Assembly (NCBI RefSeq): GCF_000195915.1 | Contig: NC_002578.1 | Span: 744,001-808,000, forward strand | DNA: 64,000 nt | Direction: 5' to 3' | Origin: Thermoplasma acidophilum DSM 1728 | GTDB lineage: Archaea; Thermoplasmatota; Thermoplasmata; Thermoplasmatales; Thermoplasmataceae | Shown here: piece by piece, positions 1 to 64,000 of the stretch | Numbering within the stretch: the stretch's first letter is position 1 | Layout of the letters: every line of letters starts with the position of its first letter | The notes under the pieces: model-generated | Told to the model about the DNA's origin: nothing | The model's input: the letters and a program-made list of their open reading frames with translations, nothing else | The model's database searches: none | Program-made: the position numbers and the translations under genes

Positions 1-392
1 CAGACAAACAATATGCAGAATTTTTGCAGAAAAACTTGAAAAATTCTCATTTCATTTTCAATGCAACGGATAAGCAAAGAAATGATCTCCTAAGGCGGGC
101 TAAAATTTTAATCCATCCAGCGATGTATGAAGCAGCAGGAATTGTATTTATGGAGGCTATGTCTTATGGGGTGATTCCAATAGCACACAATTCCGGAGGG
201 GCTCCTGAGATAGTCCCAAAACAATATCTTTACGATAGTCTCGCTGAGGCAAGAGAGAAAATCAAGAAGTATCTTTCAGAGTACAATGAAACACATTTTA
301 ACGAACTTAGGCGAGAAGCTTCTAGATTTCTGATTAGCAAATTCCATGAATCCATTGAATCGGCTTTTACAGAATGTTTTATAAAGAACTAA
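1..392 (+). CDS. Family 4 glycosyltransferase, C-terminal part
   Basis: The reading frame is open from the left edge of the window, so only the C-terminal half of the protein is present and its start lies outside. The visible part has the GT4 signature E-x7-E (EAAGIVFME, preceded by HPAMY) and the following loop SGGAPEIV. In GT-B enzymes of this family these hold the nucleotide-sugar donor. It would add a sugar to a surface glycan precursor on the cytoplasmic face of the membrane. The frame is intact to a TAA at 392. The donor and acceptor cannot be read from sequence. Confidence 0.85.
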   Translation, partial: DKQYAEFLQKNLKNSHFIFNATDKQRNDLLRRAKILIHPAMYEAAGIVFMEAMSYGVIPIAHNSGGAPEIVPKQYLYDSLAEAREKIKKYLSEYNETHFNELRREASRFLISKFHESIESAFTECFIKN

Positions 393-589
393 AACGGCAT
401 ATATCAAAATGAAAAATGATTGGAATGATCAAAATTCGCAGAATATTCATGAAAGAATTACTTAAAAAACTATATGGATTCCATAGAGAGGAAACGATAT
501 TCAAAAAAGTGACAGTGTCCTATATTTTGTGTAGGAATCATGGGAAAATCATGAAACAAAATTCATGAAAAAATTAATAATACCTCGTC

Positions 590-785
590 TGAAACATGTC
601 CGTTATGGCGTCCTGGGCTTTACGGAATCCCCTTTATGGATCGTACGTACACCTGTTCGTTGAGTTCGGCCACCCTCAGGTATATTATTCTTCATTGCAT
701 TCTCCTCGGATGGAAGTGAATCGATTATCTTGATCCTTCTCCTGATCTCCTTGTTCATTTTTTGATGATGTAATACCAGATTGCG
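590..785 (-). mobile_element. IS256/Mutator-family transposase relic (copy 1, C-terminus)
   Basis: Read on the minus strand, this stretch gives MNKEIRRRIKIIDSLPSEE, then (after one frame change) IYLRVAELNEQ and finally ITDMFQTRY. That is the C-terminal block of Mutator/IS256 transposases (normally STNxIExxNxExRRR, then FPxxxSAxxLxY). It is broken by at least one frameshift and has no catalytic core, so it is dead. The rest of 393-824 holds no gene I can support. The same block occurs at 63.6-63.84 kb. Confidence 0.8.
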
Positions 786-824
786 ATGAAATAGTAAACA
801 AATAAATCCATATAAGAGGATAAT

Positions 825-2363
825 TCATTGTACGTCTTTATTTTTTCCAGAAGCCAAGAACGATATAAACTTTTTGACAACTGATGCAGATTCTGGAAAA
901 AGTGATCCCAGAAAGAGCTCTTCGTCTCTTTTTATTAGCCTAGTCGCCTTGATCATTCCCATATATGTAAGAGCTCCAATCAAGATGTATGGTACAAGAA
1001 GATAGAGAGCAGTTCCAAAATGAACTTCGAGAAATACTACGATTATGACCATAACGATTGACGAAATCCATATCTTCGTTAATCCCATCATATCTGTTCT
1101 GAAAAGGCCTGTCTTCTTGGCGTAATAATATACAACAATGAAAGAAGCCGCATACACCGATGAGAATCCAATTGAAGCACCTTCTATGCCAAACCTCGGT
1201 ATAAGTAGGATCGAAAAAACAAGATTGCTGGCAAGAGCAGCGCTGCTTGAATAGATGAAGACTCTCGTCTTCCTAACTGCGGCTATGAGCTGCGTCATTA
1301 CATTGCTTGTTATGAAAATAGCGGAGGATATAGACACAATAGAAATGGCATCGGCTCCTTCCTCGTAATACCTTCCTGCGAGAAGCACTATGATCATCCT
1401 TGAAAGCGCCGCAATTCCCAAGGCAGCTGGAACATATACAGCCGAAACTACCACGGTAGCGATCGCCGTTCTGGATCTTATATTCTCTCGATTTCCCATG
1501 CCATAGAATTCGGAAAATTTCGGAAGCATTATGTTGTTCAGTGGAGAAACGAGAAACCCTATGGAAGTTGCGATGAGTAGTGCAAAATTGTAAATGGCTA
1601 GCGATGAAAGTGGCATAAGTCCGGCAACTATGAATCGATCCGTATAGCTTGCACCGTAGCTAATTATCGATGATAAAAGAACTGGAATGGAAAATTGAAA
1701 TAGTAGTGATGGGGTCAATTTCCGTGGTGTGCCCCTGTAATTCCTTGTAGACGTTATTATGAAATACAGATACATGAATACGCCAAAGAATATGCCCGCA
1801 GTCCATCCGATTATCAAATACGTAAGGGACTTAAAAAAGAATCCCATCATCAATGCAATTGAATAATAGGTTACCCATATGATTATGTTCATCAATCCGG
1901 AAGTCCTGAAGAGCTGCAGACCAAGAGCGGCGCCGTTTAGTATCCCGAATAGCACATTTCCAACAAGAACCAGGCTTAGCAATCTGATCAGATTGGAATA
2001 ACGGGTCGTGTGCATGAAGATTATCGATATGCCAGTTGACGTATACAGCATGAAAGCCAATCCTCCTAACGAAAGGAGAAAACCGAGAGCGAGTATTTTG
2101 AAAACAATGCTTTTAGCCGTGGCGTATTCTCTCTTCCCCAGATGGTATGAGGCAAAATGCTGTACAGCTGTTCCAAGCCCCATCGAGAATATAAGATTGA
2201 ACAGCCCAACAATTGCCAGGAACAATGCAACTGCCCCGACATCGGTTGAATTGAAGAGGCGAACAAGAACGACATAAAACAATGCCCCAGAGAATAGTTG
2301 TGCGCCTGCACCTGTATATTGGTACAAAACATCGGTTCCAACAAATGATGAAGAATGGGTCAT
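825..2363 (-). CDS. Polysaccharide flippase (Wzx/MATE-like, MVF superfamily)
   Basis: A 512-residue, very hydrophobic protein with about 12-14 predicted membrane segments and short charged loops, the usual size and pattern for Wzx/RfbX-type lipid-linked oligosaccharide flippases. The N-terminus (residues 1-60, including GTDVLYQYTGAGAQLFSG) resembles archaeal and bacterial O-antigen transporters. It would move undecaprenyl- or dolichol-linked glycans across the membrane for surface glycosylation. The ATG at 2363 is preceded by a TATA-like box about 29 bases upstream, consistent with a leaderless transcript. It stands among glycosyltransferases and is one of the few intact genes here. Confidence 0.85.
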   Translation of the reverse strand: MTHSSSFVGTDVLYQYTGAGAQLFSGALFYVVLVRLFNSTDVGAVALFLAIVGLFNLIFSMGLGTAVQHFASYHLGKREYATAKSIVFKILALGFLLSLGGLAFMLYTSTGISIIFMHTTRYSNLIRLLSLVLVGNVLFGILNGAALGLQLFRTSGLMNIIIWVTYYSIALMMGFFFKSLTYLIIGWTAGIFFGVFMYLYFIITSTRNYRGTPRKLTPSLLFQFSIPVLLSSIISYGASYTDRFIVAGLMPLSSLAIYNFALLIATSIGFLVSPLNNIMLPKFSEFYGMGNRENIRSRTAIATVVVSAVYVPAALGIAALSRMIIVLLAGRYYEEGADAISIVSISSAIFITSNVMTQLIAAVRKTRVFIYSSSAALASNLVFSILLIPRFGIEGASIGFSSVYAASFIVVYYYAKKTGLFRTDMMGLTKIWISSIVMVIIVVFLEVHFGTALYLLVPYILIGALTYMGMIKATRLIKRDEELFLGSLFPESASVVKKFISFLASGKNKDVQ

Positions 2364-2385
2364 TATGATCCATATCCTTATCTTT

Positions 2386-2398
2386 CTTATATATTTAA
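2386..2398 (-). promoter_or_regulatory. TATA box of the flippase gene
   Basis: On the minus strand this reads TTAAATATATAAG, centred about 29 bases upstream of the ATG at 2363. That spacing fits an archaeal TATA element driving a leaderless or near-leaderless mRNA. The remaining bases from 2399 to 2672 hold nothing I can recognise. Confidence 0.55.
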
Positions 2399-2672
2399 TT
2401 TTTGAATGTATGTATCAGACAATAGTTATTTTGAACAATGCAAACCCTAAAAGAATGTCCGAGGTCAATCCCAATTCACCTCCCAATTTGTTTTCTAATA
2501 GATAGATTCAGAAGGTTCCAGAAATATCGAGAAGCCTAAAAAATATAATGATGTGCTCATCGATAGTGGGAAATATGGTAGGATTGCCCTGCGATATTGA
2601 GGGGTGGCGCTATATTGGCCAGTTTCGAAGGGAATTATCGCATTTTCACACTATGTTGTAGTATTTGGCTCC

Positions 2673-4692
2673 TTAAAATATAAGAGCCCCTTTCCAATGG
2701 ATATTGTTACCTGAAAATCCCACACCACACATTGTCTGATAAAGGACAAAATTCATAGCGGATTCATTTATGCTTGAATTCATCAACATACTTCCTTCTA
2801 TTGTTGTTTCGTTTATGAGGACAAAGTTATCGTCTGAAGCCACACGCAGAGTTATGTTATCGCTTGGATTTGCATCTATGGATTGAAGATAGAAAATCAC
2901 ACGATACCTGCCGGGATACAGTGTTCGGAGAGGTTCATATCAAGCAATGCTCATCGATGCGTTATGGAAGATAAAGTGTTGTTCCGCATCGTATAGTTAT
3001 ATTCATTTCCGTAGATGAGGAAGGAGGTTGCTGTCAGATTAAACATTATCGGGGTCTCATATACTGGAAGCCCGGTATAGTTGAGCTTATAAACCACGAC
3101 TTCATCAGAACCGAAAGATTCCATATAGATACCGTAATGGGAAATGAAAGTCGCATTTAGAATCAAATTATCAAGCATTGGATTTCCTGCTTCGGCTCAA
3201 TAACTGGAGGGATCATTCACTATGTATTCGAATCTGAAGGAATATATCATACTTGTCAATGTTCCATTTGAATATGGGGTTGTGTATGCATTTGGATCGT
3301 TTGAGAACACGGGAAACAAGTTGTTTGTTGTCAACAGGTATGGATTGCTATCACCTATCGTCTTATGAAGCGCAAAAGCGGCTTCTGACGCATTTCCGAC
3401 CTTAAGGGAGGGAAGATCGACCATTGCACCCTGTTTTACAAATATGCTGTGTGGTGCAATAGGTGTCATCGGTATCTCAAGTGCAGTTCCCACAATCAAA
3501 ATCGCAAGGATCAGTATTGCCATTTTCTTTACGGCTTCTTTCGCCAAATGATCATCAATTTTATTAAATTTTGATATCAATCCTAGAATTTTAGAAACCC
3601 CATAGGCGGTAGAGACATAAACGAAAGGTATCAACATCACCGTGTACTGATATCCAAGCTGATAATATGCAGGGTATCTGGAGAGATACGCAAAGAAGAA
3701 ATACGGAATCGAACCTAAGAGCGTGGTAGGGCTGAGAAACGCTAAAAATCCCGTGCTAGCGAACGCGTACATGAAAAATGAAAGCTTCTGTGGAAAATTG
3801 TAAAGGAAATAGGTGATAAACTTCCCCGGATCTGATAGCATAATTGATAATAGGCCAGTTATGCTGGATGAGGCCATGCCGACCGGCGTTAAGCTACCTA
3901 CGCTGGCCGATCCAGACGCGTGATCAATGAAAGCTTTCATTAAAGGTACGGACATTATATAGAGGAACGAAATGGCAAAGAATGAGGCAAGCAATGCGGT
4001 GTTCCTCTGTCTGATCAGATTCTTCAGGCTCTCTAGCTTAAGAGATTTCAAGGAGATAGGATGAAGCATGAGGTACTGAGATATAGCTATAAAGAGTGAT
4101 ATGAAAACGTATCCTGAGTGCAGTGATACTATGAAAGCCAAGAAAACAGCATTCAGTACCCAATTCTTCCTGAGAAAGAAATAATATGAAGAGAAAACGA
4201 AAAGGTTCAGGAACATCATGATATGAAAGTCAAATGAAATGGGGCTTTCCGTATAGGGAGAAAGAAGATATGAAATGGATATTGCCAGTGCGATAGGACT
4301 GGCCACATTTTTGTTGGTTTTTCCTACGAGGAGTCTCTGGGCGATCAGGAACAGGGGAAGAGACGAGAAACTTATCACGATCGATTGGAGTATGAGCAAT
4401 GTCATGGGGCTTGGTGCAAGGGCATATAAGGGATATATCAGGAATAAGATCGGCGAAAAGTGTTCTGCAAGAAGACTCTCTCTCCTATGAGCGTTGAATA
4501 GAAAAATTTGCCATGAATTGTTGTAGCGTATACCTGCGAAGCTATGCCAAGGTCATATCCGGTTGCATTCAATGAAATATATTTAGTGATTGAATATACT
4601 GAAAATGCATAGGAGAAAATAATTGCGATTATTATTATAGCAATAAGATATGGATCCCTCTTGATCATCTTTCCATCTCCTGTAGTGTTCAT
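2673..4692 (-). pseudogene. DUF2079 membrane protein, frameshifted copy
   Basis: Four consecutive minus-strand reading frames (4692-4438, 4405-3197, 3178-2951, 2900-2673) align end to end with the intact DUF2079 protein at 7936-10053. Shared segments include the N-terminal LNATGYDLGI, the central AYLSRYPAYYQLGYQY, the ectodomain phrase SHYGIYMESFG and the C-terminal WKGALIF. At least three frameshifts or stops separate them, so the gene cannot give a full product as read. DUF2079 proteins are polytopic and look like GT-C glycosyltransferases with an extracytoplasmic C-terminal domain. That role is inference; the domain has no proven activity that I know of. Confidence 0.85.
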
Positions 4693-4827
4693 TTATGATT
4701 AATTTCGATTTTGAAATTAATAATTTTATATGTATACACCATCATAAATCCATATACAAAACTCCATACAAATTACATACACAAAATGCTGGGCAGATTG
4801 TATGTTCCTAAAAAATAAGCTTTCTAT

Positions 4828-5533
4828 TTATGTCTTATACCGATGCTCTACCCTTGTCACTAAGAGGATTTCGGTCATGTAAGTTCTTATGAATCGAAAA
4901 CCATTAACTATTTTGCTGCCCCCTTTCTCTCTCTCCTTAAAGACATAGAGCACATCCGCGACCTTAACTCTTGGGTTTGCAGCAAGCAGGAAGAGAAGAG
5001 TCTTATAACCTCTCCATTTCTCATCTATCGAAACATTCAAATGATTTCTGAACCCGAAGTATTCCGACATGGGATCTGTAGTTTTCCTTGAAGACTCAGT
5101 CGGTATCTTTGAGATAAACATGGCCGCTCTAAATCAGTCCTCTTGTTGATTTTCTGTCCCCCGCCGATCCTCCTTTGGCATATCTACTCGCAACAACTAT
5201 ATCATAGCCGTTCATTAGCTTATTATATATAGTATTCAAGTATTCTGGAGGATGCTGATCATCCGCATCCATGATGATAATGACGTCGCCATCGGCAACT
5301 CTAATACCGAATAAATTTACTACGAGCAGTGACCTTTTGCTATCTTCAAAAACGCATTTTGATCTTCCATTTTTCTATACATAATCCTTGATGAAGTCCC
5401 TTGTATCGTCAGTGCTTCCATCATCCACGAAAACAAATTGGTGTTCGAGCTTTGCTTTATCATCTATTTGTTTAACCAGATCTGGTAGATTATCGATCTC
5501 GTTTATGGTACATAAAATTATGGAGGCTTTCAT
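4828..5533 (-). pseudogene. DPM-like family 2 glycosyltransferase, broken
   Basis: The minus strand starts MKASIILCTINEIDNLPDL and continues through a GT2 core: FVDDGSTDDT, then MDADDQHPPEYL and SRYAKGGSAGDR. It ends with the DPM-type C-terminus (TDPMSEYFGFR, then RVKVADVLYVFKEREKGGSKIV). An in-frame TAG after FIKDYV and a frame change near 5125 interrupt it. An intact paralogue with the same motifs is at 58651-59391. The ATG overlaps the stop of the upstream GT4 gene by ATGA, so the two were once co-translated. The ancestral activity was probably transfer of a hexose to polyprenyl phosphate. Confidence 0.85.
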
Positions 5534-6708
5534 TGAAACAAAACCTCTTCCCTTTCTAACTTCATCGATCCGATCATGCTCTTCATAGCTTCTTCTATTA
5601 TTCTTACATCAAAATACAAGGAGGCTTTTTCTTTTATTTTCTTCCTCAACATGAGATATTCCATAGGATCCTTCTCTTTTAACTTTCTTAAACGATTTAT
5701 TTCGGTAAGGAAATCCTTTGCATTACGGTCGATTATTATTACATTTTCACCCATAACATCCCTGATGTATACCAGTCCAGAGGTTCTAGTCGAAATGATT
5801 GGCAAACCACTGGCAAGCCCCTCTATGCTAGAAATACTGAGGGATTCATATTCTGAACAGTTGATCATTACGTCCGATTTTGCGAGGATATTTCTTTTTT
5901 CTTCCTCGCTCACTTGCCCATAGAATATCACATTATTCTTTTTAATTTTTTTCGCATATCGTTTCGTATCTAAACCGACAATGTGAAATTTTATATCCTC
6001 ATCAGAATCTTTTAAGATCTTCATCAATAATTTGGAACCCTTGTTCTTAGTGAGTTTGTTCAGGAAAACCACATTGAAGCCTCTTGATTCTTCAACACGA
6101 AAATCGTCAAAATTGACTGAGCTTTGAGGTATTAAATGTATGTTGTTGAATCCCATCTTCCTATAAAAATCATACTGAAAGCTATTCTGTACCTGCACGG
6201 TTATGCTCCTATCAATAGATTTGAAGATCAATCTATTCAGAAATCTTAACACTAGTCGGTACGCGGGATTATTTCTTTGACCGAGTATCTCGAAATATGA
6301 TCCATGGTTCGCGAGGATTATATGGTGCGTGAAAGAGCTTTTTCTTGCATACATTGAAAAATTTCTGAAGAGGAAATTTGGATTCTGAAAGTAATAATAA
6401 TCATATCCTTTGACTATATTATATATTCTTCTAAAACGAAAAAGGCCAATCAAGCCGGTCGATTTGCTATGCGTGAGGCGCAGAATGGATTTCTTTCCGA
6501 ATATGTCGAATTTAAATGCATTCTTCACATAATTTACCTCATTGACTGCTATGTGGTTATTTCTTTCATATTCGCATCCAGAACCAAATATCGTAACATC
6601 AAAACCCATTTTTTTAGCTATCTTAGATGTTTGCAGGGCATTTCGCTCGCCCCCACCATCGTACACAAGATCAGCAGATCCCAAGATAGCAAAGCTTGGA
6701 CTTGACAC
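5530..6708 (-). CDS. Family 4 glycosyltransferase
   Basis: An intact 392-residue GT-B enzyme. The N-terminal acceptor domain carries a glycine-rich loop (VYDGGGERNAL, about residues 15-26). The donor domain starts near residue 210 (FNVVFLNKLTKNKGSKLL) and holds the E-x7-E motif in EYESLSISSIEGLASGLP. The start is GTG at 6708; no closer ATG fits the conserved N-terminus. The stop overlaps the ATG of the broken GT2 gene downstream. It probably adds one sugar to a lipid-linked surface glycan in the cytoplasm. Substrate unknown. Confidence 0.85.
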   Translation of the reverse strand: MSSPSFAILGSADLVYDGGGERNALQTSKIAKKMGFDVTIFGSGCEYERNNHIAVNEVNYVKNAFKFDIFGKKSILRLTHSKSTGLIGLFRFRRIYNIVKGYDYYYFQNPNFLFRNFSMYARKSSFTHHIILANHGSYFEILGQRNNPAYRLVLRFLNRLIFKSIDRSITVQVQNSFQYDFYRKMGFNNIHLIPQSSVNFDDFRVEESRGFNVVFLNKLTKNKGSKLLMKILKDSDEDIKFHIVGLDTKRYAKKIKKNNVIFYGQVSEEEKRNILAKSDVMINCSEYESLSISSIEGLASGLPIISTRTSGLVYIRDVMGENVIIIDRNAKDFLTEINRLRKLKEKDPMEYLMLRKKIKEKASLYFDVRIIEEAMKSMIGSMKLEREEVLFQ

Positions 6709-6929
6709 TGAGAAGAGATCATGGTTATATTAATTAATCTTCTCATACTGAGTTATGACCGAAAGGCTTCTCCTAATTTTTAATCCGAATAATTTTACTT
6801 TCATATAATATTATTATATATAACAGGATCTTTGTGCCTCAATAAGAATACTAGGATCCTATGAACAAATTGTGTCGGCGATCATGGTATTATAGACTAA
6901 GGCGATGAAATTTATCTGAATACTTATGG

Positions 6930-7785
6930 CGTCCCAGAACTTGTGCATGCTCAAATCTACCTACTCTCTAGAAGATCTCCGTTACAGCATCCTCGCATTT
7001 ATGGATTTTTTAGTTGAGCTATTACGCCATTTTTAGTTTAATTCTTAGGGGAGAGATGAGTTTTTAAATGGTATTGTGCATGGTTGGAAGTCCGATCTCG
7101 GATATATCTGCCTTATCTCCTCTTATATGCCCGGAAGAATGTCCGCTAAGAAGAGAAGGGGTTCTTCCACTCCTCTTTCATGGAGGTCGATCAGGGCATT
7201 TCTGTAGGCAATATGGTTTTCCACCGGATTAATGTAAAAGCCTAGGCTCTCATAATGTCTAGATTCGCTTATGCCCATGGCGAATATCGTACATTCCTTC
7301 TGTACTGTATCTCTTCAAAGGGAGAAGAACATGGCATCCAGGAATATGGCTATATATCTTTTATTAAGGGATCGCTTCTTCCAGTTCTCCGCCTCCGATA
7401 TCGTTATATCAGTTATCCTTGATATCATGGATCTGCTGTATTTACTGTGTAACAATTCTTCAAGTATCTCTGCCATCTTCCTTGTGGATATGCCTTTGGA
7501 ATACCTCGATAATATCAGATCCTCTATTCCGATCGATTGCTGGTACTATCCGGACAGTGTATGGAATTCATCATTACGGTCCCTTTGTACATTCAGACCA
7601 TCTATTTTTCCATACTTCCTTATGAGATCCCCTTCATAGTATCCGTTATGTTTTCCACCATTCTTCTCTAAAAATGCCTGTATTTCTCCTTCATCAGAGA
7701 TTCCATGAACTCGTTTGCTGTCGTCCGTACTATCTCAAATATCTTTGTCCGTACATTCCATCCATTATTGCCTCCTTGTCCGCTC
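6930..7785 (-). mobile_element. IS256/Mutator-family transposase relic (copy 2, longest)
   Basis: On the minus strand the frames piece together as MDGMYGQRYLR, TANEFMESLMKE, HNGYYEGDLIRKYGKIDGLN, IEDLILSLYSKGISTRKMAE, RSMISRITDITISEAENWKK, RYIAIFLDAMFF, then LGFYINPVENHIAYRNALID and HERGVEEPLLFLADILPGI. A C-terminal scrap, HKCEDAVTEIF, lies near 6970-7000. This is the colinear order of an IS256-type transposase, including the region of the first catalytic Asp (FLDAMFF). Several frameshifts and stops, and a missing central part, make it non-functional. I did not find intact terminal inverted repeats. Confidence 0.85.
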
Positions 7786-7935
7786 GAGTGGGTATCCTTG
7801 ATTTTTTTCATAAATTTTGTTTTATGATCTTCCCAGGATTCCCTTTACACAAAATTCTTGACACTATCAATGTCGATATACAATTTTCAAACTTTATATT
7901 AATCTATTATTATCTTGATAGAGCATTGATAGGTC

Positions 7936-10053
7936 TTAATAAACGGAATATTTTACTCCTTTAAATATTAGAGTACCTGTCCAATCAATAGCCATTCCCC
8001 TGAATTCGACGCTGTATTTTGTTTCATTTAGCGTCAAATGTAATGTAACCTCTTCTAAATCACCGTTGGGCAATTCGGAAGAATTTATTACAGTTTGATT
8101 TAGTGTTACTGTTCCAGCATTTGTAGTTACGTCCAATAATATACTACTATTAGCTTCAGAATTTACAGATTCTAGATAATAGGTTATGTTATATCGGCCC
8201 GGGAGAAGCGTTGTGTAAGGTCCGAACCATGCAGTTCCCATGGTGGTGTTATGATATACGTAGGAACCATTTACAATCGAATAATTGTACTCTCCTGCAG
8301 CGATATAGAATGACGTTGCAGGAAGATAGGCAGAATACGGAATCATCAAGACTGGTAATCCAGTATAGTTGAGCTTGTATACTATCACTCCGTCTTGTCC
8401 AAATGATTCCATATAAACACCATAATGCGAGATAAACGTATTGTTATCTATTAAGTCGTTCATACTTGGATTAAATTGGTTTGACCAAAAACTATCCGGC
8501 TGATTGACCAAATATTCAATGTGATAACCATAAATAAGGTTTCGTAACTGGCTATTCCACGCAAAGGCTATGACATAAGCATTTGTGTCTTTCGCGAACA
8601 CTGGATAAAGATTGTTTATTGTCAAAAGATATGGATCGCTTTCGCCTATTTCCTTCTGTAGTTCAAAAGCTATTTCTGATCCGTTATTATAAGCAAATTC
8701 GTGGAAATTTGCCATAGATCCACTTTCTATGAATATATTGCGAGGTGAGATTGGATCAAGCGGAAGCTCGAAGAGCGAGCTAACTATAACTATCGATATG
8801 ACGCCAACTAATATTTTCTTTATAGTTCTACGGACATCATCGCTGTCTGTCGCTCTCGCGCTTTGAACTATTTTTCTGATGCCAAATAGCGCGCCAATGA
8901 ATATAAACGGTATGATCATAGTGGAATACTGATATCCTAGTGAATAATAAGGGCCATAGCTAGACAAATAAGCATAGAGGAAATACGGAATATCCATCAG
9001 GAGCGATAAGGGATCTAGGAATACTAAAAATCCCGTATTAGCAAAGGCATAGAATGCAAATATAATCTTATCTGGAAAGTTAATTAGAAACGCAGATTCG
9101 ATAAGCATAGGCCGCGTAAACAAATCGGTAAAAAGTCCAGCTAAGCTGCTTGAAACACTCCCTGTGGACATAGTAGATGGTGGGCTTAAGGCCACTGCCC
9201 CTGAGGCGATGAAAGTCTTCATTAGACTTGCAAAATACAAATATCCTACAAGCAAAATTAACGTTATTATTATCTTTATCAATGTTTTACTTCGAACAAT
9301 TTTCTGTAGAACGTATTTCGATTTTGGTGTTTTTTTCAAATTATCTGAAATATTTATATTGGCGATTGTGCGGATTATTTTATGGCAATTTAGGTTTCCT
9401 TCATTCCTGATGCGAAATATAAATTGATATGAAATAATAAAGAAGACCATTATCACAAAGAGGGAATGAAGTGAAATTATAAGAATTAAGACTATTAAAT
9501 TCAGAATTTTATACTTTTTCATAAAGAAATAGAATGAAAGCGGGACAAACAAAATCAAAAAAGGCATAAGATGGAAATCAAACGATAGTGGGCTTTCAAT
9601 GTATGGTGATAATATATATGAGGTTGAGATGAATAACGCCAACATTTCAAGTAATATGTCCTTTTTGAAATTATTAATAAAAAATATTTCCCTCGCAAGT
9701 AGATATATGACCAATCCAGAAAATGATATCATCACAGATTGCATTATCAATAATGTTTTTACGTAAGGAAAGAACCAGTATATCGGATATATAACAAAAA
9801 GGAATGGAGAAAAATGCTCAGAAAAAGAATTAATTAAAAGTGGATTTGCATACATAACATGCCCATGCATTGTATTTTCAAGGATAGAAACGTAAATTCC
9901 TAGATCATAAGCAGTTGCGTTGAGCGAAACATATTTAAGTATAGTATAATATGAGAATAAATACGAAAAAAGTATTGATATTGATAGCATAATATAGAAA
10001 AATGGATCTTTAAAATAATTACTTTCACATGTATGAAATGAAAATTTCACCAT
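7936..10053 (-). CDS. DUF2079 membrane protein with C-terminal ectodomain
   Basis: A 705-residue protein. The first ~430 residues hold some ten membrane segments with the DUF2079 features LNATAYDLGIY near residue 40 and HFSPFLFVIYPIYWFFP near residue 80. The last ~250 residues, from about VSSLFELPLDPISPR, are hydrophilic and rich in Asn-x-Ser/Thr sites (NYSIVNGSYVYHNTT). They end in two beta-sandwich-like stretches, so they are probably outside the cell and glycosylated. The overall form resembles GT-C transferases that use lipid-linked sugars, but no catalytic residue is established. It is the intact paralogue of the broken gene at 2673-4692. The ATG at 10053 has a TATA-like box 26 bases upstream. 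Confidence 0.85.
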   Translation of the reverse strand: MVKFSFHTCESNYFKDPFFYIMLSISILFSYLFSYYTILKYVSLNATAYDLGIYVSILENTMHGHVMYANPLLINSFSEHFSPFLFVIYPIYWFFPYVKTLLIMQSVMISFSGLVIYLLAREIFFINNFKKDILLEMLALFISTSYILSPYIESPLSFDFHLMPFLILFVPLSFYFFMKKYKILNLIVLILIISLHSLFVIMVFFIISYQFIFRIRNEGNLNCHKIIRTIANINISDNLKKTPKSKYVLQKIVRSKTLIKIIITLILLVGYLYFASLMKTFIASGAVALSPPSTMSTGSVSSSLAGLFTDLFTRPMLIESAFLINFPDKIIFAFYAFANTGFLVFLDPLSLLMDIPYFLYAYLSSYGPYYSLGYQYSTMIIPFIFIGALFGIRKIVQSARATDSDDVRRTIKKILVGVISIVIVSSLFELPLDPISPRNIFIESGSMANFHEFAYNNGSEIAFELQKEIGESDPYLLTINNLYPVFAKDTNAYVIAFAWNSQLRNLIYGYHIEYLVNQPDSFWSNQFNPSMNDLIDNNTFISHYGVYMESFGQDGVIVYKLNYTGLPVLMIPYSAYLPATSFYIAAGEYNYSIVNGSYVYHNTTMGTAWFGPYTTLLPGRYNITYYLESVNSEANSSILLDVTTNAGTVTLNQTVINSSELPNGDLEEVTLHLTLNETKYSVEFRGMAIDWTGTLIFKGVKYSVY

Positions 10054-10073
10054 ATGAAAAACCGAATGTAGTC

Positions 10074-10084
10074 CTTTATTTAAA
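10074..10084 (-). promoter_or_regulatory. TATA box of the intact DUF2079 gene
   Basis: The minus strand reads TTTAAATAAAG, centred about 26 bases upstream of the ATG at 10053. This supports that start and a leaderless transcript. Confidence 0.55.
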
Positions 10085-10251
10085 CTTTTATCCTTTGTTT
10101 CTGTCTAAATAAACTAATATTTCAGTACCTGATAAATTGATAATGGGATTTATAGGATATGAGCTGATCAGTTTCTTCCTCGATTATATATCGCACCTAA
10201 ATTATATTGAATCCTGGTTATCGCTGTAATTATCGCGATCTGCTGGAAGAA

Positions 10252-10262
10252 GCTTATATATG
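10252..10262 (+). promoter_or_regulatory. TATA box of the GT2 gene at 10282
   Basis: GCTTATATATG is centred 25 bases upstream of the ATG at 10282. This spacing is why I choose that ATG over an in-frame TTG at 10207, which would lie upstream of the box. Confidence 0.6.
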
Positions 10263-10281
10263 TATTGCATTTACGATTGAT

Positions 10282-11259
10282 ATGATCAGTGTGATAATCA
10301 CAGCATATAATCGTAAAGAATATCTAAAAGAAGCCATTCGATCTGTAATTGATCAGAATTTAGAAAAGGATAAGTATGAAATTATTTTGGTGTCTAATTT
10401 TGATTTCGATATATCAGATATAAGAGTCTCGGTAAAAGTTAAGAAATTGATTCTTGAAGGTTCTATGGGAGAATTCCTTTATCATGCCATTATGAAAGCT
10501 GATGGTGATATTCTTACGTTTATGGATGATGATGACATTTGGCTTCCAGATAAGCTCAAAGTGGTAGAAGAGACTTTCTCTGATTCAAGTATCATATACT
10601 ATCACAATAATTATTTTTATATTAACGAAAGAACAGAGGTCATAGATAAAAAGAGCATATATGATTCAAGAGTATCTATAAAATATTCTATCAGATTATC
10701 AAAAGTTTCATCTTCCAAAGTTATTGCAAAAGCCCTAAAGTACAGGGCTGACTTTAATTCAAGCTGTATATCAATCAGAAAGTGTGTATTGATAGACTTC
10801 ATGCCACAGATTAGAAAAATTATGAGCATGCCAGATAGTTTCTTTTTCTGGATCTCTCTTATGCATGGTGGCGTGATTTATTTAGATAACCAAGTGTTAA
10901 CAGGATATAGACTTCATGCGGATAGAATATCTGGATCGAAAGAAAGCGAATCTCTTATCAAGGAACTTAAACGCAGACTTCCAACAATTGAGATGCTAAA
11001 CAATATATGTTTAACGGAATATTCCAATGATAAACAAATATCTATGTGGCTTAACCTTTATATTATAGAATACAGACTTGCTATATCACTATTGAATACA
11101 CAACCAATAATGGACGTCATTTCGGAATTTATTGAATTACTTAAGGTAAACATTGCTTATACGAATAAACTAAGACACAGACTTTTGATGATATCCTTAC
11201 TATATCTTATTAATCGCAAGATGGCTTTGCAATTAACTCTCTTTCTTAGCAACAAATAA
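10282..11259 (+). CDS. Family 2 glycosyltransferase
   Basis: 325 residues beginning MISVIITAYNRKEYLKEAI, the typical first strand and loop of GT-A family 2 enzymes. The acidic metal/donor motif is FMDDDDIWLPDKL, about residues 83-95. The middle contains the acceptor-side sequence LTGYRLHADRISGS, common in rhamnosyl- and other deoxysugar transferases, although the sugar cannot be assigned. The C-terminal ~80 residues are helical. The gene is intact, and a decayed relative lies at 16778-17700. It acts in the cytoplasm on a glycan precursor. Confidence 0.85.
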   Translation: MISVIITAYNRKEYLKEAIRSVIDQNLEKDKYEIILVSNFDFDISDIRVSVKVKKLILEGSMGEFLYHAIMKADGDILTFMDDDDIWLPDKLKVVEETFSDSSIIYYHNNYFYINERTEVIDKKSIYDSRVSIKYSIRLSKVSSSKVIAKALKYRADFNSSCISIRKCVLIDFMPQIRKIMSMPDSFFFWISLMHGGVIYLDNQVLTGYRLHADRISGSKESESLIKELKRRLPTIEMLNNICLTEYSNDKQISMWLNLYIIEYRLAISLLNTQPIMDVISEFIELLKVNIAYTNKLRHRLLMISLLYLINRKMALQLTLFLSNK

Positions 11260-11384
11260 TAACCTATCTCTTAAAAAATTATTAAAATCTGCATACAGCT
11301 AGTCTATGAGATTGCTCGCACTTTATTAGAATCATTTAACAAATAGCTTCCAGATCTTTTGTAAGATTAAGTATATTGCCCTAG

Positions 11385-11745
11385 AACATGTCCATTGTGA
11401 CGTCATTGCTTTTATAAAATTCTCTCAAAGACCTGTCAAGCCACCATCTTGCCAATTCGACAACATCGAGATGGATAATTATCGTGGTGCGGTCCTCTGA
11501 TCTATGTAAATCTATGATCTTTACATTTTCTAATTCCCTTGTTCATGTGCTCCATTACTCTGTTCTCTATTCCAAGATTACACTCCGCTATGAAAATAAG
11601 AAGCCCTTCAACGCTGCGTTCATCCAGATCGATCAGCATGTTCTTGGAGGCTAAGTGGTTTTCAACAGGATTGATGTAAAAGCCTAAAATCTCATGATAG
11701 CTATATTCGCTTATACTAGGGCAAATATCGTGCTTCTCCATTTAC
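11385..11745 (-). mobile_element. IS256/Mutator-family transposase relic (copy 3)
   Basis: On the minus strand, codons from 11741 give ILGFYINPVENHLASKNMLI, DLDERSVEGLLIFIAECNLG and MNKGIRKCKDHRF. This is the same block as in copy 2 at 6930-7785. After a deletion and frame change the C-terminal end appears (LARWWLDRSLREFYKSNDV, then MDMF). The N-terminal half is absent: the relic abuts the tail of a broken GT4 gene at about 11765. It is a non-functional remnant. The rest of 11260-11385 contains no gene I can see. Confidence 0.8.
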
Positions 11746-11764
11746 TTGTTTAGCTAGTTCTTGC

Positions 11765-12215
11765 ACATCTATATGATAAGTTTTTCCCATCTTTTGACTG
11801 TTTTGTCCCAAGGATATTTTTAGCAAATTGAAGTGATGATGACCATCATTTTTCGGGTTCATTTAAAATTTGAAACGCTGCATCCGAGGGACCTTTTCTA
11901 TCGTCATTTTTGACTTTTATACCATTGATTCCGTCTTCAATGGCGTCGCTGACTCCTAGCACGTCATAGGAAACCGTCGGCGTTCCGGCAGCAGATGCCT
12001 CAAGCGTTGAAAGGCCCCATCCTTCAGTTACGGAGGTATGGACGTTCATCTAGGAAGAACCAACTACTAGGGGAAGTTCATCATCAAATATCCTTCCCTT
12101 AAATGTTATACGATCTTCTAGGTTTAATTCCGAAACTAACTTCCTTAAATGGGGTTCTTTTGGGCCTGTTCTTTTACATCCTGGGATCTGGCTCTTAAAT
12201 TCGTATTTGTCCTAT
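11765..12215 (-). pseudogene. Family 4 glycosyltransferase, C-terminal relic
   Basis: Read on the minus strand: IPGCKRTGPKEPHLRKLVSE, LNLEDRITFKGRIFDDELPL, then an in-frame TAG just before MNVHTSVTEGWG and LSTLEASAAGTPTVSYDVLG, followed by a frame-shifted tail resembling WDKTVKRWEKL. The E-x7-E motif (EGWGLSTLE) and the donor loop are recognisable as GT4. The N-terminal domain is missing, and an opposite-strand membrane-protein relic starts almost at once beyond 12230. It is dead. Confidence 0.8.
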
Positions 12216-12235
12216 TTTGAAATTTTAGGGGTTAG

Positions 12236-14655
12236 GAGATTATATGGCGTATATTGGCCGTCTTATTTAATCATATATCTTCATTGCTAACCTTGCATAT
12301 AGGTGGTATTGGCATAGGCGAGCCATTATGGTTTATTTGCAATATTTTGGTTTCTTTTATTTTTTCTTATAAACTTTTTAATTCCATTCTACATAATAAC
12401 AATATTTCCTATATTTTTGCTCTAATATACACTTTCAGTCCTGCTATGGCCGTTTTGACGTATAGCACTAGCTGGGAAACAGTCCTATCTTATGCTTTTT
12501 CTCCATTGATTTTATATCTATTATATTTGACATTTAACAATCTTGAATTAAAAGGTCTGAGTTTCGATTTAATTTTGATATCGATATTTATGTATGTTTA
12601 TTATTTTGATACAGACGTAATAATGTGGGAAGGAATATTAGTTGTTTCTATGCTTATATATTTGACAATAAGCCATACAAACAGAAAAAATTGTTCTTAA
12701 ATTCTGGAAAGGCTGCCTTATCTATTATTTTATTTAAACTATTTCGGATTCTATGGTTCTTATAATCTCCTTCATTGCAGAGCATGGTGCATCTGCATTC
12801 TCAGTGGCGGACTTCGGTGCGCCGATAATTAAAGATATTTTGATCGATTTGGAAGGCAATTTTAAAGGATACTAGTTGTATTAATATGTTTATTTAATAT
12901 GGGCTGTATCACTGTTTTTCTTATTTCTTTCTATTTACTTCAGGAAAAAAAGTTAAGATGATAGAAATAATTATGTCTGTCTTGTCTTTGAATTTTATAG
13001 TACCAATTGTATAGATAATGTTTAGATTTAATGTAGAGCTTATCGCGATAGTAGTAAATAAATATATCTCTATAGTTGGAGAATAGTCTGTCTCAAGCGG
13101 TTTTATCATGGTATCTAATACGATAATTTTTGACTGCCATTCTCTTTCAAATTCCATTAAACCATTATTTTAAAAATTTTTTAAAAACCAAATTAAATAG
13201 GAAATCGATAAACAGAGTCACGATTATTTTGATCATTGCGATAATATTAATATTTTCTGATATTACCATATTAGTTAAATATGGCCACACTAATTTTCCC
13301 AGCGACATTGAACTACACAATCATTCGCAAAAAATTTTTGAGCTCCTTTGATGTTCCTGAGAATATTACGATTTTATCAAATTGGTTCTATCATAATACA
13401 AATATAAAGTCTGGATATAAGATATATTCAGGTTCTGTTTTTACAAGCACTAATTGGCCATCGGTACTATGACGGATGATACACCGTACGTTAATCTGTC
13501 AACATCTGCAGGTGGTGCCATATCAATTATGGAACATGACGGAAACTTAACGCCACTCGCACGTGCACTCCCGATGGAAGGAGTCGAATATTTTATAATA
13601 TATAAGGGTCCGAACATCAATACAAATATTGTTTATACCGGTCTAGCTTCATTCACTGAGTACGGATAACTATTGCAACTATCATATGCGCCAATAGGTT
13701 CTTGAGAGAAATGGGCCCTTCTTTTGAATAAAAGCAATGCATTTAAAGAGATTGCAAATATTTGAGGATCGATCATTTATAAAAATTTATATTATAGTAG
13801 AATTGTTTATATTTATAATCCTAATGGTACCAGTTATAATTATATAATGAATCATTGCTTAAATCCTATAAAATACGGTTTTTATGAAAATAATATAGAG
13901 TATTTATCTAAAAGTGTCAACATAACAAATTGGGAATATATTAACTATAATATATGATTCATCGATAATGAATCGTATGCATATAAAATAATAAATTCAA
14001 GCAAACAATTTGAAACCTCGATTGAATCAATTTTGAGTGTTACTCCCTATTCATTTTATTATTTTAAATATTTTATTGAAGGCAGTAATATGGCCTATAG
14101 TGTAGAAATGATTGGATGGTACAGTTTAAATGGAACACAAATTGGTAATGTAAGCAGCAATGTTTCCTGAAACCCTTGGTAAGGCAATATAATAAGGTTG
14201 ACGCAGGGCAGTTTTCTAGTTCAAGCACCTTTCGGTGCAAAGAAAGCTTATATACGGCTAGTCATAAACATAAACAATGGCACAACAACTGAAATTAAAA
14301 ATATCTCCGTGGCCGACGTAATTACCAGTAGGATAGATAGATTGAACTATATATCTATCAAACCATATTATATAGAAATAAAAAATGTTCCTAAGGATGC
14401 ACTTATAATATTAGATGAGAATTGCTTTAATAGATGGAAAATATCCGGCCCGTGGACTTCAAGCGAGCCATTTAATAATTATATGTACGTTGCCAACTCT
14501 TTTTTTATATGAAGGCAATCTTTCAAATGTGAGTATAATGCTTATGACTCAGAAGAATTATGATGATTTTCTTTTATCGCAATGCAGTATTTGGATAGCA
14601 ATATTTTTATCAGTACCTATCATATACGTTATGGACAGGAGGATTCATCGATGAA
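12236..14655 (+). pseudogene. Large polytopic membrane protein with C-terminal ectodomain, broken
   Basis: A series of plus-strand frames in the same order looks like one former gene of about 800 codons. A hydrophobic N-terminal part comes first (GIGEPLWFICNILVSFIFSY, then SPAMAVLTYSTSWETVLSYA). A central soluble region follows, including VEYFIIYKGPNINTNIVYTG. Near 14440 the phrase ILDENCFNRWKISG is followed by a final membrane segment (SIWIAIFLSVPIIYVMDRRI). Frameshifts and stops occur throughout. The layout (many membrane segments, then a beta-rich domain, then a last membrane segment) recalls YfhO- or arabinofuranosyltransferase-like GT-C proteins, but I cannot assign a family. Confidence 0.65.
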
Positions 14656-15798
14656 TAAGTTGAAGATATTATTTGTTCTCTTCACAAATATAAAAACAGG
14701 TGCGGGTACAGAAAAGTCCCTATATTATTATTTAAAATATGCAGACATTTCAAAATTTGATATCACAGTTTTACAAACAAATCTAATGCCCGGTGGCCAG
14801 AGATTAAGTGATTCTGATCTGGAAACAATAAAGAATAAGGCCAAATTCATAGAGATAAAGGACTATAGAGGTCTTTTAGGTTTCATTAGGAATAAATATC
14901 TTTCTTATCTTTTAAATTTATTTATATTACCCATGCTATTAAAAATTTGTAAGTATACAGTGTATCATAAAAAACTAAAACAATTGAAGGATAGCAATGT
15001 TATATATTTATTCAATAATGATTATTCGAATTTGTTTTCTCATAAGAGTGTCGTAATTGGAAGCAATCATTGTGCTTTTGATAACCTTGATTCATTCAGC
15101 CAAAAATTAATTGCAAGACTTCTCTCACTTCGTATTATATTGCCGTCTATTACTGCTTTTCATTTGTTTCCTCATAATGTAAGCTTTAAAGAGTATTTTG
15201 GGAATAAACCATTAATATTATTAAGCAATGGCGTAGACACAGATCTATATTATCCATCGCATAGCCAAAATTTAAAGACTAAAATACTCTTTGTTGGAAG
15301 ACTAGAGGAAGTAAAAGGTATTTTAATGGCAATAAAAGTTTATAATAATATTAAAAAATGTTTCCTGTTGAATTTGTTATAGTTGGTTCGGGCAGCTTGG
15401 AATCTGAAGTTGATAAATTATGCGCCAGCGACACTAATGTTAAACATTTTAAACACGTTGCAGAAAATGATTTAGCCAATATTTATCGATCATGTGACAT
15501 CTTTCTGTATCCGACGCAAGGTGATAGTTATGCTCTCGTAGTTTTAGAAGCTCTGTCATCTGGGTTAAAGGTTGTAACTACTGTTAACATATATCGTGTG
15601 TATAATGATTTTATAAGATTTAATGTAATAAAGTTTGCAGATTTTGATGAGAAATCTTTGACGCAGGCATTATTGGATATAAAAAACACGGTGATAAACA
15701 AGAATGAAATACATAACTATATTGAGAAAAATTATAGCTGGAAAAAAGTATCGGAGAATTTGTTTAATTTAATGTATAACTTAGCAGTAAAAAATTAA
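14651..15798 (+). pseudogene. Family 4 glycosyltransferase with one frameshift
   Basis: The ATG at 14651 opens a GT4 frame (MNKLKILFVLFTNIKTGAGT; donor-domain entry LFVGRLEEVKGILMA) that runs into the wrong frame after NNIKK. The -1 frame starting at 15358 continues it exactly (FPVEFVIVGSGSLESE, DIFLYPTQGDSYALVVLEAL). The break lies at a run of six A (15353-15358). All other GT4 features, including E-x6-E-like spacing around SYALVVLEAL, are kept, so the lesion is recent, a sequencing slip, or a slippage site. Given the decay around it I call it a pseudogene. Restored length would be about 381 residues. Confidence 0.75.
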
Positions 15799-15800
15799 AT

Positions 15801-16679
15801 CTATATTCTTGACGCATAAATATAGCCAACAGACATATTTGGATTGGATGCGTGTCTGTTATAATCAGATCTAGGTTTAGTATAACGAACCTTAAAACCA
15901 CAGCGCCTAAGTTTATCCACTAAGTCATTATATCCATAATGATATTCTATCTGCATCTTAGAAAATTTCCTTAATATATCTTTAGAGGATGCCATTATTG
16001 CCTTGTATTCGCAATCCTTGCAATCTATCTTCAAATATGGATCAGCCAGATCATAGCGCAAAACTAAACTATTCAGGGTTATTTCATCTATATTATATCC
16101 ATCTGGGCCCTCAACGACATTGTAAGCTTTGCTGACTTTCCTATCAACATTAATTATATATAATCATTTTTATATCCTAAAACGGCATTAATTGTAATTA
16201 TCTCGTTTTGTAAATTATTTTTTCTATATTTTTGTTAAGTACTGAAAAATTAGAAGGATAAGGCTCAATAGCAATAGCCATTATTGCCCCGTTAACAACA
16301 AAATATATAGATGAATCACCGATATTCGTACCTATATCCAGTACTTTTAGGTCTTTGCGTCTGCTTAAAAACCGATATTCATTATATAAAAAGACTGCAA
16401 ATGGATCGGAGGACTCCTTGCGATAATGAAACAAAATATTATATCCAACTAGCAGATAATTACTGATCACGTCGCCATATCCTTCAATGTTTACTTTAAT
16501 ACCTCTTCTATCTGTTGCCATAAACGGAAACACATATGCTTTAAGCTTTATGCCTGCTCTGATCCGATCTCTATAAGTTCTTTGACTATTTTAGCACCTT
16601 CGAATAGATGCCCGGCTCTATCTATTATATCCATTACATACGAATAATAATCGTGTTTATAATAACTTTTGAATTTCAT
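15801..16679 (-). pseudogene. FkbM-family methyltransferase, broken
   Basis: The minus strand starts MKFKSYYKHDYYSYVMDIID at 16679, shifts frame near 16550, then reads through the SAM-binding motif LKVLDIGTNIGDSSIYFVV and AIAIEPYPSNFSVLNKNIE. A further disrupted stretch (16060-16200) precedes DPYLKIDCKDCEYKAIMASS, the FkbM hallmark LKIDCEGxE. FkbM enzymes O-methylate sugars and other small molecules, so this was probably a glycan methyltransferase. At least two frame breaks make it a pseudogene. Confidence 0.8.
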
Positions 16680-16777
16680 AAAGACATGATAAAATTATAA
16701 AGCAAAATGAACCGGCTATAGGCTAAAAATTATATACAATATTCAGGCTAGAGGCTAAATAGACAATATTCTTATAA

Positions 16778-17700
16778 GCGTAATCGCAAATTGCTATAGT
16801 AGAAAAAATATATTGGAGAAGTCATAATATCCTTACTCAATCAGGACTTTAATAGAAGAAATTATGAGATAATTGTCGTTAAAGGATTTGATGACGAGAA
16901 GACGGATGAATTTCTTGACAGGAAAGAAATTATCAATGTCCTTGTGGATGGATCATACAATGGCGAGAGATTGGTTGAAGGCATTAGAATATCTTAAGGT
17001 CAATTGATCTGTTTTATGGACAATGACAATACATTTTCTCCTATAAAGCTTAGTAGAATATACGATCTCTATAACGCTATTCGTTTCGAATTCTATCATA
17101 ATGCTTACGCGTCTAAACCAGAGGGCATTTTTATGCAGGCTGGTGATTATTTGTCTTTTAAGAACGATCATAAACCTAGAAAGCTACGCAAATTTCTAAA
17201 ATACAATATTGAATATAAGTTAAGCATTAATTCTAGTTCCATATGCATTAAGAAAGATATTGTCGAGGATCATCTTGAGGAATTTAGGAGGGTAACTGTT
17301 GGTTAGGATGTATACCTATTCTACTTATATTTATCACATGCTCAAAATTTTATTTCTGATTACAGAAAGCATGGCAGCTATTCACATAATTCTCGATATC
17401 GCTCTGAATTTAGGAGAAGAGAACTTGTAAGAAATAGCGATGCAGATTGAGCGTGCAAACTATACTATGATATTGCAGAGCACAAATTTTTAAAAAAATC
17501 ACAGGATATGAGGCTTTTAGTTATAAGATTCCGTTATATATCTGCGACTTCGATAGTTCACAATCGTTAAAAACAATAATGTTGCTATTATTCTTAGTAA
17601 ATGCAAAAAGTTATTCGATTAAATTTAGATTTCATACTCTTGCTTGGGAATTCTGTCGAAGATATTTAGGAGCTATGCCTTTAATATATACTACTATTTA
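16778..17700 (+). pseudogene. Family 2 glycosyltransferase, broken
   Basis: Plus-strand frames give VIANCYSRKNILE, SLLNQDFNRRNYEIIVVKGF, an in-frame stop after EGIRIS, then LICFMDNDNTFSPIKL, YNAIRFEFYHNAYASKPEG and SSSICIKKDIVEDHLEEFRR. The order and wording parallel the intact GT2 at 10282-11259 (AYNRKEYL, NYFYINER, SSCISIRK). The metal motif is MDNDNT. Later parts (DYRKHGSYSHNSRYRS) are interrupted by several stops. It is a decayed paralogue or a recent competitor copy. Confidence 0.75.
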
Positions 17701-17719
17701 AGCCAAAGAGGTATGCTAC

Positions 17720-18310
17720 GATCTAGTAGGCTGTCTTGTTTTTAGCGAATTATGATTTTCGTGATCTCCCTCCCCATTTCTCCTGTCATTATGTTAGATA
17801 TGATCATGAGGTTGTAAGCGATTGTCTTTAATCCAACCGCTGTATCGTGATCTCTGTTTGCTAATGACAATTCTCGGAATCGATGTTTACTCAGCAGCAG
17901 TGATCATGTCTGAAATAAATGATATACACCGATTCAGCAGTAAAGAGAAACTAGCACCCTATGCTGGCCTTGTACCAAGGCAGAATCAATCGGGATCGAA
18001 TGATCTCAGGGTCACATATCGAGGCATGATCCCTCCATGCTCAGGTTCGTGCTTGTGAACGCAGCACTCTTAGACGAATTCGAAGAGGATAAAGATAAAG
18101 TACCTTAAGCTTGTAAAGCGATTGGAAAAGAATCGTGCTATCGTTGCGATAGCTAGGATCCTAGCAGAAATCATATGGACGATGCTTTCAAGGCATATAG
18201 CTTTCTACGATGAGATAGACAGGCTGACGGAGAAGAAGATGGAGTCAATGCGCATAAGATCCCTTCGTCCTAACATATCGAAGAACGTGATCGATACCAT
18301 AAAGCTCTAA
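17720..18310 (+). mobile_element. IS110/IS116-family transposase relic (C-terminus)
   Basis: Three frames join to the C-terminal transposase_20 domain of IS110-family elements: LLMTILGIDVYSAAVIMSEI, FSSKEKLAPYAGLVPRQNQS and GSNDLR. A frame change follows, then LVKRLEKNRAIVAIARILAE and IIWTMLSRHIAFYDEIDRL. The N-terminal DEDD catalytic half is absent and frameshifts interrupt the rest, so the relic is dead. IS110 elements lack terminal inverted repeats, so I cannot set exact ends. Confidence 0.85.
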
Positions 18311-18469
18311 GAATCATAATATTACATAAATGTTAGATAAACTTTTTTCATAGAAGACTCCCTAAACAAAAAAAATTAAAATCAATAAATCAAAAATTAT
18401 AGCATTAAAGAAAAAGATTAAAGATAGGAAAGCGATTAAAGTTTAAGATAAAACAATGGTGAGAATTGA

Positions 18470-19192
18470 ATGAATAATATTAGAAAGATATTTCCTATGA
18501 TCTATGGATTGTTAAATTACGGATTATATTATTCTTTTTCATATTATGCAATGGAATTAATCTTTAGTGAACACTATAAGAAATGGAACTTTGTTCCTTT
18601 CAATTATTATGAATTTGGCACTGGGGAAGGTAATTCTTTAAAGGCATTCCTAAAAGCACTGAAACAAATCTCAAAACAGTTCAATGTTAACTTGGATAAA
18701 TTTAACATATTTTTGTTTGATAGCTTCGAAGGTTTACCTGAATATAACGATCCAAGAAATGAAAATCCGGCTTGGCGAAAGGAACAGTTTAAAGGAACTG
18801 TTGAGCAAATCAAAAGTATTATAAAGAAGATTTTGCCTGAAATAGTATCGAATGTAAAATTTATAAAAGGATATTACGAAGACACGTTGACTGCTGAATT
18901 AAGAAATTCTCTAATTGATTATCCCCCTTCTATCGTTAATATAGATGTGGATTACTATCAATCTGCGAAGACCGTCCTAGAATGGATTTACAATCTCGCT
19001 CAAGATGGAACGATTTTTTATTTTGATGATATTTGGGAATATCTGGGAAATTTATCAAAGGGAGAATACAGGGCCATAGATGAATTCAATAAGAAACATT
19101 TAAAGGATGGATTTCAATTATATCAATTTTACAATTTTGGTATTCCTAATTTTACTGGAAAAATATTCACATTCAATAGAATTGATGAATAA
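18470..19192 (+). CDS. TylF/macrocin-O-methyltransferase-like SAM methyltransferase
   Basis: 240 residues, intact. It has a Rossmann-type motif I (YYEFGTGEGNSLKAFLKA, about residues 46-63) and the family-typical FLFDSFEGLPEYND near residue 82. Acidic residues at NIDVDYYQSAK (about 163) and YFDDIWEYLG (about 185) match the metal-ligand Asp pair of TylF-like O-methyltransferases. It probably O-methylates a sugar of the surface glycan. The ATG is at 18470. It stands alone between an IS110 relic and a stretch without genes, and has survived where its neighbours decayed. Confidence 0.8.
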   Translation: MNNIRKIFPMIYGLLNYGLYYSFSYYAMELIFSEHYKKWNFVPFNYYEFGTGEGNSLKAFLKALKQISKQFNVNLDKFNIFLFDSFEGLPEYNDPRNENPAWRKEQFKGTVEQIKSIIKKILPEIVSNVKFIKGYYEDTLTAELRNSLIDYPPSIVNIDVDYYQSAKTVLEWIYNLAQDGTIFYFDDIWEYLGNLSKGEYRAIDEFNKKHLKDGFQLYQFYNFGIPNFTGKIFTFNRIDE

Positions 19193-20826
19193 TTAATTTT
19201 AAAATTGTATCTTTAATGACATTATTATTAAATACATAAGATACAATGACAACAAGTTTGATTATGATGATGGAATAGTTCTTAGGAAACATATAATTGC
19301 TAATAGAATACGATATATGGGCAAGGAATTTAACAATCTTAACAAGGCATCTATATTAGGTATATATGAAGATTCATACCTTGAATATGAGAATTAAGGG
19401 CATTCTATAATTGGATTCTATCATTGAAGTCCAAAGACGTTAAGGATAGCAGGATATCACGGCATGCCCTCTACAAAATCAAAACAAAGATAAGGAGTGG
19501 AATGCATATGAACCCAAACGTCAGGATCGTTAAAATTCTGTTAACTGTAGAAAGTTAGCAAATCTATAGACACAAAAGATTAAAAAATTAGCTTCCAAAT
19601 ATCCAATGTTAGACATATAAAATATTGGCAAATTTTAACATTTGAACAACCTTGCGTTTGACCAAAATAGTCTAATAGACCAGACTTTAAGGTAAATTTA
19701 GATTATTAATATATTCAATAATATGCTTCTCATTAAAATCACAACTTTTTTTGACGTCTTATTTATATCTCCGTGAGTGTCGTGAGTATGATTCTCTTTT
19801 GAACTCTGATGGTGCCGCCAGTGGAATCTTCGATGAGATAAATAATGGAATACCATGGTGATCTGATTCCTATTCTAAGGAAACTAGTTAAGTACGGATA
19901 ACGCATTAACTTGAATGGAATGGAGGTAAAAAATATTTCTAGAATTAGTCTTAGTCGATATAATAAGAAAATAGGATATATATGCAAAACTCTTGAAGTC
20001 ATCTGGTGAATGATAACGTTATTATCACCGATTGGATATAGTTTGTCGCTGTATAACTATCGTTATACGGCATGATTATGGTCATGAATCGATTGCAGGC
20101 CCGTTATGTTCCAGATAGATCGGATAAACAAATCAGAGTACGCGCCAGGTTATCCGCGTGAAAACTATAAGGCGTCCCAGGCCAGCGCTGGCCATGGTAT
20201 ACTGATCGAAGATACAGGCCATACCGCAGCGAAATGACGGCCTGAATCCGCATTGAAGTGGCTAGAGGTGCGCGCTTCTATACTTCCGGCTTTACGTCTT
20301 GCTGTCAATAATATCGCTATTATATAGCTATAATAACGAGACAATTGATATCTTGTATTGCAACATGGCTTATCAGTCATCATCATATATGATCTGCTCT
20401 TATGCATTTTATCCATGTAAAATTTATAATTGATTTAAGGGGACATCGACTGAGTTATGGATATTTTATCTCTATTCAGTTAGCGATGGTGTAAAAGAGC
20501 CAATTATGATTTCGCCGGCTTTCGTCATGGAACTATGGGCATGTTTTGCACATCGCTATACGATGAAGCCATTTAAGCCTGATCTGAAATGAATCGTTTG
20601 GAGTACGTTTGAAATGACATGCAGGAATTCCATCATACCCTGTATAGGGCTAAAGAGATGGTCTAAATGGTTTCTGCTGGATAAGTATTCTGCTGAAACT
20701 AGATCAAAGGCTGAGCGATCGTATGCCTCGTTCAGGCTTTGAGAGAGGTACCGCATGGACCAGGGCCGGCGCTTCGTCCCATAAGACCTCATAAAAATCC
20801 ATATAACTATGAAATATACTATTTAA
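19193..20826 (+). other. 1.6 kb without an intact gene; unidentified remnants
   Basis: No frame here looks like a working gene. At 19430-19560 a plus-strand scrap reads DVKDSRISRHALYKIKTKIR, helix-turn-helix-like and perhaps the end of a lost gene. At 20792-20556 a minus-strand frame (LSQSLNEAYDRSAFDLVSAE, then NHLDHLFSPIQGM) has the feel of a transposase C-terminus, but I cannot place it in a family. The stretch is best seen as the decayed edge of the glycan island. Confidence 0.5.
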
Positions 20827-21357
20827 ATGGTCACGAAAAGCGATTTACTGCTTTCTTTTATCTATTCGTGTGGAAGATCAAAGAAGAATAACGAACCGAT
20901 ACCATCAGTAACGCATTTACAGGAAGAAATTTTCCTTCTCTTCAGAAGTGCTTCGTTTTCTGATATGATGGATAGTTATCATTTTGAGCCCCGCTGGTAC
21001 GGGCCATTTTCAATGGATCTTTCTAGAGACCTTACCGATTTCAAGTCTAGAGGTTTAATCTCATTTGATGAACTGAGACTCACAGACAAGGGGTTCAAAA
21101 TTGCGGCTTCAATATGGAACAGCTTAGATGACTTTGAAAGGCAGCAGATATGTGAAGTCAAGGCCAAGTACAATCATATGAGCTTACCAGAATTGATTGA
21201 TACAGCATATTCAATGTACCCGAAATTCATCAAGAAGTCTGTCATCGATAAGGAAGCGGCGGATAAGTACTTCTCTGATTTTCTCGAAGAAAATAAGATA
21301 AGCGAAGAGGACGTTATTTCCGCTGTCAACCTGGCAAAGAAGGCAATGAGACATTGA
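20827..21357 (+). CDS. Panacea-like (DUF4065/SocA-related) protein
   Basis: 176 residues. The pattern HFEPRWYGPFSMDLSRDLTD (about residues 51-70) followed by FKSRGLI and LRLTDKGF is that of the Panacea/DUF4065 fold: an extended helix-turn-helix-like module with a YGPFS core. It is found in SocA-type antitoxins and in many standalone archaeal proteins. A toxin partner is not seen on either side: upstream is remnant DNA, and downstream are 378 bases with nothing I recognise before the ectodomain gene. The role could be regulation or protein binding. I match the family by motif only. Confidence 0.6.
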   Translation: MVTKSDLLLSFIYSCGRSKKNNEPIPSVTHLQEEIFLLFRSASFSDMMDSYHFEPRWYGPFSMDLSRDLTDFKSRGLISFDELRLTDKGFKIAASIWNSLDDFERQQICEVKAKYNHMSLPELIDTAYSMYPKFIKKSVIDKEAADKYFSDFLEENKISEEDVISAVNLAKKAMRH

Positions 21358-21706
21358 ATGCAGCCAGTAACAAAATTTTTGGAATGAATCTGAGGATAGT
21401 AATAGGAAGTGCCCGAATATTCTGTATGATTTCCGTGGTTGATTTCTCCCTCTAAATCAGTATTGATATATGTCAGATCTTATATCGTCTATATCGGTAT
21501 TAAAGATATTCAGTATGGCATTTTCCAGCATTGCAATAATGTGCGAATAACCGGAAGACAACGATGACGTATATGGGCGCATAAATGCACATCAAGTCTG
21601 CAGGATTATTTTATGGTACGCACAGAGCCAATCAGGCCTGTAACGGCCTCCAACAGGAAAAGCAGCTTTTCAGGCACCATGACACACACCAAATAATTTG
21701 CAAACC

Positions 21707-21716
21707 CTTAAATAAA
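21707..21716 (+). promoter_or_regulatory. TATA box of the ectodomain gene at 21736
   Basis: CTTAAATAAA is centred 25 bases upstream of the ATG at 21736, giving a leaderless mRNA. The preceding gap (21358-21700) holds no gene that I can see. Confidence 0.55.
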
Positions 21717-21735
21717 ATGTATGGTTATTTAAACA

Positions 21736-22488
21736 ATGGCCGAAGCGCCGCGCCGAAAAATAAAGCTTATCGTTATCATTGTAGCTCTCATCCTGATAGC
21801 TGCATTTGCAATATGGTACATTCATTCGACTGCTGACAGATACGGTGTCAATCCCGGCGGTCCGGTCAGAGGCCTCAATGTAACGAGTGCATACCTTGAA
21901 GGCTATGATTTCGTCTTTTCAAACGGAAGTCGGATCATAATAAGCAGTCCGAACATGAGCATGAACATCGCAATTCATCCGTTCATCGCCAGAGATGGAT
22001 CGGATTTTACAGATACGGTCGTATATGCGGAGCTGAGCGTAATAAATAACAGCGTCCAGAAATCGGTGGTTCTGAAGGATGTCTGCTCAAACGGATCAAT
22101 GACGTACATCTTCAGCCCAGAGGGAAATACAGTGGAGATTGCATATGTGATATCATATGTTGACGGTATGTACATTTTATTCAACTTCTCACTCGGGATG
22201 GCGCACTACATACAGGCTGGCGGTTTCTCGTACCACTACAATCTCACCAGCCCTTATTACGGCAATTACACGATAGTGCCTGTCTTCTGGCCGCCGCAGG
22301 TCTCATACTATTCCGATCAGAATATCCCCGGAGTCATCTCCTTCAATCAGCTGCCACTGAATGATATCTGCTATGAAGAGATCTCCATAACACCCGGCGG
22401 TGACTACCTGGAATTCATGACAGGGCCGTACAATGCCCAGCCAAACAGTTATTATTCCTATAACGCGTTTTCTCTGGAGGTGGAGTGA
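21736..22488 (+). CDS. Membrane-anchored extracytoplasmic protein, function unknown
   Basis: 250 residues. After a short basic stretch (RRKIK) comes one membrane segment (about residues 11-30, IVIIVALILIAAFAIWYIHS), then a ~220-residue beta-rich domain with several Asn-x-Ser/Thr sites. It would be anchored at the outer face of the membrane, at about pH 2. I recognise no catalytic motif. The next gene, 28 bases downstream, encodes a protein of the same layout, so the two probably work together or are diverged duplicates. Confidence 0.7.
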   Translation: MAEAPRRKIKLIVIIVALILIAAFAIWYIHSTADRYGVNPGGPVRGLNVTSAYLEGYDFVFSNGSRIIISSPNMSMNIAIHPFIARDGSDFTDTVVYAELSVINNSVQKSVVLKDVCSNGSMTYIFSPEGNTVEIAYVISYVDGMYILFNFSLGMAHYIQAGGFSYHYNLTSPYYGNYTIVPVFWPPQVSYYSDQNIPGVISFNQLPLNDICYEEISITPGGDYLEFMTGPYNAQPNSYYSYNAFSLEVE

Positions 22489-22516
22489 TGATCCTCATGG
22501 CGGCGGTGGCTCGAAG

Positions 22517-23260
22517 ATGAACAGGAGGATCATCGCAATAGTTACGGTCGCGATCGTTTTATCGGCGGGTGCGGTTCTTGCATTGCACTTCATTCCGATG
22601 CATGGCCAGAAGGCCGAACCCTCAAGGGCCCCATATGAATTCACTCCACGCACATTGAAAGCAGGGAATATCACCGTGGGAATAGGCGGTCGAGGATTTT
22701 TCAGCATTAAGCAGAACAACACCAGGGTAGTGTCCGTCGGCTTTTACCTGAATAACGAATACATAAACATAACAAGCGATGTCCTGTCGCTGGCAGGATC
22801 TGGAACGCAGGCCACGGAGGCCATAGGTATGCCCGGCGTGCAGCTTGATATACGATATGAACTGGATCCGAATAAGCTGATTTGCGCATTCACCCTGAAC
22901 AACACAGGCAATTCCCCACTGCCGCTGGATATGATATTCAGCGTGAACACTTACAATTTGACCGATGTAACAATATTCAGTGGATCTCCGCATTCCTCAA
23001 CAAATCTTACTCTTGTCCCGCAGACATTCGGATTCATAGAGACGTATCAAATACACAATGCGCCCATCTACGATTCTTACTGGGGCAACGGAACGAATAT
23101 AAATGTCGACTGGTACAGTATGGAGGGGATGCTCAATGACGCAGCATTCACATTCACGGGAACTCCGTTCAACAGCACGGAGATGACGCTCGAATTCTCA
23201 GGAGTAGTTGAACCTGCAGGCTTTTCACTGAATGTGGGCCAGATATCGATGTCATTCTGA
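22517..23260 (+). CDS. Membrane-anchored extracytoplasmic protein, function unknown
   Basis: 247 residues from the ATG at 22517. An N-terminal membrane segment (IIAIVTVAIVLSAGAVLALHF, one residue short of the start of the hydrophobic run) precedes a beta-rich ectodomain with Asn-x-Thr/Ser sites. The frame is open further upstream, but that would overlap the previous gene by 55 bases and bury the signal segment, so I prefer this ATG. Size and layout match the preceding gene; clear sequence identity between them is not visible by eye. Family not recognised. Confidence 0.7.
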   Translation: MNRRIIAIVTVAIVLSAGAVLALHFIPMHGQKAEPSRAPYEFTPRTLKAGNITVGIGGRGFFSIKQNNTRVVSVGFYLNNEYINITSDVLSLAGSGTQATEAIGMPGVQLDIRYELDPNKLICAFTLNNTGNSPLPLDMIFSVNTYNLTDVTIFSGSPHSSTNLTLVPQTFGFIETYQIHNAPIYDSYWGNGTNINVDWYSMEGMLNDAAFTFTGTPFNSTEMTLEFSGVVEPAGFSLNVGQISMSF

Positions 23261-23537
23261 CCTCAAATATTCATGAAGCCTGTTATCGCAATCAGACGGA
23301 ACGCATGTATGTCATGGATTGTTCAATATTCAATTCCTATAAAATCGATACAATGTATACTTTATATTGACAAAGCCGGTATTGGCATAAATTTAAATAC
23401 CACACTAACGGACTCTCGCCATAGTGATTTCAGATCAGAGCACGGATTTTGCGCCATTTCCTGAAGATTTCTGCTTCATGCCTGGATTCTGCATTGAAGT
23501 ATCGATCTGAAAGCTAATTTAATCGGAAGGTATATGC

Positions 23538-24200
23538 ATGATCATGATCCACATCAAGGCAATTCATGACCTCACCGTTCCGCTGGAGACCTATATGCCG
23601 ATCTGGCCCACCAATCCTCTTCTTGAAATAAAACCGGTCGGAACGGTTGCCAGGGATGGCTATAAGATCGAAACAATAAGCGGATCGACTCATTCCGGTA
23701 CGCACATCGACGCACCGGCACACATGCTCGAAAACGGTATCACGATCGACCAGATCGATCCTATCCGGTTCATAGGTACGGGATACTGCATAAAGACGAT
23801 ACCGGATGGAAACTTCGTGCGCTCAACGCACCTCATTGAGAAATGGAAGGAGGAATACGATGGTTCCATAATCCTGATAGAAACGGGCTGGTACAAGAAG
23901 CGCGGATTCACAAGGGAATTCCAGTACGAGTTTCCAGGCCTGACGGAGGATGCGGCCGAGTTCCTGATAGAGAGGAATGTGAAGCTCGTCGGCATAGATA
24001 CGCTGGGAATAGAGCCGTACCAGGATTCAGATTTCCATGTTCACAAGAAGCTCCTGTCAAAGGGAATACCGTTCATAGAGGATCTTTACGGGCTGGATGA
24101 TCTCGAGGAGGGGAAGCCGTACCTCGTGGTTGCACTGCCACTGAAGATGAAGGGAGCCAGCGGTTCCATGGCGAGGGTTATGGCGCTGGAGATGGACTGA
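23538..24200 (+). CDS. Cyclase / kynurenine formamidase family metal hydrolase
   Basis: About 220 residues of the cyclase family (PF04199). The defining metal site HxGTHxDxPxH is present as HSGTHIDAPAH (about residues 53-63). Further family landmarks are IDLTVP-like IHDLTVPLETYMP at the N-terminus, IETGW near 112 and VGIDTLGIEPYQ near 155. Members hydrolyse N-formylkynurenine or related cyclic amides and esters, using zinc or manganese. No tryptophan-catabolism gene lies nearby, so the substrate is open. GGAAGG at 23525-23530 precedes the ATG at 23538, and a TATA-like GCTAATTTAATC sits at 23513-23524. A second in-frame ATG is at 23544. Confidence 0.85.
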   Translation: MIMIHIKAIHDLTVPLETYMPIWPTNPLLEIKPVGTVARDGYKIETISGSTHSGTHIDAPAHMLENGITIDQIDPIRFIGTGYCIKTIPDGNFVRSTHLIEKWKEEYDGSIILIETGWYKKRGFTREFQYEFPGLTEDAAEFLIERNVKLVGIDTLGIEPYQDSDFHVHKKLLSKGIPFIEDLYGLDDLEEGKPYLVVALPLKMKGASGSMARVMALEMD

Positions 24201-24222
24201 GCAATCGTTCATTCAGTGCACT

Positions 24223-25548
24223 TCACAGGATCCGATCTATCCATCGGACCTGGAAAGAAATTCCTCCATGATCCTGTTCGGATATAGGGCCATTGCGGTA
24301 CATCGGATATTGGAATATGGTGGTATCATCTATCTTCTTTACGGCCATGCTGCCCTGGTCTACCAGAATGCCGGAATCCGATCGCATCTTCTTCAGGGCC
24401 CTTGAAAAGTCGGAAATATCATAGTTTCCGCTCTTGACCTCGATTGGAATCCTCACGCCGCCATGATCAAGGACGAAGTCGATCTCCGTGTTCCCTGCCC
24501 TGAAATAGTAACCCGGAGAAAGAATTGCGGCCATCGCGTTTTCCATGAGTTTTCCAGCATCGTATGCATCCTGCGGGGCAAGCATGGCGAGATAAAAGGC
24601 AGGTGTATACGGGTATACCTTCTTCAATTTTCTGGATGCGGCCTCCACGCCGGGCCTGTAATTGGAAACTGTCCGTATGAGGAAGGCATACTCCATGTAC
24701 GAGATGAAGTTCGAGATCGTTATGCGATTTCTGCCAAATGACGAGGATATCTTATCCAGGTTAAGGATCACGCCGGGATTCATCAGGATCGTTTCCATCA
24801 GCCTCCTCATGAGATCCATGTCCCGGATGCCGAATTCCTGCGGGATATCCCTGGTCACTATGCGGTCTATAACTATGCTCCGCACATAGCTTCTTATTTT
24901 GTATGGATCGTTTTCCCAGACCAGCTCTGGGAATCCGCCCTTTTCGATGTACTCCATGAGCATGGGGCTGAGGATATCCCTCGCATAGGCTACCTTCTCG
25001 TACGGGACTTCGTGGCCTTTCAACTTGCAGAATTCGCTGAAGGACAGCGGTTCAATTTTCACAAGCACAATTCTTCCTGCAAGCGTCTCAGATGATCCTT
25101 TAAGTACATTGAGTGAGGACGATCCTGACAGAACGAATTTGATGTTCGGATAGAGATCGTAAAATATCTTGATCCTGTTCTCCCAGTCCTCTGCCTTCTG
25201 TACCTCATCCAGAAACATGTATATGCGGGGGGCTTCGGTGATGGGCTTCTTCAACACCGTTTCCGCATAAAGGCTGATCATCTCATCAATATCACCTGAT
25301 GATTCATCGAACGAGAAGTAGAGGATCCTTTCAGGTTCCGTACCATCCTTCAAAAGATCGCTTATGATCTGGTACATGATCGTTGTCTTTCCAACGCGCC
25401 TCAGGCCGTAGAAGAGAACGATGCTTCTGTCATCGATCAGACGCTTCAAGGCTGGATAATCCATGCGCCTGAATCTGCCTGTGAGATCCGATCTGACGGT
25501 GCCGGTGATCCACCATTCATTGAATCGATACAGCATTCTTTCATTCAT
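24223..25548 (-). CDS. Archaeal AAA ATPase with DUF4143 C-terminus
   Basis: 441 residues. Walker A is GLRRVGKTT (residues 48-56) and Walker B is MFLDEVQ (around residue 114). Both are followed by the arginine-rich helices of the ATPase_2/AAA_14 type. The C-terminal DUF4143 domain ends with a PD-(D/E)xK-like signature, TEIDFVLDHGG then IPIEVKSGNY (about residues 375-395). These proteins are widespread in Thermoplasmata and other archaea, often in many copies, with no settled function. It is transcribed alone behind a strong inverted repeat at 25560-25590. Confidence 0.85.
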   Translation of the reverse strand: MNERMLYRFNEWWITGTVRSDLTGRFRRMDYPALKRLIDDRSIVLFYGLRRVGKTTIMYQIISDLLKDGTEPERILYFSFDESSGDIDEMISLYAETVLKKPITEAPRIYMFLDEVQKAEDWENRIKIFYDLYPNIKFVLSGSSSLNVLKGSSETLAGRIVLVKIEPLSFSEFCKLKGHEVPYEKVAYARDILSPMLMEYIEKGGFPELVWENDPYKIRSYVRSIVIDRIVTRDIPQEFGIRDMDLMRRLMETILMNPGVILNLDKISSSFGRNRITISNFISYMEYAFLIRTVSNYRPGVEAASRKLKKVYPYTPAFYLAMLAPQDAYDAGKLMENAMAAILSPGYYFRAGNTEIDFVLDHGGVRIPIEVKSGNYDISDFSRALKKMRSDSGILVDQGSMAVKKIDDTTIFQYPMYRNGPISEQDHGGISFQVRWIDRIL

Positions 25549-25559
25549 TTGTAATATAT

Positions 25560-25590
25560 ACTATACGAATATTTCAATTATTCGTATAGT
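25560..25590 (-). promoter_or_regulatory. Perfect 12-bp inverted repeat upstream of the DUF4143 ATPase
   Basis: Arms ACTATACGAATA and TATTCGTATAGT are exact reverse complements around a 7-base spacer (TTTCAAT). The element ends 12 bases before the ATG at 25548, where the promoter of a leaderless gene should be. It can be an operator for a dimeric repressor, or a 5' hairpin if transcribed. Confidence 0.6.
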
Positions 25591-25768
25591 TAATAAAACT
25601 AATAGCCGGACGACGATGGATCTGCAAAGTCATAGCAATAACCTGGGGCGGAAAAATAATGTTCAGTATGAAGCCGCTCCGAACAAGAACGAAATATGCA
25701 AGTGACCCAATGCGGATATCGGTTTGCGGATAGTATCGAATGATAAGCGGAGGCTGCCGCCTGAATCA

Positions 25769-26017
25769 TCATCTTGGAAGCAGTCTTATGGCCTTTTCCG
25801 AACAGACGATAACGCAGTCTCCACACACATGGCACATATCAATGTGAGACGTTCTGGCCATGCGATTTCCATGGGCTCTTGCCTCTATCCTTCCAATGAA
25901 GCTGAGTTCTGAAATCTCCTCAGCCGTCCTGATTCCTAATTCAAACACCTCATAGGGGCATGTTGAAACGCACTCGCCCTTATCTTCGCATTTCTCCGGA
26001 TCGACTGACGGAAACAC
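25769..26017 (-). CDS. Small ferredoxin-like 4Fe-4S protein
   Basis: 82 residues with two cysteine clusters: CEDKGECVSTCP near the N-terminus and CHVCGDCVIVCSE near the C-terminus. They are separated by a ~35-residue basic insert. The first cluster has a CxxxxxCxxxCP spacing rather than the usual CxxCxxCxxxCP, so the first cubane may be modified, for example 3Fe-4S. The start at 26017 is GTG; the frame is open a little upstream and a TTG start is possible. It would be a soluble electron carrier. No partner oxidoreductase is adjacent. Confidence 0.75.
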   Translation of the reverse strand: MFPSVDPEKCEDKGECVSTCPYEVFELGIRTAEEISELSFIGRIEARAHGNRMARTSHIDMCHVCGDCVIVCSEKAIRLLPR

Positions 26018-26188
26018 ACCGACAAGCCCTGACTTGCAGTGTGTGATCTCTCTAGTAGTTACCTGAAGCCATGCTTCTACTCATCAGCAATGTCCGGGCT
26101 GTCAATGAATATGAAGCCAAAGCTTTTTCCCGATTAAAAGTGCAGGAATCCGTGCATGTAAAGCCCCCATGCTTTTCGGAGGCGTTCT

Positions 26189-26902
26189 TTACAGCGATTC
26201 GTCCTGATCTGAGACCCATAGGAGATCCGAAGCATGCGTATAGGAAATTATGATGAAGATGATCGCCGAGGATCCGAAGGCCATGGCATGGACGAAGGAA
26301 TCGATCCCGGGTCTTATCGAGTAAAAGGCCTTTATATCCAGGGCCATGAAGACAAAGGTCAGGAGGAATATCAGCGCAAGAGAAGCAATGGAAAGTATGT
26401 TTCTGGCATGTCCGACCGGGCCTTGATCTGGGGACGAATCATTGTGCCTCAGCTGACCCATTGCGACCAGGATATAAAATATGATATCGAGAAGGGCCAT
26501 TGAAGCGGCTGAACCCATAAGTCCGTAGACCACACCTGACTGCCCATAGCTGGACGCGGCCGGATCCGTAAAGAAGAAGAGGGCAAGATCGAGGAGGTTC
26601 GCTATGATCGATCCGAGAACGGAGGCCAGCAGAGCAACAGCGGTGCGCTTTATCCTGAGCTCCCTTGCGTGCGATATGTTTGCAGCGGAGAATAGGATCG
26701 CGAAGATCAAAAAATACTCCACATTGCCGGAGCCGTCGTAGATGAAGATGGAGGTCAAGAAGCCCCATGGCGTTCTCACGGAGTTGAATAGCCTATCCGC
26801 ACCAGGATAAGAGGAGATCAGATAGCCCAACAGAAAGAAAAACAGCGCAAATAGGAACAACAGAGATTCAGATATTATCCATTTTCCCTTAAATCCATTC
26901 AT
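26189..26902 (-). CDS. Rhomboid-like membrane protein
   Basis: 237 residues with about six membrane segments. The sequence YGQSGVVYGLMGS puts a Ser (residue 122) in a GxSGxxxGLxG motif at the start of a membrane segment, as in rhomboid proteases. A His (residue 205, in SFVHAMAFGSS) stands in the last segment where the catalytic His is expected. The amphipathic entry PWGFLTSIFIYDGSGNVEYF resembles rhomboid loop 1 and TM2, but the usual HxxxN is replaced. The Ser-His dyad may be active, but the altered TM2 oxyanion side leaves this uncertain. ATG at 26902. Confidence 0.65.
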   Translation of the reverse strand: MNGFKGKWIISESLLFLFALFFFLLGYLISSYPGADRLFNSVRTPWGFLTSIFIYDGSGNVEYFLIFAILFSAANISHARELRIKRTAVALLASVLGSIIANLLDLALFFFTDPAASSYGQSGVVYGLMGSAASMALLDIIFYILVAMGQLRHNDSSPDQGPVGHARNILSIASLALIFLLTFVFMALDIKAFYSIRPGIDSFVHAMAFGSSAIIFIIISYTHASDLLWVSDQDESL

Positions 26903-26929
26903 GGATCGGCTTTGAAAAAATAAAAGGAT

Positions 26930-27550
26930 TTACTGCGAGGCCCTGCGTAGATCGTCTCTTGCGAGTAGCAGGAGTATGCCAGCGATGATGCCATTGAATA
27001 TGAGGGCAAGGACGCCAAGACCCACGGTGTCCTCCTCGAAGGCAGACCTTGCATCCCCGGCCATTATGTATTTCCTTATCTTCAGTATCCTGCTGAGGAT
27101 GTATACGCTGATGCTTATCAAGATAAGAAGGAGTGGGATTATGAAAGCCAAAGTCGGTGGAAATACAAATACTGTGCCAGTTCCCGAAGGGCCTGCAACT
27201 GTGACTGCATTAGCAGCTGCCAGGAGAATGACAATTAAGCCCAAGAAAAATCCTATGAGTCCTATTATCGAAAACACCTCGGCTATCAGGATCATGGTAG
27301 GGGCGGAACCCATGTCACCGGATCCCTCTTTCGCAAGATCGGAGTATGATATTATTTCGCCGTTGCTGTCGAGGGAAAGAGAGAAACGCTTTTCCTCGTT
27401 GTTAAATATGAAGGAGCATCTTGCATTCCAGTAGCCATTGCTGAGCCTGTTCACGGAAAATACGTTAACTGATTCCTCTGATACGCCGTAGTTCATAAGT
27501 GCCCATTCTTTGACCTTCTTCACTATATACTGAGAGTTGATATCAGCCAA
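26930..27550 (-). CDS. Four-helix membrane protein with N-terminal soluble domain
   Basis: 206 residues. Residues 1-80 form a soluble domain with a mixed strand pattern (WNARCSFIFNNEEKRFSLSL, resembling PepSY-type folds in outline only). It is followed by four membrane segments between about residues 86 and 200. The start is TTG at 27550; upstream stops leave no ATG in frame. A TATA-like TTTAAATAATAC lies some 35 bases upstream. I do not recognise the family, and no catalytic motif is visible. It lies 27 bases upstream of the rhomboid-like gene and may be co-transcribed with it. Confidence 0.6.
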   Translation of the reverse strand: MADINSQYIVKKVKEWALMNYGVSEESVNVFSVNRLSNGYWNARCSFIFNNEEKRFSLSLDSNGEIISYSDLAKEGSGDMGSAPTMILIAEVFSIIGLIGFFLGLIVILLAAANAVTVAGPSGTGTVFVFPPTLAFIIPLLLILISISVYILSRILKIRKYIMAGDARSAFEEDTVGLGVLALIFNGIIAGILLLLARDDLRRASQ

Positions 27551-27683
27551 TTCTTACAACCATAACAATATCTTCTTTGTATTATTTAAATATTATTCTT
27601 AAAAATTATGAAGACCGTTTGCTTGGCAATTTAGCCTTCATAAAGAGGAAAATAAAGCATAAGGATCCCTAGCAAATCTTCTC

Positions 27684-28220
27684 CTATGCTATGTAGGAAG
27701 CATCTCTGGTGGCAAAGCGGTCAACAATCTTCAACGGAGCGCCATACCTTGGCTGCGCATAATATAGCTGCGGAAATACTTCCCATAGATCCCTGGAGCT
27801 GATCTTCGTTGCCATGTGTTCGCCGCCAAGAACAGCCTCAAGTATTGTATGAGTCAGACGCCTTGCCGCGATTTCATCTGTATATCCAAGCGAATGAAGG
27901 TATTCATGCATCAGCACGACGATGACATAATTCTGTATCGCCTCCCTGTCGTTAAGTCTCTGTTCCAAGGCCCTTATAAGGGCACCGTTCATCACTATGT
28001 AGTTTCCACCGACCTGCCAGAAGGCAGCCACCTTTGGATCGAACTCACCGATGGCCAGTCCGATTCCCGCCCTCTCCTTTTTCAATACGGTTTTCACATA
28101 TCCCTTGATCTGCGAAAAGATTGCATCGTAATCCACATCCATGCCGGTATCGGTGATCTGCCTTGCCCTCATTGCCGGATTGAACCTCTCGTTCTTTTCG
28201 TCACTGTAGAAAAATTTCAT
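27684..28220 (-). CDS. Small HExxH metallopeptidase-like protein
   Basis: 178 residues with a zincin motif HEYLH at residues 105-109 in a hydrophobic helix (YVIVVLMHEYLHSLGYTDE), followed by an acidic Glu three residues after the LGY turn. Upstream, GGNYIVMNGALIRALE is typical of small minimal gluzin-type archaeal zincins (SprT/DUF2268-like in outline). There is no signal peptide, so it would act in the cytoplasm. It stands alone with an ATG at 28220. Confidence 0.7.
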   Translation of the reverse strand: MKFFYSDEKNERFNPAMRARQITDTGMDVDYDAIFSQIKGYVKTVLKKERAGIGLAIGEFDPKVAAFWQVGGNYIVMNGALIRALEQRLNDREAIQNYVIVVLMHEYLHSLGYTDEIAARRLTHTILEAVLGGEHMATKISSRDLWEVFPQLYYAQPRYGAPLKIVDRFATRDASYIA

Positions 28221-28333
28221 AACTAAATATTTGAAATGTGGATAAATACATGATGTGAGAAGATAAAGTACAAATCACGGAGTTCATGCAAAATTTCAGC
28301 CTGATTGTGAAAAATAGGCCATCCAGGCGAAGG

Positions 28334-28900
28334 TCATTCATACGATATATCCGATGATCTGATTACTTTGCCGAACTCACCGTCAATCGACGCGATGTTA
28401 ACCAAATGTACAGTTTCTGCCGGTATCACCCTGCCCCATGGATCACTGCGATCGAATGTGGCGCACGCATCCTCCACGAGGTACGCTTCAAAGCCCATAT
28501 TTCCAGCCATTCTGACAGTCGTGCTCACGCAGTGATCAGTTGTGAGTCCGACCACGAATATCCTTCGCAGGTCGAGCCGCCTGAGGATGACATCAAGGTC
28601 GGTGCCTATGAAAGCACTGTTAACACGCTTTGTTATAACAATTTCTCCCTCGGCCGGAAGAGCCTGATCCTTGAATTCGAATGATTGCATCCCCGGCCTG
28701 AATGGGGATCTCTCGTCGTACGAAAAATGTCGCACATGTATTATTTTAAGGCCATGATCCCTGAATTCCCTGATGAGATCAGCTGTCCTGTATTCCGCAT
28801 TTGGATTGTTGCGGTGTCCAAGGCCAGGATCATCCCATGCCTTCTGTACATCGATTACCAATAGGGCGCTCCGCTTATCGGTAGCCACTTTTTTATCCAT
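28334..28900 (-). CDS. Isochorismatase-family cysteine hydrolase
   Basis: 188 residues with the full catalytic triad: Asp17 in LLVIDVQKAW, Lys91 in VITKRVNSAF and Cys124 in GLTTDHCVSTTVR. The cis-peptide region VVGLTTDHC is also intact. The family covers nicotinamidases, N-carbamoylsarcosine amidases and related amidohydrolases. The long loop with HRNNPNAEYRTA after strand 1 suggests a small-amide hydrolase rather than nicotinamidase, but the metal-binding DxHxxH of nicotinamidases is not evident. Cytoplasmic, monocistronic. Confidence 0.85.
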   Translation of the reverse strand: MDKKVATDKRSALLVIDVQKAWDDPGLGHRNNPNAEYRTADLIREFRDHGLKIIHVRHFSYDERSPFRPGMQSFEFKDQALPAEGEIVITKRVNSAFIGTDLDVILRRLDLRRIFVVGLTTDHCVSTTVRMAGNMGFEAYLVEDACATFDRSDPWGRVIPAETVHLVNIASIDGEFGKVIRSSDISYE

Positions 28901-29420
28901 GAAGCATCATTCGATCTCTGTATTATATTTTTCACCTCCAGCGGAAGGAAGTATGTCGCCCGTGATCACAGCGATCATCATGAGCCTCGTTCCGGCAGTG
29001 GATTTCCGGAAATTCCAGACCGGACAATGCAGGAAAGGCCATGGGCGGATAATGTGTGCGTGCGGATACCGGATCGGACAGTGAATGCTGCCAGAAAAAA
29101 GCCGAAAGCTCGGAAATAGCGGGCATGCACGTTTATAGAAATTCGATGAAAATTTGCAACAAAACCCCTGCCATTAAGGCAAACTGAAAGAAGAATCGAC
29201 GGACAATGCTGATCATTCTGGGAGGACGGTTCGGATGACCATCGATTCATGGAATCCTTAAATAGACTTCAGAACTCATTTCCTGTGTTGCATTTTAAAA
29301 ATCACCATCCCCAGACTCCGTATTGCAGATATAAGATCTTTAACAGACCGCGGATGAAATCTTTACCGGAATGCAGATCAGATTCCGGAGTACCTGGAAT
29401 CACGACGCCGAAACAGCGTA
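28901..29420 (+). other. 520 bp without a gene; possible promoter and hairpin
   Basis: No coding frame convinces. A TATA-like CCTTAAATAGAC occurs at 29255-29266. About 100 bases downstream, the arms CCGGAAT (29366-29372) and ATTCCGG (29382-29388) would form a hairpin in a plus-strand RNA that runs toward the convergent gene ending at 29421. A short untranslated RNA is possible but is only a guess. Confidence 0.3.
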
Positions 29421-29756
29421 TTATTTGCCGGATAGCTTTGATATGATTGACACGTATTTGCGGTAGAATTCCAGACCCTTATCGGTTATCTCCACGATCA
29501 CCCGCGGGGAACTGAAAATGGAAACCTTTCTGGTCTTGAGGTATCCGGCATCCTCAAGCCTATAGACATGATTGGATATGCTGCTCTTGCCGCAGCCGGT
29601 GAGCTTCATAAGATCTGACATCCTCATCTTTCCGTTCATGGCCAGTGCAACCACTATCATGATCCTGGTGGACGAATCCATGGGATCGCGGGTGAATTCG
29701 TAAAATATGGATCTGATCAGCGAGTCATCCACATGCATCTCTTTCCCATCAGTCAC
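29421..29756 (-). CDS. Winged-helix transcriptional regulator
   Basis: 111 residues with a single winged helix-turn-helix. The recognition-helix region is MSDLMKLTGCGKSSISNHVY (about residues 42-61) and the wing is GYLKTRKVSIFSSPRVIVEI. It resembles the HTH_34/MarR-PadR-like regulators. It is the last gene of the minus-strand block that starts with a GntR regulator at 33820, and it overlaps the preceding membrane-protein gene by 8 bases, implying translational coupling. It may sense or control the ABC exporter upstream. Confidence 0.75.
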   Translation of the reverse strand: MTDGKEMHVDDSLIRSIFYEFTRDPMDSSTRIMIVVALAMNGKMRMSDLMKLTGCGKSSISNHVYRLEDAGYLKTRKVSIFSSPRVIVEITDKGLEFYRKYVSIISKLSGK

Positions 29757-30438
29757 CGGAGATCACCGTTTCCCCAGCTGCGGATATTATGAAATAAGCC
29801 CCTGTGAACAGCCACAGTGCAACAGTAACTGCCAGAAGGATGATACCGACGTAGTAAAACCAGGCAGGGAGTATACGGAAGTCGGAGATGTAAGAGACGA
29901 GAAGCAGGGCCATGAATGCGGAGAACGGCGCCACTGGCAGGCGCCTGGTACGGATCATAGATCTCCTGCTGTTGGCGAACATGGCAACGTCAGCATAGGC
30001 CACCGCCAAAAAATTGAACGTGGAAGAGATCAGCATGAAAGAAGTGCTGTATCTGTACGGGAATGATATGATCTGCACGGCCGCATCCAGGATTAGCAGC
30101 ACAACGACGGCCCTTGCGCCCATGAACCGGATGCGCAATCTGAGGTTTTCCGGTGCGATCTCCAACGTGCGGGTGGTTTTCACGTATATCTTGCGCCATA
30201 GCAGTATCGATACGATCGCCATGAAGAAATCCAGCACTGAAAAGACGAACATGGCTGCCGGAACGCTTGGAAACAGCGAACTGGCCAAGGAGGATGAGAA
30301 GGAAAAGAAGAGTATGAGAACACCGATGTTGATGTAGAAGATTCCCCATATCCTCTCAAGAACATGGTCCTGAAATTCCAGGAGATGGCTGTTGATGATC
30401 CGTATCTCCTCATTGATCTTTTCGCTGTCCTCTGACAT
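29749..30438 (-). CDS. Polytopic membrane protein of the ABC block
   Basis: 229 residues. A short acidic cytoplasmic N-terminus precedes about six membrane segments (for example IFYINIGVLILFFSFSSSLA and FFMAIVSILLWRKIYV). No family is recognised. Its start overlaps the end of the ABC ATPase gene by 29 bases and its end overlaps the winged-helix gene, so it is part of the same translationally coupled unit. It may be an accessory subunit or a sensor for the transporter. Confidence 0.65.
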   Translation of the reverse strand: MSEDSEKINEEIRIINSHLLEFQDHVLERIWGIFYINIGVLILFFSFSSSLASSLFPSVPAAMFVFSVLDFFMAIVSILLWRKIYVKTTRTLEIAPENLRLRIRFMGARAVVVLLILDAAVQIISFPYRYSTSFMLISSTFNFLAVAYADVAMFANSRRSMIRTRRLPVAPFSAFMALLLVSYISDFRILPAWFYYVGIILLAVTVALWLFTGAYFIISAAGETVISGD

Positions 30439-31369
30439 ATTCCACCATTCTGATGAAGGCCGTTCTCAGATCTGACTGTGATCTGCTGCATGATATCAGT
30501 GAAACCCCATCTCTGAAGGCTAGATCACGCAGATACCCGCAAGGATCTGTACTGCCCGAAAATGCAATGCTGATCCTGTTGGGTACATCCTCCATCCTGA
30601 CATCCATAACGCCCTGCATGCGTTTAATGGTTTCCATCAGTTTCCCGTCTATTCTGCTGAATTCCGCAACAACCTCAACAGATCCTGCACTGGCATACAG
30701 ATCTTTAATACTCCCGTCAAAGATCACATGCCCGGAATCCATCACCGTTACGGAATCAGATATTGTCTCTATGTCGCGGAGCTGATGGCTTGATATAAGA
30801 ATCGATTTTCCCCTGTCACGCAGCGATCTGATAATGCCGAACAGTTCCTCCACCGCAGAAACATCCAGGCCGGCTGTCGGCTCATCCATGATGATAACGT
30901 CCGGATCGGACAGCAGTGCGATCACTATGTCCAGCTTCTGGAGCATACCCCGGCTCAGGCTCGATACGCGCTTCTTCATGTGTTCCTCCAACCCGAGAAT
31001 GCTGACTATGGGCATCGCCCGTCCAACGGCCTCCGCTTTACCGAGGCCCATCATGCGGCCATAGGATACTATGCAGTCATGTACGGTGAATACCTTGGGA
31101 AATGCCGGCAGTTCAGGGACATAGCCTATGTGCTTCTTCAGATCCTTGGAATTCCATGGGTACGTAGTGCCCCTGAATGATATCTCAATGCTGTCAGGTT
31201 CAAGCAGACCCGTTATGCATTTCATTGTCGTGCTCTTTCCTGCACCGTTATTACCCAAAAGCGCGTGTATGCTACCGTATCGTATTTTGATCGATGCATT
31301 TCTGACACCAGATCCACCAGGATAGATCTTACTGAGATTCCTGACCTCCAGGAGATTGCCATTTTCCAT
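30410..31369 (-). CDS. ABC transporter ATP-binding protein
   Basis: 319 residues. Walker A is GNNGAGKST (39-47), the ABC signature is SSLSRGMLQKLDI (about 136-148), and Walker B with D-loop is VIIMDEPTAGLD (158-169). The H-loop appears as ISSHQLRDIE. The C-terminal ~90 residues form the extra domain typical of ABC-2 exporters (CcmA/NatA/YtrB type). It pairs with the permease whose stop lies directly before this ATG. The probable job is export, or extraction of a small molecule or peptide. Confidence 0.9.
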   Translation of the reverse strand: MENGNLLEVRNLSKIYPGGSGVRNASIKIRYGSIHALLGNNGAGKSTTMKCITGLLEPDSIEISFRGTTYPWNSKDLKKHIGYVPELPAFPKVFTVHDCIVSYGRMMGLGKAEAVGRAMPIVSILGLEEHMKKRVSSLSRGMLQKLDIVIALLSDPDVIIMDEPTAGLDVSAVEELFGIIRSLRDRGKSILISSHQLRDIETISDSVTVMDSGHVIFDGSIKDLYASAGSVEVVAEFSRIDGKLMETIKRMQGVMDVRMEDVPNRISIAFSGSTDPCGYLRDLAFRDGVSLISCSRSQSDLRTAFIRMVEYVRGQRKDQ

Positions 31370-32215
31370 TCAGAGATCACCCCTCCTGAATACGATATAA
31401 CCAAGCATCAGAAACAGAGATAGCTCTGCGATCGATGACGCGAGAATAGACGCTACATAAAGCGACGCTGGAACCTCGTATGTTTTGAAAGAACCGAGAA
31501 CCTGCATGGTCAGCGATATGCTTCCTCCATGATCCAGAAACATCAGGAAGCCTGCGGGCAGAACCTCTGAAAAATTGATGTACGGCATTGCATCGATGAT
31601 GAGGCTGAAGCCATGCCTGAATACGATGAAGAAATAGGCAATGTCGGAAAATATCCAGGCAGCAAACAGTGCAGTGAAGGTAAGCGATGAATTCTTTATG
31701 GCTGAACCGAACATGAAGCTTATCGCGGCGTACGATGTGAGGCTCAACACATAGCCCAGGATGAAATATGGCAGCCAGCTGAAGTCGCTCTGGATGCCTG
31801 ACACGGCTGTATTAATTGAGATCGATAACACGATGGTGATCAGCGACAGGATCGTGAACATGGCGATCTTCTCGATGACCTTCCCAAAGTAGATCTCCCA
31901 TCTGTTGATCGGAAGCGAGTAGAGTCTCGATATGGTTCCGTTTTCGAACTCCCCGGCGATCGAATCCACTGATAGCAGCCCGCCCGTTATGAGGCCAAAG
32001 AGGCCTGCAACTATGGTGTCGAATTCCTCCGCTACCGTGTACATCCAGTCCCATGCTTCTGGTCTGTAGGTGAAGAACGTTCCGTTGGCATATTTTGGAA
32101 TCAAAAGCGAAAAGCAGACGGCGAAGAATACCACCATTCCGAAAACGGCCATTGCTTTCTTCTTCCTCAGATCCAGATTCAGTTCGTATCTAATTACAGA
32201 ATAGAGTCCATTCAT
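31370..32215 (-). CDS. ABC-2 type permease
   Basis: 281 residues with six predicted membrane segments. The N-terminal RYELNLDLRKKKAMAVFGMV and the first loop with SIAGEFENGTISRLYSLPIN are hallmarks of ABC-2 permeases, the latter being the conserved E-x-G-T coupling helix. It forms the membrane half of the exporter with the ATPase, whose gene follows with no gap. A separate promoter is likely, because 115 bases with a 15-bp palindrome precede it. Confidence 0.85.
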   Translation of the reverse strand: MNGLYSVIRYELNLDLRKKKAMAVFGMVVFFAVCFSLLIPKYANGTFFTYRPEAWDWMYTVAEEFDTIVAGLFGLITGGLLSVDSIAGEFENGTISRLYSLPINRWEIYFGKVIEKIAMFTILSLITIVLSISINTAVSGIQSDFSWLPYFILGYVLSLTSYAAISFMFGSAIKNSSLTFTALFAAWIFSDIAYFFIVFRHGFSLIIDAMPYINFSEVLPAGFLMFLDHGGSISLTMQVLGSFKTYEVPASLYVASILASSIAELSLFLMLGYIVFRRGDL

Positions 32216-32256
32216 CGGAACAAATAACGTGCGTATCGATAATAAGCCGCTGCTGC

Positions 32257-32271
32257 GTACAAAAATTGTAC
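32257..32271 (-). promoter_or_regulatory. 15-bp palindrome upstream of the ABC permease
   Basis: GTACAA and TTGTAC are exact arms around AAA. The palindrome ends 42 bases before the permease ATG at 32215, just upstream of a possible TATA (CTTATTATC on the minus strand). It could be an operator for one of the two regulators encoded in the block. Confidence 0.4.
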
Positions 32272-32330
32272 CTTACATCGATCAGACCAAGTTCCGTCCT
32301 GATGAAAAATGATGCGACGGGTATACAGAA

Positions 32331-33437
32331 TTACAATTTGAGGATGATCAGAACCAGCACTATCACGGGCACCGTGAGTAACGCGCCCAGTATAACCAGC
32401 GACACAGGATGGCCAAAATTCATTGTGTATCCCACGCCAAAGCGCTTGGGCACGAGAATCCTGCCGTCGTTCCTGTTGACATAGAGAATGCCTGCCTTCC
32501 AGTACCTGTCGTCATCCTTCATTTCTCCGATATGCCTTACATCATCCGACGCTTTATAATCTACCCTGACATGAATTCTGCTTCCCATCTGGCCTGTTCC
32601 GGCAAACAGTGCAAGTGCGGCCACCGCTGTGAGAATTGCAGGCAGGGCTACAACCGTTATATCGTATGATTTCAGGATGCCCCATTCCGTGAAAGCGGAA
32701 AGCATGAACGTAGAGTTGATGAATGCCGTGACCAGAAGCAAGAATTTCACGGTCCTGGATCTGAAGATCCTTGCCCTGCTGACCGGATCGTCAACGGCAT
32801 AGTCAAGCCTGAAGCTGGTCCGCCATATGGCCACCGCCAGAACGACCAGCAAGACGGTGATTATGCCGGAAAGAACCGGCAGGAGGAATACGGTGAAGGG
32901 CGATTTCGCCGAATACTGATTGGGAGCACCGGATATACCGTAATGGGTTGCAAACATGGCCGGTATGTGCGGATAATAAACGATGCCAACCGAGAATATG
33001 GCAATGATCAGAATCAGGCCCGGAAGTGAATATAACCATGGGAAGGATCCCAGGGTCCCTGAGGCCACCATGGCTGATACGGGCCGATCACCTGAAATGG
33101 GCCACAATTCTTTTTTCATGGCCGCAACGCGCAGGTGCATCGGCAGATATATAAGGAAGGCGACTGCGATCACGGTAGGCGTTGAGATGATAACAGGATA
33201 CACCGTGAATCGCAGTGCATAGGATACGATGATGGCTGATGCGGTTACAGCGATTACAGATAACGTATAAATGCGCTTCATCGCAGTCAGCCTTGAGCTA
33301 TTCAGCATTCCAGGAGGGATTCTTACACCGAACACTATGGATCTTTCCGTCATATATGGGATCAGGGATACAGTCAGGCCTGCTATAGCAGTTATCAGAA
33401 ATTCCACGATGTAGAATTGAGCGAACGCGGAGATCAA
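32331..33437 (-). CDS. DUF1648/DUF5808 membrane protein
   Basis: 368 residues with about eight membrane segments. The middle carries the DUF1648 signature as YPHIPAMFATHYGISGAPNQ followed by YSAKS (pattern YPxxPxxxxTHxxxxGxPxxxxxK). The cytoplasmic C-terminus has a clear DUF5808 motif: DDRYWKAGILYVNRNDGRIL, then VPKRFGVGYTMNFGHP. In Firmicutes such proteins accompany YtrA-type GntR regulators and resemble the SdpI immunity family. The TTG start overlaps the GntR stop (TTGA), so the two are coupled. Whether it confers toxin immunity in this archaeon is inference. Confidence 0.85.
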   Translation of the reverse strand: MISAFAQFYIVEFLITAIAGLTVSLIPYMTERSIVFGVRIPPGMLNSSRLTAMKRIYTLSVIAVTASAIIVSYALRFTVYPVIISTPTVIAVAFLIYLPMHLRVAAMKKELWPISGDRPVSAMVASGTLGSFPWLYSLPGLILIIAIFSVGIVYYPHIPAMFATHYGISGAPNQYSAKSPFTVFLLPVLSGIITVLLVVLAVAIWRTSFRLDYAVDDPVSRARIFRSRTVKFLLLVTAFINSTFMLSAFTEWGILKSYDITVVALPAILTAVAALALFAGTGQMGSRIHVRVDYKASDDVRHIGEMKDDDRYWKAGILYVNRNDGRILVPKRFGVGYTMNFGHPVSLVILGALLTVPVIVLVLIILKL

Positions 33438-33820
33438 TGTGCATCTTCCCCATTGAAGAATTTTCTGGTCATATTGTATATCTCATCATATGATATGCCC
33501 AGCGCAGCCGCCTTTATGACGGACTCGTGCAGATCTTCAAGAACACGTTTCCTTTTCTCATCATCCGGCTTTCTCGGTGAAACTATGTACTTTTTTCTGT
33601 TCATTAGTGTGATGAACCCTTCCTGCCTGAGCATCTCGTATGCCTCGTTGACCGTGTGATAATTTACGTCGAGTAAACCAGCTAGCACACGGAGCGATGG
33701 CAGCCTATCACCTGGCAGAAGCCTGCCGGTGGCTATCGCCCCCACTATCTGCGAGTATATCTGGCGGTATAGGGGCGTCTGGCTGTTCGGATCTATGGTT
33801 ATTATCAGGTCTCCTAGCAC
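33434..33820 (-). CDS. YtrA-subfamily GntR regulator
   Basis: 128 residues. The GntR winged helix occupies residues 10-80, with TPLYRQIYSQIVGAIATGRL, PGDRLPSLRVLAGLLDVN and YHTVNEAYEMLRQEGFI. A short C-terminal helical tail rather than an effector domain places it in the YtrA subfamily, which usually controls an adjacent ABC transporter. The start is GTG at 33820. A TATA-like CCTTAAATTG lies about 26 bases upstream, and a perfect palindrome between them suggests autoregulation. First gene of the minus-strand block down to 29421. Confidence 0.9.
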   Translation of the reverse strand: MLGDLIITIDPNSQTPLYRQIYSQIVGAIATGRLLPGDRLPSLRVLAGLLDVNYHTVNEAYEMLRQEGFITLMNRKKYIVSPRKPDDEKRKRVLEDLHESVIKAAALGISYDEIYNMTRKFFNGEDAH

Positions 33821-33822
33821 AT

Positions 33823-33841
33823 GTTCTATAAGATATAGAAC
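33823..33841 (-). promoter_or_regulatory. Perfect 19-bp palindrome, likely GntR operator
   Basis: GTTCTATA and TATAGAAC are exact arms around a 3-base spacer. The element sits between the TATA-like box (33841-33850) and the GTG start at 33820. A bound dimer there would cover the transcription start of the GntR gene. Confidence 0.7.
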
Positions 33842-33867
33842 AATTTAAGGGTTTCCCTGTTAACTCA

Positions 33868-35649
33868 TCACCTACGATATCTATCCAGGATACCGGCAAC
33901 GTGCCTTCCTGTTTCCTGATCCTCAAAGAAGATGTCAATGCCCCGTATTCCTCGCGTCATCAGCGTGTAATAGCGGTTTTTTATTAGCCTCATCGCAATT
34001 TCAGGGCTCTTTCTTGCCATGGATTTGAGTGAGAATCTGTTTCCTATAGTATCCGTGATCACCCCTGCATCTATCATCCAGCCATTCCTCCATATGAGAT
34101 CGCGACCCCATACAAGCCCGATATAATCTGCCTCGAATCCCTGCGCTCCGTAAACTGATGCACAGTACCTGAGCGGATCCAGCTCGCCTCTCCAGTACCT
34201 GGGGTACTCGGTTTTCTCGTTCATCAGCCAGTAGATGTCAAGACCGGTATCCCTGTAAACATCGAGGCTTGATGGAAGCGGGTATCCTATGCGTCTGTTC
34301 TGGTCGCTGGTGGGGTTTTCCCTGTCGCCTCTGGATTCCGTGAAGGCGCAAAGCAGTCCCATCTTGTATCCATTATTCCTCTTCCGCTTAAGATCCCCCA
34401 TGAAATCCATCACATCATCGAAAAGATTGACCTCATAATTGAGGGTCTTTGGGGCATCTTCATCCCACAGTATGTGTCGAACAAGTTGCAGATAATCCCT
34501 GGAGAGCCTGAACGTTCCGGAAAGATTCATCTCCGTAACGTTTTTACAGTATTGCCTGAAGTTTTCCAGCGTTCCAGCTTCGTCCCCAATCAGAATCTGC
34601 GAATCATCGAAAAAATACACCTTTACTTTCGATCTCTTCTGCGTTGTCTGTATAACATCAGACGTCATCCTCTGCGCTTCATCGTAGATTATCAGGTCCA
34701 TGTCGCTGTACTTCGAAACATCGAATTTCGGCTCACCTATTCCGGTGCCCCTTCCGGTTGAGAAGTACTGGATCATTGATCCTATCATAACGCCTCCTGC
34801 ATTGAGGTCGAGGACCTGTCGCATGGTGTTCAGAAGCCTGTTGTTCCTGTATGCCAATAATGCATGATACCCATTCCTAACCGCATCAAGGAGGAGTTCC
34901 AGGGCAACCAGTGTCTTTCCTGATCCACTCTCACCGCGTATCAGAAATGTCCTGTCTTCGCCCCTTTCAACGGATTCAAACACCCTGTGCATTATCAGGG
35001 CCTGTTCTTCGCTGAGACCGTACCCCCTCGAAACAAGTGTTGAGGCAGCATCTGACAATATGTCCTGCCTGTACTTTATGATGAGATCTATGAGATCATC
35101 GCTTATGGTGAATCTCCCGCTGATGATTGGCTCGAGATCTTCCTGCTTCCCAGGTTCTCCTATTTTCCTTATCTGCTGCCTGAGTTCATCGACACTGTGT
35201 GCTATCTGGCAGGAATCAGACGTATACGTGCTATTGTTGTACATGTAAAGTATACCTCTATAATTGATCACGGATCCTGATGTGTGAAAGAACCTCATCT
35301 TTGAAATATAGTTGTTTAGCTGATAGCACGGATCTATGTGATAGGCCCCATCGGCAAGAACGACCATTTTGCTGATTCTTCCAATGTCTTTCCATCCCTT
35401 GGCCTCGATGATCAGCGCATTCCTGGTATCTACAACGATGATATCGGCGCGTTCGAGGCCGAACACCGGTGTTTCGGCAAGCAGTGGATAATCAAGTCCC
35501 ATACTGAAGATATTCTTTCCGAGGAACGACCAGGTGCTCTTCTCCTCAGGCGAAGGATATTCTCCATACTGATCCCTGATTGCCCGGACAAGATCCTCTA
35601 TCATATCGTCGGGCTGGCTGTAATGATTTATGATGATGGGTAGGCCCAT
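33868..35649 (-). CDS. Nuclease-like domain fused to DUF2075 helicase
   Basis: 593 residues. The N-terminal region has a PD-(D/E)xK pattern, ERADIIVVDTRNALIIEAKG (Asp69, Glu82, Lys84). A DUF2075/superfamily 1-like NTPase follows, with Walker A GESGSGKT (about 239-246), Walker B YDEAQ near 309 and a C-terminal motif ASVYGAQGFEADYIGLVWGR resembling motifs V-VI. Proteins of this form act on nucleic acids, and many DUF2075 helicases lie in defence islands. Here it stands alone, upstream of the GntR operon on the same strand. The active residues look intact, so it may be a single-gene defence or repair enzyme. Confidence 0.8.
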   Translation of the reverse strand: MGLPIIINHYSQPDDMIEDLVRAIRDQYGEYPSPEEKSTWSFLGKNIFSMGLDYPLLAETPVFGLERADIIVVDTRNALIIEAKGWKDIGRISKMVVLADGAYHIDPCYQLNNYISKMRFFHTSGSVINYRGILYMYNNSTYTSDSCQIAHSVDELRQQIRKIGEPGKQEDLEPIISGRFTISDDLIDLIIKYRQDILSDAASTLVSRGYGLSEEQALIMHRVFESVERGEDRTFLIRGESGSGKTLVALELLLDAVRNGYHALLAYRNNRLLNTMRQVLDLNAGGVMIGSMIQYFSTGRGTGIGEPKFDVSKYSDMDLIIYDEAQRMTSDVIQTTQKRSKVKVYFFDDSQILIGDEAGTLENFRQYCKNVTEMNLSGTFRLSRDYLQLVRHILWDEDAPKTLNYEVNLFDDVMDFMGDLKRKRNNGYKMGLLCAFTESRGDRENPTSDQNRRIGYPLPSSLDVYRDTGLDIYWLMNEKTEYPRYWRGELDPLRYCASVYGAQGFEADYIGLVWGRDLIWRNGWMIDAGVITDTIGNRFSLKSMARKSPEIAMRLIKNRYYTLMTRGIRGIDIFFEDQETGRHVAGILDRYRR

Positions 35650-36086
35650 GGAAACTTAACATCTTGTCCGGATAAAAATTTTGCAGGTTATCTCTATCTA
35701 TTTGAAATCGTCAACGCATCTTCGCTTTCATTTATGATTGAGCACTCTGCAGAAAAACCCAAAAAAACGCCGTTCGATATATCGGGGATGAATTAGGTGC
35801 CCTCATGAAAATGCCTCCTGTTTGACGATAAGGAGGCAAAATATAGCGTATTCTTATATTTGATAATAAAGCGCGGGTTTCAGCGGCATGATGTCTCAAA
35901 ACACTGCAGATCCGATCTACGCTTACGAGGAACGCTGTAATTATGGCTGGCTATCATATGCGCCTTCTGTTCGGCATTCGCGCTCGATCTACTGCTGCGC
36001 GTTTATTTGCAGATAGAACACCGGGCAAGGATGCATAAACGAATAAAAATTTAGAAGGTCATCGAGATCCATAAATGCTCGGCAGG
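35650..36086 (+). other. 437 bp without a clear gene
   Basis: A TATA-like TTCTTATATTTG (35851-35862) precedes a 42-codon plus-strand frame at 35888-36016 (MMSQNTADPIYAYEERCNYG, ending in CCAFICR). The spacing of about 31 bases would fit a leaderless small gene, but nothing else supports it. I see no RNA gene or repeat in the rest. Confidence 0.25.
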
Positions 36087-36497
36087 TCAAATTCCATCCC
36101 TGCTGATCACATAGCCCACTATTCCCGCAATCAGTACCAGTATGGCACCCGCAAAGAATCCACTGTCGAATATAAAGGCCAGGAATGCAAGAATAGTGAT
36201 GATGAACCATGATCTGGTCTTCAATCTATTTGCCATATTACCATTGGTTTCTCGAATGACCATGGTTCCTATTAAGAGTCCTATGACGCTCAGAATCAAC
36301 GATATGAAGATAAAGCCCGAACCGCCTGTGTGGATAGGATTCACAACGAACGCACCCAATGAGAAAATGCGATAGGCCAGGGCCGTTATGAGCGCAACAA
36401 CGGCATTAACAAGGATCAGAACGCCCCCGATGATCGAGATAATGATCATGATCGTGGTGATCGGCCTTATCAGTGTACTCTGTTTGTTCTGAAGCAT
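36087..36497 (-). CDS. Small polytopic membrane protein
   Basis: About 136 residues with four membrane segments (for example TTIMIIISIIGGVLILVNAV and FIFISLILSVIGLLIGTMVI). I take the ATG at 36497 because a TATA-like stretch (ATATACATACATATT) lies about 28 bases upstream. An upstream GTG at 36569 in the same frame would add 24 hydrophilic residues across that promoter. No family is recognised. Confidence 0.55.
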   Translation of the reverse strand: MLQNKQSTLIRPITTIMIIISIIGGVLILVNAVVALITALAYRIFSLGAFVVNPIHTGGSGFIFISLILSVIGLLIGTMVIRETNGNMANRLKTRSWFIITILAFLAFIFDSGFFAGAILVLIAGIVGYVISRDGI

Positions 36498-36814
36498 GCC
36501 AATGTCATAATATGTATGTATATTTTTCTTTCCGAAAGGATAACCTGGCGCCAAAACTTCAGTAGCCACCCCTTATTATCCCATGTGTTTTTGCCTCAAT
36601 TTCTGAAACTATGAATGGTCATATGCCAGTGATCGAAGATGGCCATCTCTTTTTCCTGAACTGTGTTCTACCTGGGGACTTTTTAATGGTCCAGATATGG
36701 ATATATTCAGCGTATGCTATGGAAGTGCATCTAGGAAAATGTATTGATCAGAAATATAGATGGCATCGATGGCAGGGGTGGCATAAGAATATTCACTTTA
36801 CAGGAATATAGCGG

Positions 36815-37468
36815 TTAAACATCGCTGCATTTTGATCTGAGCCCGACCAGAATGTACCGCCACACTGCGTTCCTCTTCTGATCCTTAGGCTCCATGGCAA
36901 ACTCAGGCTCGTACATGCTCGATATCTTTGACATGTCCGCTCTGAATGGGTCCACGAAAATGGAAGCGACATTTTTCCTGATGAAGCCATCGGCGTTGAT
37001 GAAGTAGCTGCCGCATTTCAGCACGTTCCAAACGTTCCTGTAGACGCTGAAGCGCTGTCTACCGGTATTGTGAAAGACAAGGTTGGATACAGCAAGGTCA
37101 AACTTATCTTCTATATTGAACGGCTTCGTTATGTCCGCCTCCACGACGGTGACCCTGTCCAGAACATCCGCCAACCTGAGGTTCTCAATGAGCCTTTCTC
37201 TGGAGTTATCCTTGAGTGATCCCATGGAAAAGGTATCTATGGCCGTTATACGCGAATTCTTGAAATAATCGGCGCAGAGGATGGTGAGAAAACCCAGGCC
37301 GCAGCCAACATCTATGATGTTCATGTCCGCATCTTGATCTATTCCGATCTTTCCGAAGGCCTCGGTGAACATTATCCTGGCCATATACCGCAATCTTTCA
37401 GATTCCTCCCGGGATGAATGATGGTATACGCCGAAGTCCGGATCAGCCATACATAAGCCTAAGTTCAT
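36815..37468 (-). CDS. Class I SAM-dependent methyltransferase
   Basis: 217 residues. Motif I is MNIIDVGCGLGFLTILCADY (about residues 49-68), the acidic end of strand 2 is ITAIDTFS, and motif post-II is VVEADITKPF. Motif IV is FDLAVSNLVFHN and the late region is LKCGSYFINADGFI. This is the layout of Methyltransf_25/31 small-molecule methyltransferases. The substrate cannot be told. It is transcribed alone; the 245 bases toward 36569 hold nothing I recognise. Confidence 0.8.
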   Translation of the reverse strand: MNLGLCMADPDFGVYHHSSREESERLRYMARIMFTEAFGKIGIDQDADMNIIDVGCGLGFLTILCADYFKNSRITAIDTFSMGSLKDNSRERLIENLRLADVLDRVTVVEADITKPFNIEDKFDLAVSNLVFHNTGRQRFSVYRNVWNVLKCGSYFINADGFIRKNVASIFVDPFRADMSKISSMYEPEFAMEPKDQKRNAVWRYILVGLRSKCSDV

Positions 37469-37582
37469 AAGAGATAATACATTTTCCTTTCAGAAAATTT
37501 CAGCGGTATTCTTTAGTTAGGACATCAGATTTTTCCCGTGCACAGATCCCGCTATAAAAATGATGGATATTCGCTATGTTCC

Positions 37583-38245
37583 TCACTGCCTTACCATGAG
37601 CTTTGCAGCAAGCTGGAACAGCGAGATCGAGTGTATCCATACCCTGCCAGGACCGCGCATGTGTGCGAAGAAAAGGCCCTCCCCCTCCAAGCCGCCCAGT
37701 ATCATGGTGCGGAGGCCGCCTATCCTCTCCACGTTGTACTGCACGGTATCGTCGAAGGCGAGAACATGGCTCAGCTCGACGCTGATCTCATCGCCCGCAC
37801 CGAGATCCCTCTCTATGACCTGCCCGTGGCCGTGAAGGAATATGGAACCTGTGCCGGAAAAGTGCTCAAGGAAGAGACCCTCGCCTCCGAGCAGGCCCTG
37901 CCAAATCCCAGCAAATTTGGTGGAGTACTGTATTCCTGAATCCATGCAGAGAAAGGCGTTGAACTCGGCGATTATGCCGCCACCCCTGAGATCTATCCTG
38001 TGAATCTTTCCCGGAAGAAAACCTGCGGACGCAACCTCACCTGGCCCATCCACCTTCAGCAGGAATACGGCGGATCCGCCCAGCATGTGCGAGATCATTC
38101 CCTTCAGCCCGCCTGCCCTTACATCCAGCCTGGATTGCCGATCCTTGTAAATCAGATGCCCTGGCTCGACGTATACCGATTCCCCGGATCCGAGAACAGC
38201 CCTGAGGTACTGCACGTCTGTGCCCTGTATTTCGTAATCGACCAT
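37583..38245 (-). CDS. AIM24/TIGR00266 family protein
   Basis: 220 residues, glycine-rich double beta-helix-like repeats: VYVEPGHLIYKD near the N-terminus, then GEGLFLEHFSGTGSIFLHGH and EGEGLFFAHMRGPGRVWIHS. These repeated G-E-G-L-F and G-x-G-x-V/I phrases define the AIM24/TIGR00266 family, widespread in archaea and bacteria, of unknown biochemical role. It is cytoplasmic with no signal peptide, monocistronic, and convergent with no close partner. Confidence 0.85.
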   Translation of the reverse strand: MVDYEIQGTDVQYLRAVLGSGESVYVEPGHLIYKDRQSRLDVRAGGLKGMISHMLGGSAVFLLKVDGPGEVASAGFLPGKIHRIDLRGGGIIAEFNAFLCMDSGIQYSTKFAGIWQGLLGGEGLFLEHFSGTGSIFLHGHGQVIERDLGAGDEISVELSHVLAFDDTVQYNVERIGGLRTMILGGLEGEGLFFAHMRGPGRVWIHSISLFQLAAKLMVRQ

Positions 38246-38316
38246 AAAATAGCATGTAAAATTATTATTAAATTTTATCTTAAAAAATTGTAATCAGAAA
38301 TTTGAGTAGTTAATTT

Positions 38317-41300
38317 TCAGAGTCCGTAGGCTATCAGCAATGTATCCAGGTAATAGTCTGCCAGATCAACCGTAATGTTGAAAGCGTTGAATGATCCAAT
38401 GCCCACGAAGTCGTTCCAGCCCTGCCCCAGGTAGCCGCTTCCGACCATGCCGGGGTACGGCTGCACGTAGTCCACCATGTAGTACGCCGGAAGGCCGAAT
38501 TCATAACCGTAGCCCAGTTCATACAGTGCTGGCTGTATCCAGCCGAAGTATCCAACCTCACCATTAGGAGTAAGGAACCCAGATTCTATGTCGGCGAATA
38601 TACCGGCTGATATGGGCGTTGCGAAGCTGGTACCACCGGCTACCCCGAAGAAGTCCCTGTACGCGAAGACCATTTTGGCTGCAGGCATGGCTATATCAGG
38701 CTGCCCACGGTTTGTGAACGTAGATGGGACCACTATCAGCTCCGAGCTCTGGTAGGTTGGCCTGGCGAAGAAGAAGCTATTGCCGCCTCCGGAACCAACT
38801 GGGCCGCCGTACCAGCTGTATTCAGGCTGGTACCATCCAAACTGCCCGGTTATGTATCCGGTCTGGTTCAGCACAGGATATATACCGCCAACGGACACTA
38901 TGTACTCTGACGCCATCACCGTCAGGTAGTATATGCTGTGGCTGTCCGCGGATCCTAGGAATATGGTGGTGCCTTCGGCTGCGGCCTGCAGGCCTATGAG
39001 GTTGTATATCTGTGCAAAGCCTGTGTCATGGTGGAACTGAAGCTCTGCCCAGCTTCCGGATATTATCTGCGGGTGTATGACGTTCAGCATGTAGTAGAGC
39101 TCTAGGTTTATGGCATTGTCGCCTATTCCCGTCAGGTTGAACGGCTGCATCACATCGTATATGGTGGCGTTCGGTGCCATGGCTCCGGACCACTCAACGT
39201 CGAGATCTGCCTCAACGCCCTCAGGATACGGGTTCATGCCGTTCGGAGTGAGGTTCACGAACACGACCTGCGGGTGGTGTATCCCATACTGATCCCAGAA
39301 CATGGATATTGCGCTCATGTTAGCGGATTCGCCCACACCGAGTATACCTATCTTCACGCCCTTGCCGGTAAAGCCAAGCTGTTCGAGGCCAGTTACGTTA
39401 TAGAACTGTGCCAGATGAACGGGCGTCAGGATGTTGCTGGATCCGTTCAGGTTCTGGTCTGTGAGCGTTGAAATCCCGGACACCTCCGTCTTCAGATCCT
39501 GCCTGTTCTGCGTGCTCAGCAATGCTTCGCTTGAATAGCTCAGCCCGTAGACATGCATGATGAGGCCGGAGAACTGGGCAGGTATGTACGGATTCGCCGT
39601 GTTCGTCATGAAGACAGCGCCGCTGCCGCCTGGATATGTGAACTCAAAGTTGAACAGCATGGTTCCGAACGCCCTTTCGAACATGCCCACTGTTCCCTGG
39701 AGTACGATTACCAGTGGCGTATATGCGTATGACCATACCCTGAAGCCCATGGCCGAATAGTATGATTCCACCTGGGATATCTGTGACTGCGACGGATAGT
39801 ACGATGCCATGAACTCCTGCGGTGTCAGGTAATCGTGGAAGTACGGGCTCATAGGAGAGTTCACTAGGGCAACGAACTGTTCCAGCTGGCTCAGGTTCGT
39901 CATATTCAGATACAGCGTTACGTTTATCACGTTGTCCGGGTTGGCTGGCCCGAGGTTAAGGAGGTACTGCTGGAACTCAGGAGCGGTCATCATGTAGGGT
40001 ACGTTACCGGAGAGCATCACCGAATTTGGCGGCTGGAGATCTATCACGTTCAGAGGCTCGTAATCACCGCCATACTCTATCATTCCGCTGTCGTTGTAGG
40101 GTATGTTGCCGTTGAAGTTGTACCAGAAGTTTCCACCCTGGTAATCGCCGCCAACAATGCTGCCTGTCAGCTGTAAGCCGTCAAACATGCGAACGGCTGT
40201 GGCTGGCATCTTCGAGACGTTCCACATGTTAATGTATACTGCCGGAGATCCGCTGTATATGCTGTACGATGGACTGATGGCTGTTAGCTCAGTTGCGAAG
40301 AAGTTGTTGTATATTGTGTTGTTGGACGAGAATACCGCGAGGCCAAGCGGACTGCCCCACAGGTTCCATGCCTGCTCAAGCTGGGTATTGGCAAGCAGAG
40401 GCGAGTTGAGGAAGTAGTTGCCCCATACTGTGTTGTTCATGCCTCCGTAGATCAGCACGGACGAATCCATGGACATGAACGTGTTCGAAGCTATCAGCGA
40501 ATCTGATGTGTTCCAGAATACAACGTTTGCAAGGGGCTCTCCGCTGTCGAAGGATGTGAACCATCCTGTTACTTCGCTCCCGTACAGTATGAAGTGAGAT
40601 GAGTTGAATATCCAGTACCCCAGATAGTTGTAGGGTACAAGGCCTTCAAAGACAGCGTAACCGGCAAATATGCCCTGGTAAAGTACCGGAAATGTTGGCA
40701 TCTGGGAGGCCATGGTGTAGGCAGACGTGTTGATCAGCATGACTCCCGCGAACTGCGGGAAGGAGTAGTCGTTTATCTCGCCGAACAGCGGGCTTATGTA
40801 ACCGTATTCGTTGTTGAAGAGCATATACGGGTTAGATGCCGTCCCGCTGCCGGATGAAGATATGTTGGCGATCTGGTTGTTGTTCATGGCCATCAGTGGG
40901 GTGTACACGCCGGCCGCCATATCCAACGGCAGAACGAAGGTGTTGGATGAAGTGAGCATCTGCGCCTGTGCGCGGTGATCGCTCAACAGCGCCAGTCCGG
41001 CATACTGCCCAGCCGGGAGCCAGAAATCGTATGAACCGGACATGGTCAGCGGAACATATCCGGCCTGGCTGTAGTTTATAACGTCACCAGGGCTGACAAA
41101 GAGGAAGGCATTGCTGGGCATAACGCTGCCCGTGAACTGCTCCATGGTGGTAACGGAGGAAACATTCCACATACCGTAGAGCAGGGAAGGCCCTGTGTTG
41201 AGCAGGACCTGATCCATTGAATTCCAGGCTATGGCGGTTCCCACGGATGTCTCTCCGGTATCCGTGCCGAAGTCAAATGCACTGGGTACGTTCACATAGG

Positions 41301-42369
41301 ACTGCACCGTCATCGCTGCAGGAGGCTTGCCGGATGCATGTTGCGATCCGGGTGGTGGCGGAGGCGGAGGAGGTGGTGGTGGAGGCGTTGGATGCATCAT
41401 CGGATTGGCTGCAGGTATGTATTTGAGATCCATCATTCCGTTTATATCCGTCACCGTTGTGGTGGATCCGCCTCCAGGCCCGCCTATCATTATCTCGGCG
41501 TCATAGAGGAGGCCCAGTGGCGTGAGCTGCGTTCCACTAACTCTGAAGTAGGATGGCGGTGCCTTATAGGCCGGAGGCATTCCATAGGTAGAGTTGAACG
41601 TGACCCTGTCGTACGTTCCACTAACGCCAAGAGTCGGTATTGAATAATTGAAGTAGAAAACGTTGTTCCCATTGATCTCCGATGTATTCAGGTATAGCGT
41701 CAGGGTGAATGGTGGTGGAAGGTAGAATGTGGGCCCAAGTGCTATGTGAACTCCCGAGTACGGATATAAAAGACCCGTGGAATTGAGTATTGCGTTGCTG
41801 GACATGACAGCAGTGGGGCTGCTGAAGTTCCATATATTGTCAACGAAGCTGATTTCGTGTGTTCTCACAGAATAGCTCGCAACGTTCTGTGTCCAAAAGG
41901 TGTACGAGGAATTGCCGAAAAGTGTCGTGTTTGCAGTTACCGTGTTGAGCTGAAAAGTCATAGAGGATGGGGCATCATCTGCGAGATTGAATACGCTGAG
42001 GTTCGTTATGTTGATAGTTGCGGCAAAGCTGGACGCATAATAGTTGCTGCCAACGAGCTGGCCGGAGATATTCTCAAGCCCGAAAAATCCTATGCCCATT
42101 GGCGCAGGCGACTGTGTATAGAGAGGCTGAACGGTTCCATTCTGATACAGGAAGCGGTGATCTTTGGCCGGCAGGAAAAGGTAATTGTTCACCGGCTTCA
42201 ACACGCTGGTCTGCGTTTCGTAAACAGGCTTGCTGCTGGCCTTCAGGCCGGTATCCTTCTGTATGGATGGCGTCGACGCGCTGTTGAAGGCAAAATTGAT
42301 GCCTAGAAAACCGATCACTGCAATGACTGCTATCAATATCGTTATGAACATAATTTTTCTATTGTACAT
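38317..42369 (-). CDS. Exported thermopsin-like / beta-helix / sedolisin fusion protease
   Basis: 1350 residues, intact. Residues 7-28 are a signal or anchor segment. Residues ~60-330 match the thermopsin family (A5): QSPAPMGIGFFGL, MTFQLNTV, YTFWTQNVA, VDNIWNFSSP and PTFYLPPPFTLTLYLNTS. A linker with 12-13 consecutive prolines follows near 335. Residues ~540-800 hold Asn-rich beta-helix repeats (NTVWGNYF, NNTIYNNFF). A prokumamolisin domain comes next (~820-960, with FHDYLTPQEFMASYYPS), then a sedolisin S53 domain. In S53 the Glu/Asp pair is EADLDVEW (~1056-1060), the oxyanion Asp is in SADSHS (~1140), and the Ser is in GGTSFATP (~1247). The calcium-site sequence GWNDFVGIGSFNAF lies near the C-terminus. 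Both protease families work at acid pH outside the cell, fitting a pH 2 habitat. Confidence 0.9.
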   Translation of the reverse strand: MYNRKIMFITILIAVIAVIGFLGINFAFNSASTPSIQKDTGLKASSKPVYETQTSVLKPVNNYLFLPAKDHRFLYQNGTVQPLYTQSPAPMGIGFFGLENISGQLVGSNYYASSFAATINITNLSVFNLADDAPSSMTFQLNTVTANTTLFGNSSYTFWTQNVASYSVRTHEISFVDNIWNFSSPTAVMSSNAILNSTGLLYPYSGVHIALGPTFYLPPPFTLTLYLNTSEINGNNVFYFNYSIPTLGVSGTYDRVTFNSTYGMPPAYKAPPSYFRVSGTQLTPLGLLYDAEIMIGGPGGGSTTTVTDINGMMDLKYIPAANPMMHPTPPPPPPPPPPPPGSQHASGKPPAAMTVQSYVNVPSAFDFGTDTGETSVGTAIAWNSMDQVLLNTGPSLLYGMWNVSSVTTMEQFTGSVMPSNAFLFVSPGDVINYSQAGYVPLTMSGSYDFWLPAGQYAGLALLSDHRAQAQMLTSSNTFVLPLDMAAGVYTPLMAMNNNQIANISSSGSGTASNPYMLFNNEYGYISPLFGEINDYSFPQFAGVMLINTSAYTMASQMPTFPVLYQGIFAGYAVFEGLVPYNYLGYWIFNSSHFILYGSEVTGWFTSFDSGEPLANVVFWNTSDSLIASNTFMSMDSSVLIYGGMNNTVWGNYFLNSPLLANTQLEQAWNLWGSPLGLAVFSSNNTIYNNFFATELTAISPSYSIYSGSPAVYINMWNVSKMPATAVRMFDGLQLTGSIVGGDYQGGNFWYNFNGNIPYNDSGMIEYGGDYEPLNVIDLQPPNSVMLSGNVPYMMTAPEFQQYLLNLGPANPDNVINVTLYLNMTNLSQLEQFVALVNSPMSPYFHDYLTPQEFMASYYPSQSQISQVESYYSAMGFRVWSYAYTPLVIVLQGTVGMFERAFGTMLFNFEFTYPGGSGAVFMTNTANPYIPAQFSGLIMHVYGLSYSSEALLSTQNRQDLKTEVSGISTLTDQNLNGSSNILTPVHLAQFYNVTGLEQLGFTGKGVKIGILGVGESANMSAISMFWDQYGIHHPQVVFVNLTPNGMNPYPEGVEADLDVEWSGAMAPNATIYDVMQPFNLTGIGDNAINLELYYMLNVIHPQIISGSWAELQFHHDTGFAQIYNLIGLQAAAEGTTIFLGSADSHSIYYLTVMASEYIVSVGGIYPVLNQTGYITGQFGWYQPEYSWYGGPVGSGGGNSFFFARPTYQSSELIVVPSTFTNRGQPDIAMPAAKMVFAYRDFFGVAGGTSFATPISAGIFADIESGFLTPNGEVGYFGWIQPALYELGYGYEFGLPAYYMVDYVQPYPGMVGSGYLGQGWNDFVGIGSFNAFNITVDLADYYLDTLLIAYGL

Positions 42370-42767
42370 CAGTTGAATTCATGCGAAATCCAATTAAAAT
42401 ATGATGAAAAATTAGTATGTAAATAAGATCAACATACGCGGGACAACAAATTCTGCAAAGTATAAACAATAAGGCCTCAAAGAGATCTCATTGTGACGCT
42501 TCAAACAGCCCCTTTTCATTGGACCAGCAAATTTCTGTGAGGAAATCTGTCAGGCCAGGAACCTGTGCTGTACCGGTCTTGAACCTTGCAACATCGGGCG
42601 CTTTTCACTATATTTTAAATGCTTTCTGAACTGCGGATTTTATACTTAGGAGCCAGTGTATTTGCTAATTTCAATCTCTCTGTTAGGGCACCCTTCCATT
42701 ATTCAAGATCTTGTATTCCTGTCGGACATGGAACAGTTTAGTATGACGTTGTCATTTACACAGAGCG
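42370..42767 (+). other. 398 bp without a gene
   Basis: This is the divergent region between the protease fusion (minus) and the PLD-family gene (plus), so it should hold both promoters. Beyond AT-rich, TATA-like stretches I see no coding frame, repeat or RNA feature. Confidence 0.5.
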
Positions 42768-43637
42768 ATGAAGATAATAATAGAACCAGATGACGGCATA
42801 AAGCCAGTACTAGATTCAATCAGGAGATCACGGAAATTCCTGTATGCAAATTTCTATATGATAGACAATAAGGATATTCTTAAAACTATGCAGGATCTCC
42901 AAAAGAGGGGTGTGGATGTGCGGGTCATATACGATGGCCGCCCGTACGGTGAAGCCAATGTGTCTGGAGAATCGAATGTAATTAAGGATTACGGATTGAA
43001 CTACAAGATGGCACCGAAGAGGTTCGACTCGCCGGGCGTCTTCGACCACGCGAAGTATTTTGTCAGCGATAAGATAGCATTCATTGGCACAGCAAATGCA
43101 TCCGATGCCTCATTCACAAAAAATAGGGAATACATGTACGTCACAAAAGATAGGCGAATGAGGAAAGCTCTGAAGAGCATATTCATGGCTGACTGGAACA
43201 ACACTGATGACAGCAAGGTAAGGAGGACAAGTCAAATTGTTCTTTCCCCTGGATCTGAGAGAACAATATGCTATCTCATATCGAAAGCGAAGTTCATTGA
43301 AACCGAGGAAATGGGTGATGATCCCGCTGTTTTTGCGGCTTTGAAGAAGAGAAGACGACTCAAGATGATACTGCCGTCGTCGGTCAGCGCTGAGGACAGG
43401 CAGCGTCTCATCGAGTTATCAAAAGCCGGGGTCAGAGTCAGGATCATGCCGGTAAATACGAACTACATGCACGCGAAGATGATATACGGAGACCGGGTTT
43501 TCATTGGTTCCGAGAACTTCAGTGCTACATCATTGAATAGAAACAGGGAGGTTGGAATAGTCTTTGACGACTTCATTGCCAAGATCAGGATCAGGAGGTC
43601 GTTCAGAAAGGACTGGAAGAGATCCACCAGGATCTGA
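42768..43637 (+). CDS. Phospholipase D superfamily protein (two HKD motifs)
   Basis: 289 residues with two complete HxKxxxxD motifs: DHAKYFVSDKIAFIGTAN (about residues 95-112) and MHAKMIYGDRVFIGSENFS (about 233-251). They are followed by the usual GTAN/GSEN turn. The two half-sites would form one active site through a phospho-histidine intermediate. There is no signal peptide and the size is close to Nuc-type or cardiolipin-synthase-like minimal PLDs. It may be a nuclease or a lipid phosphodiesterase; sequence alone does not decide. ATG at 42768. Confidence 0.85.
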   Translation: MKIIIEPDDGIKPVLDSIRRSRKFLYANFYMIDNKDILKTMQDLQKRGVDVRVIYDGRPYGEANVSGESNVIKDYGLNYKMAPKRFDSPGVFDHAKYFVSDKIAFIGTANASDASFTKNREYMYVTKDRRMRKALKSIFMADWNNTDDSKVRRTSQIVLSPGSERTICYLISKAKFIETEEMGDDPAVFAALKKRRRLKMILPSSVSAEDRQRLIELSKAGVRVRIMPVNTNYMHAKMIYGDRVFIGSENFSATSLNRNREVGIVFDDFIAKIRIRRSFRKDWKRSTRI

Positions 43638-43670
43638 ATGCATGCATAGTTAAGATCGATCTTCCGGCAT

Positions 43671-44039
43671 CTATATGTATTGCCAGATTGGGTCCTCCCA
43701 CAGATCGTATTCTTCATGAACTTCCTTGACGGGCCTGTCCTTTATCTTTCCCTGCTTCTTAAGGTCGTGATACTTCGTCATCAGTTCGCTGTACTGCATT
43801 CTGGAGTTTTCATCGAATTTCTCCCTGACCTTCTTCCTTTCCTCCGGATGCAGTTCACTCAGCTTCTTCGACTGGAACAGAATGCGAAAGTACTTCTGAC
43901 CGTACAGATCGACCAGAAAGATGTTGTACTTTATGTCCAAGTCCGGAAAATCCGATGCCGTCACTCCGGCTAATGCCTGCACAAGCGATTCGTCCAGGCC
44001 ATTAATGGTCTGAAACGCTATCTCCAAACCCTTCTGCAT
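43671..44039 (-). CDS. Conserved-looking small protein, function unknown
   Basis: 122 residues. The N-terminal half is a mixed alpha/beta stretch ending in FLVDLYGQKYFRILFQ; the C-terminal half is charged and helical (HPEERKKVREKFDENSRMQY). No signal peptide, membrane segment or catalytic motif. It starts 90 bases from the divergent rhamnose mutarotase gene, so the two share a promoter region, but no link to rhamnose use is visible. Confidence 0.5.
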   Translation of the reverse strand: MQKGLEIAFQTINGLDESLVQALAGVTASDFPDLDIKYNIFLVDLYGQKYFRILFQSKKLSELHPEERKKVREKFDENSRMQYSELMTKYHDLKKQGKIKDRPVKEVHEEYDLWEDPIWQYI

Positions 44040-44100
44040 AGCTTAGCCAACTAAATCATTGATAATATAGCTTGTCATCATTGGAATAGTTTGGTATGAA

Positions 44101-44113
44101 GTATAAGTATATC
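44101..44113 (+). promoter_or_regulatory. TATA box of rhamnose mutarotase
   Basis: GTATAAGTATATC is centred 24 bases upstream of the ATG at 44130, the spacing of a leaderless transcript. Confidence 0.55.
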
Positions 44114-44129
44114 AACGCTATATTTCAAT

Positions 44130-44435
44130 ATGAGATATGCGTTCCACTTAAGATTAAAGGAGGGAAGCGAGGAGGAATACACAAGAAGGCATAAGAACGT
44201 ATGGCCGGAAATGTTGGATCTTCTTAAGAGGGCCGGTATCAGAAACTACTCAATTTTCATTGACGGAACTGACGTGTTTGGTTATTGGGAATGCGATAAT
44301 CCATCTGCCACACTGTCGGCAATAAACAATAGCGAGATAAATTCAAAATGGCAGACCTTTATGAGCGACATAATAATTACACCTCCAGCAGAGAGAACTG
44401 GGACAGGTATGGACGAAGTCTTTTACCTGCCATGA
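44130..44435 (+). CDS. rhaM: L-rhamnose mutarotase
   Basis: 101 residues, the usual RhaM length. Family landmarks are AFHLRLKEGSEEEYTRRHKN, VWPEMLDLLKRAGIRNYSIF and FGYWECDNPSATL. The His in RRHKNVWPEM is the expected proton donor. RhaM interconverts alpha and beta anomers of L-rhamnose, supplying the anomer used by the first catabolic enzyme. Its place beside an aldolase, a transporter and L-rhamnose dehydrogenase supports a role in L-rhamnose degradation. It converges on the aldolase gene, with 15 bases between the stops. Confidence 0.9.
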   Translation: MRYAFHLRLKEGSEEEYTRRHKNVWPEMLDLLKRAGIRNYSIFIDGTDVFGYWECDNPSATLSAINNSEINSKWQTFMSDIIITPPAERTGTGMDEVFYLP

Positions 44436-44450
44436 ATTTTAGATAAAAAT

Positions 44451-45329
44451 TCAAAGACCAAATTCTAGATAAAAACGATCCAATTCATCAATTAGACGCC
44501 AGGAGAGATGAGGGCTTGGATCCCTGCTCGTGTATCGTGTTATGACGCCTCTTTTCATGAGAAGATATTTTTCTATTTCCACGAACTCTGACATGTGATG
44601 AACTTCAAATTTTAAGAATCTGGTTAGCGTATCCCACATACTGAAATTTTGATAAAACATGCTCTTGATGACTATATCTGGTATAGCAGACCCTATTATG
44701 CTCCCATTGGATCCAGCCTTAATCTCTTTTGGGATATTGATGCCTAGATATCCTCCATAGATCTTTGCATCTTGATAAGTTTTCCGAATAGTCCTGATTT
44801 TCTTCAAGGAATTTCTTCCTTCTATTTTGAATCCATACAATACATTGGATTGAACATAATTCTTCCAGAATTTCAGTGATGGCAGATGATCCTCAGGTAA
44901 TTCAGTGTCCTGAAAAATAACTGGTTGGTCTACTTTTTCGAGCAATTTCCTCAGAAAAGATTCAACAAATTTTCTTCCATATCTGTAAAATGGCACATAA
45001 GCAGGTGGTGAGACAACAACAGCGTCAGCGTCAGACTTTTTTGCCAATCTGGACAGCTCAATCATGGCATTCAACGAATTATCGTTTATGCCGACTATCA
45101 ATTTTCCCTTCCAGTTGGATGAATGCCTGATTAAATCTATTATTTCACCTTTTTCTGACAATGAAAGTCTATAATACTCACCTCCAAAAAGAAGCACAGC
45201 AATTGAATGGATACCTATTCTTTCCAGAAAACGAGGAATTTGAGCTGTTTCTTCATAATTTATAGTCTGATCGTTATTAAATACTGTGGGACAGGCAGCC
45301 ATTATGTCAAAATTTCCCGGCAGGCTCAT
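44451..45329 (-). CDS. DHDPS/KDG-aldolase family protein, candidate 2-keto-3-deoxy-L-rhamnonate aldolase
   Basis: 292 residues from the ATG at 45329 (a TTG 21 bases upstream is also possible). It is a TIM-barrel class I aldolase: the Schiff-base Lys is Lys168 in LYGFKIEGRN, and the N-terminal substrate region is LLFGGEYYRLSLSEKGEI. The usual active-site Tyr (YNxP) is replaced by FQDTELP (139-145), as in QD-type subfamilies. In this cluster it would cleave 2-keto-3-deoxy-L-rhamnonate to pyruvate and lactaldehyde. A role as general KDG aldolase cannot be excluded. Divergent from the transporter gene. Confidence 0.75.
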   Translation of the reverse strand: MSLPGNFDIMAACPTVFNNDQTINYEETAQIPRFLERIGIHSIAVLLFGGEYYRLSLSEKGEIIDLIRHSSNWKGKLIVGINDNSLNAMIELSRLAKKSDADAVVVSPPAYVPFYRYGRKFVESFLRKLLEKVDQPVIFQDTELPEDHLPSLKFWKNYVQSNVLYGFKIEGRNSLKKIRTIRKTYQDAKIYGGYLGINIPKEIKAGSNGSIIGSAIPDIVIKSMFYQNFSMWDTLTRFLKFEVHHMSEFVEIEKYLLMKRGVITRYTSRDPSPHLSWRLIDELDRFYLEFGL

Positions 45330-45579
45330 TAGGGAGTAACCAATTAACAAAATATAAATGAAGAAGAAGACCAGTCCGTCACAAAATATGATACATCGAA
45401 AATTGTAGTCCGTAGACTAGCTTCAGCATTTAGATTTTAGGGATCTGTTCTCGCAGAGACATATGGGACGAATCCTTATGGCTGTAAGATGCTCTGACGA
45501 ATATGAGATATAATGGTTTTCATCAACCCCATTAGGCATGGCGAGGATATATTATTTAATCGGACAGGTATGATATGTT

Positions 45580-45590
45580 CTTTAAATATG
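45580..45590 (+). promoter_or_regulatory. TATA box of the MFS transporter
   Basis: CTTTAAATATG is centred 26 bases upstream of the ATG at 45611, consistent with a leaderless mRNA for the transporter and dehydrogenase pair. Confidence 0.55.
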
Positions 45591-45610
45591 TATAAACCGA
45601 TAGCATATAC

Positions 45611-46975
45611 ATGGGTGATAAATCAAATCCAATAGAATTGTTAGATAATGCCAATCTTACAGGCACACACGTATCTTGGACATTGATAGCGTCGCTTGGG
45701 GATTTCTTGGATGCCGGTATGTTTGCAGGTACCGGTATAACATTATCCGCAATACTCGCCTATTTGCATATAACATCGACTCTACTGGCAGGATTTCCAG
45801 CCCTGATCACGCTTCTCGGGACAGCGTTCGGCGCATTAGTCTTCGGGCCCTTAGGAGATAAGTACGGAAGAAAATTCATCTATCAGGTAGATATGATTGT
45901 GTATGCAGTTGCTGCCATCCTTCTGGCTTTCTCATTCAACTTTATCTGGGCTATGGTATTTTATGCCATAATAGGTATATCAGTGGGTGCAGATGTTCCA
46001 ACGTCTTGGTCTTTGATATCTGAGTTTGCTCCTAAAAGTGGTAGGGGTAAATTGATGACGTATACAAACATAATGTGGTACGTGGGGGTTCTAGTTGAAC
46101 TTGCGATAGCTATAGCGATATACAACACCGGAATCACGCTGTTCAGAACCATTTGGATAATGCTTGGCATCATAGCCATAATTGCCTGGGCTTTAAGGCG
46201 CAGATTGACAGAATCTCCAAGATTTGATGTATTAAAGGGTCGTTATGAGGATCTTCACAGTGCCACAAAAATTCTCGGAAGCGCACAGGAGGCTACAATT
46301 TCAGCCTCTACAGCACCTAAATACAAAGAATATCGCTATGGAGAACTCTTCACCAAATATGGGGGGCCATTACTATTCGCCTGGTTCCTATACCTGATGT
46401 GGGGTATACCTGCCTCAACTTACGGGGAGTTCTTCCCATACATCTTCAGTTCACTACATCTGGTATCGACGAGGGTTGTCTTCGCTTTTGAAGCAATATA
46501 TTTTGGCAGTGCGATCGTTCCAGGCCTGCTTATATACTATTTCCTCACCGACAAGGTTGGTGTGGGCAGGTATCCGCTGTATCTCACAAGTGCAGCTATG
46601 TCAGCCGTATCATTCCTGCTGCTTGTCTATAAACCTTTCCTCTATAATGTACCGGTGCTCCTCATTTCATTCCTGCTATTCGGTATAGGTCAGGGTCTAG
46701 GTGTGTGGCCAATAACTAGGCTATATTCGCTGGAGCATTTTCCGACCAGTATAAGAAATTCAGGGCAGGGTTTCATCTGGTTCACTATGAGATTCGAAGG
46801 TGCTATATTTGGACTCTTCACTCCTCTTATCGTAAAGGCAAGTGTCACCTACATCGGATGGATAGCGGGAATATTCTTCCTTGTTGCATTCATAGTCGTC
46901 GGTGTAATGGGCGTAGTTGCACCGGGTTACGTGAGGACAGAATCAAAATCCCTGGAACAAACTGCTGGCGAATAG
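45611..46975 (+). CDS. MFS transporter, probably for L-rhamnose or a related sugar acid
   Basis: 454 residues with 12 membrane segments. Sugar-porter-type signatures are GPLGDKYGRKFIYQVD after TM2 (about residues 80-95) and a loop with LRRRLTESPRFDVLKGRYED after TM6 (about 195-214). The acidic residue in TM1 (ASLGDFLDAGMF) suggests proton coupling, useful at low external pH. The next gene, L-rhamnose dehydrogenase, starts 12 bases after the stop, so uptake and first oxidation are co-transcribed. The substrate is inferred from context only. Confidence 0.85.
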   Translation: MGDKSNPIELLDNANLTGTHVSWTLIASLGDFLDAGMFAGTGITLSAILAYLHITSTLLAGFPALITLLGTAFGALVFGPLGDKYGRKFIYQVDMIVYAVAAILLAFSFNFIWAMVFYAIIGISVGADVPTSWSLISEFAPKSGRGKLMTYTNIMWYVGVLVELAIAIAIYNTGITLFRTIWIMLGIIAIIAWALRRRLTESPRFDVLKGRYEDLHSATKILGSAQEATISASTAPKYKEYRYGELFTKYGGPLLFAWFLYLMWGIPASTYGEFFPYIFSSLHLVSTRVVFAFEAIYFGSAIVPGLLIYYFLTDKVGVGRYPLYLTSAAMSAVSFLLLVYKPFLYNVPVLLISFLLFGIGQGLGVWPITRLYSLEHFPTSIRNSGQGFIWFTMRFEGAIFGLFTPLIVKASVTYIGWIAGIFFLVAFIVVGVMGVVAPGYVRTESKSLEQTAGE

Positions 46976-46986
46976 AGGTGTTATAA

Positions 46987-47751
46987 ATGCTCGACTTCAA
47001 AGGCAAAAACGCTGTGATAACCGGTGGATCTCGGGGCATAGGTAGAGCGATCGCGTTGGGACTTGCTAAGCAAGGAGCGAACATACTTATAAGCTACGCC
47101 TCTCACGATTCCGAAGCAGACGAGGTTCTGGAAACTGCCAGCAAATATGGCGTGAAAGCGCATAAGGTAAAGGTCGATCAGAGCGATCCATATGAGAGCA
47201 TAAGATTTGCTGAGAAAGCTATAGAAACATTTGGCAAGGTGCATATATTGGTTGATAACGCCGGCATATGCCCATTTGAGGATTTCTTCAGAATCAGCGT
47301 TGATTTGTTCGAAAAAGTATGGAAAGTCAATGTTGAAAGTCATTATTTCATCACACAACGCATTGCGAAAAATATGATCGAGAACAAAATAAACGGAAGG
47401 ATACTCCTTATAAGTTCCATCAGTGCGCACGTTGGTGGCGAATTTCAAACGCATTATACCACAACAAAATCTGCGCTTAACGGCTTCATGCACTCGATTG
47501 CAATCGTGCTTGGAAAATATGGAATACTTGTTAATAGCCTTGAACCCGGAACAATACTCACAGACATAAACAAGGAGGATCTTTCAAACCAGGAAAAAAG
47601 AGCGTATATGGAACGCCGTACAGTCGTGGGGAGGCTGGGATTGCCAGAGGACATGGTCGCACCTGCTCTGTTTCTCCTCTCAGATGATAATACATACGTA
47701 ACCGGTACAGAACTGCTGGCAGATGGCGGAATGCTTATAAATCTTCAATAA
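46987..47751 (+). CDS. SDR-family L-rhamnose dehydrogenase
   Basis: 254 residues of the classical short-chain dehydrogenase type. The dinucleotide motif is TGGSRGIG (12-19), NNAG appears as DNAG (90-93), and the catalytic Ser143/144, Tyr157 and Lys161 are in LISSIS and HYTTTK. I recall the T. acidophilum L-rhamnose dehydrogenase as Ta0747, and the gene order around AldT agrees with this being it. It would oxidise L-rhamnose to L-rhamnono-lactone with NADP. An SD-like AGAGGTG sits 9 bases before the ATG, fitting a second operon gene. Confidence 0.85.
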   Translation: MLDFKGKNAVITGGSRGIGRAIALGLAKQGANILISYASHDSEADEVLETASKYGVKAHKVKVDQSDPYESIRFAEKAIETFGKVHILVDNAGICPFEDFFRISVDLFEKVWKVNVESHYFITQRIAKNMIENKINGRILLISSISAHVGGEFQTHYTTTKSALNGFMHSIAIVLGKYGILVNSLEPGTILTDINKEDLSNQEKRAYMERRTVVGRLGLPEDMVAPALFLLSDDNTYVTGTELLADGGMLINLQ

Positions 47752-47809
47752 AGATTTTTCATAATAAATATTTTAACAAAATTAGAACCATGTTATTTTG
47801 ATTAGCAAA

Positions 47810-47821
47810 TATTAAATAATC
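47810..47821 (+). promoter_or_regulatory. TATA box of the HTH-10 regulator
   Basis: TATTAAATAATC is centred about 24 bases upstream of the ATG at 47839. Confidence 0.5.
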
Positions 47822-47838
47822 TTAAAATATACTTAATC

Positions 47839-48558
47839 ATGATACTTAAGTATGCTCCACTCAATCTTGACCAAAAATTCTCATTAGTCTATTTCCGCAT
47901 GACGCATGATAACTGCTGGAGCAAAATAACTGAGAAACACGATGTTATGATACATACATTGAAGCTCCTTCCGAATAAGGACAGGGATATTATATACGGT
48001 CTTTTTGAACTCAAAGTAAAGGGAAAGCGTACTTTACGGGATTTCCTAAGAGATCTTAACAGGTCCGGCACTATCAGAAAATTGGGTGGCCTAAGCATAA
48101 GCGAGCTCAAATCAAACATATATATAATTGATCTTTACGAAACCTACAGCGGGATGATTCAGGGAAAACTGAATGACTATAACAGCATATTTGATTTCGA
48201 CCTTGTGAAATATGGCGTTGAGGAAAAGTACGCTGTAATCCCTTCTGAAAACGTGAATGAACTCAAAAATGAATTACAGTCAATGGGCCAACTTTTTGAT
48301 TTCAGAGCTAAGTATTTCCCAAATTTCTATGAAGTCCTGACACCTTATTTTAATTTCACGCCAATAGAGATGCAGATCATAATCGAGGCATATAATCTGG
48401 GATATTACGATATCCCGAGGAGAGCCGGAATTAGAGAGATAGCGGAATATTTCGGCCTTTCAAAGTCTACCGTGCAGGAATATATCAGAAACGCAGAATC
48501 TAAGACCATGTCCAATATGAAACTTTTCAGAATGCTGAATGAGCTTAAGAGACTGTGA
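47839..48558 (+). CDS. Bacterioopsin-activator-like HTH regulator
   Basis: 239 residues. The C-terminal HTH_10 domain (about residues 175-235) reads FTPIEMQIIIEAYNLGYYDI, PRRAGIREIAEYFGLSKSTV and QEYIRNAESK, the signature of bat/HTH-10 regulators. The N-terminal ~160 residues form a variable sensor half with no recognised cofactor site. Its place between L-rhamnose dehydrogenase and the next catabolic enzymes makes it the obvious candidate regulator of this cluster. In Haloferax a regulator of another family (IclR-type, as I recall) does this job, so the assignment is inference from position. Confidence 0.8.
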   Translation: MILKYAPLNLDQKFSLVYFRMTHDNCWSKITEKHDVMIHTLKLLPNKDRDIIYGLFELKVKGKRTLRDFLRDLNRSGTIRKLGGLSISELKSNIYIIDLYETYSGMIQGKLNDYNSIFDFDLVKYGVEEKYAVIPSENVNELKNELQSMGQLFDFRAKYFPNFYEVLTPYFNFTPIEMQIIIEAYNLGYYDIPRRAGIREIAEYFGLSKSTVQEYIRNAESKTMSNMKLFRMLNELKRL

Positions 48559-48815
48559 TTGCATCACATCATATCCATATCATCTGAGACATTTAACCCA
48601 ATTTTTTCACCGGACGTCTTCTGAATTTTACATAGACCTACGGAATGAAAGAATTACCATGGAGACTTATCGAAAATGCTACTCAGATCCTCATGGAAAA
48701 ACAAAACAGAATGGCCTCATTTTCCTGCATGGCGTTAATGGAGTTGAGCCGATAAACCGGACGGTTCTGATTATACCTTTTTATCTACATTAAAAATAAG
48801 TAACAGGCGATACAA

Positions 48816-49801
48816 ACGAAAGCACTAATATGGACAAATATCAAGAAGATGGATATTGACGAGAGGCCGTTGGAGGAACCTCAACCCGGATGGGTTACTG
48901 TCAGAGTGAACTATGCTGGAATATGCGGATCTGAACTATCCGCATTCGTAGGACAGAACGAACTTAGAAAGCCCCCTTCAATAATGGGACACGAATTCAC
49001 TGGAAAGGTCGTGAAAGTTGGCTCCTCGTCGGATTCCAATCTTTTGGGGAAGAACGTTGCTGTAAATCCACTGGTAACATGCGGTAAATGCAGATACTGC
49101 AAAACTGGAAACAGACAGCTATGCCCGGAAAGAAAGCTAATAGGTGTTGATTATCCTGGTGGATTTGAGGAATATGTCAACGTTCCAAGCTACTCCTGCT
49201 ATGAAATAACTGAAAAGCCAGAAGGCTCGCTTGCCGAACCACTTGCAACGGCGTTCAGAGCCATAAATCATGCGAAGCCTGAAATGGATGACCGTGCGCT
49301 GGTGATAGGCGCAGGCACGATAGGTCTGCTTTCTGCTAAATTGCTTGAACTGTATGGTACGGTGGAGAGGGTGGTTACGGATATAAACGATTACAGGCTC
49401 GAACATGCGCTTCATTGGGGGGCGACCAGAACAATCAACAATAAGAAAGAAAAGAGCATTCCAAAGGATTTTGACATAGTGATAGATGCTGTTGGCACTC
49501 AGGAGACCAGGACTATGGCAATCAATTCAATTGCCCGAGGTGGGCGAGTTGTATTCGTTGGATTGCATGAGCCGAATGCGGAGATGCCTGTAAATTTATG
49601 ATAAGAAGCGAGATCGAGACGCATGGATCATTCTGTTATTCTGATGACGATTTCAGAAGATCAGTTGATCTTATAAACCGCGGTTTCCTCGACATAAGTG
49701 AGAAATGGTACGACATAAGACCTCTTGAAACCGGTGAAGAATCGTTCAATGAAGAGCTATCTCCTGAATCTAGATACTCAAAGATCATACTCAAGCCGTG
49801 A
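48816..49801 (+). CDS. Zinc-dependent medium-chain dehydrogenase split by a -1 frame break (possible programmed frameshift)
   Basis: Zero frame carries the catalytic Cys (AGICGSE), GHE, the four-Cys structural zinc loop CGKCRYCKTGNRQLC, EPLATAFRA and the NAD motif GAGTIGLL. It ends EMPVNL then TGA at 49599-49601. The -1 frame continues at once with the family C-terminus (MIRSEIETHGSFCYSDDDF to SRYSKIILKP, stop 49801). The break coincides with the slippery heptamer at 49592-49598. The N-terminus aligns best if translation starts at ACG 48816 (x-KALIWTNIKKMDIDERP); the first ATG, 48849, removes strand 1. By context it would oxidise 2-keto-3-deoxy-L-rhamnonate at C4. It is a working frameshifted gene or a recent pseudogene. 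Confidence 0.8.
49592..49598 (+). promoter_or_regulatory. Slippery heptamer A_AAT_TTA for -1 frameshifting
   Basis: In the zero frame the codons are GTA AAT TTA TGA, so bases 49592-49598 are X_XXY_YYZ in exact phase, with a stop directly after. Slipping back one base resumes at ATG ATA AGA, which continues the dehydrogenase without gap or extra residue. A downstream hairpin (AAGATC, loop AGTT, GATCTT) lies some 55 bases away, farther than usual. Closer pairing is weak. Confidence 0.6.
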
Positions 49802-49811
49802 AGGTGAGCAT

Positions 49812-50672
49812 TTGAAAATACTAAATTTTCTTGATAAGGATGGTCCAGCTGGTGGTGTTCTCTTAGGAGATACGTTATATCCATTCGCAGAATTATCAAA
49901 GATAAGCGACGTATTCAAGTCCTTTCAAATCACGGATGATGTCATCGCATCCAATGCGGATCAGAATGACATAGACATGATCGTTGAAGAAAGCAAAAGC
50001 AAACTCAGAGGCAGACCAATTGCAACCACTAAAATACTTGCACCAGTACTCAGGTCAGGAAAAATACTCTGCATAGGGGTAAATTATATGGAGCATGCGA
50101 AGGAATCAAGACAGAAAGTGATGGAACATCCAACAATTTTCTGCAAATTTCAAGACAGCATCATAGGAAATATGGATGATATAACAGTTCCGAAAGATGC
50201 AAAGCAGATTGATTATGAGGGAGAACTCGTGGTAATAATTGGCCGTAGCAGTGGGACAGCAGAGAGCAGCATTTTCGGATATACGATTGGCAATGATGTT
50301 TCTGCCAGAGATCTGCAGTTCAGAACCAGCCAATGGTTATTGGGCAAAGCTCTGCCAACGTTTGCCCCCATCGGTCCGGTTATCGTCGGAAAGAACGAAC
50401 TTGGATTTGCCAGGGATCTTCAGATAATAACAAGGGTAAACGGAACGGTAAGACAGAATGGCAACACATCAGACATGATCTTTGATGTACGCGCAATAGT
50501 TGATTATCTATCCGGGTATTTCAACTTAGGACCAGGCGACATAATATTTACAGGAACACCTGAAGGTGTGATTCTCGGCCTTCCGGAAAATGAACGCGTA
50601 TGGTTAAAGCATGGCGATGTCATAGATGTATCCATAACCGGTATAGGCACACTGACCAACCGAATAAACTGA
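49812..50672 (+). CDS. FAH-family hydrolase, candidate 2,4-diketo-3-deoxy-L-rhamnonate hydrolase
   Basis: 286 residues from the TTG at 49812, preceded by an SD-like AGGTGAG at 49802-49808 and only 10 bases after the dehydrogenase stop. Fumarylacetoacetate-hydrolase fold: ILCIGVNYMEHAKES, the metal-binding acidic set in QIDYEGELVVIIGR, GYTIGNDVSARDLQ and a C-terminal GDIIFTGTPEGV. In the diketo-hydrolase branch of L-rhamnose breakdown such an enzyme yields pyruvate and L-lactate from the product of the preceding dehydrogenase. The tight pairing with that gene supports this role. Confidence 0.85.
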   Translation: MKILNFLDKDGPAGGVLLGDTLYPFAELSKISDVFKSFQITDDVIASNADQNDIDMIVEESKSKLRGRPIATTKILAPVLRSGKILCIGVNYMEHAKESRQKVMEHPTIFCKFQDSIIGNMDDITVPKDAKQIDYEGELVVIIGRSSGTAESSIFGYTIGNDVSARDLQFRTSQWLLGKALPTFAPIGPVIVGKNELGFARDLQIITRVNGTVRQNGNTSDMIFDVRAIVDYLSGYFNLGPGDIIFTGTPEGVILGLPENERVWLKHGDVIDVSITGIGTLTNRIN

Positions 50673-50680
50673 AAAATATT

Positions 50681-51442
50681 TTATTTTATATATAGATCGT
50701 CGATAGCTGGATCGTACGCCGGCAATAACTTGCCGATTTTTTCTATTTTTTCGTACGCAGATAGACATTCATAAATGTTTTCAGCGATGCCTATGGGTAT
50801 TCTATTCCTTACGTTTTCTGCTTTGAATGAGGCGTCTGTGAATACATAAGTGCCATCCTTCGCATTTATTGCGAACGCAACTGAAGATCTATGGTGGCAT
50901 CCTACAGGTATAGCCCTTATTCCCGGAACGAGTTCCGTCTCGCCATCATAGAAAATTATGTTTTTCCATCCTTCGCCATAGACAAAATCAAATATATTTT
51001 TTGGAATGAAAAGGTCGCGATTGTGAAAGTATGCGTATGCTGGTGCTGCGATATCCTTGATCCAGCCATCTCTAAATATGAATATCTTTGATTTTCTGAA
51101 TTCATTGAGCCTACCGATCGTGTAATCCTGAACTGGAGTTAATGCCACGTAATCAATGTCATCTGGTGTAAAACCGGCCTTGCGCAGCATCTCTATAGAA
51201 TCTTCCGATCGGAAAATAGCGCGATCACCAGCGAATTTTTTCATTTCCTGGTTTCTCAAAGTAAGATCAAGGGGCATACCGGTGTTTATGAGGAATGATC
51301 GGTCATCATTGTATGCCAGCACCATATGAAATGAAAGACGTTCCCAGGTCCAAAAGTCTTTCATCCAATAAACTTCTGCGCCCGGAACTTCCGATTCCCC
51401 AACCTTGAATACCCTGACAGAATAGGAATCATTCGAAGTCAT
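50681..51442 (-). CDS. Metallo-beta-lactamase-fold protein with degenerate metal site, candidate rhamnono-lactonase
   Basis: 253 residues of the MBL fold, closest in outline to AHL-lactonase-like proteins. The canonical THxHxDH is changed to TPVQDYTIG (102-110): His103 to Pro, His105 to Gln and His107 to Tyr, with only Asp106 kept. The later ligands remain: His183/184 in VGCHHRSSVAF and Asp203 in VFTDASF. Its start overlaps the rhamnonate dehydratase gene by 14 bases, so it should supply rhamnonate from the lactone. With three ligands gone, a dinuclear zinc site is unlikely. It may act with one metal or without, or be structural. Confidence 0.75.
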   Translation of the reverse strand: MTSNDSYSVRVFKVGESEVPGAEVYWMKDFWTWERLSFHMVLAYNDDRSFLINTGMPLDLTLRNQEMKKFAGDRAIFRSEDSIEMLRKAGFTPDDIDYVALTPVQDYTIGRLNEFRKSKIFIFRDGWIKDIAAPAYAYFHNRDLFIPKNIFDFVYGEGWKNIIFYDGETELVPGIRAIPVGCHHRSSVAFAINAKDGTYVFTDASFKAENVRNRIPIGIAENIYECLSAYEKIEKIGKLLPAYDPAIDDLYIK

Positions 51443-52544
51443 ATCTTATCCCGAATCCAGGATCATCGTTGAGTACAAACCTAGCACCAGTCGCCCTCGG
51501 CACGTTAACTATATGCTGTTCCATCCAGTCCCTGTACCTTGTCAGATATTCCGCCATTGGTGTTATTGCTTCAGGTTCCGATATTATGAAATGCAAATTG
51601 TATATGTTCCCTGCGTGGGGAATGATTTGAGCACCGTATGATTCTGCTAATCCCGCGATCTTCTTCATGGGAGTTATCCCACCGACCCAGGTTGCATCAG
51701 GTTGCAATATCGTCACTCCGGCATCCAACAGACGCTTGAAGTCGAAGACATGATAGTGATGTTCTCCAGCAGATATGGGTATCTCTACCTTCTTCGTTAG
51801 GCGGCTGTACCCTTCAAAATCGTCAGGCAACAGGGGTTCTTCGATCCACGCGAGATCATATTTTTCTAAGGCCCTTATCATTTTGTATGCGAAATTGTAG
51901 TTTAGAGACATCCAGAAGTCACCGGCGAGATTCACCGAATATCCTACGACGTCTCTAATTATTTTCACAAGATGCAGGTTCTTCTCGACGGCGTATGGAT
52001 CAGAGGGTGAAGCTATGAACCTCATCTTCATATCTGTATAGCCCTCTTCAAGGTAATGCTTAGCTTCAGCCTCCAGATTCTCATCTTTGTCTGGATGAAG
52101 ATGACTTGCATAGGCCCTAATTTGCTTTCTTGTGGACCCGCCTATGAGTCTATAGACGGGGATTCCAAGTTCCTTCGAATATGCATCGTACATCAGAAGA
52201 TTTACGGCGCTAATAGCATGAAGCGCCAGGCCAGATCGTCCGTTGGGGAGTGTTATCCTATAAAGGAAATCCCATGCCTTGCTTATCTCTGACACATCGA
52301 ATAAATTCACGTATTTGCTTATGCCCTCAAGATATTTCCAGACTGGCTCTGTTACTGAAATATAACTTCTTATACCATCCTCTGTTTCCATCTTTACGAA
52401 CACGATCTTCGTTATCATTGCCGCCTCAGCCGGTGAAACCTCCCCTATCATGTCCTTGTAGTAGTCGGTAGGCTTGGTATATGGAAATACCTGTTGTGTA
52501 ACATTCTCCTCTGATATTTTTTCGAGCGATTTTATCTTGCTCAT
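51429..52544 (-). CDS. Enolase-superfamily L-rhamnonate dehydratase candidate
   Basis: 371 residues. The N-terminal capping domain is followed by a mandelate-racemase-type barrel. It includes DMKMRFIASPSDPYAVEKNL, metal-ligand strands LAGDFWMSLNYNF and WIEEPLLPDDFEGY, SAGEHHYHVFDF and LQPDATWVGGITPMKKIAGL, and the acid-base His in QIIPHAGNIYN. The SAGEH and PHAGN phrases are typical of rhamnonate dehydratases. It would convert L-rhamnonate to 2-keto-3-deoxy-L-rhamnonate. It overlaps the putative lactonase gene downstream, and its promoter region (52545-52640) contains TATTTTGTGA, also found upstream of the aldolase. Confidence 0.8.
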   Translation of the reverse strand: MSKIKSLEKISEENVTQQVFPYTKPTDYYKDMIGEVSPAEAAMITKIVFVKMETEDGIRSYISVTEPVWKYLEGISKYVNLFDVSEISKAWDFLYRITLPNGRSGLALHAISAVNLLMYDAYSKELGIPVYRLIGGSTRKQIRAYASHLHPDKDENLEAEAKHYLEEGYTDMKMRFIASPSDPYAVEKNLHLVKIIRDVVGYSVNLAGDFWMSLNYNFAYKMIRALEKYDLAWIEEPLLPDDFEGYSRLTKKVEIPISAGEHHYHVFDFKRLLDAGVTILQPDATWVGGITPMKKIAGLAESYGAQIIPHAGNIYNLHFIISEPEAITPMAEYLTRYRDWMEQHIVNVPRATGARFVLNDDPGFGIRYDFE

Positions 52545-52627
52545 GGAAGAAATAATCGTATTTCACAAAATAAGATTGTTACCGTACTTGTCCAAGGTAA
52601 TTGACGAAAACAAAAATAAAGAGGAAA

Positions 52628-53620
52628 TCAGGAAATCTGTTTATGATTTGACAAAGAATCGAACAACCCCTGTACATAGCCTATTGAATAGATCCTTCCA
52701 GTATAAGAGTAGCCCGGAATCAACTCGTGATCCCCTGGAAACGTTGGCGAATGATCGATACGCATTATCCATCTGTAGTCAACCTCAATATACGCGTTCA
52801 TGCACGCAGCCATATCCGTCTTTCCTCTGCCAATCAGCGTTTCGACAAATTTCTCGCTGTTGCCGGAAACATCCCTGAAATGCACGAAGTAAATGCGGTC
52901 GTGAAAACGCCTTATCACAGATGGCAGATCATCGGTCATGAGCGTGAAATTCCCCTGACAAAGCGTGATACCGTTGTACTCGCTCCTGTTGAGGTCGATC
53001 AGGCGCTGGTATGCTTCGATGGAATTCATTATCCGGTCTATGCCGCGGAAGCTGGGCAGCGGCGGATCATCAGGATGCATTGCAAGCCTCACATCGTTCT
53101 CCTCGGCAACCGGTATCACTTCGTCCAGAAAGTACTTCAGATTCTTCCACAGGGATGCCGCGTCTATTCGGCCCATCCTCGGGAGATCATCTCCAATGAA
53201 ACTGCGATCGAAGCCCGTTACGTACGACCCGTATCCGCCGGGAATGTGCGTGTTCGTTCTTGACCACCCTGTGCCGGCCATCCAGTTGTAGCACCATACC
53301 TTAACGCCGATCCTTCCGAAGTTCCGTATCATCCTGATGACGTTCTCGATCTCCTCGTCCCTCCTTTCAGTGCCGTATATTATGTTCTGCATTGGCGGAT
53401 TGTCCTCTATTGCCGTCAGGTGAAAGCCGCTATCCTCTATCATGTTCCTGTACCTCATCAGCGGGTAATAGTCCCATGGATCGTCCTCATAGGAATTCCT
53501 CCAGTCCGCAAACCATCTCGGAAGGATGCCGGTGACCTCATCGACGCCCATCAGCTTCAGCGACCGCCAGAAATCATTGGGCCTGTCCTCCAGCAGGATC
53601 TCGGCTATTCTGAGCTTCAT
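52628..53620 (-). CDS. uxuA: D-mannonate dehydratase (UxuA type)
   Basis: 330 residues of the UxuA TIM-barrel family, not enolase-type. Landmarks are FWRSLKLMGVDEVTGILPRW at the N-terminus, VWCYNWMAG (about 109-117), the metal loop RLAMHPDDPPLPSFRG, and GNFTLMT with VHFRDVSG further on. It removes water from D-mannonate to give 2-keto-3-deoxygluconate, which feeds the non-phosphorylated Entner-Doudoroff path of Thermoplasma. It is transcribed divergently, 72 bases from the mannose dehydrogenase gene, making a compact mannose module. A TATA-like TTTATAAC on the minus strand lies about 26 bases before the ATG. Confidence 0.85.
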   Translation of the reverse strand: MKLRIAEILLEDRPNDFWRSLKLMGVDEVTGILPRWFADWRNSYEDDPWDYYPLMRYRNMIEDSGFHLTAIEDNPPMQNIIYGTERRDEEIENVIRMIRNFGRIGVKVWCYNWMAGTGWSRTNTHIPGGYGSYVTGFDRSFIGDDLPRMGRIDAASLWKNLKYFLDEVIPVAEENDVRLAMHPDDPPLPSFRGIDRIMNSIEAYQRLIDLNRSEYNGITLCQGNFTLMTDDLPSVIRRFHDRIYFVHFRDVSGNSEKFVETLIGRGKTDMAACMNAYIEVDYRWIMRIDHSPTFPGDHELIPGYSYTGRIYSIGYVQGLFDSLSNHKQIS

Positions 53621-53692
53621 ATGATCAGTGATGGAATGATGCGTTATAAATGAGACGGCAACGTTGATGACCTATCATGAGCTTTACGTATC
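53621..53692. promoter_or_regulatory. Divergent promoter of mannonate dehydratase and AldT
   Basis: These 72 bases separate the two divergent ATGs. TTATAAAT near 53642-53650 can serve the minus-strand gene at the right distance. On the plus strand no equally good box is visible close to 53693, so AldT may have a short leader. Any shared regulator would bind here. Confidence 0.5.
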
Positions 53693-54460
53693 ATGTTCAG
53701 CGATCTAAGGGATAAGGTCGTTATCGTGACCGGAGCGAGCATGGGCATTGGAAGGGCCATAGCGGAAAGGTTTGTGGACGAGGGTTCAAAGGTCATAGAC
53801 CTTTCCATACACGATCCAGGTGAAGCAAAATACGACCATATCGAATGTGACGTTACGAACCCAGATCAGGTCAAAGCTTCGATTGACCATATCTTCAAGG
53901 AATACGGGAGCATTTCGGTGCTGGTCAACAACGCTGGCATCGAGAGCTACGGGAAGATCGAAAGCATGAGCATGGGGGAGTGGCGCAGGATAATCGACGT
54001 GAATCTGTTCGGCTATTACTATGCATCAAAGTTCGCCATTCCGTACATGATCAGGTCCAGAGATCCCAGCATAGTGAACATATCGTCGGTGCAGGCATCG
54101 ATCATAACAAAGAACGCCTCAGCCTACGTCACGTCTAAGCATGCCGTCATCGGTCTGACGAAGAGCATCGCGCTGGACTACGCCCCCTTACTCAGATGCA
54201 ATGCCGTATGCCCTGCCACGATCGATACGCCGCTCGTCAGGAAAGCTGCTGAACTAGAAGTCGGCAGCGACCCGATGAGGATAGAGAAAAAGATCTCCGA
54301 ATGGGGGCACGAACACCCCATGCAGCGCATCGGAAAACCGCAGGAAGTTGCCTCAGCCGTCGCGTTTCTTGCCTCAAGGGAAGCCTCGTTCATTACCGGC
54401 ACATGCCTCTACGTAGATGGCGGCCTCAGCATACGTGCACCCATAAGCACGCCAGAATGA
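53693..54460 (+). CDS. aldT: D-mannose (aldohexose) dehydrogenase AldT
   Basis: 255 residues; I recognise this as T. acidophilum AldT (Ta0754, structure known). SDR features are TGASMGIG (13-20), NNAG (79-82), catalytic Ser131/132, Tyr145 and Lys149 in NISSVQ and AYVTSKHA. Known chemistry is NADP-dependent oxidation of D-mannose (and less well other aldohexoses) to the lactone. The C-terminus (DGGLSIRAPISTPE) is longer than in the L-rhamnose dehydrogenase and, as I recall, closes the active site of a neighbouring subunit. It forms a divergent pair with mannonate dehydratase. Confidence 0.95.
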   Translation: MFSDLRDKVVIVTGASMGIGRAIAERFVDEGSKVIDLSIHDPGEAKYDHIECDVTNPDQVKASIDHIFKEYGSISVLVNNAGIESYGKIESMSMGEWRRIIDVNLFGYYYASKFAIPYMIRSRDPSIVNISSVQASIITKNASAYVTSKHAVIGLTKSIALDYAPLLRCNAVCPATIDTPLVRKAAELEVGSDPMRIEKKISEWGHEHPMQRIGKPQEVASAVAFLASREASFITGTCLYVDGGLSIRAPISTPE

Positions 54461-54546
54461 GAGCATCGCCCCATCCGCATTATGTAAAAATTTCTGTGGA
54501 AAAATAAAAAGAATAACTTAAAATAATGCAGTTTCTTTTTTCAATC

Positions 54547-54780
54547 ATGGATCATAAATGCAGCAACTGCGGAACGGATATGGAAAACGTGGGCGATATG
54601 AAGTTCAGGGTTGGGGGGTTCACCGGCATAGGCGGCATGTTTCTCGGCGGATGGAACGATATGATGGAGACAACGCAGACTTTCACGCTTTACCGCTGCC
54701 CCCAGTGCGGAAAGGTCGACTTCTATGAACCGGTAAGTTCTGATCAGGGCGGAGAGAGGCCCAAGCACCACTTCCTTTGA
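54547..54780 (+). CDS. Small zinc-ribbon protein
   Basis: 77 residues from the ATG at 54547. Cysteine pairs CSNCG near the N-terminus and CPQCG near residue 60 flank a glycine-rich middle (FRVGGFTGIGGMFLGGWND). An in-frame ATG at 54526 exists, but a TATA-like ACTTAAAATA just before it fits transcription start nearer 54547. Zinc-ribbon proteins of this form occur in many archaea and have no proven role. It stands between AldT and the convergent dehydratase gene. Confidence 0.7.
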   Translation: MDHKCSNCGTDMENVGDMKFRVGGFTGIGGMFLGGWNDMMETTQTFTLYRCPQCGKVDFYEPVSSDQGGERPKHHFL

Positions 54781-54816
54781 AACAAAAGTAAAAGGTTATT
54801 ATTATCAGGGATGGGT

Positions 54817-55974
54817 TCAGGAGAATCCTCTCTTCTCCCATCCAGCAGCGAAGAGATTGAAATCAGGATCCTTCTCCGTCGCCAGATACTCCTTCACCTT
54901 ATCCCTAAGATCTATGCCTATTCCTGGTTTCCTGGGCAGTTTGACGTAGCCGTTGCTGACCTCAGGTCTGGCGCTGACTATATCCCACGCCCACTGCGGG
55001 TACGCGAACTCATCGAACATCTCCTGGATCTTGAGGTTTCCAAGCACAGCATCCACGTTAAGCGTTATGAATGTGTTTATCGGCCCTTCGGCCTGATGCG
55101 GCGCCATCGCTATGTTATGAGCCTCCGCCATGGCTCCTATGCTTAACGTTTCAATTATGCCGCCGGTATTGATAACGTCCGGCTGCGCAATATGTATAGC
55201 GCCCTTTGTGAACGGTTCAACGAAGTCGTAGCGCGTTATGAACCTCTCGCCAGCTGCGATGGGCACGCGCAGTGATCTGGACAGTATGGCAAGGCCCTCG
55301 ATATCCTCAGGTATGACCGGCTCCTCAAACCATCCTATGTTCTCGTATTTCTCCAGCTCCTTTCCTATCCTCAGCGCCATGGACCTGTTAAAGCGGCCAT
55401 GCCCCTCTATGAGCATCTCCACGTCGTCACCGACTTCATCGTGGACGATGCGTATTATCTCCATGGATCTTTTGAATTCATCGTTGCTGAGAAAACCGGA
55501 ACCTGCTCCGAACGGATCGAACTTCAGTGCGGTGTATCCCCTGTTCTTGACGTTTTTCGCTGCTCTGGCCCAGTCCTCGACCTCATTGATCGCCGTGTAC
55601 CAGCCGTTGGCATAGACACGTATTCTTTCGTTAACCGGTCCGCCTAGGATCTCGTAAACAGGAGATCCATGGTGCTTTCCTATTATGTCCCAGCAGGCGG
55701 CTTCCACTCCGCTCATAAGGGCCACGTTGACCATATCATGGGCTCTGTTGAACGTGGACACGAACCATTCGCTGATCAGTCTGCGGACGTTCATCGGGTC
55801 CTTACCGATGATGAATTTCGAGACATCCTTCAGACGGGATGAAACGGAAAACTGTCCATTGAAGACAGTCGCCTCACCATAGCCAACAGATCCATCATCC
55901 GTTTCCAGTTCGATAAAAACCCACTTCTTCCATGGGTTCCTCACTATGTAGCTGTTCACGCCTGTAATTTTCAT
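54817..55974 (-). CDS. Enolase-superfamily sugar-acid dehydratase (galactonate/gluconate-type)
   Basis: 385 residues from the ATG at 55974 (MKITGVNSYIVRNPWKKWVF). Mandelate-racemase subgroup: ALKFDPFGAGSG, metal and base region EMLIEGHGRFNRSMALRIGK with the GHGRF phrase of sugar-acid dehydratases, WFEEPVIPEDIEGL, PIAAGERFITRYDF and MAPHQAEGPINT. The proximity to mannose and rhamnose genes suggests it dehydrates an aldonate. Which aldonate (galactonate, gluconate, fuconate) is not decidable by eye. I recall the main T. acidophilum gluconate dehydratase as a different gene (Ta0085m). Confidence 0.8.
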   Translation of the reverse strand: MKITGVNSYIVRNPWKKWVFIELETDDGSVGYGEATVFNGQFSVSSRLKDVSKFIIGKDPMNVRRLISEWFVSTFNRAHDMVNVALMSGVEAACWDIIGKHHGSPVYEILGGPVNERIRVYANGWYTAINEVEDWARAAKNVKNRGYTALKFDPFGAGSGFLSNDEFKRSMEIIRIVHDEVGDDVEMLIEGHGRFNRSMALRIGKELEKYENIGWFEEPVIPEDIEGLAILSRSLRVPIAAGERFITRYDFVEPFTKGAIHIAQPDVINTGGIIETLSIGAMAEAHNIAMAPHQAEGPINTFITLNVDAVLGNLKIQEMFDEFAYPQWAWDIVSARPEVSNGYVKLPRKPGIGIDLRDKVKEYLATEKDPDFNLFAAGWEKRGFS

Positions 55975-56140
55975 GCGATCACCATAATCCCCGTCCGTTA
56001 AAGACTTCGACGAATTCAGAAACAATCATTTTGGGGATTGCCTGCATATAGCATCGTGGAATATGAATTTTTTAAAGATGCGCAACCATAAAACGAATTC
56101 ATCTCCATGGTTTTAATACATGAATTACATTGGAATCAGG

Positions 56141-56494
56141 ATGGCAAGGAGAAATCCGATCGTGTTCATAATAATACTGTACGTTGCGTTCTTCCTGGTT
56201 ATGGATTTCCTTCTCCCCGTATTCTTGCCGCGTTACGGTTATTACTTCAGCTACTTCCCCATATTCTTCTTCTTTCCCTTCTTCTGGTTTGGGCGCAGGA
56301 ACTACGGCAGGCCCAGGCCCACAGCCGATCAGGATAACACGAGCGACAAGGATCAGGGCGAAGATTACGAGTACGTTAATGAGAACGTGGACGAGTTCGG
56401 GATGCCAATACACAGGAGGGATTCCACAATATTCTACATACTGGGTGCGATCGTCATAATAGTGGCGATAGTCGTCCTCTTCATGCGTTTCTGA
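56141..56494 (+). CDS. Small membrane protein with two membrane segments
   Basis: About 117 residues. Membrane segments are near residues 8-28 (VFIIILYVAFFLVMDFLLPV) and at the C-terminus (IFYILGAIVIIVAIVVLFM). An aromatic stretch FSYFPIFFFFPFFWFG and an acidic central loop (DNTSDKDQGEDYEYVNENVD) lie between them. A TATA-like TTTTAATA at 56111-56118 is about 26 bases upstream of the ATG at 56141, so I prefer it over the ATG at 56120. Family not recognised. Confidence 0.6.
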   Translation: MARRNPIVFIIILYVAFFLVMDFLLPVFLPRYGYYFSYFPIFFFFPFFWFGRRNYGRPRPTADQDNTSDKDQGEDYEYVNENVDEFGMPIHRRDSTIFYILGAIVIIVAIVVLFMRF

Positions 56495-56536
56495 AACGGA
56501 GGGGAAGATTATTATCTATCCAGTCGTTTTTAATCT

Positions 56537-58159
56537 ATGATAAATGAAGACCTGGCCTCAATGTTTGAGGAGATCGCCTACATGATACTTGCCGATGGGA
56601 ACGAAAAATCCCGGTTCGAGGCCAATGCCTACCTGAGGGCTGCCAGATCACTGCGATCGATCACCGAGGACGTCGAGGATATTTACAACCGTGGTGGCAT
56701 TGAGGCGCTCACCTCCGTTGAGGGCATCGGAAAGAAGATAGCGTCGTACATCGAGGAGTATATAAAAACAGGCAGAATTAAAAGGTATGACGATCTCAAG
56801 ATCAGGTATCCCGTCGATTTTCGCGACCTATCCAGGGTGCAGGGCCTTGGCCCGAGGAAGATCGTTTCGCTTTACAAATATGCTGGCGTCAAGAACATCG
56901 ATGATCTGAAGGCCGCGCTGGCGGATCACAGAATAGCCTCAATCCCCGGTTTCGGCGAGAAGAGTGAGAAGGAGATCGCTGAGAATATTCAGATTGCAGA
57001 GATGTCCTTCAGGAGGATACCGCTCCCGCAGGGATACAGGACAGCCATGGAGATCGCGGACGAAATAGAAAGGGCCGCAGGAACAGTGAGGGTTTCCGTT
57101 GCGGGATCGATCAGGAGGATGCGCGACACCGTCGGCGACATAGACTTACTGTGCGTTACATCCGATCCGCCCAGGGCGATAGCTGCGTTCACCGGAAGCA
57201 AGCACTGCCAGAGGGTTGTGAGCAGCGGAGAGAAGAAGGTGACCATAGCCACTGATGCCGGAGTCACCTGCGACCTGCGGATAATAGATAAGGGCAGTTT
57301 CGGATCGGCCCTGCAGTACTTCACGGGATCGAAGGATCACAATATAAAACTGCGAAAGATCGCAATAGACAGGGGTCTCAAGCTGAATGAATACGGGCTG
57401 TTCCGAGGTAATTCGAACCTGGTGGAAAACCAGGGCGAGGAGAAGATCTATGCGGAACTGGGTATGCAGTATATTCCGCCGGAACTCAGGGAAGATAGAG
57501 GGGAGATCGATAGGGCCATATCCATGACGCTGCCTGAACTGGTTGAAGCAGGAGATATAAGGGGCGATCTATACATTTCATACGAATTTATCAGAAAATA
57601 TGGCGCTGACGTGCTGAAAAAAATGGAACGCCTGCAGTACTTTGGCGTCGTCCTTGGGAGTCCTGAAGAGAAAGAGGGCATCAAAAGCGTCATGAACGAC
57701 GGCCGCATTTTCCTTGGAATCGAATTAACATCGAAGACGTACGCTGAAGATGCCGGTGAATTCGACTTCACTGTGCTTGATCTGTCTGGATTTCCTGACG
57801 AGGCATCTGCCCGTGGGGCCATAGAATCGGTGAAGCCAACATTCATAAGGAACGTGACAGGAAGAACCTTCAGCAGCGGTCGGAAGATGGATCCGGCGAA
57901 CATATTTGAGGCTGCGGCGAAGTCCGGATCGGCGGTTATGATTACCGCCAGCAATGATGCATTTGATCCCGTGGCAGAGGATATTATGCCCCACAGGGAA
58001 GGGCTAATGTTTGCGCTCGCATCTTTCGCCCAGAGGCCGGATGATCTAGGTGATATGACCTTCGGTATCGGAATAGCCAGAAGGGCATGGATATCGAAGG
58101 ACCGTATTATCAACACAATGGATTACGAAAAAATAGCGAAAATAATGCGAAGGCCGTGA
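56537..58159 (+). CDS. polX: Family X DNA polymerase with degenerate PHP domain
   Basis: 540 residues. The N-terminal 8-kDa-like and HhH regions include EGIGKKIASYIEEYIKTG and VQGLGPRKIVSLYK. The palm has catalytic Asp199 and Asp201 in GSIRRMRDTVGDIDLLCVTS and a third Asp near 244 in TCDLRIID; fingers are FGSALQYFTGSKDHN. From about residue 336 a PHP domain is recognisable by order (GDIRGDLYISYEF; VTGRTFSSGRK; ASNDAF; NTMDYEKIAKIM), but its metal ligands are replaced (usual GDLHxHT is GDLYISY). It should polymerise across gaps in base-excision repair but lack the 3'-5' exonuclease/AP activity of intact PolX. Confidence 0.9.
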   Translation: MINEDLASMFEEIAYMILADGNEKSRFEANAYLRAARSLRSITEDVEDIYNRGGIEALTSVEGIGKKIASYIEEYIKTGRIKRYDDLKIRYPVDFRDLSRVQGLGPRKIVSLYKYAGVKNIDDLKAALADHRIASIPGFGEKSEKEIAENIQIAEMSFRRIPLPQGYRTAMEIADEIERAAGTVRVSVAGSIRRMRDTVGDIDLLCVTSDPPRAIAAFTGSKHCQRVVSSGEKKVTIATDAGVTCDLRIIDKGSFGSALQYFTGSKDHNIKLRKIAIDRGLKLNEYGLFRGNSNLVENQGEEKIYAELGMQYIPPELREDRGEIDRAISMTLPELVEAGDIRGDLYISYEFIRKYGADVLKKMERLQYFGVVLGSPEEKEGIKSVMNDGRIFLGIELTSKTYAEDAGEFDFTVLDLSGFPDEASARGAIESVKPTFIRNVTGRTFSSGRKMDPANIFEAAAKSGSAVMITASNDAFDPVAEDIMPHREGLMFALASFAQRPDDLGDMTFGIGIARRAWISKDRIINTMDYEKIAKIMRRP

Positions 58160-58248
58160 TGTACTGGATTATTCGGTAAATTGTTTAAATCAAAATGTAA
58201 AGACAGCAGATAAGGTAAAAATCATACGTTATATTTTTCTATATAAAA

Positions 58249-58261
58249 TCTTATATATTAA
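58249..58261 (+). promoter_or_regulatory. TATA box of the DUF5752 gene
   Basis: CTTATATATTAAG is centred 24 bases upstream of the ATG at 58279, giving a leaderless mRNA. Confidence 0.55.
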
Positions 58262-58278
58262 GTTGCTCTAGGTAAAAT

Positions 58279-58632
58279 ATGGAGCCCTTTTATTTCAAAT
58301 CCTATGATCGCCTCATCGGGATCGCCTGCGATGTTCCTAGCCTGTATTACGAAATGAAGTGCCTGATGGGGTATGACAGGCTGGCCGTGCAGTACCATCT
58401 GACCGAAGGCCACATATCGATGTGGCTTGACTACATAGGAGAGCACGATCTGGCTGATAGCCTGAGATACGAATCAGATCTGGATTCCGCAGTCAGAACG
58501 CTGGAGAAGGCATTGCACCAAACCGGGCCGGGAAAGCCCAAAAAGCGCGGAAGGCCGAGAGGTTCGGGGAGGGGAAAGAGGATGCAGAAGATGGGTGAAG
58601 CTGAACAGGAAACCCATCAGGAGACCGAATGA
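58279..58632 (+). CDS. DUF5752-like protein with AT-hook-like tail
   Basis: 117 residues. Residues 1-75 fit the DUF5752 pattern (FYFKSYDRLIGIACDVPSLY, then VQYHLTEGHISMWLDYIGEH and DLADSL). The C-terminal 40 residues are basic and disordered, with GKPKKRGRPRGSGRGKR around residues 85-101. The RGRPRG core is that of an AT-hook, which binds the minor groove of AT-rich DNA. The join of a small helical domain and an AT-hook suggests a chromatin or nucleoid role, complementing the bacterial-type HU of Thermoplasma. This is inference from motif only. Confidence 0.7.
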   Translation: MEPFYFKSYDRLIGIACDVPSLYYEMKCLMGYDRLAVQYHLTEGHISMWLDYIGEHDLADSLRYESDLDSAVRTLEKALHQTGPGKPKKRGRPRGSGRGKRMQKMGEAEQETHQETE

Positions 58633-58650
58633 TGCCCATCAGGGATGACG

Positions 58651-59391
58651 TCACTGCATGTGCCTGTACCTTCTCTCCAGCTTCATAACTTCGAACAATT
58701 CTGCAAGGTATCTCTTCAGGAACGATGTTCCGCTTACGATCTTCGATTTGCCTCGCATTCTGCTCTGAAAGACATAGCCTACGTCGCATACCTTTGCGTG
58801 CCTGTTCTCTGCGAGTATGATCAGCAGTATCTTTGCTCCATAATCGGCGGTCGCAAATGTCTGCCTGTAGGCAAAATCATGCCTAAGATCCCTGCGGAAG
58901 GCGAAGAAGCCCGACATCGGATCGCTTGTCATCCTCGAGGATGGCACCAGGGCATGCGCAAGAAATTCAGCACCCCTGGAGAGCGCAGCCCTGAATGCGT
59001 CTCTATCGCCTGCCGATCCGCCGTCAACGTAACGGCTTCCGACCACTATGTCGCATCCATCGACTATCCTCGAAATCAATTTTGGTATGGCTGACGGGGG
59101 ATGCTGCATATCCGCATCCATCACCAGCACGATTTCTCCCCCCGCCTTCTCTATGCCAAGCTTCAGGGACCGCAGCATGCCGAAGCGGTACGGATTCTCT
59201 ATCACAACAACGTGCGTATCCTCATTCATGCGTCTTGCCAAATATTCCTTTGTTCCGTCGCTGCTGTTGTCGTCAACGACGATTATCTCGAACTCCATTC
59301 CTTTGAGGACACCCTCAACGCCGTCTATGAACTGCTCTATGTTATCGATCTCGTTGAGCGTGGCTGCAACAACGCTTATCTGAACGGACAA
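58651..59391 (-). CDS. DPM-like dolichol-phosphate glycosyltransferase
   Basis: 246 residues, intact. GT2/DPM1 family: AATLNEIDNIEQFIDGVEGV, the DxD-type site VMDADMQHPPSAIPKLISRI, SRYVDGGSAGDRDAFR, and the DPM tail MTSDPMSGFFAFRRDLRHD with GYVFQSRMRGKSKIV. The start is TTG at 59391. It should transfer a hexose from a nucleotide sugar to dolichyl phosphate at the cytoplasmic face of the membrane, giving a donor for surface glycosylation. The decayed copy at 4828-5533 shares its motifs. There is no C-terminal membrane domain, so it is of the soluble class. Confidence 0.85.
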   Translation of the reverse strand: MSVQISVVAATLNEIDNIEQFIDGVEGVLKGMEFEIIVVDDNSSDGTKEYLARRMNEDTHVVVIENPYRFGMLRSLKLGIEKAGGEIVLVMDADMQHPPSAIPKLISRIVDGCDIVVGSRYVDGGSAGDRDAFRAALSRGAEFLAHALVPSSRMTSDPMSGFFAFRRDLRHDFAYRQTFATADYGAKILLIILAENRHAKVCDVGYVFQSRMRGKSKIVSGTSFLKRYLAELFEVMKLERRYRHMQ

Positions 59392-59477
59392 TAAGATATC
59401 ACTTGGATAGGGATAGACTATACCGATTTAAATTTTCAACGGCGCCGGGAAACCGCACCGCCTGAGTATTCGATATA

Positions 59478-60134
59478 ATGGAGAACTATATACGGGGCGG
59501 GCAACATTTTATTATTCCAGTGGCAATATGGAAGAGGATGCATCAGCCGGAATACAGAATAAACGATCTGGACTTCGTCCCCTCGGAATCCGCGATAATA
59601 GTCATGAATCCTGATGAAGAGGCGTTCAAGCACAGTTTCAGCAAGTTCGAGTTCATAACTTCAATGCAGGTCCTGAAGAAGGCCGCTTCCAAATACAGTA
59701 TTCCGCTAATAGGAATACGCCGGGAATACAGGAACTCCAGAACCACGGAATACATAATGCGGAAGCAGCAGCAGAAGATGATAAGCCTCATGTCTCCCTC
59801 GAGCTTCGATGAGGAATACCTGAGGCAGTTCAGGATCCTTGATCTGCAGTCATCTTACACGGTGTACAGTGAGGACATATTCACGAGCGATGAGGTGGCC
59901 AGAAAGCTGGACGCCATGAATGTGAAGTCTATCCTCATCTCCGGTTTCTATACGGAGTCTGACGTTTACGTTTCCGCGGTAGAGGCGCTGATACATGATT
60001 ACTTTCCTTTCGTCGTTTCAGATGCAACCTCCACAATTTCGGAACGCGTCTACTTCGAGGCCCTCGATCTCCTTGCGCAGCATGTGGAGGTAATCGACTC
60101 AAGGGATCTGATAAGGGTATGGGGGATTGACTGA
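59478..60134 (+). CDS. Isochorismatase-fold protein lacking the catalytic Cys
   Basis: 218 residues. The fold can be followed: AIIVMNPDEEAF (strand with the first acidic position shifted), YSIPLIGIRREYRNS, and ILISGFYTESDVYVSAVEAL followed by FVVSDATSTIS. In true isochorismatase hydrolases the phrase is GxxTDxCVxxTAxDA. Here the Cys position is Asp or Val (TESDVYVSA), so the usual thiol chemistry is impossible. It is the first gene of a tight operon with a kinase (3 bases downstream) and a PIN nuclease, and may serve as a binding or scaffold subunit. Confidence 0.65.
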   Translation: MENYIRGGQHFIIPVAIWKRMHQPEYRINDLDFVPSESAIIVMNPDEEAFKHSFSKFEFITSMQVLKKAASKYSIPLIGIRREYRNSRTTEYIMRKQQQKMISLMSPSSFDEEYLRQFRILDLQSSYTVYSEDIFTSDEVARKLDAMNVKSILISGFYTESDVYVSAVEALIHDYFPFVVSDATSTISERVYFEALDLLAQHVEVIDSRDLIRVWGID

Positions 60135-60137
60135 TCC

Positions 60138-60746
60138 ATGAACTCCAGGATAATGTTCATCGGCGGCGTACCCGGTGTCGGAAAGACCAGCATATCCGGA
60201 TACATAGCGAGGAACACTGACATCGACATCGTGCTGTCCTCGGACTATCTGCGTGAATTTCTGAGACCCTTTGCACCTCAGGAATCCCACCTGGAGACAA
60301 GCGTCTACGATGCCTGGAAGTTCTACGGAGATATGAGCGATGATAACATCATAAGGGGATATCTGGACCAGGCCAGGCCGATAATGGGCGGAATAAACCG
60401 CGTAATAGCACGTGCACTGGCCAATGGTGAGGACCTGATAATAGAAAGCCTGTACTTCGTGCCTGACATGATGGATGAAATGGTGCTCAAAAATGCGTTT
60501 CTGGCCTATGTATACATCGACGATCCGGACCTGCACAGATCCAGGCTTGAAGACCGCATTAATTATACTCACAGGAATTCTCCCGGATCACGGCTTGCAG
60601 CGCATCTGAAAGAATACCGGACTATCATGGACTACAGCATGGATATGGCCAGGGGCCGCGGGATAGGCCTTTACAGCACAGACGACTATGCGCTGGCGAG
60701 GCAGAGGCTGCTTGACGATTTCAGGAAATTTGTGGACAGGAGATGA
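60138..60746 (+). CDS. 2-phosphoglycerate-kinase-like P-loop kinase
   Basis: 202 residues. Walker A is GGVPGVGKTS (9-18), then DIVLSSDYLREFLRPF, the form of archaeal 2PGK-type kinases (LSTDxIRE). Further on are IESLYFVPDMMDEM, an Asp-rich strand AYVYIDDPDLHRSRLEDR and an arginine-containing lid helix. In methanogens the full-length enzyme makes cyclic 2,3-diphosphoglycerate precursors. This shorter single domain may phosphorylate another small molecule. It overlaps the following PIN gene by 4 bases (ATGA), implying coupled translation. Confidence 0.8.
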   Translation: MNSRIMFIGGVPGVGKTSISGYIARNTDIDIVLSSDYLREFLRPFAPQESHLETSVYDAWKFYGDMSDDNIIRGYLDQARPIMGGINRVIARALANGEDLIIESLYFVPDMMDEMVLKNAFLAYVYIDDPDLHRSRLEDRINYTHRNSPGSRLAAHLKEYRTIMDYSMDMARGRGIGLYSTDDYALARQRLLDDFRKFVDRR

Positions 60747-61105
60747 AGTCGAACTTTGCCATAGTGGACACAAACGTCATAATATACGCAATGAAGAGCA
60801 GGGTCAGGCTGGACGAACTTGTGCTGAGTCTGAGCGGCATAGCCCGGATAGCCATACCGGAATGCGTCATATACGAGCTAAGAAAGCTTTCTGCCGCTGA
60901 TATCAATGCAAGGATTGGGCTTCAATACGCCATGCAGCATCAGGTGCTGAAGAGCGAGGGACATGGCGATGAATGCATACTTAAGGCAGCGATTAAATAT
61001 GGCTGTCCGGTCATAACGAACGACAGGGAATTCATAGAGGTTTTGAAGAGAAACCATGTGGTTGTAGCGACTTTATCAGGAAGAAAACTGGTCAGGATGA
61101 ACTGA
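60743..61105 (+). CDS. PIN-domain ribonuclease
   Basis: 120 residues, a single PIN domain with all acidic positions: Asp9 in VDTNVIIYA, Glu near 46 in CVIYELRKL, Asp near 78 in GDECILKAAIKYG and Asp near 95 in TNDREFIEVL. The CPVITNDREF form is typical of the Fcf1/VapC9 type found alone in archaea and tied to rRNA processing, rather than of VapC in toxin-antitoxin pairs. No small antitoxin gene is adjacent; the partners are the kinase and the isochorismatase-like protein. Expected activity is metal-dependent endoribonuclease. Confidence 0.85.
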   Translation: MKSNFAIVDTNVIIYAMKSRVRLDELVLSLSGIARIAIPECVIYELRKLSAADINARIGLQYAMQHQVLKSEGHGDECILKAAIKYGCPVITNDREFIEVLKRNHVVVATLSGRKLVRMN

Positions 61106-61325
61106 AGCCTGCTACATGTGCGAAGGGGTCAAACACATATCCGCAAGGAAATTTCCACTTATATTCAGCTGGATAAGAGCTGTTCGTTTGAACCCAGGCG
61201 CTCTATTCAAGACACGTATATGCTTTGAAAGCGGTTAGAAATACCGGCATTATAGTTTCCAATATATGGGCTCATATCATGAGGTGATGCCATCAGCCAA
61301 AGCTAATATAAAATTATGGATGAGA

Positions 61326-62000
61326 TCAGATCTCTATTGGCTTTTCTATTTCAGGTATTATCACATATGTTCCAACTGTACCTGCCAGGGCTTTGAACCT
61401 CTCCGGATCTGCCCTTATCAGATCGAATGTGTTGTAATGCATCGGAATGGCTATGGCCGGCTTTATGGCCTTCACGGCCTCAAAGGCGCCATCAACATCC
61501 ATGGTGTAGTGGCCCCCTATCGGTAGAAGAGCTATATCAGGACGATCCATAGCGCCGATAGCCTCCATATCCTTGAAATAGCCTGTATCTCCGGCATGGT
61601 ATATCTTCCTTCCCATATCTATGACAAAGCCCATCGGGTTGCCCGCGTATCTCCCGTTGTAACTGGATGAATGCGTTGCAATGGTTGCCTTCACTCTTAT
61701 GCCTTCGTATTCAATTGTGCCGCCAGGGTTTATGTCTATGGTTTCCGTACCCTCCTCTTTGAGTATTTCGGAAAGCTCAAAGGCGGCCACCACAGGCGCA
61801 TGTGTATTCTTCGAAATCTTTGAGGCGTCCTCGCAGTGATCCGAATGCCCGTGTGTGACCAGTATGAGGTCTGGCTTCAGTTCTTCTGGCTTTACCTTGG
61901 CAACCGGGTTATCGGTCAGGAACGGATCCACCAGCACATGCTTTTTGCCTATAAGGCTGAAGCATGCATGCCCATGCCATATTATCTTTAGGTTCTCCAT
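61326..62000 (-). CDS. UPF0173 metal-dependent hydrolase
   Basis: 224 residues from the ATG at 62000. MBL fold with intact metal site: HGHSDHCED (the HxHxDH motif) near residue 56, THSSSYNGR, AGDTGYFKD near 145 and a C-terminal MHYNTFDL. I recall this entry as UPF0173 protein Ta0764. The N-terminus IIWHGHACFSLIGKKHVLVD is the family hallmark (UlaG-like). A TATA-like CTTAAATC lies some 25 bases upstream on the minus strand, which excludes a longer start at 62105. Substrate unknown; ascorbate-lactone-type or phosphodiester hydrolysis is possible. Confidence 0.9.
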   Translation of the reverse strand: MENLKIIWHGHACFSLIGKKHVLVDPFLTDNPVAKVKPEELKPDLILVTHGHSDHCEDASKISKNTHAPVVAAFELSEILKEEGTETIDINPGGTIEYEGIRVKATIATHSSSYNGRYAGNPMGFVIDMGRKIYHAGDTGYFKDMEAIGAMDRPDIALLPIGGHYTMDVDGAFEAVKAIKPAIAIPMHYNTFDLIRADPERFKALAGTVGTYVIIPEIEKPIEI

Positions 62001-62246
62001 ATTTTTACATCTGTATATGAGATTTAAGCATTTCCCTGGGAAGAAATTGCTGCCAGATTCGCTATCCAAACGGGAAGATACAAAGGCCCACCGTACGGAT
62101 CGCAATGCATTATCAGAACGGACATACGGTGAAGAAATGATTCCGGATTTCCCATCTTCCCTACTTCAATCGTCAAGTTCCATCACCGTGAATCGCTGTT
62201 GAATCGTACATACATTGCGGATCATAATGTCAATTAATCATGACAA

Positions 62247-62258
62247 TATTTTATATTC
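62247..62258 (+). promoter_or_regulatory. TATA box of the aminotransferase
   Basis: TATTTTATATTC is centred about 28 bases upstream of the ATG at 62280. Just before it, TGTCA and TGACA arms around 8 bases form a weak inverted repeat. Confidence 0.5.
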
Positions 62259-62279
62259 ATGATGTAAATCAGCCGATGT

Positions 62280-63437
62280 ATGAAACAAATTCAGCTGAGC
62301 AGAAACGTCGTCGATGATATTTCGTTCGGCGCAATAGTGAAGATAAGGGATCAGCTTCTGGAGATGCAGAGGGCAGGAAAGAAGGTATACAGACTCGAGT
62401 CCGGAGACCCATCGTTCCCCATACCAGAACATGTAAGGCTTGCAATTGAAGATGCGCTTAAGAAGAACAGAACGCATTATACCGATTCAACAGGAATACC
62501 GGAGCTCAGGAAGGCCATAGCCGAGAAACTGGTGAAGAAAAACGGCATAAGGAGTGCAACACCAGAAAACGTCCTCGTGTCCAATGGAGGAATGAACGCA
62601 CTCTACATAACGTTCAGATCTCTTATCGCTCCGGGTGAGAAGGTCATAATACCGGATCCGATGTGGACGGAGATCGCAGAGATCATAAAGCTGGCGGACG
62701 GAATACCGATAAGGATTCCTGTCGAAAGATACGTTGAGGAGATGAGAAAATACGAGAATGATGACAGGGTGCGCGCTGTATTCATAAACAGCCCGCACAA
62801 CCCAACCGGTTATGTTTTCGGTGAGAAGCAGATCTCTGATATAATAGATTTCGCCGAGAGCAAGGGAATTTTCATAGTCAGTGATGAGGCTTATGAGGAC
62901 GTCATATTTGATGGACTGAAACATCTCAGCCCCGGATCCCTCTACGATGACACCATATCTCTGTTCTCCATGTCAAAGAGCTACGCCATGAGCGGACTGA
63001 GAATAGGATACGCGCACACAAGCAACGAGATCCTTTATGACAGGATGAAGAAGCTGCTCAGGTGCACCATTAATGGTGTGAACTCAGCCACGCAGTACGG
63101 TGCAGTTGCGGCACTGACGGGCCCGCAGGACTACATAGGCGAAATGCGAAAGGAGTACCAGAAGAGGAGGGACATAATATACGAAGCCGTGTCTGAATCA
63201 AGGTATCTCGAACCAATAAAGCCTCACGGTACCTTCTATCTCTGGAACAGGATAAAGGAATACCCGCCAGGAGTTTCCGATTCATGGGGAATGACATCCT
63301 ACCTTCTGGAGAAAACCGGTGTTGGTTCGTCTCCTGGTCCTGTATTCGGACCGGCCGGCGAGGGATACATCAGATTCGCATTCAGTGCAGCAACAGACCA
63401 CATACAGGAGGCAGCAGACGTTCTGAGAAACTTCTGA
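62280..63437 (+). CDS. Class I/II aspartate-type aminotransferase
   Basis: 385 residues, full length. PLP enzyme of fold type I: N-terminal YRLESGDPSFPIPEHVRLAI, the NPTG motif in FINSPHNPTGYVFGEKQI, and VSDEAYEDVIFDG (Asp and Tyr that contact PLP). The Schiff-base Lys is in SMSKSYAMSGLRIGY and the C-terminal substrate Arg region is EGYIRFAFSAATDH. It exchanges amino groups between aspartate (or aromatic amino acids) and 2-oxoglutarate. The LESGDPSF form is near archaeal broad-specificity AspC-like enzymes. It is monocistronic and followed by an IS256 relic. Confidence 0.9.
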   Translation: MKQIQLSRNVVDDISFGAIVKIRDQLLEMQRAGKKVYRLESGDPSFPIPEHVRLAIEDALKKNRTHYTDSTGIPELRKAIAEKLVKKNGIRSATPENVLVSNGGMNALYITFRSLIAPGEKVIIPDPMWTEIAEIIKLADGIPIRIPVERYVEEMRKYENDDRVRAVFINSPHNPTGYVFGEKQISDIIDFAESKGIFIVSDEAYEDVIFDGLKHLSPGSLYDDTISLFSMSKSYAMSGLRIGYAHTSNEILYDRMKKLLRCTINGVNSATQYGAVAALTGPQDYIGEMRKEYQKRRDIIYEAVSESRYLEPIKPHGTFYLWNRIKEYPPGVSDSWGMTSYLLEKTGVGSSPGPVFGPAGEGYIRFAFSAATDHIQEAADVLRNF

Positions 63438-63497
63438 CACCTCCCTATTTTGAACGTGAAGAAAGACATATTTATCCTCACTTTAGTCCGGTATTCG

Positions 63498-63842
63498 ATG
63501 AATATACAGTTCGAATTCCAGGAGACCACGGAATTGCTGAAGAAAGATGAAATATACGCATTCCTTGAGGAAATTGGTGATAAATGGAACAGCTATCACG
63601 AATAGATCTATTAACGAAGTATAAAAAGATCAATCCATTCAACGAACATAATCGAAAGTATGAACAAGGAGATACGTGGGAGGATAAAGATAATCTATTC
63701 ACTTCCGTCCGAAGAGAGCGCTATGAAGATAATGTACCTGGGGGTGGCCGAACTCAACGAACAGCGGTCTTTACGATCCCTAATGGGATTCTATAAATGC
63801 ATGGACGCGATCAAGGACATGTTCCAGAGAAGGTATCCTTGA
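63498..63842 (+). mobile_element. IS256/Mutator-family transposase relic (copy 4, internally deleted)
   Basis: The plus strand begins FQETTELLKKDEIYAFLEEI and GDKWNSYHE, the N-terminal block seen as TANEFMESLMKE onward in copy 2. After a stop it passes directly to the C-terminal block: STNIIESMNKEIRGRIKIIY, SLPSEESAMKIMYLGVAELN and YKCMDAIKDMFQRRYP. About 250 codons, including the catalytic core, are missing between them. It matches copy 1 at 590-785 in the C-terminal block. The last 158 bases of the window hold nothing I recognise. Confidence 0.85.
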
Positions 63843-64000
63843 GCATACACAAAATTTAGGACGCTACGTATGGCCATTCGCCTCACAAGAAAAGTACGAG
63901 ACATTTTTATATTAATGTTATGAGATTAAAATCTGGGTGCTATAAAAAGACTAAAAATTAAATAACGTCTATGAGATGTATGACATATATGAAATACACG

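Follow-up and report, generated by a model that had tools for sequence, protein, structure and literature searches.

Within the window analysed here, a stretch of 64,000 nucleotides of the Thermoplasma acidophilum genome, we examined a single unbroken open reading frame that runs on the minus strand from position 42369 to position 38317 and encodes 1350 amino acids. Two acid-protease families had been predicted to share this one polypeptide in an uninterrupted frame, with no strand given. The frame was confirmed, and the fusion is real: strong matches to the thermopsin (A5) family and to a pro-S53 protease lie in the same ORF, and the full-length frame recurs in all five Thermoplasma genomes. 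The features of the gene are collected in Table 1.

Table 1. Features of the fused protease gene, with positions in the window and the evidence for each
Feature	Residues	Position	Strand	Evidence
Whole gene (stop included)	1350 aa	38317..42369	-	ORF; frame kept in 5/5 genomes of the genus
N-terminal hydrophobic segment, candidate signal peptide or membrane anchor	1-30	42280..42369	-	Sequence; hydrophobic start also in fused relatives
A5 (thermopsin) domain, predicted glutamic-peptidase-type beta-sandwich	85-402	41164..42117	-	Pfam PF05317 at 79-321; AlphaFold2 model, pLDDT 90; structural matches
Polyproline loop inside the A5 domain, expanded and variable	322-357	41299..41406	-	pLDDT <50 at 327-354; 42-57% identity to other Thermoplasma species
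Gln140, proposed oxyanion-hole pair with Asn142	140; 142	41950..41952; 41944..41946	-	Conservation; codon checked; role inferred
Gln161 (WTQNV), proposed dyad partner	161	41887..41889	-	Conservation; codon checked; role inferred
Glu292 (DAEIMIGGP), proposed catalytic general base	292	41494..41496	-	Conservation; codon checked
Beta-helix	465-781	40027..40977	-	Model of 414-730 resembles PL6 chondroitinase B (7o78, Z 12.0); same ORF as A5 in 79/80 loci
Pro-kumamolisin activation domain	805-944	39538..39957	-	Pfam PF09286, E 3.3e-31
Variable junction, proposed autocleavage linker	946-980	39430..39534	-	51-71% identity to relatives, flanking domains 69-92%
S53 catalytic domain	981-1350	38320..39429	-	Pro-kumamolisin 1t1e, E 2.8e-25; TPP1 match
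S53 Glu1053 and Asp1057 (EADLD)	1053; 1057	39199..39213	-	10/10 fused proteins
S53 oxyanion Asp1142 (GSADSHS)	1142	38944..38946	-	9/9 fused proteins reaching the site
S53 nucleophile Ser1248 (GGTSFATP)	1248	38626..38628	-	9/9 fused proteins reaching the site

The thermopsin domain and the beta-helix

The Pfam Thermopsin profile (positions 4-234 of 256) matches residues 79-321 with an E-value of 6.6e-56, and its score of 190.1 bits lies far above the cut-off of 25. The thermopsin-like N-terminal region of the original prediction thus survives the check for a significant A5 match in residues 60-330. All residues typical of the family are present (Q140, N142, W159, Q161, N178, W180, D254, D290, E292, T371, and E373). 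Like Sulfolobus thermopsin, SsMTP, and SsMTP-1, the protein carries the Pfam Thermopsin domain and the motifs DN.W, YD.VTF, DAE, and DTGET, belongs to an acidophilic host, is probably exported, and has a repeat region following the catalytic domain. It differs from them in its complete C-terminal pro-S53 protease and in a polyproline loop within the A5 domain. The proline run (residues 329-340) had been taken for a linker between A5 and the beta-helix. The run is there, but it does not have that position, since the A5 motif DTGET (370-374) comes after it; in the AlphaFold2 model residues 327-354 form a disordered loop within the domain.

The predicted beta-helix is supported by the resemblance of its structural model to a PL6 chondroitinase. 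The NosD profile (PF05048) reached only 11.5 bits, below the Pfam cut-off of 23.6. An A5 domain and a beta-helix share one ORF in 79 of the 80 A5 loci that we fetched. This is the ordinary architecture of long thermopsins, and hence only the S53 part is an addition to it. The same unit also occurs elsewhere fused to a PNGase A domain. Because it is joined to S53 in one case and to PNGase A in another, it seems to be a carrier for attached secreted hydrolases.

The S53 protease

The C-terminal part had been described as a prokumamolisin domain followed by a complete S53 catalytic domain, and both descriptions hold. The Pfam Pro-kuma_activ profile matches the propeptide strongly, propeptide and S53 part together match pro-kumamolisin, and all four residues E1053, D1057, D1142, and S1248 are present; the match to Pfam Peptidase_S8 is weak (E 0.0024). 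As in kumamolisin and TPP1, the propeptide precedes the catalytic domain, which has Glu, Asp, Asp, and Ser in the usual order. In contrast to these enzymes, a second protease precedes the S53 part, and at the calcium site close to the C-terminus GxGWD reads GQGWND, with Asn1319 in place of the usual terminal Asp, followed by Asp1320. D1300 of this site varies between D, N, and E. A structure prediction of the beta-helix, propeptide, and S53 domain from only seven sequences gave a mean pLDDT of 29, and this model was not used.

Distribution and origin of the fusion

The search for fusions covered the host's class. The full-length fused frame is present in 10 of the 117 genomes of the host's order. 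Eight copies are complete and two are cut by contig ends, with an identical frame throughout. Within Thermoplasma the other four proteins share 74-88% identity with that of T. acidophilum, and those of other genera about 60%. Among the 80 A5 loci, S53 is carried only by L116-L121 and by the broken locus L143. One further candidate (G008), which matched residues 357-948 of the query and thus reached into the propeptide, was dropped when a profile scan revealed neither propeptide nor S53 domain. Mis-binning is possible for the fused copy of G288, as its contig is 85% identical to, and colinear over 10.8 kb with, G206, which belongs to another genus.

An assembly error or frameshift joining two genes would be suggested by an eleventh copy, in Thermogymnomonas acidicola, which is broken into several frames. 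However, a full-length frame shared by five Thermoplasma genomes and by other genera excludes chance or assembly error, and we regard this explanation as refuted, with next to no probability left to it.

Before trees were built, the duplicate L016 and the rows L005, L034, and L026 were removed, and later L033. In the A5 tree the fused proteins form one clade (support 100/99) whose sister is an unfused A5. In the S53 tree, with nearer outgroups, they again form one clade, with support of 91/98 and then 96/98, and the unfused S53 genes fall outside it; rooting with very distant outgroups was unstable. A topology with the unfused S53 rows as one clade is not rejected (p-AU 0.309). Judging from these sequence comparisons, the fusion most likely arose once, and a pro-S53 gene would have been joined to the C-terminus of an ordinary gene for A5 and beta-helix. 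The combination goes back far enough for several genera to share it.

The ratio dN/dS is about 0.03 in both halves, ranging over 0.027-0.053 for the N-terminal A5 part (75-321), 0.031-0.094 for S53, and 0.14-0.28 for the junction, values that point to strong purifying selection on both halves of the fusion. In G020, a genome from another family of the host's class, an A5 gene and an S53 gene with 48% identity lie head to tail without being fused, which we count as a functional link between the two enzymes in the absence of fusion.

Catalytic type of the thermopsin domain

A paper devoted to the A5 family (PMC3842238) states that its fold, catalytic type, and catalytic residues are unknown. Across 119 A5 rows, Asn142 is invariant; Gln140 is found in 118, the sole exception being a fragment; Gln161 in 116 (with two His and one gap); and Glu292 in 117 (one Ala, one gap). 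Moreover, in an alignment (A1) of ten fused proteins and one unfused protein, Q140, N142, D177, N178, D254, D290, E292, D370, and E373 are kept in all eleven.

The AlphaFold2 model of the A5 domain, built from 80 sequences, has a pTM of 0.88. Its best structural matches among those listed are HC7 (Z 15.2), 4qhw (13.7), scytalidoglutamic peptidase (12.0, over 186 of 206 residues), YncM (11.1), neprosin (10.9), and CPAVM1 (10.3), while the first beta-glucanase appears at Z 8.6. The 50 structural matches listed include no pepsin-like (A1) chain, which the search tool itself cautions against reading as absence. Comparison of the A5 profile with 28 archaeal eqolisins revealed no sequence similarity (probability about 0), and in a sequence-based search of solved structures the profile matched no chain. 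Any kinship with the glutamic peptidases thus rests on predicted structure.

We propose that thermopsins are glutamic-type peptidases, since the predicted fold is nearest to enzymes of that kind and the strands bearing the invariant residues Q140/N142, Q161, and E292 seem to match those of the essential residues in such enzymes. Judged by strand order and residue type, Q161 and E292 seem to map on the glutamic-peptidase dyad, and Gln140-x-Asn142 is comparable to Gln173-x-Trp175 of neprosin. Glu292 would act as general base with Gln161 as its partner, and Gln140 and Asn142 would contribute to the oxyanion hole, in a fold like that of eqolisin, neprosin, and HC7. In the thermopsin of S. acidocaldarius the proposed equivalents of the dyad, located by the motifs in PMC3842238, are Gln128 and Glu259. 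Scytalidoglutamic peptidase (G1), neprosin, and HC7 resemble the A5 domain in predicted fold (Z 10 to 15) and in having Gln and Glu on apparently corresponding strands, and thermopsin shares its activity at acid pH with the G1 enzymes and neprosin. However, A5 shows no detectable sequence similarity to them, has a longer core and a beta-helix, and carries the additional invariant residues D290, T371, and E373. These are as invariant as the proposed dyad in the 119 rows, and other catalytic pairs are therefore possible.

Alternatively, A5 could belong to the classical aspartic peptidases and use a pair of catalytic Asp residues, as implied by the family's designation, which was given on inhibitor evidence; its likeness to glutamic peptidases would then be no more than a shared beta-sandwich. 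Such sandwiches are common among structural matches, where alginate lyases as well as beta-glucanases score Z 8 to 8.6, and two Asp residues are well conserved (D290 in 118 and D254 in 115 of the 119 rows). However, Asp370, which belongs to the only pepsin-like motif, is Asp in just 74 rows, and among the structural matches listed the highest-ranking known proteases are glutamic or possibly so (Z 10 to 15). Inhibition of thermopsin by pepstatin, EPNP, and diazoacetyl-norleucine ester also speaks for an aspartic enzyme, and glutamic catalysis was set aside on grounds of pepstatin (PMC3842238). Neprosin is sensitive to pepstatin and EPNP and requires Q173, W175, E188, and E297, although, unlike thermopsin, it is not inhibited by diazoacetyl-norleucine ester (PMC9343461). 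Because neprosin is a glutamic peptidase, its behavior weakens the old objection, and sensitivity to pepstatin and EPNP would be no proof of the aspartic type. The thermopsin-like SsMTP-1 is insensitive to pepstatin (PMC3958906). We therefore consider an aspartic A5 rather unlikely and lean slightly towards A5 being a branch of the glutamic peptidases, with a predicted Gln161/Glu292 dyad and Gln140-x-Asn142 oxyanion pair, which Thermoplasma would have joined with a serine-carboxyl peptidase into a single zymogen.

A proposed double-protease precursor

Kumamolisin and TPP1 are S53 enzymes that cut themselves free at acid pH. By analogy, the S53 half of the fused protein may release itself at acid pH by cleavage within the variable junction (946-980), and the unit of A5 and beta-helix would then depart carrying the S53 propeptide as a tail. 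One gene would thereby yield two enzymes at a 1:1 ratio in the same place. Both protease halves look functional, as far as can be judged from the retained candidate catalytic residues and the low dN/dS. Overall, we think it probable, with clear reservations, that the protein is an exported double-protease precursor for digestion of extracellular protein at about pH 2, with self-release of S53, 1:1 delivery, and an A5 enzyme that is glutamic-type rather than pepsin-like.

Two other readings concern the relation of the halves. The unit of A5 and beta-helix might no longer cut, and would instead provide a surface anchor, bind substrate, or form an extended pro-segment of the S53 protease. It does stand where a pro-segment would, N-terminal to the propeptide, and Saci1846, a membrane protein of the thermopsin family in Sulfolobus acidocaldarius, helps to anchor the S-layer (PMC12207459). 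Nevertheless, the candidate residues are kept in every protein of alignment A1 and dN/dS is as low for A5 as for S53, which makes a non-cutting A5 half improbable; the chaperone or pro-segment role that had been suggested for the thermopsin part is likewise disfavored by the invariant polar residues. It is also conceivable, and deserves appreciably more weight, though still less than an even chance, that the halves are joined for convenience of co-expression alone and act independently after self-cleavage, so that the fusion has no mechanistic meaning. Both halves exist unfused, and as adjacent genes in one genome, and the junction is variable; nothing speaks directly against this possibility, but the fused form has been retained in every Thermoplasma genome.

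Previous description and significance

It had been suggested that the combination may be undescribed, which is too strong a statement. A 2008 survey of serine proteases (PMC2605481) lists 'Thermopsin-Subt NP_394205.1' from Thermoplasma acidophilum, in a passage that files it under the subtilisins (S8) and offers the guess 'thermostability'. This entry is almost certainly the present protein, because the T. acidophilum genome holds only one ORF combining A5 and pro-S53. The S53 propeptide, the beta-helix, the spread of the fusion, and its mechanism are absent from the survey's passages on the entry. In the open-licence literature we found no other description of the fusion, and no assignment of A5 to the glutamic type.

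As predicted from its sequence, the fusion would deliver two acid-active proteases of different mechanism as one product. If the glutamic assignment is true, A5 would represent an archaeal branch of a protease fold common to fungi, plants, and bacteria rather than an invention of the archaea alone.

Domain structure of the fused protease

We found that the 1350-residue window protein carries a Thermopsin (Peptidase A5) domain at residues 79-321 (Pfam, E 6.6e-56) and a Pro-kuma_activ domain at residues 805-944 (E 3.3e-31); Pfam scores for S8 and NosD are weak. The propeptide and S53 part align with the pro-kumamolisin structure 1t1e (E 2.8e-25) and also with TPP1. The original observation that A5, beta-helix, propeptide and S53 protease share one frame in a single ORF is borne out, and the joining of two proteases is genuine and conserved. 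Cysteine is absent from the protein, which has 27 Lys+Arg and 32 N-glycosylation sequons, a composition that would fit an exported, acid-stable protein.

The A5 domain and the beta-helix form one family unit of about 750-800 residues, and share an ORF in 79 of 80 A5 loci of named genomes. Many A5 proteins end at most about 70 residues past the beta-helix and others carry tails of 250-870 residues; the S53 part is joined at the C-terminal end of the unit, where such tails sit. At this same point, proteins of three compared genomes (G316, G313 and G292) carry a PNGase A domain (PF12222). The polyproline segment, first described as a linker, precedes the A5 motif DTGET and is disordered (residues 327-354) in an AlphaFold2 model, which makes it a predicted loop inside the A5 domain. 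It is poorly conserved among relatives.

Coordinates of the fusion gene, its neighbors and related loci (L-numbers, contig pieces of compared genomes)
Feature	Location	Strand	Remark
Fused protease ORF, 1350 aa	42369-38317	minus	single ORF
AIM24-family gene	37583-38245	minus	just 3' of fusion gene
Methyltransferase gene	36815-37468	minus	downstream, after AIM24-family gene
A5/beta-helix + PNGase A fusion, G316	L245:659-4696		complete; sister of A5-S53 clade
A5/beta-helix + PNGase A fusion, G313	L243:2077-4512		contig ends before A5 core
A5/beta-helix + PNGase A fusion, G292	L244:3-2690		contig ends before A5 core
Unfused A5 + S53 pair, G020	L253:9237-15415	one strand	

The AIM24/methyltransferase order recurs in G043, G133 and G198 and is absent downstream in G075, judged by ORF size and sequence start. 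Elsewhere in the window, positions 8001-20000 fall to a G+C of 0.31-0.34, compared with about 0.47 at 22-38 kb, and may be an acquired stretch.

Conservation, spread and origin

E1053 and D1057 of S53 are kept in all ten fused proteins, D1142 and S1248 in all nine long enough to include both, and the window protein retains every residue invariant among diverse A5 proteins. Three pairs (window-G043, window-G133 and G133-G198) give dN/dS values of 0.027-0.049 for the N-terminal portion of A5, 0.031-0.094 for the S53 half and 0.14-0.24 for the junction (946-980), which reaches 0.28 with G075; several pairs have no value, dS being saturated. In S53 enzymes generally, activation cleavage occurs in a variable linker between propeptide and protease. 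From these sequence patterns, both halves look active.

The fused frame is present in 10 of 117 Thermoplasmatales genomes: all five of Thermoplasma, two of a second genus (G206 and G308), two of another (G306 and G307, each copy ended by a contig edge), and the possibly mis-binned G288. An eleventh copy, in Thermogymnomonas acidicola JCM 13583 (L143), is split into several frames. This broken orthologue lies on a contig full of short ORFs. The assembly has a completeness score of only 50%, so sequencing error is possible, even likely.

Fused proteins form a single clade in both the A5 tree (support 100/99) and the S53 tree (96/98), which we read as one fusion. Free-standing genes related at 50-55% identity to the S53 half occur in G194, G158, G289 and G290; loss of the A5 part from a fused ancestor would also yield such genes, and is the less likely reading. 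G020 belongs to a different family within the class; here the A5 and S53 genes are separate and lie head to tail, the latter 48% identical to the window S53 half. This adjacency is a sign of a functional link between both enzymes. In Cuniculiplasma, S53 and A5 enzymes are secreted as separate proteins (PMC5155288, excerpt).

The combination was first noted as one not known to be described. However, a 'Thermopsin-Subt, NP_394205.1' of T. acidophilum is tabulated in PMC2605481 (excerpt). Only one ORF of the genome unites A5 with an S53 propeptide, so this entry is almost certainly the window protein, and the fusion as such is already in print. The excerpt of that paper does not mention that the protease is of the S53 type, nor how widely the fusion is spread, its single origin or its anatomy.

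A candidate catalytic site in the A5 domain

The model of residues 52-800 (80 sequences; pLDDT 90, pTM 0.88) matches eight chains in Foldseek at E < 0.001, all of HC7, a Bacillus cereus protein reported to be a di-glutamate mucinase (PMC13003899, excerpt). Among the VIA-align matches listed, HC7 is again top (Z 15.2), followed by the putative sugar hydrolase 4qhw (13.7), scytalidoglutamic peptidase (12.0), YncM (11.1), neprosin (10.9) and CPAVM1 (10.3); one further match in this range, a chondroitinase (12.0), falls on the beta-helix, and the next unrelated beta-sandwiches score at most 8.6. A sequence search of the A5 profile against solved structures gave no matching chain.

Aspergilloglutamic peptidase has its catalytic Gln on strand 5 and its catalytic Glu, contacted by a Trp, on strand 11 (PMC8147669, excerpt); neprosin uses E188 and E297 and requires Q173 and W175 (PMC9343461, excerpt). 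In the A5 model, Q140-x-N142 lies on one long strand and Q161 on the following strand, with the E292 strand later, after five long and two short intervening strands. Among 119 A5 rows (near-duplicates counted, one a fragment), Q140 is kept in 118, N142 in 119, Q161 in 116 and E292 in 117. Thermopsin Gln109, Asn111 and Gln128, listed as well conserved by Rawlings (PMC3842238), are taken to be Q140, N142 and Q161 because of the motifs and spacing in that paper.

We propose that A5 is a glutamic-type peptidase, with candidate residues matched by strand order and residue type. Rawlings dismissed glutamic catalysis for thermopsin on pepstatin grounds (PMC3842238). Neprosin is inhibited by pepstatin and EPNP (PMC9343461, excerpt), as is thermopsin (PMC3842238); however, DAN blocks thermopsin and spares neprosin (same sources). 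Also against a glutamic type, A5 has further invariant residues (D290, T371 and E373), and profile comparison with 28 archaeal eqolisins found no sequence similarity. The T. acidophilum genome itself holds a partial eqolisin (Peptidase_A4) match containing a stop codon (G000:C1:340653-340958); two further genomes of the genus, G133 and G198, have matches free of stops. The most important new result is this predicted structure, which provides family A5 with a fold and with specific candidate catalytic residues of the glutamic type that can be tested.
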